Assembly: GCF_001422405.1 (NCBI RefSeq)
Contig: NZ_LMMV01000012.1
Location: forward strand, 598,830-662,829
Reading direction: 5' to 3'
DNA from: Pseudorhodoferax sp. Leaf267
GTDB lineage: Bacteria > Pseudomonadota > Gammaproteobacteria > Burkholderiales > Burkholderiaceae_C
Length of the DNA stretch: 64,000 nt
Part shown: positions 1 through 64,000 of the stretch, piece by piece
Numbering within the stretch: the first letter of the stretch is position 1
Layout: each line of letters opens with the position of its first letter
Position numbers and translations under genes: made by a program
Notes under the pieces: model-generated
The model's database searches: none
What the model saw: only the letters and a program-made list of their open reading frames with translations
What the model was told of the DNA's origin: nothing

Positions 1-434
1 TCGGTGCTGGTGTCTTCCAGGAATTCAAACGACAGGCCGTTGGCCGGGTCCTCCAGCTTGTTCGGCACCGGCAGGCCCAGTTCCAGCAGCGTGAAGAACA
101 GCCGGCGCTTGGCCTGCTCCAACTGGCCCCAGTACAGCCGGTTCTCGGGCTTGCTCAGGGCGGGAATGGTGTGCGTGGTACGGCAGGAGACGCAATGCTG
201 GTGCGCGCTGTCGACGGGCACGAGCCAATTGCACACCCCTTCCGCGGTGTTGATGCAGGGGCGGTAGGCCAGCCCATCGGAGCCGGCGCGATTCCAGATG
301 CCTTCCGGTGTGACCTGGAACGCAACCATGGCGCGCTCCTCGGTCGAATAACCCAGCGTGCTCTTGCAGGCCTCGCAGCTCAGGTTTTCGAAAAAGACGC
401 GGTTGCCGCAATTCGTGCAGTTGAAGAGTTTCAT
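1..434 (-). CDS. Zinc-ribbon (DUF2248-type) putative metallopeptidase, C-terminus outside window
   Basis: Only the first ~144 codons lie in the window; the reading frame stays open to base 1. The protein opens MKLFNCTNCGN and has CxxC pairs at residues 6/9 and 20/23, followed by further Cys/His clusters (YRPC, HQHCVSC). This is the layout of the zinc-ribbon that heads DUF2248 proteins, which usually continue into a zinc-dependent peptidase domain. The ATG at 434 gives the family's usual start; an upstream in-frame ATG near 551 would add an unlikely extension. No good ribosome-binding site is visible. Family assignment comes from recalled sequence pattern; the peptidase part cannot be seen here. 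Confidence 0.75.
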   Translation of the reverse strand, partial: MKLFNCTNCGNRVFFENLSCEACKSTLGYSTEERAMVAFQVTPEGIWNRAGSDGLAYRPCINTAEGVCNWLVPVDSAHQHCVSCRTTHTIPALSKPENRLYWGQLEQAKRRLFFTLLELGLPVPNKLEDPANGLSFEFLEDTST

Positions 435-793
435 GGTGGCGATCGGGATGGGCGGGCTGCGCGCGCTGGCAGCCCCGGGATGTGAGGTGACGATTCTTCC
501 TGCTGGCGCCCCGAGCGATGTCATGTAGTCGCCAGACTTGGCGTAGGCCATGGCGCGCACCTTGTGTTGGTCGCACCGTAGCAAAACATTGCATGGATAG
601 GCCCGTATTGCACACAGATACAAGTTTGCACCATGGATGTGCCGAAAGGCATGCAGACATCGGGCCGCCGGTGTCGAGCTGGCTTACACACCCGAAGCCA
701 TACCCATGGTTGAGCCGCCAAACGCTTGTTTAGTAAGGGAAAAGCTGGATGGCGCAGATCGTGCTTGGTGTTACGGATTCAAAGGAACCGGCC
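435..793. other. Intergenic region, divergent
   Basis: About 360 bases between the start of the zinc-ribbon gene (minus) and the start of a small secreted protein (plus). It presumably holds both promoters, but I see no convincing -35/-10 pair, repeat or RNA structure. The open frames crossing it are GC-rich shadows. Confidence 0.5.
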
Positions 794-1177
794 ATGCACA
801 AAACATATCGTTCGACCCATGCCGCAGCTCTCGCGGGCTTGCTGCTCGCCGCAGCTTTCCTCTGCCAGGGCGCTCAGGCGTCCGTCATCTCTCTCGGTGG
901 CGCGGAGCGCGATCCGATTCCCATGGGCCTGAACTACCAACCTCTGGCACAGCTGGAGGCCCTGCACGGCCAGTTCCAGCGTTCGGCCGCGCAGTGGACC
1001 ACGGTGCCGACCGCGTTTGTCCAGACGCCTTACGGCAACGCGGGCCGGTCCAACATCTGGACCAGCCAGGATCGCCAGACCACACCAGCGTGGACATCGA
1101 ACAGCACGGCGCTCCAGGTGCTCATGGGCCTGGCGCTGTGTGCGGTGGTCGTGCGCCGCCGACGCCACCGCATCTGA
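794..1177 (+). CDS. Small exported protein with a C-terminal membrane tail, unknown function
   Basis: 127 residues, not recognised. Start chosen at the ATG at 794 because AAAGGAA lies 6-7 nt upstream and because the protein then opens with a standard signal peptide (MHKTYRSTHAAALAG, hydrophobic core, QAS cleavage region near residue 30). The middle is polar and rich in Gln, Thr and aromatic residues. The end is a short hydrophobic segment (LMGLALCAVVV) followed by RRRRHR. Signal peptide, mature region, C-terminal hydrophobic helix and an Arg tail resemble proteins processed by C-terminal sorting enzymes, but no VPEP or LPXTG motif precedes the helix. A transpeptidase substrate is therefore only one possibility; a simple membrane-anchored periplasmic protein is as likely. 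Confidence 0.6.
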   Translation: MHKTYRSTHAAALAGLLLAAAFLCQGAQASVISLGGAERDPIPMGLNYQPLAQLEALHGQFQRSAAQWTTVPTAFVQTPYGNAGRSNIWTSQDRQTTPAWTSNSTALQVLMGLALCAVVVRRRRHRI

Positions 1178-1191
1178 TCCTGCCGGGCGCC

Positions 1192-2814
1192 TCAGTGCGC
1201 TGGATACACGCGGTTGCGGCCGTTCTTCTTGGCTTGGTACAGCGCAGCGTCCGCGGCCTTCAGTAGCGCATTGGGCGTGTCTGCAGGCCCGGGCATGCAG
1301 GCCGCCACCCCCAGGCTGACCGACACCTTGCCAAGCGCGGTGGCCACATGGGGAATGTTCTGGTCCACCACGGCACGCCGGGCGGCCTGCGCGAGCAGCA
1401 CCGCGCCGGCTGCATCGGTTCCTGGCAGCAGCAGCACCATCTCCTCGCCACCGTAGCGTGCGACCAGGTCGATCGGCCGTTGGGCCGTTGCACTGAGGGC
1501 CTCGGCGACGCGCTTGAGGCATTGGTCGCCCTCCACGTGGCCGTAGTGGTCGTTGTATTTCTTGAACTCGTCCACATCCACCATCACGACGGCAATGCAG
1601 CTGCGCTCGCGCTGCGCCTGTTTGAAATACTTGATCAGGCGTGAGTCGAAGTAGCGCCGGTTGGGCAGGCCGGTCAGTCCGTCGTACTGCGCCATGTGGG
1701 CCAGCCGCGCATTGGCCTGCGCCAGCGCGTCGCGCGTCGCGCGCAACCCGGATTCGGCCTTGAGGCGGCGGCGCATGGAGCGGTTGACGTAAAGCCCTGC
1801 CAGCCCGAGGACCAGGCACAGGAACAGCGCCCAGCCGGTCTGCAACATGGACGCTGTCCGCCAGCTGCGCAGCACCTCTTCCTTGCTGACGGCCACCGTC
1901 ACGAGGATCGGATAGTTGCGCGTGCGTTCGAAGCTGATCAGTCGCCACACGCCATCCAGCGTCGAACGTGCGTCCGCCGTGCCGGCCGGGGTGGCGTCGA
2001 GCAGCGCCTTGAGCGGCGTCTGCGGCAGGGGGCTGCCCAGGTCGGTCTCCTTGAATGGCCGGCGCACCATGATGCGGTCGGCCAGGAACAGCGCGATGGC
2101 ACCTTCGCCGCCCACATCGAACTTGTCCAGCAGGTTGCGCAGGTACTGCAGCCGCAATGTGACCAGGGCCACACCCACAAAGTCGCCATCGGGATCGTTG
2201 AGCCGGCGCGAGACTGGCACGACCCATTCGCCGGAGGATCGGCTCACGATGGGCGCGCCGATCAGCGCCTTGGCGCTGGGGTTGCTCCGGTGGTGCTTGA
2301 AGTAGGGGCGGTCCGCATTGTTGGCGGCGGGGTCCCAGGTGGGCTCGGAGCTTGCGATCCATTTGCCCTGGGCGTCGTAGATGAAGATGCCCTTGATCTG
2401 CTCGACGGCGGCTACGTGGTGCACCAGGATGGGCTGCATACGTTCGAGCACCCTGGGCGTGAGGTCGGAGCGCTCCAGTTCGAACACGATGCCATCGAGG
2501 ATGTGCTCAATCTCGGAGACCGTTCCCTCCACGCGTTCGGTCACGGCACGCGCCAGATTAGTGCTCGCCAGCGCGGCCTGGGCGATCGCGTGCGCCCGCG
2601 CGTCGACGATCAGCCAAGCATTCGTCGCGAGCAAGGCGAGGCAGACGAACACCACCAGCCACCGGGCCCTGCGGATCGCATCGGCCTTGGGCCGCCTGTC
2701 CGGTGGACTCTGCGACAGGGCCACGTAGTCGCTAAACGAGACGGACAGCGCCGACTCGGCCGCGCCACCGGGGCGTTCTGGCGGTTGGTCTTCAGGGCTG
2801 CCACTGCTGCGCAT
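1192..2814 (-). CDS. Membrane-bound diguanylate cyclase with periplasmic Cache-type sensor
   Basis: Predicted to make cyclic di-GMP from two GTP. The 540-residue product has a membrane helix at about 50-72, a ~250-residue periplasmic region resembling dCache ligand-binding domains, a second helix near 325-345 and a C-terminal GGDEF domain. The active-site loop reads GGEEM (455-459), a functional variant of GGDEF. RPID five residues upstream matches the RxxD product-inhibition site, so feedback inhibition is expected. The ATG at 2814 was chosen over the ATG at 2958, which would add a non-homologous N-terminus. It faces an esterase gene across a 182-base divergent promoter region. The sensed ligand is unknown. 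Confidence 0.88.
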   Translation of the reverse strand: MRSSGSPEDQPPERPGGAAESALSVSFSDYVALSQSPPDRRPKADAIRRARWLVVFVCLALLATNAWLIVDARAHAIAQAALASTNLARAVTERVEGTVSEIEHILDGIVFELERSDLTPRVLERMQPILVHHVAAVEQIKGIFIYDAQGKWIASSEPTWDPAANNADRPYFKHHRSNPSAKALIGAPIVSRSSGEWVVPVSRRLNDPDGDFVGVALVTLRLQYLRNLLDKFDVGGEGAIALFLADRIMVRRPFKETDLGSPLPQTPLKALLDATPAGTADARSTLDGVWRLISFERTRNYPILVTVAVSKEEVLRSWRTASMLQTGWALFLCLVLGLAGLYVNRSMRRRLKAESGLRATRDALAQANARLAHMAQYDGLTGLPNRRYFDSRLIKYFKQAQRERSCIAVVMVDVDEFKKYNDHYGHVEGDQCLKRVAEALSATAQRPIDLVARYGGEEMVLLLPGTDAAGAVLLAQAARRAVVDQNIPHVATALGKVSVSLGVAACMPGPADTPNALLKAADAALYQAKKNGRNRVYPAH

Positions 2815-2996
2815 GCCCGATTCTGAACTGCACGCTCGCAGAGGATGGCGATGCACGTGGCATTCCACGGTCAAGCGCGTGGAGCAGCCGGACTGGGCGT
2901 GGTCCTTGTCCCACAGTGCAATGGCATGAATGGACCCTTGGTCGCCCATGGCTGGCACGCAGAATGCTGCATTGCAACATTTCTGGAGTTCGGTGC

Positions 2997-3977
2997 ATGA
3001 AGCCCAACGACATCCCTGACTTCATCGCCCGCGCCCTCGAGGCCTCGGGCTTGTTCGGGTCGAGCGCTGCCGCACCCGCTCGGCGCGACACCCTGCCACC
3101 TGCGCCGGCCAGTGCCGCGTTGTTGCTTCTCGAACCGCTGGGCGCCTTCGTCGAGGAGACCTTCGAAAGCGCGGCCGGGTCGCGCAACTACAAGCTGTAC
3201 GTGCCGCAGCGTACGGCCGATAGGCCGTTGCCACTGGTGCTCATGTTGCACGGGTGCAAGCAGGACCCCGAAGACTTCGCCGTGGCAACGCGCATGAATG
3301 CGCTGGCCGAAACGCACGGCTTCCTGGTGGCGTATCCGGAGCAGACCTTCCGCTCGAACGGCGCCAATTGCTGGAACTGGTTCGAGTCCGGCCAACAGGT
3401 GCGCGAGGGCCAGGAGCCGTCGATCCTGGCGGGCATCGCGCTGGCTATCGCCGGCCGCTACGCAGTCGACACGACGCGCATCTTCGTGGCCGGGCTGTCG
3501 GCCGGTGCCTCGATGGCGGTGATCCTCGGGCAGGCCTACCCGGATGTCTTCGCCGGCGTGGCGGCGCATTCCGGCCTGGCGCGTGGCGCGGCGCATGACA
3601 TGTCGAGCGCGTTCGACGCCATGCAGGGCAGGACGCGAGTTGACGGGCGCTCCAGGGCCTCGCGCGCTGAGACCGCCGTGCGCACGCTGGTGATCCATGG
3701 TGATGCCGACAGCACCGTGCACGTGGACAACGGGCGGGCCGTGACGCGGCAGGCCGTCAGTGCGTTCAAGCGCGCCGGCATATCCTTGGCGCGCGGCCCC
3801 AAGCGCACGCCTGCCGTCACCGAGTTCCGCGACGCGAGTGGGCGCGTGATGGTGCGTGAATGCATCGTCTCCGGCGGCGCGCACGCCTGGCTCGGGGGCA
3901 GCGAGAAGGGCTCGTTCACGGAGCCCGCCGGCATCGATGCCAGCGCCGAGGTCGTCCGCTTCTTCCTGGCGAGCTGA
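2997..3977 (+). CDS. PHB depolymerase-family esterase
   Basis: 326-residue alpha/beta hydrolase of the extracellular-PHB-depolymerase/LpqC-like esterase family. Visible features are the oxyanion region LMLHGCKQD (82-90), the nucleophile elbow GLSAG (166-170, Ser168), an acid near HGDAD (234-238) and the catalytic His in GGAHAWLGG near 297. The start at 2997 has TGGAG about nine bases upstream and fits family length. There is no clear signal peptide, so a cytoplasmic short-chain polyester or ester substrate is possible; this family includes enzymes annotated as intracellular PHB depolymerases and feruloyl-esterase-like proteins. The exact substrate cannot be read from the sequence. Confidence 0.82.
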   Translation: MKPNDIPDFIARALEASGLFGSSAAAPARRDTLPPAPASAALLLLEPLGAFVEETFESAAGSRNYKLYVPQRTADRPLPLVLMLHGCKQDPEDFAVATRMNALAETHGFLVAYPEQTFRSNGANCWNWFESGQQVREGQEPSILAGIALAIAGRYAVDTTRIFVAGLSAGASMAVILGQAYPDVFAGVAAHSGLARGAAHDMSSAFDAMQGRTRVDGRSRASRAETAVRTLVIHGDADSTVHVDNGRAVTRQAVSAFKRAGISLARGPKRTPAVTEFRDASGRVMVRECIVSGGAHAWLGGSEKGSFTEPAGIDASAEVVRFFLAS

Positions 3978-3985
3978 GCGGCCGC

Positions 3986-4025
3986 GCCAAAAAGAAAACC
4001 CCCGCCATCTTGCGATGGCAGGGGT
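3986..4025 (-). terminator. Rho-independent terminator after tRNA-Thr
   Basis: On the minus strand a 13-pair stem with one mismatch (AACCCCTGCCATC / GATGGCGGGGGTT, loop GCAA) is followed by TTTTCTTTTTGG. It ends the fbp-tRNA-Thr transcript and may also stop the converging esterase transcript. Confidence 0.85.
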
Positions 4026-4035
4026 TGACTGGTTT

Positions 4036-4111
4036 TGGTGCCGGAGAGATGAATCGAACACCCGACCTTCTCATTACGAATGAGCTGCTCTACCGACTGA
4101 GCTACACCGGC
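4036..4111 (-). tRNA. tRNA-Thr (anticodon CGU)
   Basis: 76 nt including an encoded CCA. Acceptor GCCGGTG pairs with the 3' CTCCGGC-type arm (one G-U allowed), the T-loop is GTTCGATTC, and the anticodon loop TTCGTAA carries CGT, which reads ACG. It begins 12 bases after the fbp stop and is followed by a terminator, so it is probably cotranscribed with fbp. Confidence 0.95.
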
Positions 4112-4123
4112 GTAAGCCCGCGA

Positions 4124-5131
4124 TTATAGCGCGGCGTAATAGCTCGTCACGCGCTCCACCTCATTTTTTGAGCCCAGTACCACGCTCACACGTTCGTGCA
4201 GCTTGGTCGGCTGCAGATCGAGGATGCGCTCGCGGCCATTGGTGGCGGCGCCGCCGGCCTGTTCGATGAGCCAGCTCATGGGGTTGGCCTCGTACATCAG
4301 GCGCAGCTTGCCGGGCTTGTTCGGCTCGCGCTTGTCCCAGGGGTACAGGAAGATGCCGCCGCGCGTCAGGATGCGGTGCACATCGGCCACCATGCTGGCC
4401 ACCCAGCGCATGTTGAAGTCCTTGCCGCGCGGGCCTTCCTGGCCGGCCAGGCATTCGTCGATGTAGCGGCGCACGGGTTCGTCCCAGTGCCGCATGTTGC
4501 TCATGTTGATCGCGAATTCCTTGGTGTCGGCCGGCACCCTCACGTGCTCCTGCGTCAGCACGAAGGAGCCCTGTTCGCGGTCCAGCGTGAACATGGCCAC
4601 GCCGTCGCCCACCGTCAGCACGAGCGTGGTCTGCGGGCCATACACGCAGTAGCCGGCCGCGACCTGCCTGGCGCCGGCCTGCAGGAAGTCCTGCTCGCTC
4701 ACGCCAGCGCTGTTATCGGGCTTCTTGAGCACGCTGAAGATGGTGCCGATGCTCACGTTCACGTCGATGTTGGACGAGCCGTCCAGCGGATCGAACAGCA
4801 GCAGGTATTCGCCTTGCGGGTAGCGGTTGGGCACCACGTAGATGCTGTCCATCTCCTCGGAGGCCATGGCCGCCAGGTGGCCGCCCCATTCGTTGGCCTC
4901 GATCAACACCTCGTTGGCGATGATGTCCAGGCGCTTTTGCAGTTCGCCCTGCACGTTCTCGGTCTGGGCAGCGCCGAGGATGTCGCCCAGTGCGCCCTTG
5001 TTGACGGACTGGCTGATGTGCTTGCACGCGCGGGCCACGACCTCAAGCAGCAGCCGCAGCTGCGCCGGGATCAGGCCGTCGACGCGCTGCTGCTCGACCA
5101 GGTAGCGCGTCAGTGAAACTTTCTGGGACAT
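4124..5131 (-). CDS. fbp: Fructose-1,6-bisphosphatase, class 1
   Basis: 335 residues. Hydrolyses fructose-1,6-bisphosphate to fructose-6-phosphate in gluconeogenesis (and in the Calvin cycle where present), cytoplasmic, Mg-dependent. The metal-binding signature DPLDGSSN lies at 114-121, with the EWGG and SEEMD elements expected upstream. Start ATG at 5131 has AAGGAA about six bases upstream and matches the usual N-terminus [11 protein letters not shown]. It is the last protein gene of a minus-strand group; the pepN stop is 22 bases upstream and tRNA-Thr follows. Confidence 0.95.
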
Positions 5132-5153
5132 GGGTTTCCTTGGAAGTGAGAAA

Positions 5154-7844
5154 TCAGTCCAGCGCACGCGTGACGACTTCGCGCACGTCGTTGCTGAGGT
5201 CGGGTTTGGCCGCTACGCGGGCCAGCGCTTCGCGCGCCGCCGTGCGGTAGGGCTCGGCCAGCTTCTTCCAGCGGTCCAGCGCACGCGCCAGCCTCGCCGC
5301 GACCTGTGGGTTGATGCCGTCCAGCTCGATGACGCGCTCGCTCCAGAACCGGTAGCCGGCCGCGTCCGCGCGGTGGAAGCCGCCCGGGTTGCCGCTGCAG
5401 TAGCTGAAGATCACGCTGCGCGCGCGGTTCGGGTTGCGCAGGTTGAAGTCCGGGTGCTGCATGAGCTGCTTGACGGCGGGCAGCACGTTGCCGTTGCGGT
5501 CGGTGCGGCCGGCCTGCAGCGCGAACCACTTGTCCAGCACCAGCGCCTCGTCTTTGAACAGCGCGTGGAAGCGCTGCAGCGCCTGTGCGGCCAGCGCGTG
5601 CTCGCTCGACACCAGGGCCGACAGCGCGTTGAAGCGGTCGGTCATGTTGCCGGCGTCCTTGAAGCGCTGGTAGGCCTTGCCGGGCCACACGGCGTCGCCG
5701 CTCGCGCGCGCTGCCAGGCACAGCTGCGACAGCGCCAGGCCTGCCAGCGCGCGCCGGCCGGACGAGGTCGGGTCGGGCTGGTAGGCGCCGTTGTCCTCGT
5801 GCGTGTCGAAGGCCCATTCCCAGTCGGCGGCCAGCGCCGTGGCCAGTTGCGCGCGCATGGCCTCGCGCACGGCGTGGATGCGCTGCGGGTCGACCACCTC
5901 GAGCTGCTCGGCCAGGTAGGTCTCCGACGGCAGCGTCAGGACCAGGTCCTTGAAGGCCGCGTCCAGCGTCGGGTGGCGCAGCACGCTGCGCATGGCGTCG
6001 ATGAAGGCCTCGTCCAGCGGCGGCTGTTCGGGCGTGAAGCCCGCGTCGCCGATGGCCTTCAGCGCACGGCGCAATGCCAGGCGTTGGCCTGCTTCCCAGC
6101 GGTTGAACGGGTCGGTGTCGTGTGCCAGCAGGGTCAGCAGCTGCGCATCGGTGTAGTCGATGTCCAGCACCACCGGTGCAGAGAAGCCGCGCAGCAGCGA
6201 TGGCACGGGCTCGGCGGCCAGGCCATCGAAGTGCAGCTGGTGCGAGGGCTCGGTCATGACGAACAGGGGCGGTACCTGCGTCTCGACCGCGCTGCCATCG
6301 GTGGCCAGCAGGCCCAGCGCGACCGGGATCACGAAGGGCTCCTTGTAGCCCTGGTCGGGCGTCGGCGCGCAGCTTTGCGTGAGCGTCAGCGTGTAGCGGC
6401 CGGTGCCCGCGTCGAACTGGCCGGCGGCCTGCACGCGCGGCGTGCCGGCCTGGCTGTACCAGCGCTTGAACTGCGGCAACAGGCGCGCCAGTTCCGAGTC
6501 GGGGTTCGCGTCGGCGATGGCCTGTGCGAAGTCGTCGCACGTCACGGCCTGGCCATCGTGGCGCTCGAAGTACAGCGTCATGCCCCTGGCAAAGCCCGCG
6601 CGGCCGACCAGCGTCTGCATCATGCGCACGACCTCCGCACCCTTCTCGTAGATCGTGACGGTGTAGAAGTTGTTGATCTCGACGTAGCTGTCGGGCCGCA
6701 CCGGGTGCGCCATGGGGCCGGCGTCTTCGGGGAACTGCGCGGTGCGCAGCACACGCACGTCCTCGATGCGCTTGACGGCACGGGCGGAAGGCTCGGCGCA
6801 CAGGTCCTGGCTGAACTCCTGGTCGCGGAACACCGTGAGGCCTTCCTTGAGCGACAGCTGAAACCAGTCGCGGCAGGTCACGCGGTTGCCGGTCCAGTTG
6901 TGGAAGTACTCGTGGCCGACCACGCTCTCGATGTTCGAGAAATCGGTGTCGGTGGCCGTGGCCTGGTTGGCCAGCACGTACTTGGTGTTGAAGATGTTGA
7001 GGCCCTTGTTCTCCATGGCCCCCATGTTGAAGTCGCTGGTCGCCACGATCATGAAGCGCTCCAGGTCCAGTGGCAGGCCGAAGCGGGCTTCGTCCCACGC
7101 CACGGACGCCATTAGCGACTGCATGGCGTGCTCGGTCTTGTCCAGGTCGCCCGGGCGCACGTAGACCTGCAGCAAATGGTCGCCGCCCAGGCGCGAGCGG
7201 ATGCGCTGCTCGCGCGCCACCAGCTTGCCGGCCACCAGCGCGAAAAGATAGCTGGGCTTGCGAAACGGGTCCACCCACTTGGCGAAGTGGCGGTTCTCGT
7301 TGCCCTCGCCCGTCAGCGGCCCGTGCTCGACCAGGTTGCCGTTGGACAGCAGCACCGGGTACTTGGACTTGTCGGCGCGCAAGGTGACGGTGAAGCTGGC
7401 CATCACGTCGGGACGGTCCAGGTAGTACGTGATGCGGCGAAAGCCTTCGGCTTCGCACTGGGTGAAGAAGGAGTCGTTGCTGACGTACAGGCCCATCAGC
7501 TTGGTGTTCTTGGCCGGCGCGCAGGTGGTGAAGATCTCCAGCGAGAACGGGCCGTCTTCCGCCGAGGGTAGGCTCTCCAGGACGAGCTGGCCGCCATCGA
7601 TGCGGAACGATGCCCCCTGGCCGTTGACCAGCACGCGGGCCAGGTTCAGCTCCTCGCCGTCCAGCCGCAGCGCCTGGGCCGGCACGTCCGGGTTGCGGCG
7701 CAGCACCATCTTGTTCAGTACCCGCGTCTTGGCCGGGTCCAGGTCGAAGCACAGGTCGACCGTGTCGATCCAGAACGCTGGCGCCTGGTAGTCCTGGCGG
7801 CGCACGGTCACCGGCGGGGCCAGCGCATCACGCGATTGCAACAT
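5154..7844 (-). CDS. pepN: Aminopeptidase N (M1 family)
   Basis: 896 residues, the usual length of gammaproteobacterial-type PepN. A zinc metallopeptidase removing N-terminal residues in the late stages of protein turnover. The exopeptidase signature GAMEN is at 275-279 and the zinc site [11 protein letters not shown] begins at 311 (HExxH), with the second-ligand Glu downstream. Start ATG at 7844 gives the family N-terminus; the reading frame continues upstream but overlaps the HAD gene, so the longer form is rejected. Its first 17 bases overlap the end of the HAD phosphatase gene, indicating translational coupling. Confidence 0.95.
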
Positions 7845-8502
7845 CGAGCTTCTCCAGAAAATTTGATTGGGCGAGTTCGTGGTAATCGCGCACGGCGGCG
7901 ACCACGTGCGGGCCGGCGAGTTCTTCAACGGAATGCGTGCTGCACACGGCCACGGCCCGCATGCCACCGCGGCGTGCGGCCTCGATGCCGAAGGGTGCGT
8001 CCTCGAAAACGATGCAGCGCTCGGGCGCCACGCCGATGCGGCGCGCCGCCTCCAGGAAGATGGCCGGCGTGGGCTTCCCCGTGAGGCCCTCGTCACCTCC
8101 GACGATGGCCAGCGGCAGCGGATCCATGGACAGGCGCGACATCACGAATTCGATGTTGTGCCTGTCGCCGGCCGTGCCCACGGCCAGCTTCAGGCCGTGC
8201 GCGGCGGCCTGGCGCGCAAAGGCCGTGAAGCCGGCGACCTCGCTGAAGCGCTCGGCGAACAGCGCGCGGTAGATCTCTTCCTTCTCGTGCACGAAGGCCA
8301 GCGCTTCAGCCTCGCCCAGCGTGCGGCCGAACACCTCGGCCATGCATTCGGTGCCGGTGCGCCCCGTAGTGCGCGCCAGGATCTCGGAAGCCTCCATCTG
8401 GATGCCGTACTTGCGGCAGAACGCAACCCAGGATTGGGCGTGCCAGGGCATGGAGTCGACCATGGTGCCGTCCATGTCGAAGATGAGAGCTTCTGTTTTC
8501 AT
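7828..8502 (-). CDS. HAD-family hydrolase (beta-phosphoglucomutase-like)
   Basis: 224 residues. The N-terminal nucleophile motif [10 protein letters not shown], the substrate-cap region, GTAGDRHN (motif II), the Lys in [11 protein letters not shown] and the [11 protein letters not shown] acid motif define subfamily IA phosphatases/phosphomutases. Substrate probably a small phosphorylated sugar or metabolite; it cannot be resolved further. The start overlaps the prfB stop by four bases (ATGA on the minus strand) and its own 3' end overlaps the pepN start by 17 bases, so the three genes are read as one transcript. Confidence 0.88.
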
Positions 8503-9603
8503 ACGCCTTGCTTCAGGGATGCTTCGATGAATGCGTCCAGGTCGCCGTCCAGCACCTTTTGCGTGGCCGAGATCTCGACGTTGGTGCGCAGGTCCTTGAT
8601 GCGGCTGTTGTCCAGCACGTAGCTGCGGATCTGGTGGCCCCAGCCCACGTCGGTCTTGCTGTCTTCGAGCTTTTGCTGCTCTTCCTGGCGCTTGCGCATC
8701 TCGTGGTCGTACAGGCGCGAGCGCAGCCGCTTCCACGCCACGTCGCGGTTGCTGTGCTGGCTGCGGCCGTCCTGGCATTGCACGACGATGCCGGTCGGGA
8801 TGTGCGTGAGCCGCACGGCCGAGTCGGTCTTGTTGATGTGCTGGCCGCCGGCGCCGGATGCGCGGAAGGTGTCGGTGCGCACGTCGGACGGATTGATCTC
8901 GATCTCGATGGAGTCGTCGATCTCCGGGTACACGAAGATGCTGGCAAAGCTGGTGTGGCGCCCGCCCGAGCTGTCGAACGGCGACTTGCGCACCAGGCGG
9001 TGCACCCCGGTCTCGGTGCGCAGCAGGCCGAATGCGTATTCGCCCTCGACCTTGATGGTCGCGCCCTTGATGCCGGCGGTGTCGCCCGGCGACTCGTCTT
9101 CCACCGTGGTCTTGAAGCCCTTGCGCTCGGCGTACTTGAGGTACTGGCGCAGCAGCATGCTGGCCCAATCGCAGGCCTCGGTGCCGCCGGCGCCGGCCTG
9201 GATGTCGACGAAGGCGTTCAGCGGGTCGGCCGGGTTGTTGAACATGCGGCGGAACTCCAGCGCCTCGACTTCCTTGGCCAGCTTGGCGCCTTCGGCCGCG
9301 ATGGTCTCGAGGCCGGCGACGTCGCCTTCCTCCTTGCTCATCTCGAACAGCTCGGAGTTGTCCGCCAGTTCACGCTCCAGGCGCTGCAGCGTCAGCACGA
9401 CGTCGTCCAGCGCCTTCTTTTCCTTGCCCAGTTCCTGGGCCTTCTTCGGGTCGTTCCAGACCGTCGGGTCTTCCAGCGAGGCGTTGACCGTCCTCAGGCG
9501 CTCGGCTTTGGCATCGTAGTCAAAGATACCCCCGTAACTCGAGGCTGCGCGCGGACAGGTCCGTCAATTGGGCGCCGATCTGGTTGATGCGTTCTGCTTC
9601 CAT
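8499..9603 (-). CDS. prfB: Peptide chain release factor 2, needs programmed +1 frameshift
   Basis: Release factor for UGA and UAA stops. The gene is in two frames: codons 1-27 run from 9603 to 9523, then an in-frame UGA (9522-9520) stops the zero frame, and skipping base 9522 joins the remaining 340 codons (9521-8499), giving 367 residues. The stop-reading motif SPF is at about 207-209 and the peptidyl-hydrolysis motif GGQ at about 252-254, both where expected. This is the conserved RF2 autoregulatory device and not a broken gene. The gene heads a group with the HAD phosphatase, pepN and fbp; the preceding hydrolase ends 116 bases upstream. Confidence 0.96.
9519..9534 (-). promoter_or_regulatory. 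RF2 programmed frameshift site
   Basis: Minus-strand sequence CGGGGGTATCTTTGAC: a Shine-Dalgarno-like G run (9533-9529), three bases, the slippery CTT codon, then TGA followed by C. The spacing matches the known E. coli prfB site. When RF2 is scarce, ribosomes pause at UGA and slip +1, restoring RF2. Confidence 0.95.
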
Positions 9604-9719
9604 GGTGTTCTCGATTCAAAAAAGAGGGGCCTTGCGGCGAGCCGGCGATTTTCTCACGCGTTCCCGCGGGCAGCCCGAAGGCGCGCGCCTGGCCCTGGCG
9701 CGGCAGGGTGTTGGCTCGC

Positions 9720-10634
9720 TCAATGAAAAAACTTCTCCAGAAGCTGTGCCACGGCCAGCGGCTGGTCGTGCTGCAGCATGTGGCCGGCATCCTCCACCCG
9801 CGCCACCGTGCACTGGGCGATGCTTTCCAGGCGCTCGTGGTATTCGTCCAGGCTGTAGCGGCCCTTCCACCAGCCGGCCAGGCTGTCGTCGGATGCTTCG
9901 ACGGCGAGCACCGGCGCCGTGATCGCGCCGTACAGCGCCAGCACCTCGTCCACGCGCATGGCCTGGGCGAACACGATCTTGTGCGCCGGGTCGCCCTGGA
10001 TGCGCCATTCGGTCGTGCCGTCGGCGCGCGTGGTGGCTTGCGCCCAGTGCCGGGCCAGCCAGTCGGCCTTGTCCTGCGCCAAGCGCCTGTTGGTCTTCAT
10101 GAGCCGGCGCGCGACGCCGTCGGCAGAGTCGTAGGGCGCCAGCCCCATCTCGCCGCGGTGGAACTGCTTGAGCTCGGCCATCCACTTGGCATAGCGGCCC
10201 GGCGCTTCGTCGGCCCGGCTGCGCGGCGAGCCGAAGCCTTCCAGGTTGACCAGGCGCCGGATGCGCGCCGGTTGGACGCCGGCATACATCATGGCCACGT
10301 TGCCGCCCATGCTGTGGCCGACCAGGTCGACGGGCTGGTCCTTCGCGTAGTGGTCGAGCAGGAAGTCCAGGTCGGCCAGGTAGTCGGCAAACCAGTAGTT
10401 GTCCACCGGGTCGGCCGTCGTCTGGCCGTAGCCGCGCCAGTCGGGTGCGATCACGTAACGGTCGCGGGCCAGCGCGTCCACCACGAACTGCCAGGAAGCC
10501 GACACGTCCATCCAGCCATGGACCATGACCAGCGGCACCTGGCCCGGACTGGGCTCGCCCCAGACGCGCACGTGGTAGCGCAGGTTGCGGATGGGCACGT
10601 ATTCGCTGCGTGAGGCGCGGATGGGCTGGTACAT
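9720..10634 (-). CDS. Alpha/beta-fold hydrolase
   Basis: 304 residues. The oxyanion motif VMVHGWMD (37-43), nucleophile elbow GHSMG (106-110, Ser108), an acid near EASDDS and the catalytic His in EDAGHMLQHDQP make this a complete serine hydrolase of the epoxide-hydrolase/lipase-like type. No substrate can be inferred. The ATG at 10634 lacks a ribosome-binding site, but the -10-like hexamer TACCAT lies seven bases upstream, suggesting a leaderless mRNA. Divergent from the aldo/keto reductase gene, with 100 bases between starts. Confidence 0.85.
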   Translation of the reverse strand: MYQPIRASRSEYVPIRNLRYHVRVWGEPSPGQVPLVMVHGWMDVSASWQFVVDALARDRYVIAPDWRGYGQTTADPVDNYWFADYLADLDFLLDHYAKDQPVDLVGHSMGGNVAMMYAGVQPARIRRLVNLEGFGSPRSRADEAPGRYAKWMAELKQFHRGEMGLAPYDSADGVARRLMKTNRRLAQDKADWLARHWAQATTRADGTTEWRIQGDPAHKIVFAQAMRVDEVLALYGAITAPVLAVEASDDSLAGWWKGRYSLDEYHERLESIAQCTVARVEDAGHMLQHDQPLAVAQLLEKFFH

Positions 10635-10734
10635 GCGGGCGATGGTAGCGAGCGGGCAGGGCGCAGGCCGTCCAGCCGGCGACATGAAAACTGCGAAACT
10701 CGTCCGCCTTCCATCTCCCATCCCGACGAACCAC

Positions 10735-11799
10735 ATGCGTACTGTTCCCCTGGGCCGCAGCGGCCTGCACGTGACGCCCCTTTGCCTGGGCACCATGACC
10801 TTCGGCGAGCAGGTCGATGCCGCCAGCGCCCACGCCATCCTGGACCGCTCGCTGGAGCTCGGCATCAACTTCATCGACACGGCCGAGATGTACGCCGTGC
10901 CGGCGCGCGCCGAGACGTATGGCGCGACCGAGACCATCCTGGGCGACTGGTTCGCGGCCAGGCCCGGCGTGCGCCAGCGCGTGCTGCTGGCGACCAAGGC
11001 CGCCGGCCCGCCGCGCGGCATGCCGTGGATCCGCCACGGTCGCGACGAGTTCAAGGCCAGCGACATCGTCGAGTCCTGCGAGATGAGCTTGAAGCGCCTG
11101 CGCACCGACGTGATCGACCTCTACCAGCTGCACTGGCCGGCACGCAACCTGCCGGCCTTCGGCGCCCGCTATTTCGACCCGACGCAGGACAAGCCCGCGC
11201 CCGCCATCGAGGAGCAACTGCGCGCGCTGGACAGCCTGGTGCGGGCGGGCAAGGTGCGCGCCATCGGCCTGTCCAACGAAACGCCGTACGGCGTGCACGA
11301 GTTCGTGCGCCTGGCCGAGGCCCATGGCCTGGCGCGCGTGGCGACGGTGCAGAACGCCTACTGCCTGATCAACCGCAGCGTCGAAGAAGCCCTGGACGAG
11401 ACGCTGCACCGGCTGGACGTGGCGTTGCTGGCCTATTCGCCGCTGGGCTTCGGCCTGCTGACCGGCAAATACGACGCGGGCGGCACGAGCGGTCCGCAGG
11501 CGCCGGAGCAGGCCCGCATCGCGCGCTATGCCTCCGTGCGCTCGGGTCGCTGGGGCCGCGAAGCGGCTCTGGCCGCGGCGCGGCGCTACAACGCGCTGGC
11601 GCGGCAGCACGGCCTGACGCCGGTGCAGCTGGCGCTCGCCTTTTGCCGCAGCAAATGGCAGGTGGCCAGCACCATCGTGGGCGTGACCAGCGTTGCGCAG
11701 CTGGAGGAAGACGTGGCTGCGTTCTCGACCGAGCTGCCGGCCGGTGTGCTGGCCGAGCTGGACGCGATGCACCAGGCGCTGGGCAACCCGGCGCAGTAG
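10735..11799 (+). CDS. Aldo/keto reductase, Tas-like
   Basis: 354 residues, an NADPH-linked oxidoreductase of the AKR superfamily with similarity to E. coli Tas. The catalytic tetrad is visible: Asp and Tyr in FIDTAEMY, Lys in LLATKAAG, His in YQLHWPARN. The C-terminal NADP-binding segment (IVGVTSVAQLEEDV) is intact. The start at 10735 gives the family N-terminus (MRTVPLGRSGLHVTPLCLGTM); upstream in-frame codons run into the divergent promoter. The YbaK gene follows eight bases downstream, suggesting cotranscription. Confidence 0.9.
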   Translation: MRTVPLGRSGLHVTPLCLGTMTFGEQVDAASAHAILDRSLELGINFIDTAEMYAVPARAETYGATETILGDWFAARPGVRQRVLLATKAAGPPRGMPWIRHGRDEFKASDIVESCEMSLKRLRTDVIDLYQLHWPARNLPAFGARYFDPTQDKPAPAIEEQLRALDSLVRAGKVRAIGLSNETPYGVHEFVRLAEAHGLARVATVQNAYCLINRSVEEALDETLHRLDVALLAYSPLGFGLLTGKYDAGGTSGPQAPEQARIARYASVRSGRWGREAALAAARRYNALARQHGLTPVQLALAFCRSKWQVASTIVGVTSVAQLEEDVAAFSTELPAGVLAELDAMHQALGNPAQ

Positions 11800-11807
11800 G
11801 GCGGCCC

Positions 11808-12293
11808 ATGGCCAAGCATGTCTCGGAGACGCCGGCCACGCAGCTGCTGCGCGCGCACAAAGTGGCGTTCACCGAGCATCCCTACGACTACCTGGAACAT
11901 GGCGGTGCCCAGCACAGCGCCGAGGTGCTGGGCCTGGACCCGTTCACGGTCGTCAAGACCCTGGTGATGCAGGACCAGGACGCCAGGCCGCTGATCGTGC
12001 TGATGCACGGCAACCGCAAGGTGTCGACCAAGAACCTGGCGCGCCAGATCGGCGCCAAGTCGGTCGAGGCTTGCACGCCCGAGGTGGCGAACCGGCACAG
12101 CGGCTACCTGGTCGGCGGCACCTCGCCGTTCGGCACGAAAAAGCGCATGCCGGTCTACATCGAGGAAACCGTGCTGGCCCTGCCGCGCATCGCCATCAAC
12201 GGCGGGCGGCGTGGCTACCTGGTCGGCATCGCGCCCGATGTGTGCGTGAAGCTGCTGGGCGCCACACCCGTGCAGTGCGGCCTGCCGCTCTAG
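11808..12293 (+). CDS. ybaK: Cys-tRNA(Pro)/Cys-tRNA(Cys) deacylase, YbaK/EbsC family
   Basis: 161 residues. Hydrolyses Cys mischarged onto tRNA-Pro, a trans-acting editing function. The family signatures are present: a V-x-K-T-L-V segment around the expected active-site Lys, then GNRKVSTKNLAR, GYLVGGTSPFGTKKRMPVY and a GGRRGYLVGI segment near the end. Start ATG at 11808 follows the AKR stop by eight bases. It sits within a housekeeping group with plsY 45 bases downstream. Confidence 0.9.
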   Translation: MAKHVSETPATQLLRAHKVAFTEHPYDYLEHGGAQHSAEVLGLDPFTVVKTLVMQDQDARPLIVLMHGNRKVSTKNLARQIGAKSVEACTPEVANRHSGYLVGGTSPFGTKKRMPVYIEETVLALPRIAINGGRRGYLVGIAPDVCVKLLGATPVQCGLPL

Positions 12294-12338
12294 CCTCGCA
12301 GGCGCGCTGGCACAATGCGCCCGCCCACGGGAGACACC

Positions 12339-12971
12339 TTGCAGAACCTGAACCCCCTCATCGCCACCGTGCTCGCCTACCTGCTGGGCTCGCTGTCGTT
12401 TGCCGTGATCGTGAGCCGCGTGATGGGCCTGTCCGACCCGCGCACCTACGGCAGCAAGAACCCGGGTGCAACCAACGTGCTGCGCTCGGGCAGCAAGCCG
12501 GCCGCGCTGGTGACGCTGCTGCTGGACGGGCTCAAGGGCTGGCTTCCCGTGGCGCTGGTCGGCTGGTACGGCAGGCCCATTGGCATGGAGGAGGGCACGG
12601 TGGCCCTGGTCGGCCTGGCCGCGTTCCTGGGCCATCTGTACCCGGTCTTCTTCCGCTTCCAGGGCGGCAAGGGCGTGGCCACCGCGCTGGGCGTCCTGTT
12701 TGGCGTGGACTGGGTGCTGGGCCTGGCCTGCGCCGCCACCTGGCTGATCATCGCCTTCTTCTTCCGCTACTCGTCGCTGGCCTCGTTGGTCGCTGCCGTG
12801 TTCGCGCCGGTTTACTACGTGTTCGGCAACGGCCTGGCCTGGTACATGGACAAGCGCATCGCGCTGATGCTGGTGGTGATGGCCATGCTGCTGTTCATGC
12901 GGCACCGCGAGAACGTCACGCGGCTGCTGCAGGGCCGCGAGTCCAGGCTCGGGCAGGGCAAGAAGAAGTAG
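12339..12971 (+). CDS. plsY: Glycerol-3-phosphate acyltransferase PlsY
   Basis: Integral membrane enzyme transferring the acyl group from acyl-phosphate to glycerol-3-phosphate, the first step of phospholipid synthesis. Multiple hydrophobic helices and the family motifs GSxSFAxxxSR, [37 protein letters not shown] are clear. I place the start at the TTG at 12339 because GGGAGA lies five bases upstream and the resulting 210 residues match the family; the ATG at 12315 would add eight residues inside a CACAAT promoter-like element. Its stop abuts the stop of the converging HD-type gene. Confidence 0.9.
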
Positions 12972-13958
12972 TCAAGACCCGCGGTGCATGCGCTCGGCGT
13001 GCAGGCCCAGGCGCACCAGGGCCTGGTGGTTGAAGCGCCCGTGGTTGCGCACCAGGTCATGGGTCAGCGCGGACTGGATGGTCGGGCTGCCGCTGGCCGT
13101 GCGGTGCAGGCGCGGTGCCGACAGCTTGCCGCCCACGCGGTTGGTCACCATGGCCACCAGCGGGTGGTTGGGCTTGGCGCCGCGGCGCAGCACCACGGCC
13201 ATCTCTCCCGTCTCCATGCGCACGAAGGTTCCGGGCGGGCACAGGCCCACGGCGCGCACGAGAGCGAAGCCGACCGGGTCGCGCAGCCCTTCGGAGCGGG
13301 TCATCATCGCGCGCACCGTGTCGGTCACGCTGCGCCCGGCGCGGGTGCGGCGCGGGCTGATCATCGCGGCGTAGCGGTCCACCACCTGCAGGATGTGGGC
13401 CAGGCGCAGGGCGGTGGGCAAAGCATCCAGCGCCGCCGATGCCGGCGCCGCCTCGTGGTGCCTGGCGACCACGTCCAGCCAGAGCCGGTCGGCCACGCCG
13501 ACCTCGGCCAGCAGCCGCTCGCCGTCTGCGGCATGCATCAGCACGCTGTGCCGTTGCACTGCGTCGAGCTTGTCGGGTTGGTCGGCCAACTGGTTCTGCA
13601 GTTCGGTCATGGCCGTGTTCATGGTCATGGCCGCGCCCACCAGGCTGTCGCGCTCCGGCTCGGGCAGGGCCAACTCCTGCGCCAGCACATGGCACAGCAC
13701 GGCGCAGATCAGCGCATGGGCGCTGCTGTAGCCCAGCGAGCGGTCGGCGGCGAGCTGGAACAGCACGTACAGGCCGATGTCGGTGTCCTGGCGCAGCAGG
13801 TCCTGCATCCAGCGGTCGTACTGGCGCACCTTGGCCATGAAGTCAGGGATGCGGTGGGGTCGCCGCAGCACGGTGTCCAACCCGGCTTCGAGGTCGGACC
13901 ACAGGCCCAGCAGGTCCTCGTAGTCCGCGTCCTGCGGTGGGGGGAGGGCGGTCTGCAT
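12972..13958 (-). CDS. HD-GYP-like protein with degenerate metal site
   Basis: 328 residues, helical, aligning by pattern with HD-GYP cyclic-di-GMP phosphodiesterases: SSAHALICAVLCHVL, a KLDAVQRHSVLMHAADGERLL helix and ARHHEA are in the right order. However, the position of the His-Asp pair (normally LLHDIGK) reads MTMNTAM, and the GYP signature after HHE is missing (HHEAAPAS). Catalysis is therefore doubtful and a binding or scaffold role is more likely. It lies 14 bases after an aspartic protease gene, in a yajQ-protease-HD operon. YajQ proteins can bind cyclic di-GMP, which is suggestive but not proof of a link. Confidence 0.7.
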   Translation of the reverse strand: MQTALPPPQDADYEDLLGLWSDLEAGLDTVLRRPHRIPDFMAKVRQYDRWMQDLLRQDTDIGLYVLFQLAADRSLGYSSAHALICAVLCHVLAQELALPEPERDSLVGAAMTMNTAMTELQNQLADQPDKLDAVQRHSVLMHAADGERLLAEVGVADRLWLDVVARHHEAAPASAALDALPTALRLAHILQVVDRYAAMISPRRTRAGRSVTDTVRAMMTRSEGLRDPVGFALVRAVGLCPPGTFVRMETGEMAVVLRRGAKPNHPLVAMVTNRVGGKLSAPRLHRTASGSPTIQSALTHDLVRNHGRFNHQALVRLGLHAERMHRGS

Positions 13959-13972
13959 CGGCGGCCTGCCGT

Positions 13973-14623
13973 TCAAGGGCGCCGTTCCAGCACCATCTGC
14001 TCGTTGCTGCGCGTCATCTGGAAACGGCCCAGGAAGTTGTTGCCCAGCAGCACATAGGGCAGCGGCATCGGCACGACCACGGCTTCCAGGCCGCTCAGTT
14101 CGACGTCGCCCACGCGCACGGTGTCCAGCTGCACGCGCCAGCCCTGGGCCACGCCGTTCGCCGTGCTCATGTTCACCGGCTGGCCGTTCCTGTAGGCGAT
14201 GCCCATGCGTTCGGCCTCCGGTGCGCTGATGGCCAGCGTGGTCGCGCCGGTGTCCACCATGAACTGCATGAGCTTGCCGTTGATACGGCCCTGGCTGATG
14301 AAGTGGCCGCGGCTGTCGGAGGTCAGCACGATGCGCGTGGTGCCTGCCGTGCCGCGCGCGCCGACACTGGCCGGCGACTCGCCCATGCGCAGCGTGAGGC
14401 GCTTGCCGCCGATCTCCAGATCCGCCTGGTCGCCTCGAAGCGCCACGACCTTGATGCCCTGGTAGCTGTCGCCCACGGCCACGCTGCGCGGGGTGCCGCC
14501 ATCGACCATCAGCAGCGCGCGCTGGCCCATGACACCGGCCAGCCCCACGGTCTGCGCGGATGCCTGGCCCCACAGCGCCGCCGCCAGCAGGGCCGCGGTG
14601 GTAGGGGGCAGGCGCAGAGCCAT
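13973..14623 (-). CDS. Exported retropepsin-like aspartic protease (TIGR02281/clan AA type)
   Basis: 216 residues with a signal peptide (cleavage around ASAQ, residue 24) and a single pepsin-like active-site triad DTG at 124-126, preceded by hydrophobic FMV and followed by ATTLAIS, as in one-domain aspartic proteases that act as dimers. Periplasmic location is expected. Start ATG at 14623 shares one base with the yajQ stop (TGATG), so translation is coupled. Substrates are unknown. The family assignment is from motif and length. Confidence 0.85.
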   Translation of the reverse strand: MALRLPPTTAALLAAALWGQASAQTVGLAGVMGQRALLMVDGGTPRSVAVGDSYQGIKVVALRGDQADLEIGGKRLTLRMGESPASVGARGTAGTTRIVLTSDSRGHFISQGRINGKLMQFMVDTGATTLAISAPEAERMGIAYRNGQPVNMSTANGVAQGWRVQLDTVRVGDVELSGLEAVVVPMPLPYVLLGNNFLGRFQMTRSNEQMVLERRP

Positions 14624-15108
14624 CAGTCCCGGAAGTTGTTGAACGACAGCGGGACGTCGGCCACGTCCTTGCGAATCAGCGCCATCGCGCCCTGCAGGTC
14701 GTCGCGCTTGGCACCGGTCACGCGCACGGCGTCGCCCTGGATGGCGGCCTGCACCTTCATCTTGCTGTCCTTGATCAGGCGCTGGATCTTCTTGGCCAGC
14801 TCGGCTTCGATGCCGTTGCGCACCTTGATCACGCGCTTGACCTTGTCGCCGCCGATCTTCTGCAGGTCGCCGAATTCGAGGAAGCGCACGTCCACCTCTT
14901 GCTTGGTCAGCTTGTTGCGCAGCACGTCGGCGATCTGGTCGAGCTGGAAATCGGCGTCGCCGATGACTGTGATCTCCTTGTCCTTGAGCTCGATCGAGGC
15001 GGACGTGCCCTTGAAATCGAAGCGCGTGCCGATTTCCTTGGCGCTGTTGTCCACGGCGTTCTTGACCTTCACGAGGTCGGCTTCACAGACGGTATCGAAA
15101 GAGGGCAT
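14623..15108 (-). CDS. yajQ: YajQ/DUF520 nucleotide-binding protein
   Basis: 161 residues, the family's usual size. Opens [20 protein letters not shown] and contains [14 protein letters not shown] and [15 protein letters not shown], the repeated ferredoxin-like halves of the family. YajQ proteins bind nucleic acids or nucleotides, and some members bind cyclic di-GMP. Start at 15108 has AGGAA about seven bases upstream. First gene of an operon with the aspartic protease and the HD-like protein; divergent from murB. Confidence 0.93.
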
Positions 15109-15190
15109 GTATGAGTTCCTGGGGTTGTGCTGGCCCGCTGGGGGACCCCTCGGCGCGGACTGCAGGGGCGCCATGGCCAGCATGCGATGC

Positions 15191-15196
15191 GACAAT
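15191..15196 (+). promoter_or_regulatory. Putative -10 element giving leaderless murB mRNA
   Basis: GACAAT followed by exactly six bases and the murB ATG. With usual -10 to +1 spacing, transcription would begin at the A of the start codon. No ribosome-binding site precedes murB. The -35 region is not obvious. Confidence 0.5.
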
Positions 15197-15202
15197 TCCC
15201 GG

Positions 15203-16255
15203 ATGTTAGTCGAGAAGAATGTCCCCTTGCGGGCCTACAACGCCTTCGGCATCGTCGCGCGCGCGCAGACGCTGGTGCGCGTGGCCAGCGAGGCCGACGT
15301 AGCCGCGCTGCTGGCCGATCCGGTGCTGGCCGCCGCGCCCAAATTCGTGCTGGGCGGGGGCAGCAACATCGTGCTGACCGGCGACGTGCGGCCCGTGGTG
15401 CTCAAGGTCGAGGTCATGGGCCGGCGCCTGGTTCAGGAAACCGACCGGGCCTGGATCGTGGAAGCCGGCGCCGGCGAGAACTGGCACGACTTCGTGGCCT
15501 GGACGCTCGCCAATGGGCACCCCGGCCTGGAGAACCTGGCGCTGATCCCGGGCACGGTCGGCGCCTCGCCGGTGCAGAACATCGGCGCCTACGGCGTGGA
15601 GTTGCAGGACCGCTTCGAGTCGCTGGATGCAATCGATCTGGCGACCGGCAAGACCTTCACGCTGGACGCCGCCCAGTGCGCGTTCGGTTACCGCGACTCG
15701 GTCTTCAAGCATGCTGCAGCCGAGCTGTCGGATTTCGGCCTGGCCGGCCGCGCGTTGATCACGCGGGTTCGCATGCGCCTGCCCAAGCCCTGGAAGCCGG
15801 TGCTGGGCTACCTGGACCTGGAGCGCAAGCGCCATGAGACCGGCATCGCCGAGCCGACGGCGCAGCAGATCTACCACTGGGTCTGCGACATCCGGCGCCA
15901 CAAGCTGCCCGACCCGCGTGTGCTGGGCAACGCCGGCAGCTTCTTCAAGAACCCCACGGTCACGCCCGAGCAGTGCGCCGACATCATTGCGCGCGATCCA
16001 CGCGTGGTGCACTACCTGCTGCCCAACGGCACCGTGAAGCTGGCGGCCGGTTGGCTCATCGACGCCTGCGGCTGGAAGGGCAAGACGGTCGGCAACGCCG
16101 GCGTTTACGACAAGCAGGCGCTGGTGCTGGTCAACCGTGGCGGCGACACCGACCCGGTAACCGGCGGTGAGGTGATGACTCTGGCGCGTGCGATCCAGAC
16201 CAGCGTCTACGAGCGCTTCGGCATCCGGCTCGAACCAGAGCCAGTCGTCGTCTAG
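15203..16255 (+). CDS. murB: UDP-N-acetylenolpyruvoylglucosamine reductase
   Basis: 350 residues, FAD-dependent reductase forming UDP-N-acetylmuramate for peptidoglycan. The FAD-binding stretch [13 protein letters not shown], the region [22 protein letters not shown], the catalytic GSFFKNP (proton-donor Ser of type I enzymes) and the terminal Glu-containing region match the long (type I) MurB. Start ATG at 15203 is six bases after a -10-like hexamer. The TAG stop (16253-16255) lies inside the TCTAGC target duplication of the IS element that begins two bases later, so murB is intact despite the insertion. Confidence 0.95.
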
Positions 16256-16256
16256 C
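16251..16256. repeat. Target-site duplication, left copy (TCTAGC)
   Basis: Six-base direct repeat flanking the IS element; contains the murB stop codon. The right copy is at 17300-17305. Confidence 0.93.
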
Positions 16257-16283
16257 TGTGAAGTTCCAATAGGTTGTTGCGGG
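16257..16283 (+). repeat. IS481 left inverted repeat
   Basis: Begins TGTGAAGTTCCAATAGG; 21 of 27 positions match the reverse complement of the right end. Confidence 0.85.
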
Positions 16284-16353
16284 TGTTCACCCGGAGAGGT
16301 TCTGAGAGACTGGAAATCGCCAAACCCCCAGTCAACTCAAATTTCCAAACCGA

Positions 16354-17304
16354 ATGAACACCCATAAGAATGCCCGATTGACCTACCTGCGTCGCCTGGA
16401 GATGGTCCAAGACCTCATAGAACGTGGCTTGAGCGCATCAGAGGCGGGCGCCAAGCATGGCGTCAGCGCCGTGACTGCACGCAAGTTGCAGGCGCGCTAC
16501 CTGGCGGACGGGGCCGATGGTCTGCTGGACAAGTCCTCGCGGCCCGAGAAGTCACCGCGCACCATCGAGCCGCATGTCGCGCTTGCCATCGAGGAGCTGC
16601 GGCGCAAGCTGTACCTGCAAGCCCATATCGCCGCGTACATGGGCGTGTCCAAGGCAACGGTCAGCCGTGTTCTGCGTCGTGCAGGACTGTCGCGGCTGAG
16701 CGATCTGCGGCCCAACGAGCCCGTGCAACGCTACGAGCGCGAGAACCCCGGTGAGCTGCTGCACATCGACATCAAGAAGCTGGGGCGCTTCGAGCAGGTC
16801 GGCCACCGCATCACCGGCGATCGGACCCAGCGCGGGCGAAACGTCGGCTGGGACTACGTCTTCGTGGCCGTGGACGATCACAACCGGCTGGCCTTTACGC
16901 AGGTCTACCCCGACGAGACGAAGATCAGCGCCGAAGCGTTCCTGCGGGCCGCGGTGGGCTACTTCACCAGCTTGCGTGTGCCCATCCAACGCGTACTGAC
17001 GGACAACGGCATGTCGTTCCGATCGGCGCTGTTCGGCCAGGCGTGCCTGGAGCTGGGCATCACCCAAAAGTTCACACGGGCCTATCGTCCGCAGACCAAT
17101 GGGAAAGCCGAGAGGTTCATTCAGTCTGCCCTGCGCGAGTGGGCTTATGGGCACACGTACGAGACCTCACAGCAGCGCTGTGCGGCCTTGCCGCTTTGGA
17201 CTCATTTCTATAACTGGCACCGACCGCACCACGGGATTGATCTCGTGGCGCCCATTTCGCGTCTCTCGATGCCTCGAAAGAACCTCTTGACACTTCACAT
17301 CTAG
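16354..17304 (+). CDS. IS481-family transposase
   Basis: 316 residues. An N-terminal helix-turn-helix (SASEAGAKHGVSAVTARKLQ), a second HTH-like stretch (VSKATVSRVLRRAGL) and an integrase-type catalytic core with the DDE residues in LLHIDIKK, VLTDNGMS and NGKAERFIQSA. Residues PYRPQTNGKAERFIQ-type and HFYNWHRPHHGI are typical of the family. The element itself has no stop codon: the last codons run through the right terminal repeat and the TAG (17302-17304) is supplied by the duplicated target CTAG outside the element. Confidence 0.95.
   Translation: MNTHKNARLTYLRRLEMVQDLIERGLSASEAGAKHGVSAVTARKLQARYLADGADGLLDKSSRPEKSPRTIEPHVALAIEELRRKLYLQAHIAAYMGVSKATVSRVLRRAGLSRLSDLRPNEPVQRYERENPGELLHIDIKKLGRFEQVGHRITGDRTQRGRNVGWDYVFVAVDDHNRLAFTQVYPDETKISAEAFLRAAVGYFTSLRVPIQRVLTDNGMSFRSALFGQACLELGITQKFTRAYRPQTNGKAERFIQSALREWAYGHTYETSQQRCAALPLWTHFYNWHRPHHGIDLVAPISRLSMPRKNLLTLHI
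17273..17299 (-). repeat. IS481 right inverted repeat
   Basis: Read on the minus strand it begins TGTGAAGTGTCAAGAGG, matching the left end at 21 of 27 positions. Confidence 0.85.
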
Positions 17305-17305
17305 C
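17300..17305. repeat. Target-site duplication, right copy (TCTAGC)
   Basis: This copy supplies the stop codon of the transposase (plus strand, 17302-17304) and of ppnP (minus strand, 17303-17301). Confidence 0.93.
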
Positions 17306-17627
17306 CGAAGTGGCAGACGTAGTGGTAGGGGCCGGACTCGGCCGTCACGCGGATGTCGAACGTCGTGTTACCCGGCACGCTGAACTTTTCGCCTTCGCCT
17401 GACTTCACCCAGGCCTCGCTGCCTGCCAGCCGGTATTCGCAGCTGCCGCCCACGCCTTCCATGATCTCGGGCGCACCGGTGCTGAAGGTCAGCTCGGCCG
17501 GCAGGATCACGCCCACACTCTTCCTGGTGCCATCGGGAAAGGTGATGCCGTGGCTCACACATTTGCCGTCGAAGTAGACACTGGCCTTGGTGGTGACGGC
17601 CACGCCGTCGATGCTGTTGGTGGTCAT
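17301..17627 (-). CDS. ppnP: Pyrimidine/purine nucleoside phosphorylase PpnP
   Basis: 108 residues, formerly UPF0345/YaiE. Cupin-fold phosphorylase cleaving several nucleosides with phosphate. The sequence contains ASVYFDGKCVSHGITFPDG, GVILPAELTFSTGAPEIMEG and the C-terminal FDIRVTAESGPYHYVCHFG region that defines the family. The stop codon is the reverse of the CTAG left by the IS insertion, so the protein is full length. The start at 17627 is preceded 30 bases upstream by the ArsC-like gene, pointing to a two-gene operon. Confidence 0.93.
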   Translation of the reverse strand: MTTNSIDGVAVTTKASVYFDGKCVSHGITFPDGTRKSVGVILPAELTFSTGAPEIMEGVGGSCEYRLAGSEAWVKSGEGEKFSVPGNTTFDIRVTAESGPYHYVCHFG

Positions 17628-17657
17628 GGAAAGTTTGGAGTGAGAGAAGGGAAAGGG

Positions 17658-18005
17658 TCAGTCGCGCAGCCCGGCCCAGGTGTCGGGCGCGAAGCCGACC
17701 GTGAGCTGGCGGCCGTTCCAGTCGACGACGGGGCGCTTGATCACGCTGGGCTGAGCGCGCATCAGCGCGGCAGCGCTGGCGGCGTCGGTCACGCCGGCCT
17801 GGTCGTCGGGCGGCAGCTTGCGCCAGGTCGTGCCCTTGCGGTTCAGCAAGGCCTCCCAGCCGGCTTGCGCGATCCAGTCGTCCAACACAGGGGGCACGCC
17901 CGACTTCTTGAAGTCATGGAAGGCGTGGTCCACGCCGTGCTCGGCCAGCCAGTTGCGTGCCTTCTTGACCGTGTCGCAGTTCGCAATACCGTACATCGTG
18001 ATCAT
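17658..18005 (-). CDS. ArsC/Spx-family thioredoxin-fold protein (YffB-like)
   Basis: 115 residues with the family pattern MYGIANCDTVKKARNWL, the single N-terminal Cys in a CDTVKKA helix, and the C-terminal IKRPVVDWNGRQLTVGF. YffB-like members are thioredoxin-fold proteins of uncertain role, possibly glutathione-linked; arsenate reduction should not be assumed. Start at 18005 lies seven bases after a minus-strand CATAAT and has no ribosome-binding site, consistent with a leaderless message. Divergent from folC with only 38 bases between starts. Confidence 0.85.
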   Translation of the reverse strand: MITMYGIANCDTVKKARNWLAEHGVDHAFHDFKKSGVPPVLDDWIAQAGWEALLNRKGTTWRKLPPDDQAGVTDAASAAALMRAQPSVIKRPVVDWNGRQLTVGFAPDTWAGLRD

Positions 18006-18043
18006 GCGGGCGATTATGGCGAGGGCTTTGCGACAATCCGTCG
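18006..18043. promoter_or_regulatory. Compact divergent promoter pair, arsC-like / folC
   Basis: In 38 bases, CATAAT (minus strand, 18018-18013) sits seven bases before the ArsC-like ATG and GACAAT (plus, 18032-18037) sits six bases before the folC ATG. Neither gene has a Shine-Dalgarno sequence. Both mRNAs are predicted to be leaderless; -35 elements would lie inside the opposite gene's 5' end. Confidence 0.5.
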
Positions 18044-19333
18044 ATGCACAGTCTTGCCGAATGGCTCGCGCACTGCGAGCAACTGCACACCAGCGCCATC
18101 GCGCTTGGCCTGGACCGCGTCCGCACGGTGGCCGAGCGCATGGGCCTGCGCTTCGAATGCCCCGTCATCACGGTGGCGGGCACCAACGGCAAGGGCTCGA
18201 CCTGCGCCATGCTGGAATCCATCGCCGGGCATGCGGGTTGGCGCACTGGCGTCTACACCTCGCCCCACCTCGTGCGCTTCGAGGAGCGCTGCCGCATCGC
18301 GGGCACGGTGGTGACCGAGGCAGAACTGCTGCCGCACTTCGCCGCGGTCGAGGCCTCGCGTGGCGATGTCGCGCTCACCTATTTCGAGTTCACGACCCTG
18401 GCCATCCTGCGCTGCATGGCCGCTGCCGGTCTGGACGTGGCGATCCTGGAAGTCGGCCTCGGAGGCCGGCTGGACGCCGTCAACATCATCGATGCCGACT
18501 GCGCCATCGTGACCAGCATCGACCTGGACCACATGGAGTTCCTGGGCCCCGACCGCGAAGCCATCGGCTTCGAGAAGGCCGGCATCATGCGCGCCGGCCG
18601 GCCGGCCATCGTCAGCGACCCCATGCCACCTGCCAGCGTCGTGCAGCACGCAGAGACCATCGGCGCCGACCTGTGGCGCTCGGGCGTGGATTTCAACTTC
18701 ACGGGCGACCAGCAGCAATGGTCTTGGGCCGGCCGTGGCAAGCGTTACAGCGGCCTGGCCTACCCCGCGCTGCGCGGTGCGAACCAGCTCGTCAATGCGG
18801 CCGGCGTGCTGGCCGCGCTCACCGCGCTGCGCGAGCGTCTGCCGATCACGGCCCAGGCTGTGCGCACGGGCCTGGCGATGGTCGAGTTGCCGGGCCGCTT
18901 CCAGATCGTGCCGGGCCAGCCCGCGCTGGTGCTGGACGTGGCACATAACCCGCATGCCGTCGCCGCGCTGGCCGCGAACCTGGATGCCATGGGCTTCTTC
19001 CCGGCCACGCATGCCGTGTTCGGTGCCATGGCCGACAAGGACATCGCAGGCATCCTGCAGCGCATGGCGCCCTTGGTGGAGCATTGGTACTTCTGCGACC
19101 TGCCGACGCCGCGCGCGGCGCGCGCCGACGATCTGATGCATGCCTGGCACGAAATCAACACCCGCAAAGACGTGGTCGCCGGCACATATCCCGGCCCCAC
19201 GCAGGCCATGGAGGCAGCGGTCGCCCAGGCGGCCCCCGCTGATAGAATCCTCGCCTTCGGGTCGTTTCTGACCGTAGGTGGCGTGCTGGAGCAAGGCCTC
19301 CCCAAATTGCACGCCAAACACCTCGGTCCCTGA
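18044..19333 (+). CDS. folC: Bifunctional folylpolyglutamate/dihydrofolate synthase
   Basis: 429 residues, ATP-dependent addition of glutamate to dihydropteroate and folates. The P-loop GTNGKGST is at 46-53, followed by TSPHLVRFEERCRI, LEVGLGGRLDAVN and the C-terminal DVAHNPHAVAALAANL. First gene of the folC-SPOR-cvpA-purF group, with nine bases to the next gene. The ATG at 18044 is preceded by the leaderless-type element GACAAT. Confidence 0.95.
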   Translation: MHSLAEWLAHCEQLHTSAIALGLDRVRTVAERMGLRFECPVITVAGTNGKGSTCAMLESIAGHAGWRTGVYTSPHLVRFEERCRIAGTVVTEAELLPHFAAVEASRGDVALTYFEFTTLAILRCMAAAGLDVAILEVGLGGRLDAVNIIDADCAIVTSIDLDHMEFLGPDREAIGFEKAGIMRAGRPAIVSDPMPPASVVQHAETIGADLWRSGVDFNFTGDQQQWSWAGRGKRYSGLAYPALRGANQLVNAAGVLAALTALRERLPITAQAVRTGLAMVELPGRFQIVPGQPALVLDVAHNPHAVAALAANLDAMGFFPATHAVFGAMADKDIAGILQRMAPLVEHWYFCDLPTPRAARADDLMHAWHEINTRKDVVAGTYPGPTQAMEAAVAQAAPADRILAFGSFLTVGGVLEQGLPKLHAKHLGP

Positions 19334-19342
19334 GCTCACTCC

Positions 19343-20107
19343 ATGGCTTTTTTCAAGTTTCGCGCGCGTGGCCAGAAGGGCGAAGACCAAGCGCCGACGC
19401 CCGCGGAAACCATCGACGACATGCGCCGCCGCGCGCGGCACCGGCTCATCGGCGCCACGGTGCTGGTGCTGATCGGCGTGCTCGGCTTCCCCCTGCTGTT
19501 TGACACCCAGCCGCGGCCGATCCAGGTCGATATCCCGATCGAGATCCCCGACCGCGAAAAGACGCGCCCTTTGGGCGCGGGCGGCAAGATCGGTACGGCG
19601 GAGCCCGCGCCGGCAGCCTCGGCAGCGGCCGCGGCTCCTGTGCAGGACAAGGTCACGGCCGATGCCAGCCTGGCCGCCAAGGAGGAAGTGGTGGCCGACA
19701 AGAGCGCACGCCATGCGCCGCCCAAGGAAGACAAGCAGCCGGCGCCCGAACACAGGGCAGAACCGAAGGTCGAGCGCAAGGTGGAAGCCAAGGCCGCTGC
19801 CAGCACGCCCGCATCGGCCGACGATGGCGCCAAGGCCCGTGCGCTGCTCGACGGCAAGTCTCCCGCGGCCGAGGGGCAGGAGCGTTTCATCCTGCAGGTC
19901 GGCGCGTTCGCCGATGCCGAGAAAGCCCGCGAGACCCGCACCAAGCTGGAGCGTGCCGGCCTCAAAACCTACACCCAGGTGGTCGAAACCAAGGAAGGCA
20001 AGCGCATCCGCGTGCGCGTGGGGCCGTATGCGCAGCGCGCCGAAGCCGACAAGGCCGCGGCGCAGATCAAGAGCCTGAGCCTGCCCGTATCGGTGCTCAC
20101 GCTCTGA
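19343..20107 (+). CDS. SPOR-domain protein with one membrane helix
   Basis: 254 residues. A short cytoplasmic N-terminus, one helix (LIGATVLVLIGVLGFPLLF, about 33-52), a long Ala/Lys/Pro/Glu-rich linker of low complexity and a C-terminal SPOR domain (FILQVGAFADAEKARETRTKLERAG to the end). SPOR domains bind denuded glycan strands at the septum, so a periplasmic cell-division or cell-wall role like DedD/FtsN is expected. The folC-SPOR-cvpA-purF order is common in this bacterial group. Confidence 0.88.
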   Translation: MAFFKFRARGQKGEDQAPTPAETIDDMRRRARHRLIGATVLVLIGVLGFPLLFDTQPRPIQVDIPIEIPDREKTRPLGAGGKIGTAEPAPAASAAAAAPVQDKVTADASLAAKEEVVADKSARHAPPKEDKQPAPEHRAEPKVERKVEAKAAASTPASADDGAKARALLDGKSPAAEGQERFILQVGAFADAEKARETRTKLERAGLKTYTQVVETKEGKRIRVRVGPYAQRAEADKAAAQIKSLSLPVSVLTL

Positions 20108-20116
20108 TCGCCGTGC

Positions 20117-20602
20117 ATGCCGACCTTCGACTGGGTACTGCTGGCTGTTCTGGTCTGCTCCATGGTGCTGGGCGCCTGGCGCGGCCTGGTGTTCGAGGTC
20201 TTGTCGGTGCTGGGCTGGGTGGTCGCCTTCGTGCTGGCGCAGCGATTTGCCCCCGATGTGGGGCCGCATCTGCCGATCGGGGATGCGTCGGCGACGATCC
20301 GGTATGTGGCGGCATTCGCTCTGATCTTCGTGTTGGTCGCCTTTGCCTGCGGGTTGGTCACGGCGCTCGTGAAGCGGCTCGTGCAGGCTGTGGGCCTGCG
20401 GCCCGTGGACCGCGTGCTGGGCATGGTCTTCGGCCTGTTGCGCGGCGCCATCTTGATTCTGGCGGCCGGCGTCATCATCTCCAGTACGCCGCTGCAGCGC
20501 CAGGCGTGGTGGCAGGAGTCCGCGGGTGCGGACGTCGTGGTCTCGGCGCTGCATGCACTCCGGCAGGCACTGCCTGTCGAGTACGCCAGGTTTCTACCCT
20601 GA
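20117..20602 (+). CDS. cvpA: CvpA family membrane protein
   Basis: 161 residues with four predicted membrane helices; opens PTFDWVLLAVLVCSMVLGAWRGLVFE, a typical CvpA N-terminus, and includes GLVTALVKRLVQAVGLRPVDRVLGMVFGLLRG. CvpA was first linked to colicin V production and is associated with envelope stress and bile tolerance in enterics; the mechanism is not settled. Placed between the SPOR protein gene (nine bases) and purF (44 bases), the classical neighbour. Confidence 0.9.
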   Translation: MPTFDWVLLAVLVCSMVLGAWRGLVFEVLSVLGWVVAFVLAQRFAPDVGPHLPIGDASATIRYVAAFALIFVLVAFACGLVTALVKRLVQAVGLRPVDRVLGMVFGLLRGAILILAAGVIISSTPLQRQAWWQESAGADVVVSALHALRQALPVEYARFLP

Positions 20603-20646
20603 CCTTCGTGGCCTGACGGCCGCGCCAATCTTGCAGGAACAATCCT

Positions 20647-22152
<1,506 letters not shown>

Positions 22153-22177
22153 CCCCCTGACCTGTCCGATCCGCACC

Positions 22178-23569
22178 ATGTCCACGCCAACCATCCGCAC
22201 GCGCTTCGCGCCATCGCCGACCGGCTTCATCCACCTGGGCAACATCCGCTCGGCCCTGTACCCCTGGGCGTTCGCACGCGCCACTGGCGGTGTGTTCGTG
22301 TTGCGCATCGAGGACACCGACGTGGAGCGCTCCTCGCAGCAGGCTGTCGATGTGATCGTCGAGGGCATGCGCTGGCTGGGCCTGGACCACGACGAAGGAC
22401 CGTTCTTCCAGATGCAGCGCATGGAGCGCTACAAGCAGGTGCTGGCCGATCTGGTCGCCGCCGGCAGCGTTTACCCCTGTTACATGAGCATGGCCGAGCT
22501 CGATGCGCTGCGCGAGCGGCAGACGCAGGCCAAGGAAAAGCCGCGCTACGACGGCACCTGGCGGCCCGAGCCCGGCAAGACCTTGCCGCCTGTGCCTGAA
22601 GGCGTGCAGCCCGTGCTGCGCTTTCGCAACCCGCAGACCGGTTCCGTTGTCTGGGAGGACAAGGTCAAGGGCCGCATCGAGATCAGCAACGACGAGCTGG
22701 ACGATCTGGTCATCGCGCGACCTGACGGAACGCCGACATACAACTTCTGCGTCGTGGTCGACGACATCGACATGGGGATCACGCACGTCATCCGCGGTGA
22801 CGACCATGTGAACAACACGCCGCGCCAGATCAACATCTTCCGCGCGCTCGGCAAGGAGCCGCCGGTCTATGCCCATCTGCCCACCGTGCTGAACGAGCTG
22901 GGCGAGAAGATGAGCAAGCGCAACGGTGCCAAGGCCGTGACGCAATACGCCGTCGAGGGCTACTTGCCCGATGCCATGGTGAACTACCTGGCACGCCTGG
23001 GCTGGAGCCACGGCGATGACGAGATCTTCAGCCGCGCGCAGTTCCTGGAGTGGTTCAACCTGGACCACCTGGGCCGCAGCGCCGCGCAGTTCGACGAAGC
23101 AAAGCTACGCTGGGTGAATGCCCAGCATCTGAAGGCTATGCCCGACGAGCAGTTGGCACCGCTCGTGGCCGCGCAACTGGAGCGCCGTGGCTTGGTGGCA
23201 GACGAGCGGCTGCCGGCGATCTGTGGCTTGTTCAAGGACCGCTGCGACACGACGGTCGCGCTGGCCGAATGGGCTGCAGCTTTCTACGCCGATGTGCAGC
23301 CCCGGCCCGAGGAGGTCGCGCAGCACGTGACGGACTCCGTACGACCCGCGATTGCCGCATTGGCCGGCAAGCTTGCCGACACGGCATGGGACAAGCCATC
23401 CATTGCAGCAGCCATCAAGGAGACTTTGTCCCAGCACGGCCTCAAGATGCCGCAACTGGCGATGCCCGTGCGCGTCCTGGTGATGGGCACGGCCCAGACG
23501 CCATCGCTGGATGCTGTGCTGGCACTGTTCTCTAAAAAAGTTGTGCTCGGAAGATTGAAAACGGACTGA
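22178..23569 (+). CDS. gltX: Glutamyl-tRNA synthetase
   Basis: 463 residues, class I synthetase. The HIGH-type motif reads HLGN at 19-22 and the KMSKS-type loop KMSKR at 244-248; the [19 protein letters not shown] opening and RIEDTD confirm GluRS. Start ATG at 22178 gives the standard N-terminus. The 3' end of the gene contains the promoter of the tRNA-Ala/Glu/Asp operon, so the synthetase and its substrate tRNA-Glu are physically linked. Confidence 0.96.
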
Positions 23570-23584
23570 AATTCGTTCTATAAT
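23555..23584 (+). promoter_or_regulatory. Sigma-70-type promoter of the tRNA operon
   Basis: TTGAAA (23555-23560), an 18-base spacer and TATAAT (23579-23584). The -35 lies inside the last codons of gltX. The consensus -10 is unusual in this GC-rich window and fits a strong stable-RNA promoter. Confidence 0.8.
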
Positions 23585-23643
23585 TCGAGGCTCGATGCAG
23601 CGCAGGCTAGAGTTGAAAAACGAAAGCCTGACGTAACACCCAA

Positions 23644-23719
<76 letters not shown>

Positions 23720-23752
23720 AGTGAGCATCGAGATGGGAAGTACCAAGGTTTT

Positions 23753-23828
23753 GACCCTATCGTCTAGAGGCCTAGGACACTACCCTTTCACGGTAGGTAC
23801 CGGGGTTCGAATCCCCGTAGGGTCGCCA
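23753..23828 (+). tRNA. tRNA-Glu (anticodon UUC)
   Basis: 76 nt with encoded CCA. Acceptor GACCCTA/TAGGGTC; anticodon stem CTACC/GGTAG with loop CTTTCAC gives TTC, reading GAA/GAG. Substrate of the synthetase encoded just upstream. Confidence 0.96.
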
Positions 23829-23875
23829 AGTTTGTAGCGCTTGGATCGTCGCAAGACGGTCGAAGCTACCTACCA

Positions 23876-23952
23876 GGAGTGGTAGTTCAGTTGGTTAGAA
23901 TACCGGCCTGTCACGCCGGGGGTCGCGGGTTCGAGTCCCGTCCACTCCGCCA
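23876..23952 (+). tRNA. tRNA-Asp (anticodon GUC)
   Basis: 77 nt with encoded CCA. Acceptor GGAGTGG/CCACTCC; anticodon stem CCGGC/GCCGG with loop CTGTCAC gives GTC, reading GAC/GAT. Confidence 0.96.
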
Positions 23953-23960
23953 AAAAGTCA

Positions 23961-23994
23961 ACGGGTTACGCAAGAAGTTGCGTAACCCGTTTTC
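23961..23994 (+). terminator. Rho-independent terminator of the tRNA operon
   Basis: Perfect 13-pair stem ACGGGTTACGCAA / TTGCGTAACCCGT with a GAAG loop, followed by TTTCC. It starts eight bases after tRNA-Asp. Confidence 0.93.
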
Positions 23995-24034
23995 CGTTGT
24001 GCGTCCGCTTGTGAGCAGCTTTGCTACCGCCCGC

Positions 24035-24232
24035 TCAGCGGCGGCGCTTGCGGTTGCTGGCTGGCGCCAGCGTCCACAGATCCAACAGGTTGCGCGTGGC
24101 CTTGGTGGTAGCGGTCTTGCTGGCACGCTTGACCTGGGCGGTGGCATGGCCGCGTGCCGAGCCGGCAACCGAGTTGGCGGCGCTCAGCCACATGCTCATC
24201 AACGGGTTTTTCTTGAGCCAGGGGTTGGACAT
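24035..24232 (-). CDS. Small basic protein, unknown function
   Basis: 65 residues, opening MSNPWLKKNPLMSMWLSAAN and ending ASNRKRRR, with a central Ala/Thr/Lys-rich helix-forming stretch. The ATG at 24232 has AAGGAA six bases upstream, which supports a real gene. Strongly basic, so nucleic-acid or polyanion binding is possible; granule-associated proteins of polyhydroxyalkanoate-producing bacteria also have small Lys/Ala-rich tails, but I cannot make that link from sequence. It converges on the tRNA terminator. Confidence 0.6.
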   Translation of the reverse strand: MSNPWLKKNPLMSMWLSAANSVAGSARGHATAQVKRASKTATTKATRNLLDLWTLAPASNRKRRR

Positions 24233-24478
24233 GGGTTTCCTTTCGTGGCCCCTATTGTTTCGCCGGCTGGTGCGCGGCGGTGTGCAAGTCCAGGGTGTCC
24301 TGCTGTCAGCCGAGGCGCTGCGGGCCCAGCGCGGCGCACATAACACCGCTGCAAGCCCACAGCCGTGTAGCACGTGCGCCGACACCGGGCGGCTCCGCGC
24401 TTCCGATACTGGTTGCGCGGCCTGCATGGTGCCAAGGCCGACGAGCAACCCAGTAGCGCACCCGGTATAGGAGACGAG

Positions 24479-24802
24479 ATGCGAACAGCCTTGTGGATCG
24501 TGGTGTTGGCGCTGACGGGATGCGGCACCTGGACCAAGCCGGGCGTGACCGATGCGCAGGCCAGCGCCGACCAGAAGGAATGCGGGCTGCGCGCGGCCGA
24601 GGCGCACCCGCCGCAGATGCTCAATGCACCGGAAATACCGCTAGCGACGGACACGCAATGCGCCAGCATTTACGGCCAGGCCCAATGCGCGCCGCTGGGC
24701 CGGCGTGACCGTGCGGCCCAGACCGACATGAACGACGGTGCGCGGCATGTCGCCTTCGAGCAATGTCTGCAGGCCAAAGGCTACCGCTACACGGCCAAGT
24801 GA
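24479..24802 (+). CDS. Small lipoprotein, unknown function
   Basis: 107 residues. The N-terminus MRTALWIVVLALTGC carries a lipobox (LTGC, Cys15), so the mature protein is lipid-anchored. The remainder has several Cys residues (ECGLR, TQCASIYGQAQC, FEQCLQAKGYRY) that could form disulfides, a pattern common to small envelope lipoproteins of this group whose C-terminus ends FxxCMxAKGY. RBS-like AGGAGACGAG precedes the ATG at 24479. Divergent from the small basic gene. Function not known. Confidence 0.75.
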   Translation: MRTALWIVVLALTGCGTWTKPGVTDAQASADQKECGLRAAEAHPPQMLNAPEIPLATDTQCASIYGQAQCAPLGRRDRAAQTDMNDGARHVAFEQCLQAKGYRYTAK

Positions 24803-25089
24803 GCGACCCGACCGTCTCGGCCCCGCGTTGCACAGCCGCAGGACCACTCGAGACGGGCACCCGTTGGATTCCAGCACAGGCTGTGGGTTGAGCGGCACCA
24901 CCGCCACCCGCCCGAAATTTGGCAACCGGCGTCCATGCGACTGCATGTCTGGCGCGTCGGCCGATGTGGTCAACGGCTCGCGCGACGAAGCCGTGTGCGC
25001 TTCAATCGCCAGCGGGTGGCGCGCCCCACCGCCGCGACGTCCCGGTGCTCCTGCTCCTCGATGGCGTCACCGCCAGTGTCCTCATCGGG

Positions 25090-25323
25090 TCACGCCGAAG
25101 CGCGCAGCCAGCCCTCATGGCCGGTGGAGGGCGCAGCGCGATGGGCGGACGGTGCCGTGACCACGATCGCGCAGTACTGCTGCCAGACGGGGCCGTCGCT
25201 CGTCTCCAGCCAGGCGACGACACGCGCCCAAAGCTTGAAGCGATAAGGGCCAAGTTCGTAGACGGCGAACTCTTGGCCATGGAGAGTACGGACTGCGCGA
25301 ACGGTCCATTGGTTTGCTTTCAT
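25090..25323 (-). CDS. Hypothetical small protein
   Basis: 77 residues beginning MKANQWTVRAVRTLHGQEFAVYELGPYRF; the mix of aromatic and charged residues is unlike the Arg/Ala shadow frames around it, which is why it is kept. No domain recognised, no signal peptide or helix. The ATG at 25323 lacks a ribosome-binding site, but GATACT lies seven bases upstream, the same spacing as the suspected leaderless starts elsewhere. The last ~18 residues are low-complexity and may reflect a degraded 3' end. Confidence 0.4.
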   Translation of the reverse strand: MKANQWTVRAVRTLHGQEFAVYELGPYRFKLWARVVAWLETSDGPVWQQYCAIVVTAPSAHRAAPSTGHEGWLRASA

Positions 25324-25554
25324 GGCGGCGAGTATCCCGGGACGTATCAATTTGTATGTGTGCAGAAACACGTATGCGCGCGGATTTGGGCGGCTTCAGT
25401 GCGGAAGTTGTCAGTCAGACCTGGGCGGTTATTCCTGGGCTGTTGTTTGCCCACCAAAGTCTGCGTGACGTGGGCGCTTTCGGGCCGGGGTAACAATGTT
25501 GCTTTTCCGTGGCGCGGCCCCTGTTGCCGCGCCCGTCTTGCAGGAGAAGCCGCC

Positions 25555-26589
25555 ATGAGCACACCCATTCCCGCCACCCTGATCCCGGGCGACGGCATCG
25601 GCCCGGAAATCGTCGACGCCACGCTGGCTGCATTCGACGCGCTGGGTGCACCCTTCGCATGGGACCGCCAGATCGCCGGTCTGGGCGGCGTGCAGGCCGC
25701 CGGCGACCCCTTGCCCCAAGCCACGCTGGACAGCATCCGCCGCACGCGCCTGGCCCTGAAGGGCCCGCTGGAGACGCCTTCGGGCGGCGGCTACCGTTCC
25801 TCCAACGTGCGCCTGCGCGAGGAATTCCAGCTCTACGCCAACCTGCGCCCGGCGCGCACCGTGATCCCGGGCGGCCGCTTCGACAAGATCGACCTGGTCG
25901 TCGTGCGCGAGAACCTCGAGGGTTTGTACATCGGCCATGAGCACTACGTGAAGATTGACGAGGACCCGCATGCGGTCGCCATGGCCACGGGCATCAACAC
26001 CCGGGCCGGCAGCCGGCGCATCCTCGAGTACGCGTTCGAGACGGCGGTGGCAACTGGCCGCAAGAAGGTCACGATCGTGCACAAGGCCAACATCATGAAG
26101 GCGCTGACCGGCATCTTCCTGGAGACTGGGCTGGACATCTACGAGCGTAAGTACAAGGGCCGCTTCGAACTGGAGACCATCATCGTGGACGCCTGCGCGA
26201 TGAAGCTGGTGCTCAATCCCTGGCAGTTCGACATGCTGGTCACGACCAACCTGTTCGGCGACATCCTGTCCGACCTGGTGGCCGGCCTGGTCGGAGGGCT
26301 GGGCATGGCGCCGGGCGCCAACATCGGCGCCGACGCGGCCATCTTCGAGGCCGTGCACGGCTCGGCGCCCGACATCGCGGGCAAAGGCGTCGCCAACCCC
26401 ACGGCGCTGCTGCTGGCCGGCGCGCTGATGCTGGAGCATGTGCAACGGCCCGAGCTGGCACGGCGCCTGCGGCAGGCCATCGACGACACGCTGAACGTTG
26501 ACAACGTGCGCACCGGCGACCTGGGCGGCAAGGCCGGCACGGCGGCGTTCACGCAGGCGCTGGTGGCGCGGATCCAGGGCGGCGCATGA
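25555..26589 (+). CDS. NAD-type isocitrate/isopropylmalate dehydrogenase family enzyme
   Basis: 344 residues. Beta-decarboxylating dehydrogenase of a 2-hydroxy dicarboxylic acid. Visible: PGDGIGPEIVDATL, the substrate arginines in SSNVRLREEFQLYANLRPARTV, the Lys in VTIVHKANIMK, metal-binding Asp residues in TTNLFGDILSDL and the cofactor region EAVHGSAPDIAGKGVANPTA. The ANLRPART pattern and short length fit NAD-dependent isocitrate (or homoisocitrate/tartrate-type) dehydrogenases; isocitrate is my best guess. Start ATG at 25555 follows AGGAGAA at good distance. yceH overlaps its stop by four bases. Confidence 0.87.
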   Translation: MSTPIPATLIPGDGIGPEIVDATLAAFDALGAPFAWDRQIAGLGGVQAAGDPLPQATLDSIRRTRLALKGPLETPSGGGYRSSNVRLREEFQLYANLRPARTVIPGGRFDKIDLVVVRENLEGLYIGHEHYVKIDEDPHAVAMATGINTRAGSRRILEYAFETAVATGRKKVTIVHKANIMKALTGIFLETGLDIYERKYKGRFELETIIVDACAMKLVLNPWQFDMLVTTNLFGDILSDLVAGLVGGLGMAPGANIGADAAIFEAVHGSAPDIAGKGVANPTALLLAGALMLEHVQRPELARRLRQAIDDTLNVDNVRTGDLGGKAGTAAFTQALVARIQGGA

Positions 26590-27245
26590 GCCTGCCGATC
26601 CTGTCGCTGGCAGAGACCCGCGTGCTCGGCGTGCTGGTCGAGAAGCAGCGCACCGTGCCCGACACCTATCCGCTGACGCTGAACGCGCTGCTGTCCGGCT
26701 GCAACCAGAAAACCAGCCGCAACCCGGTGCTGGAACTGGGTGAGGCGCAGGTCCAGGACGCGCTGGACAACCTGCGCGCGCGCAGCCTGGTGGCCGAAAG
26801 CAGCGGCGGCCGCGTCATGCGCTATGCCCACAACGCGGATGGCGTGTTGCGCGTGCCTTCGCAGTCGCTGGCACTGCTCACGGTGCTGATGCTGCGGGGC
26901 CCGCAAACCGCCGGCGAGTTGCGCATCGCCAGCGAGCGCATGCACAACTTCGCCGACACCTCCTCGGTCGAGGCCTTCCTGGACGAGCTCGCGGCGCGCC
27001 CGGCCGGTGCCCTGGTGGCGCGGCTGGAGCGCCTGCCCGGCGCGCGCGAGCACCGCTGGATGCACCTGCTGTCGGGCGAGGCGCCGCAGGCCGTGGCTGC
27101 GCTGGAGGCGTCTGCCGTGGCCAGCGACCCGATGGGCGAGGTGCCGGCGCTACGCGCGCAGGTCGGCCGGCTGCAGGGCGAGGTGGCCGCGCTCAAGGCC
27201 ACGGTGGCGCGGCTGTGCGCGGAGCTGGGGCTGCCGGCGGATTGA
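26586..27245 (+). CDS. yceH: YceH/DUF480 family protein
   Basis: 219 residues, two winged-helix units as in the YceH family: LSLAETRVLGVLVEKQRTVPDTYPLTLNAL..CNQKTSRNPV is the diagnostic opening, then LTVLMLRGPQTAGELRIASERMHNF. The C-terminus is a coiled-coil-like stretch (LRAQVGRLQGEVAALKATVARL). Biological role is not established; DNA binding is plausible. Start overlaps the dehydrogenase stop as ATGA. Confidence 0.9.
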   Translation: MSLPILSLAETRVLGVLVEKQRTVPDTYPLTLNALLSGCNQKTSRNPVLELGEAQVQDALDNLRARSLVAESSGGRVMRYAHNADGVLRVPSQSLALLTVLMLRGPQTAGELRIASERMHNFADTSSVEAFLDELAARPAGALVARLERLPGAREHRWMHLLSGEAPQAVAALEASAVASDPMGEVPALRAQVGRLQGEVAALKATVARLCAELGLPAD

Positions 27246-27254
27246 ACCTGCGCG

Positions 27255-28487
27255 TCAGGTCACCGGTCTGTGCGGCGTGCCTGGCCGGTGCAGCCCGTCA
27301 CCGCCCATGTCCGGCGCCAGAACGACCCGGTCGCGGCCTGCCGACTTCGCCTGGTAGAGCAACTGGTCGGCGCGCTTGTAGAGCGAGGCCGCAGTCTCGC
27401 CGCCAAGCAGTAGCGCACAGCCCGCGCTGACGCTCAGGCCGGCGCTGGCCGGCGATGCGGCGTGCTCGATGCCCAGCGACTGCACCGCAAGCGGCAGGCG
27501 CGCGAGCAGTTCCTGCACATCGGCTGCCGTGGCGTCGTGCAGGACCAGGGCCATCTCCTCTCCGCCGGTCCGGAACGCCCGGCCGCCGTGCGCGGCGGCC
27601 AGATGCTCCAGCGTGTGCGCCACGCGCTGCAGCGCCAGGTCGCCGGCCTGGTGGCCGTAGCTGTCGTTGTAGAGCTTGAAGTGGTCCACATCCACCAGAA
27701 CCAGGGCGACCGGCTGCCCTGACTGGTGCGCCAGGGGGATCGCGGCGTCCAGCTGCCTGTTGAACTCGCGCCGGTTGAACAGCCCCGTCAAGGCGTCGCG
27801 ACTGGCCTGCCATTGCAGTTCATGCCGCAGCAGGAACTGCTCGCGCTGGGCGTACTCGCGAATGTAGGCGCCCATCGCGCTCACCGCTGCCGTGGCCAGC
27901 AGCACGACCGGCACGGGCAGCACGGTGGCCCGCTGCGGCATCACCGTGCCGAGCAGGACCACCAGGCCGATACAGACCACCGCGAGCGCCAGCATCTGCG
28001 CGTACACCAGCCCCAGCGGCAGGAAGATGGCCATCACGACCAGCGCCAGCACGAAGCTGTCATGCGGCACGCCGAGTTCGCGGTAGACCGAGATGGCCAC
28101 GGTGCCGGCGATGGTCAGCAACAGGAACAGGCCCGGGATCAGCGTCCACTGGCGGTAGGGGCGCGTGCCGGACCACAGCACCAGCGCGCTGACCGCGAGC
28201 GCCAGCAGCACCACCACGCGCGCCACCACCAGCTGCCACAGGCTGGGCGACCAATCCGGGAACTGCTGCAGCAAGTCCAGCCGCAGAACGTCGATGGCAC
28301 AGAACATGAGCCAGATCACGGTGCCGGTCAGCAGCGCAACCAGGGTGGGGTAGGTGCTCGCCTGCAGGGTGGCGGCTCGGAATTCCTGCTCCAGCGCCGG
28401 CTCGAAGCGCAGGCGCTTGAAGCCGGCGTGCAGCTGCTGGCCGTAGCGCGTGTCGGTGGCCGCGGGCGGGGTGACTGGCAAGCGCAT
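27255..28487 (-). CDS. Multi-pass membrane diguanylate cyclase
   Basis: 410 residues. About six membrane helices between residues 46 and 210, then a GGDEF domain with active loop GGEEM at 308-312 and metal-binding DVDHFKLYND. The RxxD inhibition site is absent: the matching four residues read AHGG. Product inhibition by cyclic di-GMP through the primary site is therefore not expected, unlike the first cyclase of this window. Start set at the ATG at 28487, since the longer frame is arginine-rich shadow. Divergent from the acyl-CoA ligase gene. Confidence 0.88.
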   Translation of the reverse strand: MRLPVTPPAATDTRYGQQLHAGFKRLRFEPALEQEFRAATLQASTYPTLVALLTGTVIWLMFCAIDVLRLDLLQQFPDWSPSLWQLVVARVVVLLALAVSALVLWSGTRPYRQWTLIPGLFLLLTIAGTVAISVYRELGVPHDSFVLALVVMAIFLPLGLVYAQMLALAVVCIGLVVLLGTVMPQRATVLPVPVVLLATAAVSAMGAYIREYAQREQFLLRHELQWQASRDALTGLFNRREFNRQLDAAIPLAHQSGQPVALVLVDVDHFKLYNDSYGHQAGDLALQRVAHTLEHLAAAHGGRAFRTGGEEMALVLHDATAADVQELLARLPLAVQSLGIEHAASPASAGLSVSAGCALLLGGETAASLYKRADQLLYQAKSAGRDRVVLAPDMGGDGLHRPGTPHRPVT

Positions 28488-28680
28488 CGCTCTGGGATGG
28501 TAGGCCAGATGGACCGGCTGAAAAAGCCCGCCGGTACAGCGCGGTGCGCCACTGGTCGGGGGCGGGCCGGTCGCGTGCGGGACATGGCCCGCGCAGGCCC
28601 GCGGCAGACTGCGGGCCTTCACCGATGCGCCCACCGGGCCGCCCACTTAGGCTCGCCGCTTTACAGGAGACACCGCACCC

Positions 28681-30384
28681 ATGCCCGCTTCTCGCCCGCA
28701 TCACAAGTTCTGGCCCGCACGGCTGCCGCACGCCATCACCGTGCCGGCCACCTCGCTGTGGCACAACCTGGCCACCAGCGCTGCGCGCTATCCGGACAAG
28801 CCGGCCCTGGTGTTCTTCGACCGCGTGCTGTCCTACCGCGACGTGCTGGCGCAGGCCGAGGCCCTGGCCGGCGCGCTGCATGCGCTGGGCGTGCAGCGCG
28901 GCGACCGCGTGGTGCTGGACATGCAGAACACGCCGCAGCTGGTCATCGCGCATTTCGCGATCCTGCGCGCCAACGCCGTCGTGGTGCCCGTCAATCCCAT
29001 GAACAAGGCCGAAGAGCTCAAGCACGCCATCAGCGACTCCGACGCGCGCGTGGCCATCACCACGGGCGACCTGGCGCCCGAGATGGCCAAGGCCAGCGAC
29101 GCATTGCCGGCCGGCCAGCGGCTGGCGCACCTGGTCGTCACGCAGTTCACCGACGCCTTCGATGTCGCGGCGGCCGACACGCCCGCCATGGCCGCGGCCT
29201 GGCGCGACTGGCTGCTCACGCGCCATGCGCTGCCTGCGCTAGAGGGCGGCGAAGTCCATGCGTGGACAGACGTGCTGGCGCGCGGCACGCCCGCGCCCGC
29301 GCATGTGGTCGGTGCGCAGGACATGGCGCTGCTGCCCTACACCAGCGGCACCACCGGCCTGCCCAAGGGCTGCATCCATCCGCATGCCACGCTGATGCAC
29401 AACGCCGTGGCCGGCGCGCTGTGGGGCAGCGCCAGCGCCGACAGCGTGGTGCTGGCCGTGGTGCCGATGTTCCACATCACCGGCATCGTGAGCATGATGC
29501 ACACCGCCATCATGGCTGGCGCCGCGCTGGTGGTGATGCCGCGCTGGGACCGCGACGTGGCCGGCCACCTGATCTCCAAATGGCAGGTGACGAGCTGGAC
29601 CAACATTCCCACCATGGTCATCGACCTCATGGCCAGCCCGAAGTTCGCCGAGTACGACCTGTCCAGCCTGAACTACATCGGCGGTGGCGGCGCGGCCATG
29701 CCGCAGGCCGTGGCGCAGCGGCTGCTGGAGCAGTTCGGCCTGTCCTACCAGGAGGGTTACGGCCTGACGGAGACGGCCGCGCCCTCGCACAGCAACCCGG
29801 CCGTGCACGCCAAGCAGCAATGCCTGGGCATGCCCTTCATGGGCGTGGACGCGCGCGTGGTCGACCCCGACACGCTGCAGGAGCTGCCCGTGGGCGAATC
29901 GGGTGAGATCATCATCTGCGGCCCGCAGGTCTTCCAGGGCTACTGGAAGCGGCCCGACGCCACGGCCGCCGCGTTCATCGAATTCGAGGGCAAGCGCTTC
30001 TTCCGCACCGGCGACATGGGCCGCATGGACGAGGAAGGCTACTTCTTCATCACCGACCGCTTGAAGCGCATGATCAACGCCAGCGGCTTCAAGGTCTGGC
30101 CGGCCGAGGTGGAGCTGCTGATGTACAAGCACCCCGCCATCCAGGAGGCCTGCATCATCGGCACGCAGGACGCCTACCGCGGCGAGTCCGTCAAGGCCGT
30201 GGTGGTGCTGCGGCCCACGCACCAGCACACCACGCCCGAGGAGATCATCGCGTGGTGCCGCGACAACATGGCCACCTACAAGGTGCCGCGCCAGGTGCAG
30301 TTCGTGCATGCGCTTCCCAAGAGCGGCAGCGGCAAGGTGATGTGGCGGCTGCTGCAGGAGGCCGAGGAAGCGCCGGCGAAGTAG
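28681..30384 (+). CDS. AMP-forming acyl-CoA ligase
   Basis: 567 residues. Activates a carboxylic acid to its CoA thioester through an acyl-AMP. The P-loop-like motif YTSGTTGLPKGC (near 220), the A5 motif GYGLTETAA, A7 FFRTGDMGRMDEEGY, A8 RLKRMINASGFKVWPAEVE and the catalytic Lys in PKSGSGKVMWR are all intact. Fatty or aromatic acids are possible; substrate cannot be assigned. AGGAGACACC lies before the ATG. Ends 16 bases from the converging GntR gene. Confidence 0.9.
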   Translation: MPASRPHHKFWPARLPHAITVPATSLWHNLATSAARYPDKPALVFFDRVLSYRDVLAQAEALAGALHALGVQRGDRVVLDMQNTPQLVIAHFAILRANAVVVPVNPMNKAEELKHAISDSDARVAITTGDLAPEMAKASDALPAGQRLAHLVVTQFTDAFDVAAADTPAMAAAWRDWLLTRHALPALEGGEVHAWTDVLARGTPAPAHVVGAQDMALLPYTSGTTGLPKGCIHPHATLMHNAVAGALWGSASADSVVLAVVPMFHITGIVSMMHTAIMAGAALVVMPRWDRDVAGHLISKWQVTSWTNIPTMVIDLMASPKFAEYDLSSLNYIGGGGAAMPQAVAQRLLEQFGLSYQEGYGLTETAAPSHSNPAVHAKQQCLGMPFMGVDARVVDPDTLQELPVGESGEIIICGPQVFQGYWKRPDATAAAFIEFEGKRFFRTGDMGRMDEEGYFFITDRLKRMINASGFKVWPAEVELLMYKHPAIQEACIIGTQDAYRGESVKAVVVLRPTHQHTTPEEIIAWCRDNMATYKVPRQVQFVHALPKSGSGKVMWRLLQEAEEAPAK

Positions 30385-30400
30385 GGCGCCGGCGCGCGGC

Positions 30401-31081
30401 TCAAGCGGCCCGGCGCGCTTTCAGGTTGGCGACATAGCTCTCGCGCGTGCCGGCCACGTGCACGCGCATCAGGGCGTCGAAGGCCGCGAAGTCGCCATCG
30501 CTGAAGTACGCCAGCATCTGCTGATGCTGCTCGTAGCCGGCCGGCCGCAGCACATCGGCCGGCGCCGACAAATGGGTGCGTAGCGCCGCGATCTTGGCGC
30601 CGGCCGTGGCATAGGCCGCCTGCAGGTAGCTGTTGCCGCAGTGGGCCACGAACGCCTCGTGCAGGCGCGTGTCGGCGCGGCTGTAGCGCACGCCGTCCTT
30701 GCCCTTGCGCGCGGCCGCCATCTCGGCAATGGCCGCCTTGATGTCGGCGATCGCAGCGTCGCGCGCGTGCCGGTAGGCGAGCTCGGCCGCACGCGGCTCG
30801 ATCAGGCTGCGGAACTCGCACAACGCCTCGACGTCGGTCTCGGTCGCCTCGAACACATAGCTGCCGCGCTGCGGCTTGATGGCCACCAGGCCCAGCAGCT
30901 GCAGCTGGTTCAAGGCCTCGCGCACCGGCGTGCGGCTGACACCGAACGAGCTGGCGAGCTGCTCTTCCGGGATCATCTCGCCCAACGCGAACTGGCCATC
31001 GACGATGGCATCGCGCAGCCGCTGCGCGACCTGCGTGGCCAGCGAACGGGGGGTCTCGATCTTGAAGCTGGTGCCGTTCAC
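30401..31081 (-). CDS. GntR-family (FadR/FCD type) transcriptional regulator
   Basis: 226 residues: a winged-helix N-terminus (LATQVAQRLRDAIVDGQF, VSRTPVREALNQLQLLGLV) and an all-helical FCD ligand domain with the metal-binding His residues expected (RADTRLHEAFVAHCGN). The GTG start at 31081 is chosen because AGGAGA lies eight bases upstream; the ATG at 31153 has no such site. It is divergent from the FAD dehydrogenase/TRAP gene set, which it most likely controls in response to the transported acid. Confidence 0.87.
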   Translation of the reverse strand: MNGTSFKIETPRSLATQVAQRLRDAIVDGQFALGEMIPEEQLASSFGVSRTPVREALNQLQLLGLVAIKPQRGSYVFEATETDVEALCEFRSLIEPRAAELAYRHARDAAIADIKAAIAEMAAARKGKDGVRYSRADTRLHEAFVAHCGNSYLQAAYATAGAKIAALRTHLSAPADVLRPAGYEQHQQMLAYFSDGDFAAFDALMRVHVAGTRESYVANLKARRAA

Positions 31082-31177
31082 GGCGCGGTCTCCTGTGGAT
31101 ATGCCCGGCAGGGCAGGGCAGCCCGAGTCTCGCAGATCGATCCAAGCGCGCACGGTGCCCGGCTGTATTCTGCCATT

Positions 31178-31195
31178 GGTATTAGTACTAGTGCC
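31178..31195. promoter_or_regulatory. Candidate operator of the divergent GntR regulator
   Basis: Imperfect 18-bp dyad GGTATTAGTACTAGTGCC with a perfect 8-bp core TAGTACTA, in the 146-bp divergent region. FadR-type GntR proteins bind palindromes of this size. AAGGA of the next gene lies about 17 bases downstream. Confidence 0.5.
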
Positions 31196-31227
31196 TCAGT
31201 ACCTTACATACAAGGATACTGCGGCCC

Positions 31228-32637
31228 ATGAACATGACCCCTACGGCGGGAGCCCTCGACGTGCTTTCGGCCCTGCGTGACGAGCTCGGTGCGGCCGCGG
31301 TGCTGATCGGTAACCACGTGCCCGAGCGCAACCGCAACGACTGGAGCACCCAGTCGCCCACGAACCCGCTGGCCGTGGTCCGCCCGGTGGACGCGGCCGG
31401 TGTGTCGGCCGCGCTGCGCGCCTGCCGCGAGGCGGGCCTGCCCGTCGTGCCCCAGGGCGGCCTGACCGGCCTGTGCGGCGGCGCGCGGCCCGAGGACGGC
31501 TGGGTCGCGCTGTCGCTGGAGCGACTGGTGGGCGTGGAGGAGATCGACCCCGACAGCGCCACCATGACGGTGCGCGCCGGCACCCCGCTGGAGGTGGTCC
31601 AGCGCGCCGCCACCGAGGCCGGCCTGTACTTTGCGCTGGACCTGGGCTCGCGCGGCTCCTGCGCGATCGGCGGCAACCTGTCGACCAACGCCGGCGGCAA
31701 CCGCGTGATCCGCTATGGCATGGCGCGCGAACTGGTACTGGGCCTCGAATGGGTGCTGCCCGACGGCACCATCGTGACCAGCCTGAACAAGATGATGAAG
31801 AACAACGCGGGCTACGACCTTAAGCAGTTGTTCATCGGCAGCGAAGGCACGCTGGGCATCATCACGCGCATCGTGCTGCGCCTGCACCCGCAGCCGGGCT
31901 GCACCATGTCGGCGCTGTGCGCGCTGCCGGACTATCCGTCGGTGGTGCGGCTGCTGGGCGCCGCGCGGCGCGGCCTGGGGCCGCTGCTGTCGGCCTTCGA
32001 GGTCATGTGGCCCGACTACTGGGAGGTCGTGACCCAGCGCGTGGGCGTGCGCCCGCCCGTGGCCGGCCAGCACGGCTTCTATGTTCTGGTGGAAGCCCAG
32101 GGCACGGACGAGGCGGTCGACGGTCCGCGCTTCGCGGCCTGGCTGGAGCAGTTCGCCGATGGCGGCGGGCTGGCCGATGCGGCGCTGGCCCAGTCCGTGG
32201 CCGACACCCAATCGTTCTGGGCCCTGCGCGACGCCTGCTCCGAGTTCTTCCAGGCCCTCGGCCCCCACGTCTCGTACGACGTGGCGCTCGCGGTGCGCGA
32301 CATGGACGCCTTCGCCGCCCAGTGCAAGGCCGCGCTGCTGGCGCAGATCCCGGGTTGCCAGAGCGTCTACTACGGCCACATCGGCGACGGCAACGTGCAC
32401 CTGGTGGCCTGGGTCGAAGGCCTGTCCATCGAGCAGCAGCCCAAGAAGCGCATGGACGAGGTGATCTACGGCACCGTGCGTGATTTCAAGGGCAGCATCT
32501 CGGCCGAACACGGCATCGGCACGGCCAAGAAGCCCTACCTGTCGTACGCGCGCAGCCCCGAAGAGATCGCGCTGATGCGCACGCTGAAGGCCGCGCTCGA
32601 TCCACAGAACCTGCTCAATCCCGGCAAGGTGATCTGA
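31228..32637 (+). CDS. FAD-linked 2-hydroxyacid dehydrogenase (GlcD/D-lactate dehydrogenase family)
   Basis: 469 residues. Expected to oxidise a 2-hydroxy acid to the 2-oxo acid, passing electrons to the respiratory chain or an electron-transfer flavoprotein. The FAD domain shows VVPQGGLTGLCGGA, GSRGSCAIGGNLSTNAGGNRV and KNNAGYDLKQLFIGSEGTLG; the C-terminal domain shows GHIGDGNVHL and the DFKGSISAEHGIG metal/substrate region. First gene of the TRAP-associated set, facing the GntR gene. A paralogue lies in the hut locus at 53586. Substrate unknown. Confidence 0.87.
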   Translation: MNMTPTAGALDVLSALRDELGAAAVLIGNHVPERNRNDWSTQSPTNPLAVVRPVDAAGVSAALRACREAGLPVVPQGGLTGLCGGARPEDGWVALSLERLVGVEEIDPDSATMTVRAGTPLEVVQRAATEAGLYFALDLGSRGSCAIGGNLSTNAGGNRVIRYGMARELVLGLEWVLPDGTIVTSLNKMMKNNAGYDLKQLFIGSEGTLGIITRIVLRLHPQPGCTMSALCALPDYPSVVRLLGAARRGLGPLLSAFEVMWPDYWEVVTQRVGVRPPVAGQHGFYVLVEAQGTDEAVDGPRFAAWLEQFADGGGLADAALAQSVADTQSFWALRDACSEFFQALGPHVSYDVALAVRDMDAFAAQCKAALLAQIPGCQSVYYGHIGDGNVHLVAWVEGLSIEQQPKKRMDEVIYGTVRDFKGSISAEHGIGTAKKPYLSYARSPEEIALMRTLKAALDPQNLLNPGKVI

Positions 32638-32639
32638 AT

Positions 32640-32722
32640 GCACAGACCCCCACGCTCATCGCTCCGTGTATCGCTGCCCCCCGAGGGGACGCATCAACGC
32701 CTTCGGGCGGCCGGGCGGCATT
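32640..32722. repeat. Comamonadaceae-type GC-rich intergenic repeat
   Basis: The gap between the dehydrogenase and dctQ holds GCTGCCCCCCGAGGGG followed by a CTTCGGGCGGCCGGGCGG segment. CCCC/GGGG and GCC/GGC arms make it hairpin-prone. The same kind of element is recalled from many genomes of this family. It interrupts an otherwise tightly packed operon. Confidence 0.5.
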
Positions 32723-32723
32723 G

Positions 32724-33254
32724 ATGAATCGCCTCTTCAAGGCCATCGAGTTCGTGCTGGCCATGCTGCTGCTGGGCATGGTGCTCATGGTGTTCAGCAA
32801 CGTGCTGCTGCGCTACGCCTTCAATTCCGGCATCCAGGTGTCGGAGGAACTGTCGCGCTTCTTCTTCATCTGGCTCACCTTCATCGGCGCCATCGTCGCC
32901 ATGCGCGAAGGCGCGCACCTGGGCATGGACAACTTCGTCACCAAGCTTTCGCGCCGCGGCAAGCTGGTCTGCCTGGCGCTGTGCCAGGGCCTGACCCTGC
33001 TGTGTTGCGTGATGATGTTCCGCGGCACCTGGGTGCAGCACGAGATCAACGCGACCACGGCCGCGCCGGTGACGGGCATGTCGATGATCTGGGTGTTTGG
33101 CGTGGCCTACCTCACCGCCATTGCCATCGGTGCGATGGCATTGCGAACGCTGTGGCGCATCGCGCGCAACGAGATCGCCGACGACGAGCTGGTGGCCATC
33201 AGCGAGAGCGAAGAGAACCTGCATCCCACCACCCCGGTGGAGGCCCGCCCATGA
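32724..33254 (+). CDS. dctQ: TRAP transporter small membrane subunit
   Basis: 176 residues, four helices, with the DctQ-family stretch FSNVLLRYAFNSGIQVSEELSRFFFIWLTFIGA and the later EGAHLGMD. Partner of the large permease subunit in sodium-driven uptake of organic acids. The start is uncertain between ATG 32724 and TTG 32721. Its stop overlaps the dctM ATG by four bases. The C-terminal tail is acidic (ADDELVAISESEENL). Confidence 0.9.
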   Translation: MNRLFKAIEFVLAMLLLGMVLMVFSNVLLRYAFNSGIQVSEELSRFFFIWLTFIGAIVAMREGAHLGMDNFVTKLSRRGKLVCLALCQGLTLLCCVMMFRGTWVQHEINATTAAPVTGMSMIWVFGVAYLTAIAIGAMALRTLWRIARNEIADDELVAISESEENLHPTTPVEARP

Positions 33255-34528
33255 CGATTGCCGTCTTCACCTTCTCGCTGCTCGGCGCCATGATGCTGGG
33301 CCTGCCGATCGCGTTCGCGCTGCTGGTCTGCGGCGCTGCACTGATGGTGGCCCAGGGCCAGATCGACACCACCATCCTGTCGCAAAAGCTGGTGGAAGGT
33401 GCCGACAGCTTCCCGCTGCTGGCGATCCCTTTCTTCATGCTGGCCGGCGAGCTCATGAACGCCGGTGGCATCTCCAAGCGCATCGTGAATTTCGCGTTGG
33501 CCTGGGTCGGCCACATCCGCGGCGGCCTGGGCGTGGTGGCAATCTTCGCCTCGGTGCTGATGGCCGCAATCTCGGGAAGCGCCGCGGCCGATGCGGCGGC
33601 CATCGGCGCCCTGCTGATCCCGATGATGCGCAAGGCCGGTTACAACGTGCCGCGCGCGGCCGGGCTGATCGCCGCCGGCGGCGTGATCGCGCCCGTGATC
33701 CCGCCGTCCATCGGCCTCATCGTGTTCGGCGTGATCGCCAACGTGTCCATCGGCAAGCTGTTCCTGGCCGGCATCTTCCCGGGCCTGATGATGGGCCTGG
33801 CCCTGCTGCTGACCTGGCAGTGGGTGGCGCGGCGCGACCAGGTGTCCGTGCTGCCGCGCCAGAGCATGGCGGCGCGCGGCCGGGCCGCGTTCGACGGCAT
33901 CTGGGCACTGCTGATGCCGCTGGGCATCATCGGCGGCCTGAAGTTCGGCGTGTTCACGCCCACCGAGGCCGGCGTGGTGGCCTGCATCTACGCCTTCGTG
34001 CTGGGCACCTTCGTCTACCGCGAACTGCCGCTGCGCGGGCTCTACCCGCTGCTGGTGTCGGCGGCCAAGAGCACGGCCGTGGTGGTGTTCCTGATCGCCG
34101 CCGCGCTGGTCTCGGCCTGGCTCATCACCACGTCGGAGGTGCCGCAGCAGGTCTCGGCCATGTTGCAGCCCTTCATGTTCAACAAGATCGTGCTGATGTT
34201 CGTGATCATGGCGCTGGTGGTCGTCGTCGGCACGGCGCTGGACTTCGCGCCCACGCTGATGATCCTCACGCCGGTGCTGATGCCCGTGATCAAGGAGGCC
34301 GGCATCGACCCGGTGTACTTCGGTGTGCTGTTCATCATGAACAACGCCATCGGCCTCATCACGCCACCGGTGGGCATCGTGCTCAACGTGATGTGCGGCG
34401 TGGCCAGGATCTCGATGAAAGACCTCATGCAGGGCCTGTGGCCCTTCCTGTGGGCCGAGCTGGCGGTGCTGTTCCTGCTCGTGCTGTTCCCCGACCTCGT
34501 GCTCGTGCCGCTCAAGTGGCTGAGCTGA
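33251..34528 (+). CDS. dctM: TRAP transporter large permease subunit
   Basis: 425 residues with 11-12 helices. Family signatures: PLLAIPFFMLAGELMNAGGISKRIVNFA, AAISGSAAADAAAIGALLIPMM, GVIAPVIPPSIGLIVFGVIA and the C-terminal NNAIGLITPPVGIVLNVMCGVA. Forms the channel-like core that takes the ligand from DctP. Start ATG at 33251 overlaps the dctQ stop. Confidence 0.93.
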   Translation: MTIAVFTFSLLGAMMLGLPIAFALLVCGAALMVAQGQIDTTILSQKLVEGADSFPLLAIPFFMLAGELMNAGGISKRIVNFALAWVGHIRGGLGVVAIFASVLMAAISGSAAADAAAIGALLIPMMRKAGYNVPRAAGLIAAGGVIAPVIPPSIGLIVFGVIANVSIGKLFLAGIFPGLMMGLALLLTWQWVARRDQVSVLPRQSMAARGRAAFDGIWALLMPLGIIGGLKFGVFTPTEAGVVACIYAFVLGTFVYRELPLRGLYPLLVSAAKSTAVVVFLIAAALVSAWLITTSEVPQQVSAMLQPFMFNKIVLMFVIMALVVVVGTALDFAPTLMILTPVLMPVIKEAGIDPVYFGVLFIMNNAIGLITPPVGIVLNVMCGVARISMKDLMQGLWPFLWAELAVLFLLVLFPDLVLVPLKWLS

Positions 34529-34560
34529 CCCATTTCCCCTTTTCCCCTGGAGACATGACC

Positions 34561-35577
34561 ATGCACAAGACTTCCCGCGCTGCCGTGACGGCGGTGGCCG
34601 CCGCCACGCTGGCCTTCGCCGCAGGCAGCGCCAACGCCCAGTTCCAGAGCCGCAACTTCCGCGTCTCCAACGGCGTCAGCAAGGAACACCCCATGGGCAA
34701 CGGCCTGGCCGCCATGGGCGCCTGCACGCTGGAGAAGTCCGGCGGCAAGATGAAGATCCAGGCCTTCTGGGACGGCTCGCTGGGCAGCGACCTGACCAGC
34801 ACGCAGAGCGTGCGCACCGGCTCCATCGACATGGTGCTGACCTCCACCGCGCCGGTGGTCTCCATCGTGCCGGCGCTGGGCGTGTTCGACCTGCCGTTCC
34901 TGTTCAACACCGCCACCGAGGCCGACCAGCTGCTGGACGGCAAGGTGGGCGACTGGTTCTCGGCCAAGATGCCGGCCGTGGGCCTGGTCAACCTGGCCTG
35001 GTGGGAAAACGGCTTTCGCCACACCACCAACTCCAAGCGCCCGATCACGAAGTTCGAGGATTTCGACGGCGTGAAGATGCGCGTCATGCAGAACAACGTC
35101 TACCTGGACACGTTCAAGACCCTGGGCAGCAACGCCGTGCCCATGGCCTTCACCGAGGTCTACTCGGCGCTGGAGACCAGGACCGTCGATGGCCAGGAGA
35201 ACCCGTTCACCAACATCGAGAACATGAAGTTCTATGAGGTGCAGAAGTACCTGACCTTGAGCAAGCACGCCTACAGCCCCACGCTGGTGTTGTTCTCCAA
35301 GAAGATCTGGGACGGCCTGTCGCCGCAGGAGCAGGGCGTGCTGAAGGACTGCGCCGTGGTCGGCCGTGCAGAGCAGCGCAAGGCCAACCGTGCGATGGAA
35401 GCCAAGAGCGTGGACAACCTGCGCAGCAAGGGCATGGCCGTCAACGAGATCAGCCCGGCCGAGACGGCGCGCATCCGCGAGAAGACCAAGGTGATCTACG
35501 AGCGCCACGCCAAGGCCATCGGCGAGGAGCCGATCGCGCTGGTCAGCGAGGAACTCAAGCGGATCCGCGGGCAATGA
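34561..35577 (+). CDS. dctP: TRAP transporter solute-binding protein
   Basis: 338 residues, periplasmic. Signal peptide with cleavage after NAQ region (about residue 24). The ligand-gripping Arg of DctP proteins is in the DGVKMRVMQNNVYLDTFKTLG segment, and the helix SNAVPMAFTEVYSALETRTVDGQENP is diagnostic. Of two near ATGs I use 34561, which is eight bases after CTGGAG; the one at 34555 is too close. Ligand is probably a mono- or dicarboxylate. The first SDR gene overlaps its stop (ATGA). Confidence 0.92.
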   Translation: MHKTSRAAVTAVAAATLAFAAGSANAQFQSRNFRVSNGVSKEHPMGNGLAAMGACTLEKSGGKMKIQAFWDGSLGSDLTSTQSVRTGSIDMVLTSTAPVVSIVPALGVFDLPFLFNTATEADQLLDGKVGDWFSAKMPAVGLVNLAWWENGFRHTTNSKRPITKFEDFDGVKMRVMQNNVYLDTFKTLGSNAVPMAFTEVYSALETRTVDGQENPFTNIENMKFYEVQKYLTLSKHAYSPTLVLFSKKIWDGLSPQEQGVLKDCAVVGRAEQRKANRAMEAKSVDNLRSKGMAVNEISPAETARIREKTKVIYERHAKAIGEEPIALVSEELKRIRGQ

Positions 35578-36362
35578 GCGGTTTGCTTGAAGAGCAGGTC
35601 GCCTGGGTCACGGGCGGCGGCAGCGGCATCGGCCTGGCCGGTGCGGTGGACCTGGCCAAGGCCGGCGCACGGGTCGTGATCTCGGGCCGCGACGCGGCCA
35701 AGCTCGACGCAGCCATCGCCGAGGCCACATCGCGCGGCGCGCCAGCGGGCAGCATCACGGCCAGGCCGCTGGACGTGGCCGATGCCAAGGCCGTCAACGC
35801 CGTGGCGAATGCGATCCAGGCCGAGCTGGGCCGCGTCGACATCCTCGTCAACAGCGCCGGGCTCAACTACCCCAAGCGCTATTGGTGCGACACCGACGCC
35901 GAGACCTTCGCCGATGTGGTGGGCATCAACCTGAACGGTGCGACCTACTGCACGCTGGCGGTGGTGAAAGGCATGCGCGCGCGCGGGCAGGGCACGGTGA
36001 TCAACGTGGCCTCGTTCGCGGGCTTCCATTACGAGTACATGACGGGCCCGGCCTACACGGCCAGCAAGGCCGCGATGATGGCGCTCACGCATTCCTTCAA
36101 CATCGAGGAGTGCGTGAACGGCCTGCGCGCCACGTCGTTGTGCCCGGGCGAGGTGGCCACGCCCATCCTCAAGAAGCGGCCGGTGCAGCCGACCGAAGCC
36201 GACAAGGCCCGCATGCTGCAGGAGGCCGACCTGGGCCGCACCATCCGCTTCATCGCCGAGGCGCCCGCGCATGTGTGCGTCAACGAGCTGGTGATCTCGC
36301 CGGTGTGGAACCGCACCTATGTGCAGGACCAGCCGCTGGTCCGCAAGAAGCCCGTCGCATGA
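35574..36362 (+). CDS. Short-chain dehydrogenase/reductase 1 of the TRAP cluster
   Basis: 262 residues, classical SDR. Cofactor motif TGGGSGIG at 13-20, NSAG at 93-96, catalytic Ser147, Tyr161 and Lys165 (YTASK). The residue after the second beta strand (SGRD, Arg39) favours NADP. It lacks the common C-terminal GQ-x-x-x-VDGG motif and instead ends in CVNELVISPVWNRTYVQDQP, as in some 3-ketoacyl-like or sepiapterin-reductase-like SDRs. Overlaps dctP and the next SDR by four bases each. Confidence 0.88.
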   Translation: MSGLLEEQVAWVTGGGSGIGLAGAVDLAKAGARVVISGRDAAKLDAAIAEATSRGAPAGSITARPLDVADAKAVNAVANAIQAELGRVDILVNSAGLNYPKRYWCDTDAETFADVVGINLNGATYCTLAVVKGMRARGQGTVINVASFAGFHYEYMTGPAYTASKAAMMALTHSFNIEECVNGLRATSLCPGEVATPILKKRPVQPTEADKARMLQEADLGRTIRFIAEAPAHVCVNELVISPVWNRTYVQDQPLVRKKPVA

Positions 36363-37147
36363 CTGCACCCTTGGTCGTGGCCGTCACCGGCTCGGGCCAG
36401 GGCATCGGCTTGGCCGTGGCGCGCAGGTTCGCCGCGCGTGGCGGGCGCGTGGTGGTCTCGGACATCGATGCCGCACGCTGCCAGAACGCGGCCGAGGACA
36501 TCGGCGCCCTGGGCGTGCCGGCGGACGTGACCGACGCCGCCCAGTGCCACCACCTGGTCGACCGCATCGTCGCCGCGCATGGCCGGCTCGATGTGATGGT
36601 CTGCAACGCCGGCATCATGCAGCTCAAGCCCTTCCTCGAACTGGATGGAACCGACTGGGACCGCATGCTGGGGGTCAACGTGAAGGGCTGCTTCCTGAGC
36701 CTGCAGGCCGCCGCACGCCAGATGCTGCAGCAGGCGCCGCAGGCCGAGGGGCGGCCGCGCGGCAAGATCATCACCATGGCGTCCATCGCCGGGCGCCCTG
36801 GCGCGGGGCCCATTGCCGCCGTGATCCCGCACTACCGCGCGAGCAAGGCCGCGGTGCTGAGCCTCACGCAGTCGGCCGCCGTCGCACTGGCGCCGCAGCT
36901 CACCGTCAATGCGATCTGCCCGGGCCTGGTGGAAAGCGAGATGTGGCGCGGCATGGACCGCGACTGGGGCGCGCTGCAAGGCCTGGGCGAAGGCCAGGTG
37001 TGGCAACAGCGCATCGCCGGCATCCCTCTGGGCCGGCCGCAGCGGCCCGAGGACGTGGCCGATGTCGCGACCTTTCTCGCGGCGCCGGAATCCGACTACA
37101 TGACCGGCCAGGCCATCAACGTCGATGGCGGCCTGATGATGAGCTGA
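36359..37147 (+). CDS. Short-chain dehydrogenase/reductase 2 of the TRAP cluster
   Basis: 262 residues. TGSGQGIG at 10-17, acid Asp35 in VSDID (favouring NAD), NAG at 83-85, Ser142, Tyr159 and Lys163 (YRASK), and the usual C-terminal GQAINVDGG. Differs from SDR 1 in predicted cofactor, so the two may act on opposite faces or in opposite directions of one hydroxyacid/ketone step. Overlaps SDR 1 by ATGA and is four bases from the lyase gene. Confidence 0.9.
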   Translation: MTAPLVVAVTGSGQGIGLAVARRFAARGGRVVVSDIDAARCQNAAEDIGALGVPADVTDAAQCHHLVDRIVAAHGRLDVMVCNAGIMQLKPFLELDGTDWDRMLGVNVKGCFLSLQAAARQMLQQAPQAEGRPRGKIITMASIAGRPGAGPIAAVIPHYRASKAAVLSLTQSAAVALAPQLTVNAICPGLVESEMWRGMDRDWGALQGLGEGQVWQQRIAGIPLGRPQRPEDVADVATFLAAPESDYMTGQAINVDGGLMMS

Positions 37148-37151
37148 ACCG

Positions 37152-38024
37152 ATGACACATCCTGCAATCTCCCTGAAACGACTGCTCTCGGCGGGCACCA
37201 TCGTCCAGGCGCCCGGCGCATACGACGGCCTGAGCGCCCGCCTGGTCGAGCGCGCGGGCTTTGCCGCGGTCTACATGACGGGCTTCGGCGCCACCGCCAC
37301 GCGGCTGGGCCAGCCCGACATCGGCCTGTTGACGCAGACCGAGATGACCACGCACGCACGCGACATGGTGCGCGCCGTCGGTATCCCCGTGATCGCAGAC
37401 GCCGATACCGGCTACGGCGGCCCGTCCAACATCGAGCGCACGGTGCGCGAATACGTGCAGGCCGGTGTCGCGGCCATCCACCTGGAAGACCAGGTGGCAC
37501 CCAAGCGCTGCGGCCAGATGTCCGGCATCCGCCTGATCGACGCGGCCGAGAACGCGCGCCGCCTGCGCTGTGCCGTGCAGTCGCGTGGTGAGGATGCGCT
37601 GCTCTTGATCGGCCGCACCGACGCGCTGCCGGCCGCCGGCATCGACGAGGCCGTGTCGCGCGCCCAGCGCTACCAGGACGCGGGCGTGGACCTGGTCTTC
37701 GTCGACGGCATCAAGACCGTGGCCGAGGTGGAGGCCGTGGCGCGCCGCGTGGCCGGCCCCAAGGTCGTCTCCATCGTGGACGGCACGCCGGCCGTGGCCC
37801 TGACGGCGCCCGAGCTGCAGGCCCTGGGGTTTTCCATCGTGTTCTACGCCGTCACGGCGCTCTTCAGTGCCGCGCGCGCCGTGCAGGAAGCCCTGGCCGC
37901 CCTGCATGCCGGCGGCACGCCCGCAGCGCTGGCGCAGCCCGGCCTGTCGTACGCCGCCTTTGCCGACACCGTGGGCCTGCCGCACCACCAGCAGCTGGAC
38001 GAGCAGTACGGCGCAAGCACATGA
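37152..38024 (+). CDS. Isocitrate lyase/PEP mutase-family lyase
   Basis: 290 residues. Fold family containing 2-methylisocitrate lyase, 2,3-dimethylmalate lyase, oxaloacetate decarboxylase and PEP mutase. Metal site Asp residues in IADADTGYGG (81-90) and IHLEDQVAPKRCGQ (109-122). The loop KRCG is present, as in carbon-carbon lyases with an active-site Cys; the residue after it is Gln where methylisocitrate lyase has His. It probably cleaves or decarboxylates a substituted malate or oxo acid. Context makes this the carbon-carbon cleaving step of the TRAP cluster. Confidence 0.85.
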   Translation: MTHPAISLKRLLSAGTIVQAPGAYDGLSARLVERAGFAAVYMTGFGATATRLGQPDIGLLTQTEMTTHARDMVRAVGIPVIADADTGYGGPSNIERTVREYVQAGVAAIHLEDQVAPKRCGQMSGIRLIDAAENARRLRCAVQSRGEDALLLIGRTDALPAAGIDEAVSRAQRYQDAGVDLVFVDGIKTVAEVEAVARRVAGPKVVSIVDGTPAVALTAPELQALGFSIVFYAVTALFSAARAVQEALAALHAGGTPAALAQPGLSYAAFADTVGLPHHQQLDEQYGAST

Positions 38025-38037
38025 CTCTCCCCCGTTT

Positions 38038-38117
38038 GGATGTCTCACTGCGTGTAGACATCCCATACCCCCCAGGGGGCACACCCAGCGGCCTGGCAGA
38101 GCCAGTTCCGCGGGTGT
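38038..38117. repeat. Double-hairpin intergenic repeat, copy A
   Basis: First hairpin: GGATGTCT (38038-38045) with AGACATCC (38056-38063). Second: ACACCC-AGCGG-CTGGC-AGA-GCCAG-CCGC-GGGTGT in 37 bases (38081-38117). The second element has a close relative at 48694-48730. Lies between the lyase and the DapA-family gene. Confidence 0.75.
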
Positions 38118-38193
38118 CCTGGCACGGCCTGCTTCCCGGCTTTCGGAGCTGTAGACCACTACCCCAACAACAGTTCACCCCAAGGACATTGCC

Positions 38194-39111
38194 ATGACGA
38201 CCACTGTTCCCCATGCCGGCATCTGGCCCGCACTGCTGACACCCTTGAACGCCGACCTCGGCATCGACATTGCCAAGTTCGCCAAGCATTCCAAGGCGCT
38301 GATCGACGGCGGCTGCACCGGCGTCACGCCCTTCGGCACCACGGGCGAGGGCCCGTCGTTCACGGTGGCCGAGCGCCGCGCCGCGCTCGAAGGCCTGATC
38401 GCCGGTGGTGTGCCCGCCGAGCGCATCCTGGTCTCGACCAGTTGCGCGGCATTGCCGGACACGCTGGAACTCACGCGCCACGCGCTTTCGGTGGGCGTCA
38501 CGCGCTGCCTGATCCTGCCGCCGTTCTTCTTGAAGGGCGTGCCCGACCAGGGCGTGATCGACTCCTATCGCTATGTGATCGACGGCGTGGCCGATGCGCG
38601 CCTGCGCGTGGTGCTCTACCACATCCCCCAGGTCTCGGGCGTGCGCCTGTCGCACCAGGTCATCGCCACGCTGCGCCTGCTGTACCCCGACACCATCGTC
38701 GGCCTGAAAGACAGCGGCTGCACACGCACCGACTCGGTGGCCTACGCCGAGGCCTTCATGCCCGGCATGCAGGTGTGGGTCGGCAACGAACCCGACCTGC
38801 CCACCATGGGCGCGCGCGGCAGCCTGGGCGCGGTGAGCGGCATCGCCAACGTGATGCCGCACCTGGTCGGCCGCCTGGCGCTGGCCCAGGGCGAGGAGGC
38901 GGCGCAGCGCGACCTGCAACGCGTGCGCGCCTTCCTGGACATCCTGGGGGGCTATGGCATGACGGCTGCGTTCAAGGCCATCATGGCCATCCTGGACGGG
39001 GACGCCGGCTGGCGCCGCGTGCGGCCACCGTTGGTGGCGCTGGATGACGCCGAGCTGGCGCGCATCGAGGCGCAGATGGCCAGCTTCGCGCTGGATCGTA
39101 GCCAGGATTGA
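38194..39111 (+). CDS. DapA-family (dihydrodipicolinate synthase-like) aldolase/hydratase
   Basis: 305 residues, class I Schiff-base enzyme. Schiff-base Lys172 in GLKDSG, catalytic Tyr142 in LYHIPQ and the GTTGEGPSFT loop (48-57, in place of GTTGES of DapA). The ring of related enzymes includes 2-keto-3-deoxy sugar acid aldolases and dehydratases acting on 2-oxo acids, which suits a catabolic role here better than lysine biosynthesis. Separated from the lyase by a 169-base spacer with the hairpin repeat. A CCAAGGACATTGCC sequence upstream gives the ribosome-binding site. Confidence 0.85.
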   Translation: MTTTVPHAGIWPALLTPLNADLGIDIAKFAKHSKALIDGGCTGVTPFGTTGEGPSFTVAERRAALEGLIAGGVPAERILVSTSCAALPDTLELTRHALSVGVTRCLILPPFFLKGVPDQGVIDSYRYVIDGVADARLRVVLYHIPQVSGVRLSHQVIATLRLLYPDTIVGLKDSGCTRTDSVAYAEAFMPGMQVWVGNEPDLPTMGARGSLGAVSGIANVMPHLVGRLALAQGEEAAQRDLQRVRAFLDILGGYGMTAAFKAIMAILDGDAGWRRVRPPLVALDDAELARIEAQMASFALDRSQD

Positions 39112-39168
39112 GCATCTGCGCTCTGCTGGCTCAGGGGGCATCACCTTGGCGGGAGCGGGCCTGGATTT

Positions 39169-39185
39169 GTACAATCGACTTGTAC
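39169..39185. promoter_or_regulatory. Operator-like inverted repeat of the VapBC-type module
   Basis: Perfect 6-bp inverted repeat GTACAA-TCGAC-TTGTAC, 24 bases before the antitoxin ATG. Antitoxins of the Phd/YefM type repress their own promoter through such palindromes. Confidence 0.65.
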
Positions 39186-39208
39186 GTTTTTGAGTTCAGG
39201 AGCCGACC

Positions 39209-39526
39209 ATGCACACGATCCCCTTCAGCGAAGCACGTGCCCATCTGGCCGAAGCCCTCAGCAGCTTGGATCAAGGTGGTGAACCGGTGTTGATCTCGCG
39301 CCGCGGCCAGGCCGCGGCCGTGCTGATGTCGGTGGCCCAGTACCAGCGGCTGGTGGCCGCTGGCGACGGCGCTGCGGCGCGGCTGCGGGACTGGCGCACC
39401 GAGCATGCCGGTGTGCTGGCCGAGCAGGGCGACATGTCCGATCCCTGGGCCGATGTGCGTGATCGTCAGCCGACGCGCGCAGTCGATTGGACGCAATCCC
39501 CCGCGACCAGGCGTGCCAGGCGCTGA
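39209..39526 (+). CDS. Phd/YefM-family antitoxin
   Basis: 105 residues. N-terminal Phd/YefM fold (MHTIPFSEARAHLAEALSSLDQGGEPVLISRRGQAAAVLMSVAQY) that dimerises and binds DNA; the disordered, charged C-terminus would neutralise the toxin. Immediately upstream (two bases) of the PIN toxin gene. CAGGAG precedes the ATG. The C-terminal tail is longer than the ~80 residues usual in this family. Confidence 0.88.
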   Translation: MHTIPFSEARAHLAEALSSLDQGGEPVLISRRGQAAAVLMSVAQYQRLVAAGDGAAARLRDWRTEHAGVLAEQGDMSDPWADVRDRQPTRAVDWTQSPATRRARR

Positions 39527-39528
39527 CC

Positions 39529-39984
39529 ATGGCCACGCGCCCCATACCGCGCTGGTTACTGGACACCAACATCGTGTCGGAACTGGCGCGCCCGGATCCC
39601 TCTATGAACGTGCTGGATGCCTTCGCGGCGCACGCCGACGCGTCGGCGTTGCCGATGATCGTCTGGCACGAATTGCTATTTGGTGTGCTGCGGCTGCCCG
39701 ACGGGCAGCGCAAGGACGCACTCACCCGCTTCGTCCACGCCGTGCCCGGCGCGTTACCCAAATTGGCGTATGACGAGGCTGCCGCCCGGCGCCATGCCGA
39801 ACTGCGGGCCGCGCAACAGGCACGCGGTCGGCCGCTTGCAGAACCTGATGCGCAGATCGCTGCGACGGCCCTGGCGCAAGGGCTGACCCTGGTGACCCGC
39901 AACACGCGCGACTTTCGCGGCATCGACGGGCTGAAGTTGGCGAACTGGTTCGACGTGCGTGAGGGCTGGCGCGGTTCCTGCTGA
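39529..39984 (+). CDS. vapC: PIN-domain toxin, VapC type
   Basis: 151 residues, a predicted Mg-dependent endoribonuclease. The acidic active site is complete: Asp12 (LLDTNIVSEL), Glu48 (WHELLFG), Asp107 (EPDAQIAATA) and Asp128 (TRNTRDF). The tRNA or rRNA target is unknown. The ATG at 39529 is two bases after the antitoxin stop; an earlier TTG at 39487 would overlap the antitoxin and is not needed. Confidence 0.9.
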   Translation: MATRPIPRWLLDTNIVSELARPDPSMNVLDAFAAHADASALPMIVWHELLFGVLRLPDGQRKDALTRFVHAVPGALPKLAYDEAAARRHAELRAAQQARGRPLAEPDAQIAATALAQGLTLVTRNTRDFRGIDGLKLANWFDVREGWRGSC

Positions 39985-40057
39985 GCTTGCTGCATTCGCA
40001 GCGAACCAGACCCTCGCCCCAATTCGCGCACCAAGCAGACTCATTCTTTGACTCCAT

Positions 40058-40091
40058 TTGGTGCACCGATGGGGTTAGTCTGTATATACAG
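40058..40091 (+). promoter_or_regulatory. Promoter with HutC-like operator before the NMT1-type transporter
   Basis: A perfect 12-bp palindrome CTGTATATACAG (40080-40091) overlaps a plausible -10 TGTATA, with TTGGTG 17 bases upstream as -35. The palindrome resembles HutC-type GntR sites and is nearly repeated in front of hutH. Confidence 0.65.
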
Positions 40092-40187
40092 GTCTGCTCA
40101 AGCGAATGAGACTGCGCGGCGTGCGACCCGTCCCTGGGTTGCCGTCGGCGAAACCCAAGCGTTCAAACCCAACCCCAGGAGTGCCGG

Positions 40188-41153
40188 ATGGCCAAGACTG
40201 TTTTCTCCAAGCTCGCAACCCTGTTGGCCGCCAGCGCATGCCTGGCCGGCTTCGCCCAGGGCGCGGCGGCCCAGACCAAGGTGGTGATCGGCATGTCCGG
40301 CTGGACCGGCTTTGCGCCGCTCACGCTGGCCGACCGCGCCGGCATCTTCAAGAAGAACGGCCTGGACGTGGAGATCAAGATGATCCCGCAGAAGGACCGC
40401 CACCTGGCGCTGGCCTCCAAGTCCATCCAGTGCGCCGCCACGACGGTGGAGACGCATGTGTCCTGGAACACCAACGGCGTGCCCATCACACAGATCGTGC
40501 AGCTCGACAAGTCCTACGGCGCCGACGGCATCGCCGTGCGCGGCGACATCAAGTCCTTCGCCGACCTCAAGGGCAAGACCGTGGCGGTGGACGCACCCGG
40601 CACGGCCCCGTACTTCACGCTGGCCTGGCTGCTCAGCAAGAACGGCATGAGCGTGAAGGACGTGAAGACCGTCACGCTGGCGCCGCAGCCGGCCGCACAG
40701 TCGTTCGTGACCGGCCAGAACGACGCGGCCGTGACCTACGAGCCCTACCTGTCCACCGTGCGCGACAACCCGGCCGCCGGCAAGATCCTGGCGACCACGC
40801 TGGACTTCCCGCACATCCAGGACACGCTGGGCTGCGCGCCCGACTGGCTCAAGGCCAACCCGGCCGCGGCCAAGGCGCTGGTGGACTCGTACTTCCAGGC
40901 GCTGGAGATGATCAAGTCCGACACTGCCAAGTCCAACGAGATCATGGGCGGCGCGGTCAAGCAGACCGGCGAGGCCTTCGCCAAGTCCGCCAGCTTCCTG
41001 CGCTGGCAGGACAAGGCGGCCAACCAGAAGTTCTTCGCCGGTGAGCTGGAGACTTTCATGAAGGAAGCCGCAGTCATCCTGCAGGACGCTGGCGTGATCC
41101 GCAAGCAGCCCGACAACTGGGCCGCGATGTACGACGCCAGCTTCATCAAGTAA
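40188..41153 (+). CDS. ABC transporter substrate-binding protein, NMT1/SsuA family
   Basis: 321 residues with a signal peptide (cleavage near AAAQ, residue 29). The family pattern (WTGFAPLTLADRAGIFKKNGLDVEI, then SYGADGIAV, DLKGKTVAVDAPGTAPYF, FVTGQNDAAVTYEPYLS) is that of periplasmic proteins for pyrimidine precursors, taurine/sulfonates and related compounds. Placed before hutC and controlled by a HutC-like site, it probably binds histidine, urocanate or a related imidazole compound; that is inference. The gene lies seven bases from its permease. Confidence 0.87.
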   Translation: MAKTVFSKLATLLAASACLAGFAQGAAAQTKVVIGMSGWTGFAPLTLADRAGIFKKNGLDVEIKMIPQKDRHLALASKSIQCAATTVETHVSWNTNGVPITQIVQLDKSYGADGIAVRGDIKSFADLKGKTVAVDAPGTAPYFTLAWLLSKNGMSVKDVKTVTLAPQPAAQSFVTGQNDAAVTYEPYLSTVRDNPAAGKILATTLDFPHIQDTLGCAPDWLKANPAAAKALVDSYFQALEMIKSDTAKSNEIMGGAVKQTGEAFAKSASFLRWQDKAANQKFFAGELETFMKEAAVILQDAGVIRKQPDNWAAMYDASFIK

Positions 41154-41159
41154 AGCGCC

Positions 41160-42001
41160 ATGGCCAGCAACACCTCCCACGTCGTGGCGCCGGCCGCGCC
41201 CGCCATGTCTGCGCCGCCAGCGCCCGTGCGCCGGCGCCGCGGCATGGCGCCGCTGGAGCCTGTCGGCCCGACCGCCCGCTGGGTGCTGGGCCTGGCCTTC
41301 TTCGTGCTGTTCGTGGCCGTCTGGGCGTTCTTCACGCTCGGCGGCTTCGTCTCGCCGACCTTCCTGGCCAGCCCCATCACCATGGTGAAGGAAGCCTGGC
41401 TGCTGTTCACCGAATACAACTTCATCCACGACATCGGCATGACGGTGTGGCGCGTGCTGGGCGGCTTCATCCTGGCGGCCGTGATCGCCGTGCCGCTAGG
41501 CATCGCGATGGGTGCATACAAGCCCGTCGAGGCCTTCCTCGAGCCCTTCGTCTCGTTCTGCCGCTATCTGCCGGCGTCGGCCTTCATCCCGCTGCTGATC
41601 CTGTGGGCCGGCATCGGCGAGACGCAGAAGCTGCTGGTGATCTTCATCGGCTCGGTGTTCCAGATCATCCTGATGGTGGCCGTGACCGTGGGCGGTGCGC
41701 GCAAGGACCTGGTGGAGGCCGCCTACACGCTGGGCGCCGACAGCCGCGGCATCGTGCGCCGCGTGCTGATCCCGGGCGCCGCGCCGGGCATCGCAGAGAC
41801 GCTGCGCCTGGTGCTGGGCTGGGCCTGGACCTATGTGATCGTGGCCGAGCTGATCGGCTCGTCCTCGGGCATCGGCCACATGATCACCGACAGCCAGGCG
41901 CTGCTGAACACCGGGCAGATCATCTTCGGCATCATCGTCATCGGCCTGATCGGGCTGGTGTCGGACTTCGTGTTCAAGGCGATCAACAAGCGCCTCTTTG
42001 G

Positions 42002-42017
<16 letters not shown>
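41160..42017 (+). CDS. ABC transporter permease (SsuC/TauC type)
   Basis: 285 residues, six helices. After a Pro/Ala-rich cytoplasmic N-terminus, the permease core shows the coupling-helix EAA-type loop VEAAYTLGADSRGIVRRVLIPGAAPGI. It belongs with the preceding binding protein and the following ATPase. The gene's last 16 bases overlap the chosen ATPase start. Confidence 0.92.
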
Positions 42018-42796
<779 letters not shown>

Positions 42797-42826
42797 GATG
42801 ACGCTGCGCAGCCCCCGCCGTTCTGC

Positions 42827-42935
42827 TTCCCCTCTCCCGCTGGATGAGGATGGGGTGGAGGGCACGCGCAACGGTCGCGCCCGCAGCGCCGCCGGCCCCT
42901 CACCCCAACCCTCTCCCCAGAGGGGCGAGGGAGCC
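42827..42935. repeat. REP-like CCCCTC/GAGGGG repeat between ATPase gene and hutC
   Basis: Consists of CCCCTCTCCCGC near the left, GGGGTGGAGGGC, and CCTCACCCCAACCCTCTCCC followed by GAGGGGCGAGGGAG. Such elements are scattered in many proteobacteria. Here it is read in phase with hutC if translation starts at the ATG at 42798. Confidence 0.7.
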
Positions 42936-42950
42936 AGTCCAGGCCCGGCC

Positions 42951-43667
42951 ATGGCGCTGTACGAGCAGGTCAAGGAACACATCACGCGCCGCATCCAGAG
43001 CGGCGAATGGCCGGCCGGCCACCGCCTGCCGTCCGAGCACGAGCTCGTCGCCCAGTTCGGCATTTCGCGCATGACGGCCAACCGTGCGCTGCGCGAGTTG
43101 ATGGACCAGGGCCGCGTGGTGCGCGTGGCCGGCGTGGGCAGCTTCGTCGCCGAAGACAAGCCGCAGTCCACGCTGCTGCAGATCGCCAACATCGCCAGCG
43201 AGATCCGCGGCCGCGGCCACGACTACGGCTTCCAGCTCATCGCGTCCGAGCGCGTGGCGGCCTCGCCCGACGTGGCTGTGTGGATGGACGTGCGCATGGG
43301 CGAGTCGCTCGTGCACTGCGTGTGCCTGCACCTGGAAGACGGCGTGCCCGTGCAGCTGGAAGACCGCTACGTGAACCCGCGCCTGGTGCCGGCCTTTCTG
43401 GAGCAGGACTTCTCCAGCGTGCCGCCCAGCGAATACCTGGTGCGCAACGTGCCGTTCGACCAGATCGAGCACCTGGTCGATGCCGTGCTGCCGACGGCCG
43501 AGCAGGCCGAGCGCCTGGCCATGGACCCGGCCGAGCCCTGCCTGCTGCTCACGCGCCGCACCTGGACGCGGGGCCAGACGATCACGCTGGTGCGCTGCCT
43601 GCATCCCGCGTCGCGCTACCGCCTGGGCAGCCGTTTGCGCAACGACGGCAACCAGGGCCTGGGCTGA
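42951..43667 (+). CDS. hutC: Histidine utilisation repressor HutC
   Basis: 238 residues, GntR superfamily. N-terminal winged helix (ALYEQVKEHITRRIQSGEWPAGHRLPSEHELVAQFGISRMTANRALRELMDQG) and C-terminal UTRA effector domain ending ARSWTRG-like TRRTWTRGQTITLVRCLHPASRYRLGSR, the HutC signature. Urocanate is the established inducer of HutC proteins. I start at the ATG at 42951, the usual N-terminus; an in-frame ATG at 42798, two bases after the ATPase stop and with GGAG upstream, would add 51 residues made from the repeat. Part of the transporter transcript. Confidence 0.92.
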   Translation: MALYEQVKEHITRRIQSGEWPAGHRLPSEHELVAQFGISRMTANRALRELMDQGRVVRVAGVGSFVAEDKPQSTLLQIANIASEIRGRGHDYGFQLIASERVAASPDVAVWMDVRMGESLVHCVCLHLEDGVPVQLEDRYVNPRLVPAFLEQDFSSVPPSEYLVRNVPFDQIEHLVDAVLPTAEQAERLAMDPAEPCLLLTRRTWTRGQTITLVRCLHPASRYRLGSRLRNDGNQGLG

Positions 43668-43684
43668 GTTTTTTGCGCCCGTAC

Positions 43685-43696
43685 TTGTATAGACAG
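43685..43696 (+). promoter_or_regulatory. HutC-like operator before hutH
   Basis: TTGTATAGACAG (with CTTGTATAGACAGG around it) agrees at 10 of 12 positions with the palindrome at 40080-40091. It ends eight bases before the hutH ATG and touches the AGGAA ribosome-binding site. Confidence 0.7.
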
Positions 43697-43704
43697 GAAA
43701 TGCG

Positions 43705-45258
43705 ATGACCGCTGATTTCGAATCCATCACTCTCTCGCCCGGCCACGTCGGGCTGGCGCAGCTGCGCCACATCCACCAGGGCGGTGTGCGACTGACCTTG
43801 GACGATGCCGCCCGCACCGGCCTGCTGGCCGCCCAAGCCACGGTGCAACACATTCTGGACAGCGGGGACGTGGTCTACGGCATCAACACCGGCTTCGGCA
43901 AGCTGGCGCAGACCGTGATCCCGCCCGGCCGGCTGGCCGAGCTGCAGCGCAACCTGGTGCTGTCGCACGCGGTCGGCACGGGCGCGCCGCTGGCGGCCGG
44001 CGTCGTGCGGCTGGTGCTGGCGACCAAGGCCGTGAGCCTGGCGCGCGGCCACTCGGGCATCCGGCCCGAAATCGTGGACGCGCTGTTGGCGCTGTTCAAT
44101 GCCGGCGTCGTGCCGCGCATCCCGGCCAAGGGTTCGGTGGGCGCCTCGGGCGACCTGGCACCGCTGGCGCACCTGGCCTGCGTGCTGATCGGGGAGGGCG
44201 AGGCCACGCTGGCAGACGGCCGCACGGTGCCAGGCGCCGAAGCCATGCGCAGCATCGGCCTGCAACCCTTCGTGCTCGGCCCTAAGGAAGGCCTGGCGCT
44301 GCTGAACGGCACGCAGGTGTCCACCGCGCTGGCGCTGGCCGGCCTGTTCGGCGCCGAGAACGTGTTCGCGGGCGGGCTCATGGCCGGCGCGCTGTCGCTA
44401 GAAGCCATCCAGGGCTCGATCAAGCCCTTCGATGCGCGCATCCACGCCGCACGCGGCCAGCCCGGGCAGATGGCCGTGGCGGGCGCCGTGCGTGCCTTGC
44501 TGGAGGGCAGCGAGATCATCCCCGGCCACGCCCACTGCGGCCGCGTGCAGGACCCGTATTCGATCCGCTGCATCCCCCAGGTCATGGGCGCGTGCCTCGA
44601 CAACCTGGCCCACGCCTCGCGCGTGCTCGTCATCGAGGCCAATGCCGCGTCCGACAATCCGCTGGTCTTCACCGACACGGGCGAGGTCATCTCGGGCGGC
44701 AACTTCCACGCCGAGCCGGTCGCCTTCGCGGCCGACATCATTGCGCTGGCCGTCGCCGAGATCGGCGCGATCTCCGAACGCCGCATGGCGCTGCTGCTGG
44801 ACTCGGGCCTGTCCAACCTGCCGCCGTTCCTGGTGCGCGATGGCGGCGTGAACTCCGGCTTCATGATTGCCCAGGTCACGGCCGCGGCGTTGGCGTCCGA
44901 AAACAAGTCGCTCGCCCACCCGGCCAGTGTGGACAGCCTGCCCACCTCCGCCAACCAGGAAGACCATGTGTCCATGGCCACCTTCGCCGCGCGCCGGCTC
45001 GGCGACATGGTGGACAACACGGCCGTGGTCGTGGGCATCGAGGCCATGGCCGCCTGCCAGGGCATCGAGCTCAAGCATGAACTCAAGTCGAGCCCGCTGA
45101 TGGAGGCCGAGTTCAACGCGATCCGCGAACACGTGGCCTTCATCGAGCAGGACCGCTACCTCGCGCCCGATGTGGAATCCATGCGGCTGTGGGGCCTGGG
45201 CGCCCAAGGCCGCGCCTGGCCAACCGCCGTCACCGCCATCCTGCCCAGCCACGCCTGA
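43705..45258 (+). CDS. hutH: Histidine ammonia-lyase
   Basis: 517 residues. Converts L-histidine to trans-urocanate and ammonia. The MIO cofactor is built from Ala147-Ser148-Gly149 in [24 protein letters not shown] (58-65) supplies the catalytic Tyr, and [14 protein letters not shown] plus the SADQEDHVS-type stretch [12 protein letters not shown] are as in true HutH. AGGAA sits six bases before the ATG. First gene of the main hut transcript; hutU follows 20 bases downstream. Confidence 0.97.
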
Positions 45259-45278
45259 ACACCGACAAGGAGAACCCC

Positions 45279-47003
45279 ATGAACGCACCCGAGAAGTTCG
45301 TCGCCTCGCCCGCCAATGTCGGCACCCGCCACGACCCCAGCCGCAAGATCGCCGCGCCCACGGGCAGCACGCTCACCTGCAAGAGCTGGCTCACCGAAGC
45401 GCCGTTCCGCATGATCCAGAACAACCTGCACCCCGACGTGGCCGAGCGGCCCGAAGACCTGGTGGTCTACGGCGGCATCGGCCGCGCGGCGCGCAACTGG
45501 GAATGTTTCGACCAGATCCTGGCGTCGTTGAAAGACCTGGACGAGGACGAGACCTTGCTGGTGCAGTCCGGCAAGCCCGTCGGCGTGTTCAAGACGCATG
45601 CCGATGCGCCGCGCGTGCTGCTGGCCAATTCCAACCTGGTGCCGCAGTGGGCCAACTGGGAGCACTTCAACGAGCTGGACCGCAAGGGCCTATTCATGTA
45701 CGGCCAGATGACCGCTGGCAGCTGGATCTACATCGGCGCCCAGGGCATCGTGCAAGGCACCTTCGAGACCTTCGTCGAAGCCGGCCGCCAGCACTACAAC
45801 AACAGTCTCACCGGCAAGTGGATCCTCACCGCCGGCCTGGGCGGCATGGGTGGCGCGCAGCCGCTGGCCGGCGTGCTGGCCGGCGCCTGCGTGCTGGCCA
45901 TCGAATGCCAGCAGAGCAGCATCGACTTCCGCCTGCGCACGCGCTACCTGGACAAGCAGGCCAGGGACATCGACGACGCGCTCGCGCTGATCCAGCAACA
46001 CACGTCGGCGGGCGAGGCCATCTCCATCGGCCTGCTCGGCAACGCGGCCGAGATCCTGCCCGAGCTGGTGCGCCGCGCGAAAGCCGGCGGCATCCGGCCC
46101 GACCTCGTGACCGACCAGACCTCGGCCCACGACCTGATCCACGGCTACCTGCCCGCCGGCTGGACGGTGTCGCAATGGCAGGCCGCCATGAAGGACCCGG
46201 CCCAGCACGCCACGCTCAAGGCCGCTGCCGCCAAGGGCTGCGCCATGCACGTGCAGGCCATGCTGGACTTCCAGGGCATGGGCGTGCCCACGGTGGACTA
46301 CGGGAACAACATCCGCCAGGTCGCCAAGGACGAGGGCGTGGCCAATGCCTTCGACTTCCCCGGTTTCGTGCCGGCCTACATCCGCCCGCTGTTCTGCGAG
46401 GGCAAGGGCCCGTTCCGCTGGGTCGCACTCTCGGGCGATCCGGAAGACATCTACAAGACCGACGCCAAGATCAAGGAGCTGTTCCCCGACAACCACCACA
46501 CGCACCGCTGGCTGGACATGGCGCGCGAGCGCATCGCGTTCCAGGGCCTGCCCGCGCGTATCTGCTGGCTGGGCCTGGGCGAACGGCACCTGGCGGGCCT
46601 GGCTTTCAACGAGATGGTGCGCACCGGCGAGCTCAAGGCCCCGATCGTGATCGGGCGCGACCACCTGGACACGGGCTCGGTCGCCAGCCCCAACCGTGAG
46701 ACCGAAGGCATGCGCGACGGCACGGACGCCGTGAGCGACTGGCCGCTGCTCAACGCGCTGCTCAACACCGCGGGTGGCGCCACCTGGGTCAGCCTGCACC
46801 ACGGCGGCGGCGTGGGCATGGGCTACTCGCAGCATGCCGGCATGGTGATCGTGTGCGACGGCACGGAGGCAGCAGACAAGCGCCTGGCGCGCGTGCTCAT
46901 CAACGACTGCGGCTCGGGGGTGATGCGCCATGCCGACGCGGGCTACGAGTTGGCCGTGGCCACGGCCAGGAAGTTCGGCCTCAAGCTGCCCATGGTGAAG
47001 TAA
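45279..47003 (+). CDS. hutU: Urocanate hydratase
   Basis: 574 residues. Adds water to urocanate giving 4-imidazolone-5-propionate, using tightly bound NAD as electrophile. Signatures: [58 protein letters not shown] and the Cys-containing [28 protein letters not shown] lies seven bases before the ATG at 45279. Slightly longer than most homologues because of an N-terminal extension before KIAAPTGS. Confidence 0.97.
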
Positions 47004-47007
47004 GGCC

Positions 47008-47853
47008 ATGGCCGCGCTGCCCGACACCCCCACGCTGCGCGCGCGTGTGAACGAGCGCGTGGACGCGGCCACCATCGCGCAGTTCCAGCGCGACGGCGCC
47101 TGCGTGATCCGCCAGTTGCTGACGCCCGAAGAACTCGCGCTGCTGGCTGACGGCATCGAGCAAAACCTGGCCGCGCCGAGCCCGCGCGGCAAGGTCGCAA
47201 GCCGGCCCGACGACCCGGGCCGCTTCTTCGAAGACTTCTGCAACTGGCAGCACATCGACGCCTACCGCCGCTTCATCCACGAGACGCCGCTGGCCCTGCT
47301 CGCGCAACGCCTCATGGGTGCGCAGACCGTGCGCCTGTACCACGACCACCTGCTGGTCAAGGAGCCCGGCACGCGGCAGAAGACACCCTGGCACCAGGAC
47401 CAGCCCTACTACAACATCGACGGCCTGCAGAACGTGAGCATGTGGATCCCGGTCGACCCCGTGCCACGCGCGTCCACCCTGGAGTTCGTGGCCGGCTCGC
47501 ACCGGGGGCCCTGGCTCATGCCGCGCACCTTCATGGACCACCAGGCCAAGTGGTTCCCTGAGGGCAGCCTCGCGGACCTGCCCGACATCGAGGGTGCGCG
47601 CGACAAGTTCGACATCCTGGGCTGGGACATCGCAGCCGGTGACTTCGTGTGCTTCCACATGCTCACCTTGCACGCTGCCGCGGGCGTGCAGGGCACGCAG
47701 CGCCGCCGCGTGTTCTCGGTGCGCTTCCTGGGCGACGACATCCGCCATGCGCCGCGGCGCTGGAAGACTTCGCCCGACTTTCCGGGCCTGGCCGATGCGT
47801 TACCGGCCGGAGCGCCCATGGACCATGCGCTGTTCCCGCGGCTGGTCGGGTAG
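47008..47853 (+). CDS. PhyH-family Fe(II)/2-oxoglutarate dioxygenase, unknown substrate
   Basis: 281 residues. The iron-binding triad is visible: His129 and Asp131 in PWHQDQP and distal His222 in MLTLHAAAG, with arginines in RRRVFSVRF as candidates for 2-oxoglutarate binding. The phytanoyl-CoA-dioxygenase superfamily includes hydroxylases of ectoine and other small metabolites. It starts four bases after hutU, so it belongs to the hut transcript, yet no step of the standard histidine pathway needs it. Hydroxylation or oxidative demethylation of an imidazole compound entering the pathway is a reasonable hypothesis. Confidence 0.85.
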   Translation: MAALPDTPTLRARVNERVDAATIAQFQRDGACVIRQLLTPEELALLADGIEQNLAAPSPRGKVASRPDDPGRFFEDFCNWQHIDAYRRFIHETPLALLAQRLMGAQTVRLYHDHLLVKEPGTRQKTPWHQDQPYYNIDGLQNVSMWIPVDPVPRASTLEFVAGSHRGPWLMPRTFMDHQAKWFPEGSLADLPDIEGARDKFDILGWDIAAGDFVCFHMLTLHAAAGVQGTQRRRVFSVRFLGDDIRHAPRRWKTSPDFPGLADALPAGAPMDHALFPRLVG

Positions 47854-47910
47854 GAGCCCGGCCCCGATCCTGCTAGACCACGCCTCCTCACTTCTCAACG
47901 GAACACCCCC

Positions 47911-48639
47911 ATGCTTCTTCGCCGTCACCTCATCGCCGTGGCCCTGCTGTCTGCCGCCGTCGGCGCCCACGCCCAGGCCGTGCTCAAGGTCGCCACCGAC
48001 GCCACCTTCCCGCCCATGGAGTTCTTCGAGAACAACCAGCGCACGGGCTTCGACACCGAACTCGTGGAAGCCATCGGCAAGCAGATGGGCCGCAAGATCG
48101 AGTGGGTGGACATCGACTTCAAGGGCCTGATCCCGGCGCTGGTTTCCAAGCGCGTGGACATGGCCGTGTCGGCCATCTACATCACCGACGAGCGCAAGAA
48201 GGTCGTCGACTTCACCGTGCCCTACTACGCGGGTGGCTTGGTCGCCATGGTCAAGGCCGACAACAGCAGCATCAAGTCGCCCGCCGACCTGGCCGGCAAG
48301 AAGGTCAGCGTGCAGGTGGGCACCAAGTCCGTGGGCTACCTCAAGGAAGCACACCCCAAGGCGCAACTGGTCGAGGTCGAGAAGAACCAGGAGATGTTCA
48401 ACCTCGTCGACGTGGGCCGCAGCGACGCCGCCGTCACCGGCAAGCCCGCCGCCTACCAGTACGTGCGCACGCGGCCGGGCCTGAAGGTGCTGCCCGAGCA
48501 ACTGACCACCGAGGAGTACGGCATGGCCACGCGCAAGGATTCGCCCGAACTCACCAAAGCTGTGAACGATGCATTGGCTCAACTGAAGACGAACGGCGGC
48601 TACGACGCCATCGTCAAAAAGTGGTTCCCGGCGCAATGA
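47911..48639 (+). CDS. Amino-acid ABC transporter substrate-binding protein (HisJ family)
   Basis: 242 residues with signal peptide (cleavage after GAHAQ region, about residue 22). Pattern VATDATFPPMEFFENNQRTGFDTELVEAIGKQMG is characteristic of polar amino-acid binding proteins of the HisJ/GlnH class. In this position a histidine or urocanate ligand is likely. The permease follows after a 183-base spacer that holds a hairpin repeat. Confidence 0.9.
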   Translation: MLLRRHLIAVALLSAAVGAHAQAVLKVATDATFPPMEFFENNQRTGFDTELVEAIGKQMGRKIEWVDIDFKGLIPALVSKRVDMAVSAIYITDERKKVVDFTVPYYAGGLVAMVKADNSSIKSPADLAGKKVSVQVGTKSVGYLKEAHPKAQLVEVEKNQEMFNLVDVGRSDAAVTGKPAAYQYVRTRPGLKVLPEQLTTEEYGMATRKDSPELTKAVNDALAQLKTNGGYDAIVKKWFPAQ

Positions 48640-48656
48640 GACATCCCCCCAAGCCG

Positions 48657-48730
48657 CTTCGCGCCTCCCCCCTTCTGCTGCGCGAAGGGGGGCACATCCA
48701 GCGGTCTGGCAAAGCCAGCCCCGCGGATGT
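48657..48730. repeat. Double-hairpin intergenic repeat, copy B
   Basis: First hairpin CTTCGCGC (48657-48664) with GCGCGAAG (48680-48687). Second: ACATCC-AGCGG-CTGGC-AAA-GCCAG-CCGC-GGATGT in 37 bases (48694-48730). Compared with copy A the closing pairs changed together: ACACCC:GGGTGT became ACATCC:GGATGT. About 20 further bases downstream (CTGGCATGGCCTGCTCC) also resemble copy A. Confidence 0.75.
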
Positions 48731-48822
48731 CGCTGGCATGGCCTGCTCCGCGGCCTTCGGTCTCGTGGCGTGCCTGCCGCTGCTGGTCGTAAGCGGCGCG
48801 AGCTGGATGACGAGCAACTGAC

Positions 48823-49491
48823 ATGGAACTGGACTTCTCCCCGGTCTGGAGCGGCTGGCAGCAGCTCGTGCAGGGCACGTTGGTCACGGTCGAGATCACC
48901 GTGTGCGCACTGCTGCTGGGATGCGTGCTGGGCCTCCTGGTCGGCATCGGCCGGCTCGATCCGCGACGGCGCTGGCTCTACAGCGCGTGCACCGCCTACG
49001 TGACCGTGATCCGCGGCACGCCGCTGCTGGTGCAGCTCTTCATCCTGTTCTTCGGCCTGCCGCATTTCGGGCTGCTGCTGCCGGCCTTCGTGTGCGGCGT
49101 GCTGGGCCTGGGCGTGTACTCGGGCGCCTATGTGTCGGAGATCGTGCGCGGTGCGATCCAGTCCGTCGCGCAGGGGCAGACGATGGCCGCGCAGTCGCTG
49201 GGCATGACGGCGCCCACCGCCATGCGCCACATCATCCTGCCGCAAGCCGTGGTGCGCATGATTCCGCCGCTGGGCAATGAGTTCATCGCGCTGATCAAGA
49301 ACTCGGCGCTGGTCTCGCTGTTGACCATCCACGACGTGATGCACGAGGGGCAGAAGATCATCAGCGTGTCCTACCGTTCGCTGGAGGTGTACCTGGCGAT
49401 CGCCGCCGTGTACTTCGCGCTCACGGGCACGGTGATGCTGGTGCTGCGCCATGTCGAGCGGCGGCTGAGCCAGGGAGGGCTGGTGCGATGA
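48823..49491 (+). CDS. Amino-acid ABC transporter permease (HisM/HisQ family)
   Basis: 222 residues, about five helices; signature VIRGTPLLVQLFILFFGLP and the EAA-like loop QSLGMTAPTAMRHIILPQAVVRMIPPLGNEFIALIKNSALVS. Pairs with the preceding binding protein. No ATPase of this class is encoded in the window, so it must share one from elsewhere, or homodimerise with a remote ATPase. Its stop overlaps the hutD start by four bases. Confidence 0.92.
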   Translation: MELDFSPVWSGWQQLVQGTLVTVEITVCALLLGCVLGLLVGIGRLDPRRRWLYSACTAYVTVIRGTPLLVQLFILFFGLPHFGLLLPAFVCGVLGLGVYSGAYVSEIVRGAIQSVAQGQTMAAQSLGMTAPTAMRHIILPQAVVRMIPPLGNEFIALIKNSALVSLLTIHDVMHEGQKIISVSYRSLEVYLAIAAVYFALTGTVMLVLRHVERRLSQGGLVR

Positions 49492-50075
49492 CGGCAACAG
49501 TCCAGCGTTTCGATGTGGCCGCGCTGCCAGCCACGCCGTGGAAGAACGGCGGTGGCAGCACGCGTGAGGTCGCCTGCTGGCCGGCCGGCGCGGGCTTCGA
49601 CGAATTCCTCTGGCGCGTGTCCATCGCCAGCATCGCGGCCAGCGGCCCGTTCTCGCGCTTTGCGGGCGTGGACCGTGTGATCACGCTGCTCGATGGCGAC
49701 GGCGTGCTGCTGCAGGGGCAGGGCGTGGACCACCGCCTCGACCGGCCGCTGGCGCCCTTCGCGTTCCGTGGCGACGTCGCGCTCGACTGCACGCTGCTGG
49801 GCGGTGCGTGCAGCGACTTCAACGTGATGACGCGGCGCGGCCGGCTGCGCGCGGAGCTTCAGGTGCTGCATGCTGGTGCCGCGTTGCCCGCCGCACCGCA
49901 TGGCCTGCTGCTGGCCTGGCGCGGTGCCTGGCGCGGTGCCTGGCGGGCGTCGGGCCAACTGTTGGCGAGTGGCCGGGGCCTGTGGTGGGCCGATGCCCCA
50001 CAGGCGTGGACCCTGTCCACGAACGACACCGATGCCGCGCTGCTCGCTGTGCTGTGGCATCAGGAGACCCCATGA
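49488..50075 (+). CDS. hutD: HutD family protein
   Basis: 195 residues, bicupin fold. Opens with the family pattern [17 protein letters not shown] and [26 protein letters not shown]. HutD is found in hut operons but has no enzymatic step; a role as a governor that tempers the pathway by binding formimidoylglutamate or urocanate has been proposed. Contains a local 12-bp tandem duplication giving [12 protein letters not shown]. Overlaps the permease before it and hutI after it (ATGA in both cases). Confidence 0.92.
49914..49946 (+). repeat. In-frame 12-bp tandem repeat in hutD
   Basis: GCCTGGCGCGGT occurs 2.75 times in a row and encodes AWRG repeats. It adds four-residue units and keeps frame. 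Confidence 0.85.
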
Positions 50076-51277
50076 CATTCGATGCATCACCGTCCGCCGA
50101 CGGCCTGTGGACGAACCTGCGCAGCCTGGACGGTCAGCCCTGCGCCATCGCCGTCGTGGACGGCCGCATCGCCTGGACCGGCGCGCCCGATGCCGCGCCC
50201 GCGCACACCACGCGCCACGACGGCCAGGGCGCCCTGGTCACGCCCGGCCTCGTCGACTGCCACACCCACCTGGTCTACGGCGGCCAGCGCGCCAACGAGT
50301 TCGCCATGCGACTGGCCGGCGCCACCTACGAAGAGGTCGCCAGGGCCGGCGGCGGCATCGTCTCCAGCGTGCGCGCTACGCGCGAGGCCAGTGAAGACGA
50401 CCTGTTCACCAGCGCCTCGGCGCGCCTGCAGAGCCTGCTCGCCGAAGGCGTCTGCGCCATCGAGATCAAGTCCGGCTACGGCCTGTCACTCGAACACGAG
50501 CGCAAGCAACTGCGTGTGGCGCGCCGTCTCGGCGAAGCCCATGGCGTGACCGTGCGCACCACCTTCCTCGGCGCGCACGCACTGCCACCCGAGTACGCCG
50601 GCCGCAGCCAGGACTACACCGACCTCGTGTGCCGCGAGATGCTGCCCGCGCTGCATGCCGAGGGCCTGGTCGATGCGGTCGACGTGTTCTGCGAGCGCAT
50701 CGCCTTCTCGCTGGCCGAGACCGAGCAGGTGTTCCAGGCCGCGCAGGTGCTGGGCATCCCGGTCAAGCTGCATGCCGAGCAGTTGAGCGACATGGGCGGC
50801 GCCGCGCTGGCTGCGCGCTACGGTGCGCTGTCGTGCGACCACATCGAGCACCTGTCGCAAGAGGGCGTGGATGCGATGGCCGCTGGCTGCACCGTCGCCG
50901 TGCTGCTGCCCGGCGCCTACTACACGCTGCGCGACACGCATCTGCCGCCCATCGCGGCGCTGCGCGCGGCCGGCGTGCCCATGGCCGTCTCCACCGACCA
51001 CAACCCCGGCACCTCGCCCGCGCTGAGCCTGCTGCTGATGGCCAACATGGCCTGCACGTTGTTCCGCCTGACCGTGCCCGAGGCCATCGCCGGCATCACC
51101 ACGCATGCCGCGCGCGCGCTGGGGCTGCAGGCCACGCACGGCGCCATCGCTGTGGGCATGCCGGCCAACTTCGTGCTGTGGACGCTGCAGGATGCGGCCG
51201 AGCTGGCCTACTGGTTCGGCCAGAGACCTGTGCGCTGCGTGGTGCGGCAGGGGCGCATCGCGGAGGGCGCGGTGTGA
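50072..51277 (+). CDS. hutI: Imidazolonepropionase
   Basis: 401 residues, amidohydrolase superfamily. Opens the imidazolone ring to N-formimidoyl-L-glutamate. Metal-binding HxH in [10 protein letters not shown], followed by [32 protein letters not shown] with its His, HIEHLS and [10 protein letters not shown] (final Asp). Start ATG at 50072 overlaps the hutD stop; the GTG of hutF overlaps its own stop. Confidence 0.97.
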
Positions 51278-52659
51278 CCAATTTGTTCGCCACCGATGCA
51301 CTGCTTGCCAGTGGCTGGGCCCGCGAGGTGCTGCTGCAATGGGACGACGCGGGCCGCCTCACGGCGGTGCAGGCCGGCGCGGCCCGGCCCGCCGGCGTGG
51401 AGGCCGCTGCCGGCCCCGTGGTCCCCGGCACCCCCAACCTGCACTCGCACGCGTTCCAGCGCGCCATCGCCGGCCTGACCGAATACCGCGGCGCGGCAGA
51501 GGACAGCTTCTGGAGCTGGCGCACGCTGATGTACCGCTTCGCGCTCAAGCTCGACCCGGCGCAACTCGAAGCCATCGCCTTCGGCCTGTACGTGGAGATG
51601 CTGGAGGCCGGCTACACCAGCGTCTGCGAGTTCCACTATGTGCACCACGACCAGGACGGCCGGCCCTATGCGGACGACGCCGAACTCGCACTGGCGCTGC
51701 TGCGTGCCGCACGGCGCGCCGGCATCGGCCTGACGCTGCTGCCCGTGCTGTACCAGACCAGCGGTTTTGGTGCCAAGCCACCGGGCGAGGGACAGCGCCG
51801 CTTCGTCCTCTCCACCGACTCCATGCTGCGCCTGCTCGAGTGCCTGCAGCCCGCGTGCGCCGCGCAGGGCGCGCGCCTGGGCCTGGCCCCGCACTCGCTG
51901 CGCGCCGTGCCGCCAGACGCCTTGCGCGAGGCGCTGGCCGGCCTGACGGCGCTGGACGCGTCCGCTCCCATCCACATCCACATCGCCGAGCAGACGCAGG
52001 AGGTGGACGACTGCATCGCCTGGAGCGGCCAGCGCCCCGTGGCCTGGCTGCTGGACCACACGCCGGTCGACGGCCGCTGGTGCCTCGTGCATGCCACGCA
52101 CATGGAGCCCGACGAGTACCGGCGCGCGGCGGCCAGCGGCGCCGTGGCCGGCCTGTGCCCGAGCACCGAGGCCAACCTGGGCGACGGCATCTTCGACCTG
52201 TCTGCCTGGTGCGCCGGGGGCGGCGTGTGGGGCGTGGGCTCGGACAGCCATGTCTGCGTGAACGCTGCCGAGGAACTCATGCTGCTGGAGTACAGCCAGC
52301 GCCTGGCGACGCGCCGGCGCAACGTGGCGGCCAACGCCGCGCAGCCGCAGGTGGCGACAGCCATGACGCTGGCCGCGGTGCGGGGTGGGGCGCAGGCCGC
52401 GGGCCGGCCGGTTGCCGGGCTGGCCGTGGGGCAGCAGGCGGACTTCGTGGTGCTGGATGCGGCACATGCCTCGCTGGCCGGTCTGGAGCCATCGCAGATG
52501 CTCGCTGGCCATGTGTTCGCGAGCCATCGCACGAGTGCGGTGCAGGGCGTGTATGTGGGCGGAAATCCGCGCGTTGTGGCAGGCCGCCATGCCGAGCATG
52601 CGCAGGCCGTCGCGGGCTTCATCGACGCACGCAAGCAGTTGCTTCGAGACGGCGCATGA
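51274..52659 (+). CDS. hutF: Formimidoylglutamate deiminase
   Basis: 461 residues. Hydrolyses N-formimidoyl-L-glutamate to N-formyl-L-glutamate and ammonia, the first step of the two-step (HutF/HutG) branch. Amidohydrolase signatures: [44 protein letters not shown] and [16 protein letters not shown]. Starts at GTG 51274, overlapping hutI's stop as GTGA. The presence of hutF and hutG together shows that this organism frees glutamate via formylglutamate and not via formamide-producing formiminoglutamase. Confidence 0.96.
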
Positions 52660-52710
52660 AACACCACCTTGACATGCCCTCGACTTCGTTTTTCCTGTGA
52701 GTACATCCCC

Positions 52711-53526
52711 ATGAACTTCACCACCACCGAACCCCCCTTCCGCTTCCGCCAGGGCACCCGCCCTTTGCTGATCTCCATGCCCCACGTCGGCACCCACGTG
52801 CCGCCGGCCCTGGCCGCACGCCTGACCGACGAGGCCCGCCACGTGCCCGACACCGACTGGCACCTGGAGCGCCTCTACGCCTTCGCCGACACCCTCGGTG
52901 CCTCGGTGCTGGTCGCCACCCACAGCCGCTACGTCATCGACCTGAACCGCCCGCCGGACGGCGCCAGCCTCTACCCTGGCCAGAGCGTCACCGGCCTGTG
53001 CCCGGTCGACACCTTCGACGACACGCCGCTCTACGCCCACGGCGACGTGCCGGGTGAGGCCGAGATCGCCGCGCGCCGCAACGCCATCTGGCACCCGTAC
53101 CACGCCCAGCTGGCCGAAGAGCTGGCACGCATCCGGGCGCAACACGGCATCGCCATGCTGTGGGACGCGCACTCCATCCGGTCCGAGCTGCCGCGCTTCT
53201 TCGACGGCAAGCTGCCGGACCTGAACCTGGGCACCGGCAAGGGCATGAGCTGCGACCCGGCGCTGGCCGACCGGCTGCTGTCCATCGCGCGCGAGGCCGA
53301 GGGCTACACCAGCGTGCTGAACGGCCGCTTCACGGGCGGCTACATCACGCGCCACCATGGCCAGCCGGGGCAGGGCGTGCACGCCGTGCAGCTGGAGATG
53401 ACGCAGTCCAGCTACATGCAGGAGGCACTGCCGTTCGACTACCTGCCCGAAGTGGCCGCTGGCGTGCAGCCGCATTTGCAGCGCATGCTGCAAGCCGTGC
53501 TCGCATTCGCCGAAGCGCGCGCGTGA
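52711..53526 (+). CDS. hutG: N-formylglutamate amidohydrolase
   Basis: 271 residues. Releases formate and glutamate from N-formylglutamate, the last Hut step. FGase family motifs: LLISMPHVGTHVPP, DTDWHLERLYAF, YVIDLNRPPDG, MLWDAHSIRSELPRFFDGKLPDLNLGT and QLEMTQSSYM. Start at the ATG at 52711 gives the family N-terminus (MNFTTTEPPFRFRQGTRPL); an ATG 42 bases earlier is less likely. 51-base spacer after hutF. Confidence 0.95.
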   Translation: MNFTTTEPPFRFRQGTRPLLISMPHVGTHVPPALAARLTDEARHVPDTDWHLERLYAFADTLGASVLVATHSRYVIDLNRPPDGASLYPGQSVTGLCPVDTFDDTPLYAHGDVPGEAEIAARRNAIWHPYHAQLAEELARIRAQHGIAMLWDAHSIRSELPRFFDGKLPDLNLGTGKGMSCDPALADRLLSIAREAEGYTSVLNGRFTGGYITRHHGQPGQGVHAVQLEMTQSSYMQEALPFDYLPEVAAGVQPHLQRMLQAVLAFAEARA

Positions 53527-53585
53527 GCCTCGCCCGGCCGCCCGAAGAGGCCCAGCACCGCAGCACGCAGTGCGAAGGTGGTCCT

Positions 53586-54968
53586 GTGCGCAACCTGCTC
53601 GCCGACCTGCGCGCCGCGCTCGGCGCCGATGCCGTGGCGAGCGGCGATGCGATCCCCGAGCGCTGCCTGACGGATTGGAGCGGCGTCACCCCCGTGTGGC
53701 CGCTGGCCCTGGTGCGCCCGCGCAGCACGGAGGAAGTCAGCGCCACGCTGCGCCTGTGCACCCGACACCGCGTGCCCGTGGTGCCGCAAGGCGGGCTCAC
53801 CGGCCTGGCCGGCGCGGCCGTGCCCTTGGCCGATGCCATCGCGCTGTCTCTGGACCGCATGCAGGCCATCGAGTCGGTCGACGCCGCCACGCGCACGCTG
53901 ACGGCGCAAGCCGGTGCGACGGTGCTGGCAGTGCAGCAAGCGGCCGCGGCCCAGGGCCTGCTCTTCGGCGTCGATTTCGGCGCGCGTGGCTCGGCCCAGG
54001 TCGGCGGCGCGCTGGCCACCAACGCCGGTGGCAACGGCGTGCTGCGCTTCGGCATGATGCGCGAGCAGACGCTGGGGCTGGAGGTGGTGCTGGCCGACGG
54101 CACCGTGTTGCCCATGCTGCGCCCCATGCAGAAGAACAACACGGGCTACGACCTCAAGCAGTTCTTCATCGGCGCCGAGGGCACGTTGGGCGTGATCACG
54201 CGCGCGCTCTTCAGGCTGCACCCCGCGCCCGTGGCGCGCGCCACCATGCTGGTCGCCGTCGCGGACTTCGATGCCGCGCTCGCGCTGCTGGGCCGGCTGC
54301 AGGCGCGCTGCGGCGCGGGCCTGGCGGCGTTCGAGCTGATGTGGCGCGACTTCATCGAGGCGTCCATGGCCTGGCAGCAGCTGCGCGAGCCCTTCGACCA
54401 GCCGCACGCGCTGCTGGCCTTGGTCGATCTCGACGGGCCCGACGAGGCCCTGCTGCGCGCCGCGCTCGAAGACGTGCTGGGCCAGGCCCTGGAGGCCGGC
54501 CTGGTGCTGGACGCGGCCATCGCCCAGTCGCAGGCCCAGGCCAGCGCGTTCTGGAAGTACCGCGAAGCCACGGCCGAGCTGCCGGCCCACATGCACCCGC
54601 CCGTCAACTTCGACGTGAGCCTGCCCATGGCCGAGATCGGCCGCTTCGCCGCCGCGTGCCGTGCCGCGCTGGACGCGCGCTGGCCCGGCCACACCAGCGT
54701 CTTCTTCGGCCATGTGGGCGACAGCAACCTGCATGTGTCCACCGACGCCGCCACGGTCGGCGGCGATGTCCCAGGCCTGGAACACCTGGTCTACGAACTG
54801 GTGCGCGACTTCGACGGCAGCATCTCGGCCGAGCACGGCATCGGCCTGCACAAGAAGCCTTACCTGCACGTGAGCCGCACGCCCGGCGAGCTGGCGGCCA
54901 TGCGGGCCATCAAGGCTGCACTGGATCCCCTGTTCCTCATGAATCCTGGAAAGATCTTCGACCGATGA
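53586..54968 (+). CDS. FAD-linked 2-hydroxyacid dehydrogenase in the hut locus
   Basis: 460 residues, GlcD/D-lactate-dehydrogenase family, paralogue of the enzyme at 31228 with the same landmarks: VVPQGGLTGLAGAA, GARGSAQVGGALATNAGGNGV, KNNTGYDLKQFFIGAEGTLG, GHVGDSNLHV, DFDGSISAEHGIGLHKK. Start GTG at 53586 has AAGGTGG just upstream; GTG 53523, overlapping the hutG stop, would add 21 residues. Its stop overlaps the aminotransferase start, so the two are translated together. In this setting it may oxidise imidazole-lactate (a common histidine-derived hydroxyacid) to imidazole-pyruvate; inferred from context only. Confidence 0.85.
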   Translation: MRNLLADLRAALGADAVASGDAIPERCLTDWSGVTPVWPLALVRPRSTEEVSATLRLCTRHRVPVVPQGGLTGLAGAAVPLADAIALSLDRMQAIESVDAATRTLTAQAGATVLAVQQAAAAQGLLFGVDFGARGSAQVGGALATNAGGNGVLRFGMMREQTLGLEVVLADGTVLPMLRPMQKNNTGYDLKQFFIGAEGTLGVITRALFRLHPAPVARATMLVAVADFDAALALLGRLQARCGAGLAAFELMWRDFIEASMAWQQLREPFDQPHALLALVDLDGPDEALLRAALEDVLGQALEAGLVLDAAIAQSQAQASAFWKYREATAELPAHMHPPVNFDVSLPMAEIGRFAAACRAALDARWPGHTSVFFGHVGDSNLHVSTDAATVGGDVPGLEHLVYELVRDFDGSISAEHGIGLHKKPYLHVSRTPGELAAMRAIKAALDPLFLMNPGKIFDR

Positions 54969-56080
54969 GCGCCGACATCCTGGCCCTGGCCCGCCCCGAA
55001 GTGCCACCGCTGCCCGCCTACAACGCCGGCCTGTCCTCGCAGGCGGTACGCGCCCGTTACGGCGTGGACCACATCGCCCGCCTGGGCAGCAACGAGAACC
55101 CCTATGGCCCCAGCCCGCGCGTGGCCGAGGCCCTGGCCGGGCTGGCCGGACAGGTGCTGCATTACTCCGATGCCGACAGCACGGCACTGCGCGAGGCCAT
55201 CGCCGCGCGCAGCGGCACACAGGCCGGCCACATCGTCATCGGCAACGGCTCCGAGTCCATCCTGCAGATGCTCAGCCTGGCGCTGCTGTCGCCGGGCGAC
55301 CGCGTGCTCACGCAGCGCCCGGCCTTCGGCCTGCATGAGATCTACCCGCGCATGATGGGCGCCCAGGTCGAGCTGCTGGAGCTCACGCCCGCGCTCGGCT
55401 TCGACGTCGACGCCTGGTGCGCGGCACTGGCCCGCGGCCCCAAGATCGCGATGCTGGCCAACCCGTCGAACCCGGTGAGCTGCATGTTCGAGACCGCGGC
55501 CTTCGCGCGGCTGCTGGCCGCCACGCCGGCCGGCACGCTGCTGGTCGTCGATGAGGCCTACGTCGAATATGCGCGGCTCACGCCGGGCTTCCCCGACGCC
55601 TTGCCCATGCTGCGCGACTGGGGCGGTGCCTGGATCGTGCTGCGCACCTTCTCCAAGGCCTGGGGCCTGGCCGGCTTGCGCGTGGGCTACGGCATCGCCA
55701 GCGATGCGGCACTGGTGCAGCTGCTCGACCGCGTGCGCACGCCCTTCGGCGTGAACCTGGCGGCCCAGCTGGCCGCCTGCGCGGCGCTGGCCGACGAGGC
55801 CCACATGCGCCAGGGTGTGGCGCGGACCGTGCTGCAGCGCGATGCCATGGCGGCGCAGCTGCAGGCCCTGGGCCTGCGCGTGGCGCCCTCGGCCACCAAC
55901 TTCCTGTTCGTCGACCTGGGCCGGCCCAACGGCCCGGTGAACGAAGCGCTGCTGGCGCGCGGCGTGATCGTCAAGCCGTGGAAGGAGGCGGGCTTCACGC
56001 AATTCCTGCGCATCAGCATCGGCACGGACGACGACAACGCGCGGTGCCTGGCGGCGCTGCGCACGGCGCTCGCCAGCTGA
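54965..56080 (+). CDS. hisC: HisC-like class I/II aminotransferase
   Basis: 371 residues. Histidinol-phosphate aminotransferase family: LGSNENPYGPSP, GNGSESILQ, VDEAYVEY (Asp196-Tyr199) and PLP Lys231 in RTFSKAWGLAGLRVGYG. In the histidine biosynthetic operon such enzymes make histidinol phosphate, but here the gene ends a catabolic operon, overlapping the FAD dehydrogenase by four bases. Histidine/imidazole-pyruvate or aromatic amino acid transamination are natural alternatives within this family. It could instead simply be a second biosynthetic HisC. Confidence 0.85.
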   Translation: MSADILALARPEVPPLPAYNAGLSSQAVRARYGVDHIARLGSNENPYGPSPRVAEALAGLAGQVLHYSDADSTALREAIAARSGTQAGHIVIGNGSESILQMLSLALLSPGDRVLTQRPAFGLHEIYPRMMGAQVELLELTPALGFDVDAWCAALARGPKIAMLANPSNPVSCMFETAAFARLLAATPAGTLLVVDEAYVEYARLTPGFPDALPMLRDWGGAWIVLRTFSKAWGLAGLRVGYGIASDAALVQLLDRVRTPFGVNLAAQLAACAALADEAHMRQGVARTVLQRDAMAAQLQALGLRVAPSATNFLFVDLGRPNGPVNEALLARGVIVKPWKEAGFTQFLRISIGTDDDNARCLAALRTALAS

Positions 56081-56545
56081 CCAGGCCGACGTGCAGCAGG
56101 CCACGGCGTTGGCCGGGCTCGAAGGCGGCGGTTGTCGTCGATGCGCAGGATGCGCGCGGCGCGCACATGGGCGCCTCGGCGGCAACGCGCGCGTGCTGCC
56201 GTAGCCCCCGTGGATCTGCAGCGTGAGGCCCCAGGTGGACTCGAGCCGCACCTGCGTGTGGGCCACCATCCACTGATGCCCGCCTGTTGGCCAGCGGCGC
56301 GCCGCGATGTGGACGTGCTGTGGGCCGAGCCGTTGTTCGAGCGCCTGCTCGCGCGCGCAGAGTGACAACAGCGCGGTTGCGCCGTCATCCTCAGCGTGCA
56401 CGCCGCGAATACGTAGCGCAGGGGCAACAAGATACAAACGCGCGCTGCCGCGGTGCTAATGTCCCTGCGGCGCGTTCGTTCGAGGGGCCCGTACACGCAA
56501 CACACCGCCCTGGCTCCTCCCCATCCCAACCTCAAGAAAACCAAC
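56081..56545. other. Long intergenic region after the hut locus
   Basis: 465 bases with no intact gene. It contains the acyl-CoA dehydrogenase remnant on the minus strand and presumably the promoter of the following outer-membrane protein gene. No terminator was recognised after the aminotransferase gene. Confidence 0.6.
56130..56290 (-). pseudogene. Decayed acyl-CoA dehydrogenase C-terminal fragment
   Basis: On the minus strand one frame reads WMVAHTQVRLES then LQIHGGYG, followed after a frame change by RAARILRIDDN. This is the order of the acyl-CoA dehydrogenase C-terminus (QIHGGYGYTREYPVER then RDARILRIYEG). The two halves are in different frames and no complete domain remains. The surrounding 465 bases between the aminotransferase and the outer-membrane protein show no other gene. 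Confidence 0.4.
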
Positions 56546-57646
56546 ATGAAAGCGAACACCAACGCCGCGCTGGCAGCAGCTTGCGGTCTCTTCTTCATCG
56601 GAGCGCCTGCGTCCGCGGGCGAGGATTTCCAGATTCGCTACAGCCTGGCCGGGACGCTGGGCGGCGAGATCTTCGCGTCGCCTGATCTGAAAGGGCTGAC
56701 GGGCGGCATCGCGCTCACGCGCGTCGACGTCCACCGGCTCACGGGCGACGATGGCAACAAGCTGACCCAGACCACGCCCGGCGGCACCGTGCCGCTGCCC
56801 GCACCGACGCCCTCGGCCCTGTACCCGACCTACGGGGCCAACCGCGTGCTGGTGCATGGCACCGGCTCGCTGGTGCAATGGAACCTGGGCCTGCTGTATC
56901 TGACCGAGACCACGTACAACGGCGGGCGCATCGCGGTCGGCCTCAATCTGCCGTATGGCATCAAGAAGCAAGCCTTTCGCGCCGAAGGTGCGACGCCGGC
57001 CTTGCGCTGGAACCCGGCTGTGCCGGCGCCGACGCAGGCCGCTGTCGGTGCCCGTTTCGGCGCGCAGTACCAGTCCACGCTCGCCGCCACGGCAGATGCG
57101 GCCAGCGGCGACGTGTCGGGCATCGGCGATGTCGAGCTGAGCCTGGGCTGGCGTCAGGCGACCGAGCAACTGCGCGTGACCGTCGGCGCTTCGCTGGTAT
57201 TGCCGACCGGCAAGTACAACGACGAGGCCGGCCCGGACATCGGCTTCGGCAATTTCTACACGCTGCGGCCCGCGGCGCAGGTGGTCTATCTGCCCGTCCC
57301 TGAAGTCGCTCTGGCCGGCAGGCTGACCCTGGGCTTCAACACCACCAACCGCGACAACGACTTGCGCAGCGGCAACTGGGCCACGCTGGAGACGGCGGCA
57401 GGCTACAAGTCCAGGGTGGGCGTGTTCGGCGTGCACCTGCTGCATGCCCAGCAGTACCAGGACGACCGAAACAGCCCCTGGGGCAGCAGCCGCTACCGCT
57501 CCACCAACGGCGGCTTTTTCTACACGGCCCGCTTCCCGGACCGGGACGATGGCTTCGTGATTACGCTGCAACGCATGGCGTCGCTGAGTTCGCGCAACGC
57601 CAAGCACGGCAGCTACTCGCAGATACGCGTCAGCAAGAGCTTCTGA
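56546..57646 (+). CDS. SphA/phenol-MetA-type outer-membrane protein
   Basis: 366 residues with a signal peptide (cleavage after ASAG region, about residue 24). The rest is built of alternating amphipathic strands with many Tyr, Gly and Thr, ending in Phe (ISQIRVSKSF), as in beta-barrel proteins. Segments such as GRIAVGLNLPYGIKKQAF, SGIGDVELSLGWR and GASLVLPTGKYNDEAGPDIGFGNFYTLRPA match the family proposed to transport hydrophobic aromatic substrates across the outer membrane. It stands alone between a pseudogene remnant and a terminator, so its partner pathway is unclear. Confidence 0.78.
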   Translation: MKANTNAALAAACGLFFIGAPASAGEDFQIRYSLAGTLGGEIFASPDLKGLTGGIALTRVDVHRLTGDDGNKLTQTTPGGTVPLPAPTPSALYPTYGANRVLVHGTGSLVQWNLGLLYLTETTYNGGRIAVGLNLPYGIKKQAFRAEGATPALRWNPAVPAPTQAAVGARFGAQYQSTLAATADAASGDVSGIGDVELSLGWRQATEQLRVTVGASLVLPTGKYNDEAGPDIGFGNFYTLRPAAQVVYLPVPEVALAGRLTLGFNTTNRDNDLRSGNWATLETAAGYKSRVGVFGVHLLHAQQYQDDRNSPWGSSRYRSTNGGFFYTARFPDRDDGFVITLQRMASLSSRNAKHGSYSQIRVSKSF

Positions 57647-57684
57647 GCGCTCCCGCCGGCCGCCCAGCGTGGCCAGGCGCGCAG

Positions 57685-57730
57685 GCCCGTGAACCGTTCC
57701 CCATGGGGGCGGCCACGGGCTTCGTTTTTT
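57685..57730 (+). terminator. Rho-independent terminator after the outer-membrane protein
   Basis: GCCCGTG (57685-57691) pairs with CACGGGC (57714-57720), with an inner CCCC/GGGG stem, followed by TTCGTTTTTT. Confidence 0.82.
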
Positions 57731-57878
57731 GGCGACCTAGGGTAAGCACGGGGGCAAGCCCACCCAATGGCGCTTGATCGCGTTCATTTTTTGTATCCAA
57801 ATAACGAACTCAAAAAAACGACGCAAAAAATCAGCGTTGCACCCGGCTCCACCACCACCTGACCCGAGGAGACACACC

Positions 57879-59363
57879 ATGAGCACAGCCGTCAGTCCCG
57901 CCCCCGCCGGGGTCGCCACAGGCCATGCGCCGCACGCGGAATCCAACGCCCTCATCAAGCCGGGCTACCACCCGCGCCTGACCAACGAGGACCTGGCCCC
58001 GCTCAAGAAGCAGACCTGGGGCCAATACAACATCTTTGCGTTCTGGATGGCCGACGTGCACAGCGTGGGCGGCTACATCACGGCCGGAAGCCTGTTTGCG
58101 CTGGGCCTGACGAGCTGGCAGGTGCTGATCGCCCTGCTCGTGGGCATCTTGATCGTGCAGTTCTTCTGCAACCTGGTGGCCAAGCCCAGCCAGCAGACCG
58201 GCACGCCGTACCCGGTGATCTGCCGCGCTTCGTTCGGCGTGCTGGGCGCCAACATCCCGGCCATCATCCGTGGGCTGATCGCGGTGGCCTGGTACGGCAT
58301 CCAGACCTATCTGGCGTCCAGCGCCGTGATGATCCTGGCGCTGCACTTCTTCCCGCAGTGGGCGCCGTACGCCGATGTCGCGCAGCACGGCTTCGTCGGC
58401 CTGTCGGCGCTCGGCTGGGCCGCGTTCATGGTCATGTGGGTGCTGCAAGCCTTCGTGTTCTGGCACGGCATGGAAGCCATCCGCAAGTTCATCGACTGGG
58501 CCGGCCCGGGCGTCTACGTGGTCATGGCCATCCTGTGCGGCTGGCTGGTCTGGAAGGCCGGCTGGAGCAACATCGACTTGAACCTGGGCGGCGTGAAGTT
58601 CCAGGGCTGGGACGCGGTGCCGGTGATGCTGTCGGCCATCGCGCTGGTGGTCAGCTACTTCAGCGGCCCGATGCTGAACTTCGGCGACTTCTCGCGCTAC
58701 GGCAAGAGCTTCGACGCGGTGAAGAAGGGCAACTTCTGGGGCCTGCCGATCAACTTCGTGTTCTTCTCGCTGCTGACGGTCGTGACGACCGCGGCCACGC
58801 TGCCGGTGTTCGGCGAACTCATCACCGACCCGGTGCACACGGTCGGCAAGATCGACAGCACGACGGCCGTGGTGCTGGGCGCGCTGACCTTCATGATCGC
58901 CACGGTGGGCATCAACATCGTGGCCAACTTCGTGTCGCCCGCGTTCGACTTCTCCAACGTAGCACCGCAGCACATCAGCTGGCGCACGGGCGGCATGATC
59001 GCGGCCGTGGGCTCGATCTTTCTGACGCCCTGGAACCTGTACAACAACCCGCAGGTGATCCACTACACGCTGGATGTGCTGGGCTCCTTCATCGGCCCGC
59101 TGTTCGGCATCCTCATCGCCGACTTCTACATCGTGCGCAAGCAGCGCGTGGACGTGGACGCGCTCTACACCATGAGCGAGCAGGGCGAGTACTGGTACCA
59201 GAACGGCTACAACATGAAGGCGGTGTGGACCATGATCCCCGCGGCGCTGGTGCCCATCCTGTGCGTGATCGTGCCGGGGCTGCGCGGCGGTGCCAACTAC
59301 GCGTGGTTCATTGGCATGGGCCTGGGTTTCATCATCTACACCGCGTTGAACCGCAAGAGCTGA
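57879..59363 (+). CDS. NCS1-family nucleobase/hydantoin/allantoin permease
   Basis: 494 residues with about 12 helices. NCS1 landmarks: the N-terminal LTNEDLAPLKKQTWGQYNIFAFWMADVHSVGGY, an internal TPYPVICRASFGVLGANIPAIIRG and ISWRTGGMIAAVGSIFLTPWNLY. Sodium- or proton-coupled uptake of a nucleobase-like cyclic ureide. CGAGGAGA lies seven bases before the ATG at 57879. Three bases separate it from a hydantoin racemase gene, favouring a hydantoin-type or allantoin-type substrate. Confidence 0.92.
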   Translation: MSTAVSPAPAGVATGHAPHAESNALIKPGYHPRLTNEDLAPLKKQTWGQYNIFAFWMADVHSVGGYITAGSLFALGLTSWQVLIALLVGILIVQFFCNLVAKPSQQTGTPYPVICRASFGVLGANIPAIIRGLIAVAWYGIQTYLASSAVMILALHFFPQWAPYADVAQHGFVGLSALGWAAFMVMWVLQAFVFWHGMEAIRKFIDWAGPGVYVVMAILCGWLVWKAGWSNIDLNLGGVKFQGWDAVPVMLSAIALVVSYFSGPMLNFGDFSRYGKSFDAVKKGNFWGLPINFVFFSLLTVVTTAATLPVFGELITDPVHTVGKIDSTTAVVLGALTFMIATVGINIVANFVSPAFDFSNVAPQHISWRTGGMIAAVGSIFLTPWNLYNNPQVIHYTLDVLGSFIGPLFGILIADFYIVRKQRVDVDALYTMSEQGEYWYQNGYNMKAVWTMIPAALVPILCVIVPGLRGGANYAWFIGMGLGFIIYTALNRKS

Positions 59364-59366
59364 GCC

Positions 59367-60104
59367 GTGCGCATCCAGGTCATCAACCCCAACACCACGG
59401 CCAGCATGACGGCCAAGATTTTTGATGCCGCGCGCGCCGTGGCGCGGCCGGGCTGCGAGATCCTGGCCGTGAGCCCGGCCATGGGGCCGGTGTCCATCGA
59501 GAGCCACTACGACGAGGCACTGGCCGTGCCCGGCCTGCTGCAGGAGATCGCGGCCGGCGAGCGCGCGGGCGTGGACGGCACCGTGATCGCCTGCTTCGGC
59601 GACCCGGGCCTGAAGGCCGCGCGCGAGCTGGCGCGCGGGCCGGTGGTCGGCATCGCCGAGGCGGCCATGCACCTGGCCAGCATGGTGGGCACGCGCTTTA
59701 CGGTGGTGACCACGCTGGCCCGCACCATCGGCCAGGCCCGGCACCTGGCAGAGGCCTATGGCATGGACCGCTTCTGCGCCAACGTGCGGGCCTGCGAGCT
59801 GCCCGTGCTCGAGCTGGAAGAGCCCGGCTCGAACGCGCGCGAGCGTATCGTCGACGAGTGCCGCCGCGCGCTGGCCGAAGACGGCGCCGACTGCATCGTG
59901 CTGGGCTGCGCCGGCATGGCGGACCTGTGCGCGCACATCGGCAGCGTGCTGCAGGTGCCCGTGATCGACGGCGTGGCGGCGGGCGTGCAGCTGGTGGAGT
60001 CGCTGGTGACGCTGGGGCTCAAGACCAGCAAACGCGGCGAGCTGGCGCATCCGCTGCCCAAGACCATGGTGGGCCTGCTGGAAGGTTTCACGCTCGCGCG
60101 GTGA
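59367..60104 (+). CDS. Asp/Glu/hydantoin racemase
   Basis: 245 residues. Two-base racemase with catalytic Cys76 (ACFGDPG) and Cys181 (LGCAGMA), the N-terminal INPNTTASMT substrate loop and C-terminal TSKRGELAHPLPK. Interconverts enantiomers of 5-substituted hydantoins or a related compound (allantoin). Starts at GTG 59367, three bases after the permease stop. No hydantoinase or carbamoylase gene is seen in this window. Confidence 0.88.
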   Translation: MRIQVINPNTTASMTAKIFDAARAVARPGCEILAVSPAMGPVSIESHYDEALAVPGLLQEIAAGERAGVDGTVIACFGDPGLKAARELARGPVVGIAEAAMHLASMVGTRFTVVTTLARTIGQARHLAEAYGMDRFCANVRACELPVLELEEPGSNARERIVDECRRALAEDGADCIVLGCAGMADLCAHIGSVLQVPVIDGVAAGVQLVESLVTLGLKTSKRGELAHPLPKTMVGLLEGFTLAR

Positions 60105-60138
60105 GGGCATGCAGCGCGGCGCGGGTCATCTGCTAAGC

Positions 60139-60144
60139 CACAAT
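60139..60144 (+). promoter_or_regulatory. Putative -10 element giving leaderless GntR mRNA
   Basis: CACAAT, exactly six bases before the ATG at 60151, as for murB and folC. Confidence 0.5.
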
Positions 60145-60150
60145 CTGCGC

Positions 60151-60870
60151 ATGCCCCGCGCGAGCGCCACCACGACCGAAGCCGCCCCGGCCACTGCGAA
60201 AGCTAGCTCCATCGAGAGCATTGCGCAGAGCATCGCGCTGGCCATCCTGGAAAGGCGCCTGCCGCCCGGCACCTGGCTGCGTGAAGAAGCCCTGGGCCGC
60301 GTCTACGGCGTGAGCCGCACCAAGGTGCGCGCGGCGCTGATCACGCTGTCCAAGGACAAGCTGATCGAGATGATCCCGGACAAGGGCGCCTTCGTCTGCA
60401 AGCCCTCGGTGCAGGAGGCGCGCGAGGTGTTCGCCGTGCGCCGCATCCTGGAGAGCGAGGTCGTGCGGCTGTTCATCGCTCAGGCCAGCCCGGCCGACTA
60501 CGACGTGCTGGAGCAGCACATCCAGATGGAGCGCAAGTCATCGGGCCACAAGACGACGGGCGTGCGCGAGGAGCTGCTGGGCGACTTCCACGTCGCGCTC
60601 GCCAAGGCCACGGGCAACCGCACGCTGACCGAGTTGCTGCACGAGCTGGTCGCGCGCAGCTCGCTCATTGCCATGCTGTACCAGTCGTCCAACGACGCGC
60701 ACTGCTCGACCGACGAGCACTCCGATTTCCTGCGCATCTGCCGCCGCGGCGATGCCGACGCGGCCGTGGCCTGCATGGTCGATCACCTGAACCGCATCGA
60801 GAGCAGCCTGGAGCTGGGGGCGGACAAGCCGGCCGGGCAGCTGGATCTGGTGAAGGCGTTGTTGGCTTGA
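60151..60870 (+). CDS. GntR-family (FCD type) regulator
   Basis: 239 residues. Winged helix (IAQSIALAILERRLPPGTWLREEALGRVYGVSRTKVRAALITLSKDKLIE) and an FCD domain. Start set at the ATG at 60151, six bases after CACAAT; the ATG at 60109 would overlap the previous spacing and add 14 residues. It lies 46 bases after the racemase, so control of the permease/racemase pair is likely. Ends nine bases from converging mazF. Confidence 0.85.
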   Translation: MPRASATTTEAAPATAKASSIESIAQSIALAILERRLPPGTWLREEALGRVYGVSRTKVRAALITLSKDKLIEMIPDKGAFVCKPSVQEAREVFAVRRILESEVVRLFIAQASPADYDVLEQHIQMERKSSGHKTTGVREELLGDFHVALAKATGNRTLTELLHELVARSSLIAMLYQSSNDAHCSTDEHSDFLRICRRGDADAAVACMVDHLNRIESSLELGADKPAGQLDLVKALLA

Positions 60871-60879
60871 GGGCGGGCC

Positions 60880-61284
60880 TCAACGCAGTTGCACGATCTG
60901 GTTCAAGACAGCCAGTACTTCGACAAAGGCCGTATCCGCAAGACGTTTCATAGGGTGGGGCTTGCCCGTGCGCGTGCGCCAGTCGAAGGATTTGGGTTGA
61001 TGGCAGAGTACGTAGCTGGTCTTGCCAGTTTTCTGTCCGCCGGCCGCGCCCGCAACGACGGCGAAGGGATTGTCAGCGTTGTAGTCGGCGGTCGTCATGG
61101 GCAGGCCGATGACCAGCGAGGTGTGGTCGTTGAAGGCCTTGGGAGACAGCACCAGAAATGGGTGAATGTCGCGCATTTCACGCCCTGCCTGCGGGGTGCA
61201 GTCGATCCAGATGATCTCCTGACGATCCGGCACCCAGCGGGTTCGCGCGGCGGCGGGGCGCCGCTGCGTCTTGGCCGTCACCAT
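60880..61284 (-). CDS. mazF: MazF/PemK-family mRNA interferase toxin
   Basis: 134 residues. The MazF fold is visible: GREMRDIHPFLVLSPKAFNDHTSLVIGLPMTT, ADNPFAVV, TSYVLCHQPKSFDWRTR. Predicted ribosome-independent endoribonuclease. Longer than the canonical ~110 residues by an Arg-rich N-terminus (MVTAKTQRRPAAARTRWVPDRQEI), so translation might begin later. Overlaps the antitoxin gene by seven bases. Confidence 0.88.
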   Translation of the reverse strand: MVTAKTQRRPAAARTRWVPDRQEIIWIDCTPQAGREMRDIHPFLVLSPKAFNDHTSLVIGLPMTTADYNADNPFAVVAGAAGGQKTGKTSYVLCHQPKSFDWRTRTGKPHPMKRLADTAFVEVLAVLNQIVQLR

Positions 61285-61532
61285 TTCTCGGCGCCCAGCG
61301 GTGTGGTTACCACCATCGCCTCTCCGCCATGGCGGAGAGGGTCGAAGCGCGCCAGCCGTTGCTCCAGCGTCAGCGGCGCATCACGGATCGGCGTGATGAC
61401 CACGCGCTCGCCTTCGACGGAAATACTGACGCGCTGGTCGACACGCAACCCGGCAGCCCGCGCCACGGCCGCCGGCAGGCGCACGCCGAGGTTGTTGCCC
61501 CAGTGCTTGATGTCGAGAACGGTTTCGGACAT
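61278..61532 (-). CDS. mazE: MazE/AbrB-family antitoxin
   Basis: 84 residues. AbrB/MazE DNA-binding swapped-hairpin (ETVLDIKHWGNNLGVRLPAAVARAAGLRVDQRVSISVEGERVVITPI) and an acidic/hydrophobic C-terminal tail that would occupy the toxin. Start at the ATG at 61532 with GGAA nine bases upstream; an ATG 12 bases earlier is possible. Autorepresses from a dyad just upstream. Confidence 0.9.
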   Translation of the reverse strand: MSETVLDIKHWGNNLGVRLPAAVARAAGLRVDQRVSISVEGERVVITPIRDAPLTLEQRLARFDPLRHGGEAMVVTTPLGAEKW

Positions 61533-61547
61533 GGTGTTTTCCAATGA

Positions 61548-61570
61548 ATGTTTATACGGAGTCTAAACAT
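61548..61570. promoter_or_regulatory. MazE operator-like inverted repeat
   Basis: Perfect 7-bp arms ATGTTTA (61548-61554) and TAAACAT (61564-61570) around a nine-base spacer. On the minus strand TATAAA lies within it as a candidate -10. Confidence 0.65.
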
Positions 61571-61595
61571 CTTTGAAAAACCTTGTCCAAGGCGC

Positions 61596-62249
61596 TCAGG
61601 AATCGAGAACCAGGTGCGTGAGCAACTGCTGGGCCAAAGCTCCCGTGTCCGTGCAATGGATCGCCCGCCACCCCAGCGCGCGCGCCGCTTCCACGTTCGC
61701 GAGCAGATCGTCGATGAACACCGAGCGCGCCGCCTCCAGGCCGTGCCGCGCTGCGAGCAATTGGAAGATCTCGGGCTGCGGCTTGGCCAGCCGCACGTCG
61801 CCCGAGAAGATGCCGCCGTCGAACCACTGCAGGAACTCATGCCGGCGCTGCAGCACCCGCGCATACGGCTCGGGCATGTTGGACAGGTAGAACAGGCGCA
61901 GCGGTGGCTCGCCTTGCGCCTGCGCGTCGCGGCGGTCGCGCAACTGGCGCAGCAGCGCCACGGTCTCGGGGATGGGCTCCAGGTGCTCGCCCAGCGGCAT
62001 GACCAGCGCGTGCACGGCCTCGTGCGGCAGGCCCAGGCGTGCGGCCGACAGCGCCACGATTTCTTCGGCCGTATGCAGGCCGCCGTCGAAGCCATGCCAG
62101 TCGGCGTGCGAGAACAACCGCCGCGCCAGCTCGGCGCCGGCCTGTGCGTCGGGCGCGTGCTCTGGAAAGTGCTGCTGCACGATCAGCGCGGGCTCCCAGC
62201 GGATCAGCACCGCGCCCAGGTCGAAGACCAGATCGATACCGGGCGGCAT
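61596..62249 (-). CDS. HAD-family phosphatase (YihX-like)
   Basis: 217 residues, HAD subfamily IA. Nucleophile loop VFDLGAVLIRW has the first Asp but Gly in place of the second acid-base Asp (DLG instead of DLD), as in YihX/epoxide-hydrolase-N-type members such as alpha-D-glucose-1-phosphate phosphatase. Motif II FYLSNMPEPY, Lys in RLAKPQPEIFQLL and FIDDLLANVEAA complete the set. Start ATG at 62249 shares a base with the ATPase stop (TAATG), so it is cotranscribed with the ABC genes. Confidence 0.87.
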   Translation of the reverse strand: MPPGIDLVFDLGAVLIRWEPALIVQQHFPEHAPDAQAGAELARRLFSHADWHGFDGGLHTAEEIVALSAARLGLPHEAVHALVMPLGEHLEPIPETVALLRQLRDRRDAQAQGEPPLRLFYLSNMPEPYARVLQRRHEFLQWFDGGIFSGDVRLAKPQPEIFQLLAARHGLEAARSVFIDDLLANVEAARALGWRAIHCTDTGALAQQLLTHLVLDS

Positions 62250-63292
62250 TACGCTTGCGGCACCACCGACACCCCATGCTGGCCAAGCGCCAGCACGGTC
62301 TCGGCGCCCGGCGCCAGCGGCCGCGACAGGTCGGACGACACCACGAACACCGGCCCCAGTGCCGTGTCGAAGCCGTACTCGTAGAAGCTTCCCAGGTAGG
62401 AGGCCTTGCGCAGCGTGGCCGGCAGGCCGGCGGGTGCGCCGATCTGCCAGGCCTCGGGCCGCACCGCGACCTTGACGGGGCCGGGCGCGACCGCATAGCG
62501 CGGCGTGAGCGTCAGCGGCCCCAGGCCGACTTGGCCGTCCGCATGCGCGACGGCCGGAAAGACCATGGCCTCGCCCATGAAGCCGGCGACGAATTCGCTC
62601 TGCGGCCGGCCGTACAGGTCCTCGGGCGCGCCGCGCTGCGCGATCACGCCGTGGTCCATCACGATGATCTGGTCGCTCACGGCCAGGGCCTCGCTCTGGT
62701 CGTGCGTGACGTACGCCACGGTGAGCTTCAGGCGCTGCTGGATCGCGCGGATCTCCTCGCGCATCTCGCGGCGCAGCCGCGCGTCCAGGTTGGACAGCGG
62801 CTCGTCGAAGAGGAGCACGGCCGGCTCCAGCACCAGCGCCCGCGCCAGCGCCACGCGCTGCTGCTGGCCGCCCGACAGTTCGCTCGGAAGCCGCTCGTTG
62901 AAGCCGACCAGGCCCACGCCCTTGAGCGCCTCGGTCGCCCGTTGCGCCGCCTCGGGCTTGGCCACACCGCTCATGCGCAGGCCGTAGGAGACGTTCTCCA
63001 CCACGTTCATGTGCGGGAAGAGGGCGTAGCTCTGGAACATCATCGAGACATTGCGCTCGCCCGGGCCCAGCGTGGTCACGTCGCGCCCGCCCATGAGGAT
63101 CTGGCCGGAGGTCGGCGACTCCAGCCCCGCGATCATGCGCAGCGTGGTCGTCTTGCCGCAGCCCGAAGGCCCCAGGATGGTGGTCAGCGTGCCCTGCGGC
63201 ACCTCGAAGCTGATGCCCTTGACGGCCAGCGGGGCGCTGGCGTCCGTGCCGTAGCGCTTGGTGATGTTGCGAAATTCGATGCCGTTGCTCAT
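62249..63292 (-). CDS. ABC transporter ATP-binding protein (Fe3+/spermidine/phosphonate type)
   Basis: 347 residues. Walker A GPSGCGKTT, Q-loop MFQSYALFPHM, signature LSGGQQQR, Walker B LLFDEPLSNLDARLR and switch His in YVTHDQSEA, then a C-terminal TOBE domain region (VAVRPEAWQIG). This architecture fits transporters for Fe3+, polyamines or 2-aminoethylphosphonate. Start at 63292 is 11 bases after the permease stop. Substrate unresolved; the binding protein lies beyond the window. Confidence 0.9.
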   Translation of the reverse strand: MSNGIEFRNITKRYGTDASAPLAVKGISFEVPQGTLTTILGPSGCGKTTTLRMIAGLESPTSGQILMGGRDVTTLGPGERNVSMMFQSYALFPHMNVVENVSYGLRMSGVAKPEAAQRATEALKGVGLVGFNERLPSELSGGQQQRVALARALVLEPAVLLFDEPLSNLDARLRREMREEIRAIQQRLKLTVAYVTHDQSEALAVSDQIIVMDHGVIAQRGAPEDLYGRPQSEFVAGFMGEAMVFPAVAHADGQVGLGPLTLTPRYAVAPGPVKVAVRPEAWQIGAPAGLPATLRKASYLGSFYEYGFDTALGPVFVVSSDLSRPLAPGAETVLALGQHGVSVVPQA

Positions 63293-63303
63293 GTCGTTCT
63301 TTC

Positions 63304-64000
63304 TCAATGCGCCGCCACGGGGGCGGTGGCCGCGCCGGCCTTGCGCCGCCCCAGCTTGCGTTCGCCGACCAGGAACTGGATCAGCGCGATGGCGGCCGAC
63401 ATCAGCACGATGAGCACCGTGCAGTAGGCCAGCGCCACGCCGTAGTCGCCGTTGCCGACGCGGCCGATGATGTAGGTGGTGGCCAGCTCGTTCTCGGCCG
63501 TGACCAGGAAGATCACCGCGCTCACCGTGGTCATGGCGCGCACGAAGCTGTAGACCAGCGCCGCCACCAGCGCGGGCTTCAGCAGCGGCAGCACCACGCG
63601 GAACAGCGTCTGCGTGGTGGAGGCGCGCAGCATCAGCGAGGCTTCGTCGAGCGAGCGGTCCAGCTGCTTGAACGCGGCCGTGCCGGCCCGCACGCCCACC
63701 GGCAAATTGCGGAACATGAAGCACAGGATGATGATCAGCCCGGTGCCGGTGAGCTCCAGCGGTGGCACGTTGAAGGCCAGGATGTAGCTCACGCCCAGCA
63801 CCGTGCCGGGAATGGCGAACGCCAGCAGCGCGGCGAATTCGAACGGCCCCTGGCCCTTGAACTCATTGCGCGCCAGCAGCCAGGCGATCAAGAGGCCCAG
63901 CGAGGCCGTGATCGGCGCCGAGATGCCGGCCAGCTTCACCGTGGTGATCAGCGAGTTCCAGGCCGTGCCGGCCCAGACCAGGCCGAACTGCCCCCACTCC
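63304..64000 (-). CDS. ABC transporter permease, N-terminus outside window
   Basis: About 232 codons seen; the frame is open at base 64000. Hydrophobic helices, the EAA loop (LDEASLMLRASTTQTLFRVVLPLLKPAL) and AFAIPGTVLGVSYILAF match binding-protein-dependent permeases of the Fe3+/phosphonate class, which often are fused two-domain proteins of about 570 residues. The part seen would be the second domain or a whole single-domain permease. Ends 11 bases from the ATPase start. Confidence 0.87.
   Translation of the reverse strand, partial: EWGQFGLVWAGTAWNSLITTVKLAGISAPITASLGLLIAWLLARNEFKGQGPFEFAALLAFAIPGTVLGVSYILAFNVPPLELTGTGLIIILCFMFRNLPVGVRAGTAAFKQLDRSLDEASLMLRASTTQTLFRVVLPLLKPALVAALVYSFVRAMTTVSAVIFLVTAENELATTYIIGRVGNGDYGVALAYCTVLIVLMSAAIALIQFLVGERKLGRRKAGAATAPVAAH

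Follow-up and report, generated by a model that had tools for sequence, protein, structure and literature searches.

The histidine utilization (hut) operon of the window, by which we mean the whole 64,000-nucleotide stretch analyzed here, closes with hutG, then a gene for an FAD-linked 2-hydroxyacid dehydrogenase (DH), and then a gene for a HisC-like aminotransferase (AT), an order that we confirmed. We propose, with a probability of about 0.55, that DH and AT together salvage a hydroxyacid for histidine utilization in two steps, from D-imidazole-lactate through imidazole-pyruvate to histidine, which would feed HutH. DH would oxidize a D-2-hydroxyacid, most likely D-imidazole-lactate, to imidazole-pyruvate, passing the electrons via FAD. 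AT would aminate this product, with glutamate as the probable donor, and the resulting L-histidine would enter the ordinary HutHUIFG pathway through HutH. The substrate, its D stereochemistry, and the direction of flux are what we infer; we further predict that the pair is transcribed together with hut and is under HutC-mediated induction.

DH (VAO/PCMH family; positions 53586..54968, forward strand) encodes 460 amino acids between a GTG start, with AAGGTGG a short way 5' of it, and a TGA stop. AT, a class I/II aminotransferase of the PRK05166 group (54965..56080, forward strand), encodes 371 amino acids between an ATG start and a TGA stop, and its reading frame overlaps that of DH by 4 bp (ATGA). 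A gap of 59 bp separates the end of hutG (53526) from DH, and the reported interval, 53586..56080, begins at the DH start and ends at the AT stop. The gene families, order, and 4-bp overlap given in the original prediction were therefore right, as judged from the reading frames and profile searches.

The genes 5' of DH, all on the forward strand, are a genuine hut operon, in which hutC, hutI, hutG, hutF, and hutU pass their NCBIfam cut-offs. The GntR/UTRA repressor gene hutC (42948..43667, start approximate; TIGR02018, 311 bits versus a cut-off of 220) is followed by the histidine ammonia-lyase gene hutH (43705..45258), which has 74 to 94% identical matches in the relatives with AT loci, Pseudomonas matsuisoli excepted, and by the urocanate hydratase gene hutU (45279..47003, start approximate), which scores 937 bits against TIGR01228 at matching genome coordinates and is over its cut-off in the genome profile search. 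Within the operon there follow genes for a PhyH-type Fe(II)/2-oxoglutarate dioxygenase (47008..47853; PF05721), an amino acid ABC solute-binding protein (47911..48639; best model GlnH, 196 bits, under its cut-off), and an amino acid ABC permease (48823..49491; TIGR01726, 104 versus 42 bits). The next gene, hutD (Ves/HutD family; 49488..50075), scores 108 bits against NF008488, under the cut-off of 292, and its syntenic counterpart in an annotated plasmid record is labeled HutD family. Imidazolonepropionase (hutI; 50072..51277; TIGR01224, 460 versus 298 bits), formimidoylglutamate deiminase (hutF; 51274..52659; TIGR02022, 585 versus 413 bits), whose GTG start overlaps the hutI stop, and N-formylglutamate deformylase (hutG; 52711..53526; TIGR02017, 367 versus 278.75 bits) complete the set.

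Two palindromes on the forward strand, which resemble the HutC operator consensus, lie just before hutH (43685..43696) and 5' of NMT1-type transporter genes located ahead of hutC (40080..40091). These are the only two matches in the window, and none of 100 shuffled sequences contained at least two. If transcription starts at hutH, behind the first palindrome, DH would come tenth in a presumed single unit.

Profile searches place DH among the FAD-linked 2-hydroxyacid dehydrogenases of the VAO/PCMH family through PF01565 (134 bits) and PF02913 (180 bits); its best NCBIfam model, glycolate oxidase GlcD, reaches 251 bits, far under the cut-off of 568. The catalytic and metal residues Arg326, His376, His383, Glu416, and His417 correspond to Arg386, His434, His441, Glu475, and His476 in human D-2-HGDH numbering. 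All five are kept in 59 of the 59 alignment rows with at least 50% identity (75 aligned). These rows count the window itself and loci retrieved for other purposes, and they are no independent sample, because some share a contig or genome; one locus with DH in two pieces (L083, genome G003) was left out. The studied members of this family considered here, human D-2-HGDH and mouse LDHD, are D-specific (PMC7801405 and PMC10589216).

Seven solved structures matched DH, the first an uncharacterized oxidoreductase (3pm9) and the second human D-2-HGDH. The latter is what one would expect if DH oxidized D-2-hydroxyglutarate or D-malate and served to remove 2-hydroxyglutarate formed during growth on glutamate-yielding substrates, a role that would also explain DH beside hutF and hutG in genomes without hutH. 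The distal pocket speaks against such a role. In human D-2-HGDH, whose residue roles we took from PMC7801405, Lys401 binds the distal carboxylate and its mutation abolished activity; the equivalent residue is Asn341 in the window DH, and 56 of the 59 rows have Asn there, the other 3 having Gly. Thr390, Tyr432, and Asn443 are likewise replaced in the window DH, by Ala330, Phe374, and Ser385. Since the lysine that holds the distal carboxylate is absent, 2-hydroxyglutarate is an unlikely substrate, and we rejected both 2-hydroxyglutarate and malate on these pocket residues, leaving the clearing role very improbable. Rhodospirillales relatives of DH have Gly in place of Asn341 and adjoin a short-chain dehydrogenase (three loci scanned) or a hutF (L065 and L077).

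AT matches PF00155 and passes NF003496 (PRK05166), a model named histidinol-phosphate transaminase, at 547 bits versus 540. On this name, AT could be an ordinary biosynthetic histidinol-phosphate aminotransferase that sits at the end of hut by happenstance, and the relative from P. matsuisoli in fact scores above the cut-off of the hisC model TIGR01141 (279 versus 276.55), while failing NF003496 (497 versus 540). The window AT itself falls just under the TIGR01141 cut-off, at 271 bits, and the his operon copy sits elsewhere: two further genes of the same genome are over that cut-off, one between hisD and hisB and a second on contig C12, and AT is 31 to 32% identical to them. The copy in hisD-hisC-hisB rules out AT as the only HisC of the genome, a circumstance that would have undercut the original prediction. 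AT is, moreover, found in just 12 of 200 relatives, where it tracks hut, so that we regard a purely biosynthetic role as highly unlikely, and the name histidinol-phosphate transaminase as doubtful for this group, whose gammaproteobacterial relatives score below the NF003496 cut-off.

In alignment, AT keeps the catalytic Lys, the PLP-binding Arg, and the carboxylate Arg, and its group has an invariant set of its own, Glu97, Phe121, Leu123, and Phe261. We took the aminotransferase residue positions from PMC4703992, in which Arg337 of M. tuberculosis HspAT binds phosphate. AT has Lys337 instead, and we dropped this as a sign against histidinol phosphate, as the hisD-hisC-hisB copy also has Lys; the shared Lys337 means that the pocket residues of AT do not single out histidine.

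The linkage of DH and AT to hut is beyond chance, given its recurrence among relatives. AT occurs in 12 of 200 genomes of the family (E values up to 1e-110; 11 exceed the NF003496 cut-off), and in 12 of 12 at least one hut gene lies in the stretch read around it. It is scarce elsewhere, with 3 of 369 genomes in a class sample and, in a second family, 0 of 151 genomes with AT over the curated cut-off. Among the 44 close DH loci (at least 58% identity), hut genes are present in 37 and AT in 20, and all 20 AT loci are in a hut context. The pair is thus not usually unlinked to hut, and the conservation in hut loci of relatives that the original prediction had proposed to check is seen in 20 of the 37 hut-linked close loci.

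The DH counts come from 61 loci, of which 59 were tabulated (44 at 58% identity or above, 4 at 50 to 58%, and 11 below 50%), a set distinct from the 59 alignment rows. Two loci, L077 with DH in two pieces and L079 with a partial one, were left out, having no piece of more than 400 residues, and for L076, with two DH copies, the better one was counted. A gene was scored as present when tblastn exceeded 100 bits, and contig ends truncate some of the loci. The place of the pair within the operon varies, being 3' of hutG or between hutI and hutF (L028, L030, L035, and L036). Dehydrogenase and aminotransferase are linked to hutH in the window and at those loci of relatives that themselves contain hutH, and not in genome G128, which has no hutH. 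Several observations were counted against the imidazole-lactate reading: that AT is present in only those 20 of 37 loci and is rare overall; that three hut operons (L082, L086, and L088) have AT without DH; that in the AT of L035 Asn takes the place of the PLP lysine; and that in P. matsuisoli AT passes TIGR01141 and a hisD-family gene is found some 4.3 kb away from the DH/AT cluster.

Six genomes, namely four Comamonas, G126, and G128, have DH beside hutG without hutU or hutI. In the four Comamonas and G126 the locus reads hutF-hutG-DH and lacks AT; in G128 it reads DH-AT-hutG; hutF is present in five of the six, and hutH gave no match in five and a sub-cut-off match of 392 bits in one Comamonas. 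G105 carries DH but lacks hutH, hutU, and hutI. Since DH stays next to hutG even where hutU and hutI are absent and no hutH reaches a full score, it may have another or a wider substrate. DH and AT could accordingly be read as a broad or differently specific module that turns D-2-hydroxyacids, including other polar or aromatic ones, into L-amino acids and travels with hut through a shared transporter and nitrogen control, imidazole-lactate not being its substrate.

Loci outside hut are in keeping with such a module. Seven of the 44 close DH loci are non-hut loci with the same pocket, two of them (L046 and L050) in genomes that carry hutH and hutU elsewhere. Among the neighbors at five non-hut loci we found no common theme: LysR and an SBF-like transporter; enoyl-CoA hydratase and CoA-transferase; aminotransferase and TctC; methyltransferase; and MOSC. 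Four Rhizobium relatives of DH with the same Asn adjoin an FMN hydroxyacid dehydrogenase, and the one Rhizobium locus scanned (L080) also has a DDAH-like hydrolase and amidohydrolases nearby. Two plasmid relatives of AT adjoin other hydroxyacid oxidoreductases, of FMN type with a 4-bp overlap in E. coli and of FAD type in Paracoccus, which hints at a reusable hydroxyacid-to-amino-acid module; among five other plasmid loci that are annotated and hold an AT relative, four lack a hydroxyacid dehydrogenase next to AT, and hut genes are absent from all five. Mouse LDHD, of the same family as DH, accepts many hydrophobic D-2-hydroxyacids, including a phenyl one (PMC10589216). LDHD also rejects hydrophilic side chains, which we counted against imidazole-lactate. 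A broad module would not predict a hut gene near AT in 12 of 12 family genomes, nor AT with hutH and hutC in all seven gammaproteobacterial loci, and we consider it possible but unlikely. For the imidazole-lactate branch itself, the family, gene order, hut linkage, and a pocket unsuited to 2-hydroxyglutarate or malate bear out the original prediction in part, and the persistence of DH beside hutG without those other hut genes weighs against imidazole-lactate as the presumed substrate.

The gammaproteobacterial loci fit the imidazole-lactate branch well. One locus unites hutH, DH, an ABC transporter, AT, and hutC in P. matsuisoli and likewise in six genomes from a different gammaproteobacterial family (7/7); four of the seven add an FMN L-lactate-dehydrogenase-like hydroxyacid dehydrogenase gene. 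HutC-like palindromes precede hutH in all seven and the transporter-AT unit in four, and in the AT tree their ATs make up one clade, separate from those of Comamonadaceae. We tentatively suggest, at somewhat less than even odds, that bacteria placed a hydroxyacid-to-histidine branch under hut control at least twice, with D-imidazole-lactate handled by an FAD enzyme, the L form in some lineages by an FMN enzyme, and the transamination by one dedicated HisC-derived aminotransferase. Were this so, these would be genes for imidazole-lactate use, and imidazole-lactate of both hands would be a common environmental nutrient.

Compared with known systems, DH shares both domains and all five catalytic or metal residues with human D-2-HGDH (PDB 6LPN) and mouse LDHD (PDB 8JDC and others), yet differs from the former in its distal pocket (Ala330/Asn341/Phe374/Ser385) and lacks the hydrophobic pocket of the latter. 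AT, whose best PDB match is Rv3772 (4R2N), shares its catalytic Lys and both Arg residues with the HisC and aromatic aminotransferases of subfamily I-beta, from which its own invariant set distinguishes it. The proteobacterial HutC regulon predicted in Comamonadaceae (PMC5343134) has HutC, hut enzymes, HutD, and an ABC transporter (there HisXYZ) in common with the window, but the HutC passage of that paper names no hydroxyacid dehydrogenase or aminotransferase. Our search of open-licence papers found none on genes for imidazole-lactate degradation. Coote and Hassall reportedly described, in 1973, the degradation of imidazolyl-L-lactate by Pseudomonas (now Comamonas) testosteroni and P. acidovorans, said to run through imidazole-pyruvate to histidine via an aminotransferase and then into hut, with a pyridine-nucleotide-linked oxidoreductase. 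Both species belong to the same bacterial family as the window organism. The original prediction had viewed an FAD-linked route as a different solution; the FAD linkage holds, but because the studied relatives of DH are D-specific and the older work concerned the L form, we favor a parallel D-route over the same step with another cofactor. The proposed chemistry is thus that of 1973, here with an FAD-linked enzyme whose gene lies within hut, and the locus offers named gene candidates for it.

On the + strand of the window the hut genes run in the order hutC, hutH, hutU, a PhyH-type dioxygenase gene, genes for an amino-acid ABC binding protein and permease, hutD, hutI, hutF and hutG. As originally predicted, hutG is followed by genes for an FAD-linked 2-hydroxyacid dehydrogenase (DH; 53586 to 54968, + strand) and a HisC-like aminotransferase (AT; 54965 to 56080, + strand), which overlap by ATGA; the observation of this pair at the end of the hut operon is sound. 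The best single explanation, to which we assign a probability of roughly 0.55, is an imidazole-lactate branch, in which DH would oxidize D-imidazole-lactate to imidazole-pyruvate and AT would convert the latter to histidine for HutH. The nearest DH relatives are mostly from Pseudorhodoferax (83 to 84% identity), and the family to which the window's genome was assigned also holds Comamonadaceae records. Scanning the + strand from 53400 to 56700 with simple consensus patterns, which is little informative in GC-rich DNA, returned no promoter-like or terminator-like sites.

Two neighboring features deserve mention. The PhyH-type Fe(II)/2-oxoglutarate dioxygenase gene inside the operon (47008 to 47853) may, at a guess, encode an enzyme for a histidine derivative, methylated histidine for instance; two gammaproteobacterial loci (L102 and L104) carry a 40 to 42% relative (tblastn) between AT and hutC. 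Downstream of AT, the stretch from 56546 to 60870 encodes a MetA-pathway-type protein, an NCS1 permease, a hydantoin/Asp-Glu racemase-family protein and a GntR-looking gene, possibly a hydantoin or allantoin unit; in locus L023, AT is likewise trailed by relatives of all four.

The original prediction presupposed that AT is not the sole HisC of its genome, and this proved correct. Among the best 3 of 25 matches to the biosynthetic hisC model TIGR01141 (302, 289 and 271 bits), AT, at 271 bits, is alone in falling below the cut-off of 276.55; hisD and hisB flank the 302-bit copy, and the 289-bit copy adjoins a CobD/CbiB-family gene. Linkage to hut was equally upheld, with at least one hut gene at 12 of 12 AT loci of family genomes (the window, seven further loci, L024, L025, L049 and L053), although genome G128 has no more than hutG and a 33% hutC relative there. 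Matches to NF003496 (PRK05166, "histidinol-phosphate transaminase"; threshold 1e-110) occurred in 12 of 200 family genomes, 11 exceeding the model cut-off, compared to hutU in 101 of 200, and AT therefore accompanies a minority of hut operons. A class-wide sample had it in 3 of 369 genomes, two of which belong to the window's family.

DH matches (E up to 1e-120) were found in 22 of the 200 family genomes, 16 with at least 60% identity and six with 47 to 50% only. A hut gene stood beside DH in 13 of the 16 (twelve loci read, window included, and G177 judged from coordinates), the exceptions being G105, G194 and G053. A scan of genome contigs yielded 61 DH loci, 59 of them tabulated; 44 had at least 58% identity, of which 37 were hut-linked and 20 carried AT, all 20 being hut-linked. 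Three plasmid records contain DH, the one annotated being a Comamonadaceae hut operon that lacks AT and ends in an "FAD-binding oxidoreductase" gene. The linkage of AT and DH to hut is real and recurrent.

Some loci do not fit. Comamonas loci L054 to L057 (e.g., L055:3894-11359) combine transporter genes, hutD, hutF, hutG and DH, as does L091:9204-16823, in a hut-like operon that lacks hutU, hutI and a full-scoring hutH; in both loci scanned (L055 and L091) an IclR-type regulator gene heads the operon. Searches of the L054 to L057 genomes found no hutU, no hutI and no hutH above the cut-off (one 392-bit match below it, none in the other three). Genome G126 has the same gene set plus the IclR gene, and G128, a one-contig genome, has DH-AT-hutG with a GntR/UTRA gene; searches of both found no hutH, hutU or hutI. 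In these genomes the hut pathway would be closed to histidine formed from imidazole-lactate. Either DH has a further substrate there, or the genes are remnants, or their product serves other ends; operons of hutF, hutG and DH possibly serve formimidoylglutamate or formylglutamate use. Such genomes could be accommodated by the main rival, a wider hydroxyacid module, which we consider less likely than the imidazole-lactate branch. Conversely, three hut operons (L082, L086 and L088), from genomes outside the 22 with DH matches, have AT without DH and would need another imidazole-lactate oxidoreductase, for example the enzyme described in older work, reportedly NAD(P)-linked.

DH and AT also sit among hut genes in another lineage. 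The Pseudomonas matsuisoli locus (L061) begins with hutH, followed by an FMN gene, DH (54%), genes for an amino-acid ABC transporter, AT (49%) and, on the opposite strand, hutC. The FMN gene is L-lactate-dehydrogenase-like (PF01070; best NCBIfam model, 317 of 376 bits), and this AT scores above the TIGR01141 and below the NF003496 cut-off. Another gammaproteobacterial family gave NF003496 matches in 6 of 151 genomes at 1e-115, none above the cut-off; each of the six unites hutH, DH, transporter, AT and hutC in one locus, and three add the FMN enzyme. By coordinates, hutI lies on the same contig, <20 kb from the cluster, in all seven genomes. In a midpoint-rooted tree of 42 aminotransferases the seven gammaproteobacterial ATs form one clade (100/98), which joins four non-hut plasmid relatives (95/99) separately from the Comamonadaceae ATs. 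This suggests that AT was recruited into hut twice, separately; since the deep branches are long and partly open under midpoint rooting, it is not proven.

As operator query we used the HutC consensus TTGTATATACAA. At up to two mismatches the 64-kb window has two matches, one before the NMT1-type transporter genes 5' of hutC, the other beginning 20 bp ahead of hutH; at least two matches arose in 0 of 100 shuffles of the window. Shuffle controls covered the window and L061. Across 19 chosen sequences (the window plus 18 loci), all seven gammaproteobacterial loci have a match ahead of hutH, and four (L090, L102, L103 and L104; L103 judged from coordinates) have one ahead of the binding-protein gene heading the AT unit. 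Of the 12 Comamonadaceae sequences, seven have a match before hutH, L064 has one before the transporter only, and none was found in L055, L057, L084 and L091, the four without hutH.

AT relatives, each <60% identical, also occur in 149 plasmid records, six of which were examined through gene tables that describe themselves as incomplete. An E. coli plasmid (L107:8938-12377) carries a 55% relative and an "alpha-hydroxy acid oxidase" gene that overlap by 4 bp, and this oxidase and the P. matsuisoli FMN enzyme are 47% identical; an iron-containing alcohol dehydrogenase gene follows, and a Tn3-like transposon adjoins. Relatives at 56% also occur on other Klebsiella, Escherichia and Enterobacter plasmids. 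On a Paracoccus plasmid the gene before AT is a DH relative of 32% identity whose pocket differs. In the incomplete tables no hydroxyacid dehydrogenase is annotated beside AT on the Mesorhizobium, Shinella, S. meliloti and Roseateles plasmids; the last has an FAD-binding oxidoreductase ∼6 kb away. Genes annotated hisD lie ∼5 kb from AT in Shinella and S. meliloti (L111:406-1734; L112:319-1689), and in P. matsuisoli a HisD-family gene lies on the opposite strand, ∼4.3 kb away from the cluster (L061:1472-2800); these genes may point to a connection with histidinol. In four Rhizobium loci a DH relative having the same pocket Asn is found beside an FMN hydroxyacid dehydrogenase. In one (L080:6265-11338) the adjoining DDAH-like hydrolase and amidohydrolases suggest hydroxyacids with nitrogen-rich side chains.

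At alignment positions taken from PMC4703992, Glu97, Phe121, Leu123, Phe261, Lys337 and Arg349 of AT are common to 35 of 35 aligned members, window included; the L035 AT has Asn at the PLP-lysine position. Judged by alignment, these residues mark a coherent group and do not prove histidine as the product. A second FAD-linked hydroxyacid dehydrogenase in the window (31228 to 32637; 47% identical to DH) carries Ser, Ser and Val where human D-2-hydroxyglutarate dehydrogenase (D-2-HGDH) has Thr390, Lys401 and Asn443. With human D-2-HGDH, whose residue roles follow PMC7801405, DH shares Arg386, His434, His441, Glu475 and His476 (human numbering), all unchanged in 59 of 59 DH rows at ≥50% identity. 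It differs at the distal-carboxylate residues Thr390, Lys401, Tyr432 and Asn443, which become Ala330, Asn341, Phe374 and Ser385; of the 59 rows, 56 have Asn and 3 have Gly at position 401, and all have Phe at position 432. The predicted pocket is small, uncharged and partly polar, and would fit an imidazole side chain, other side chains being possible. Mouse LDHD, as described in PMC10589216, takes the phenyl analogue and refuses hydrophilic side chains.
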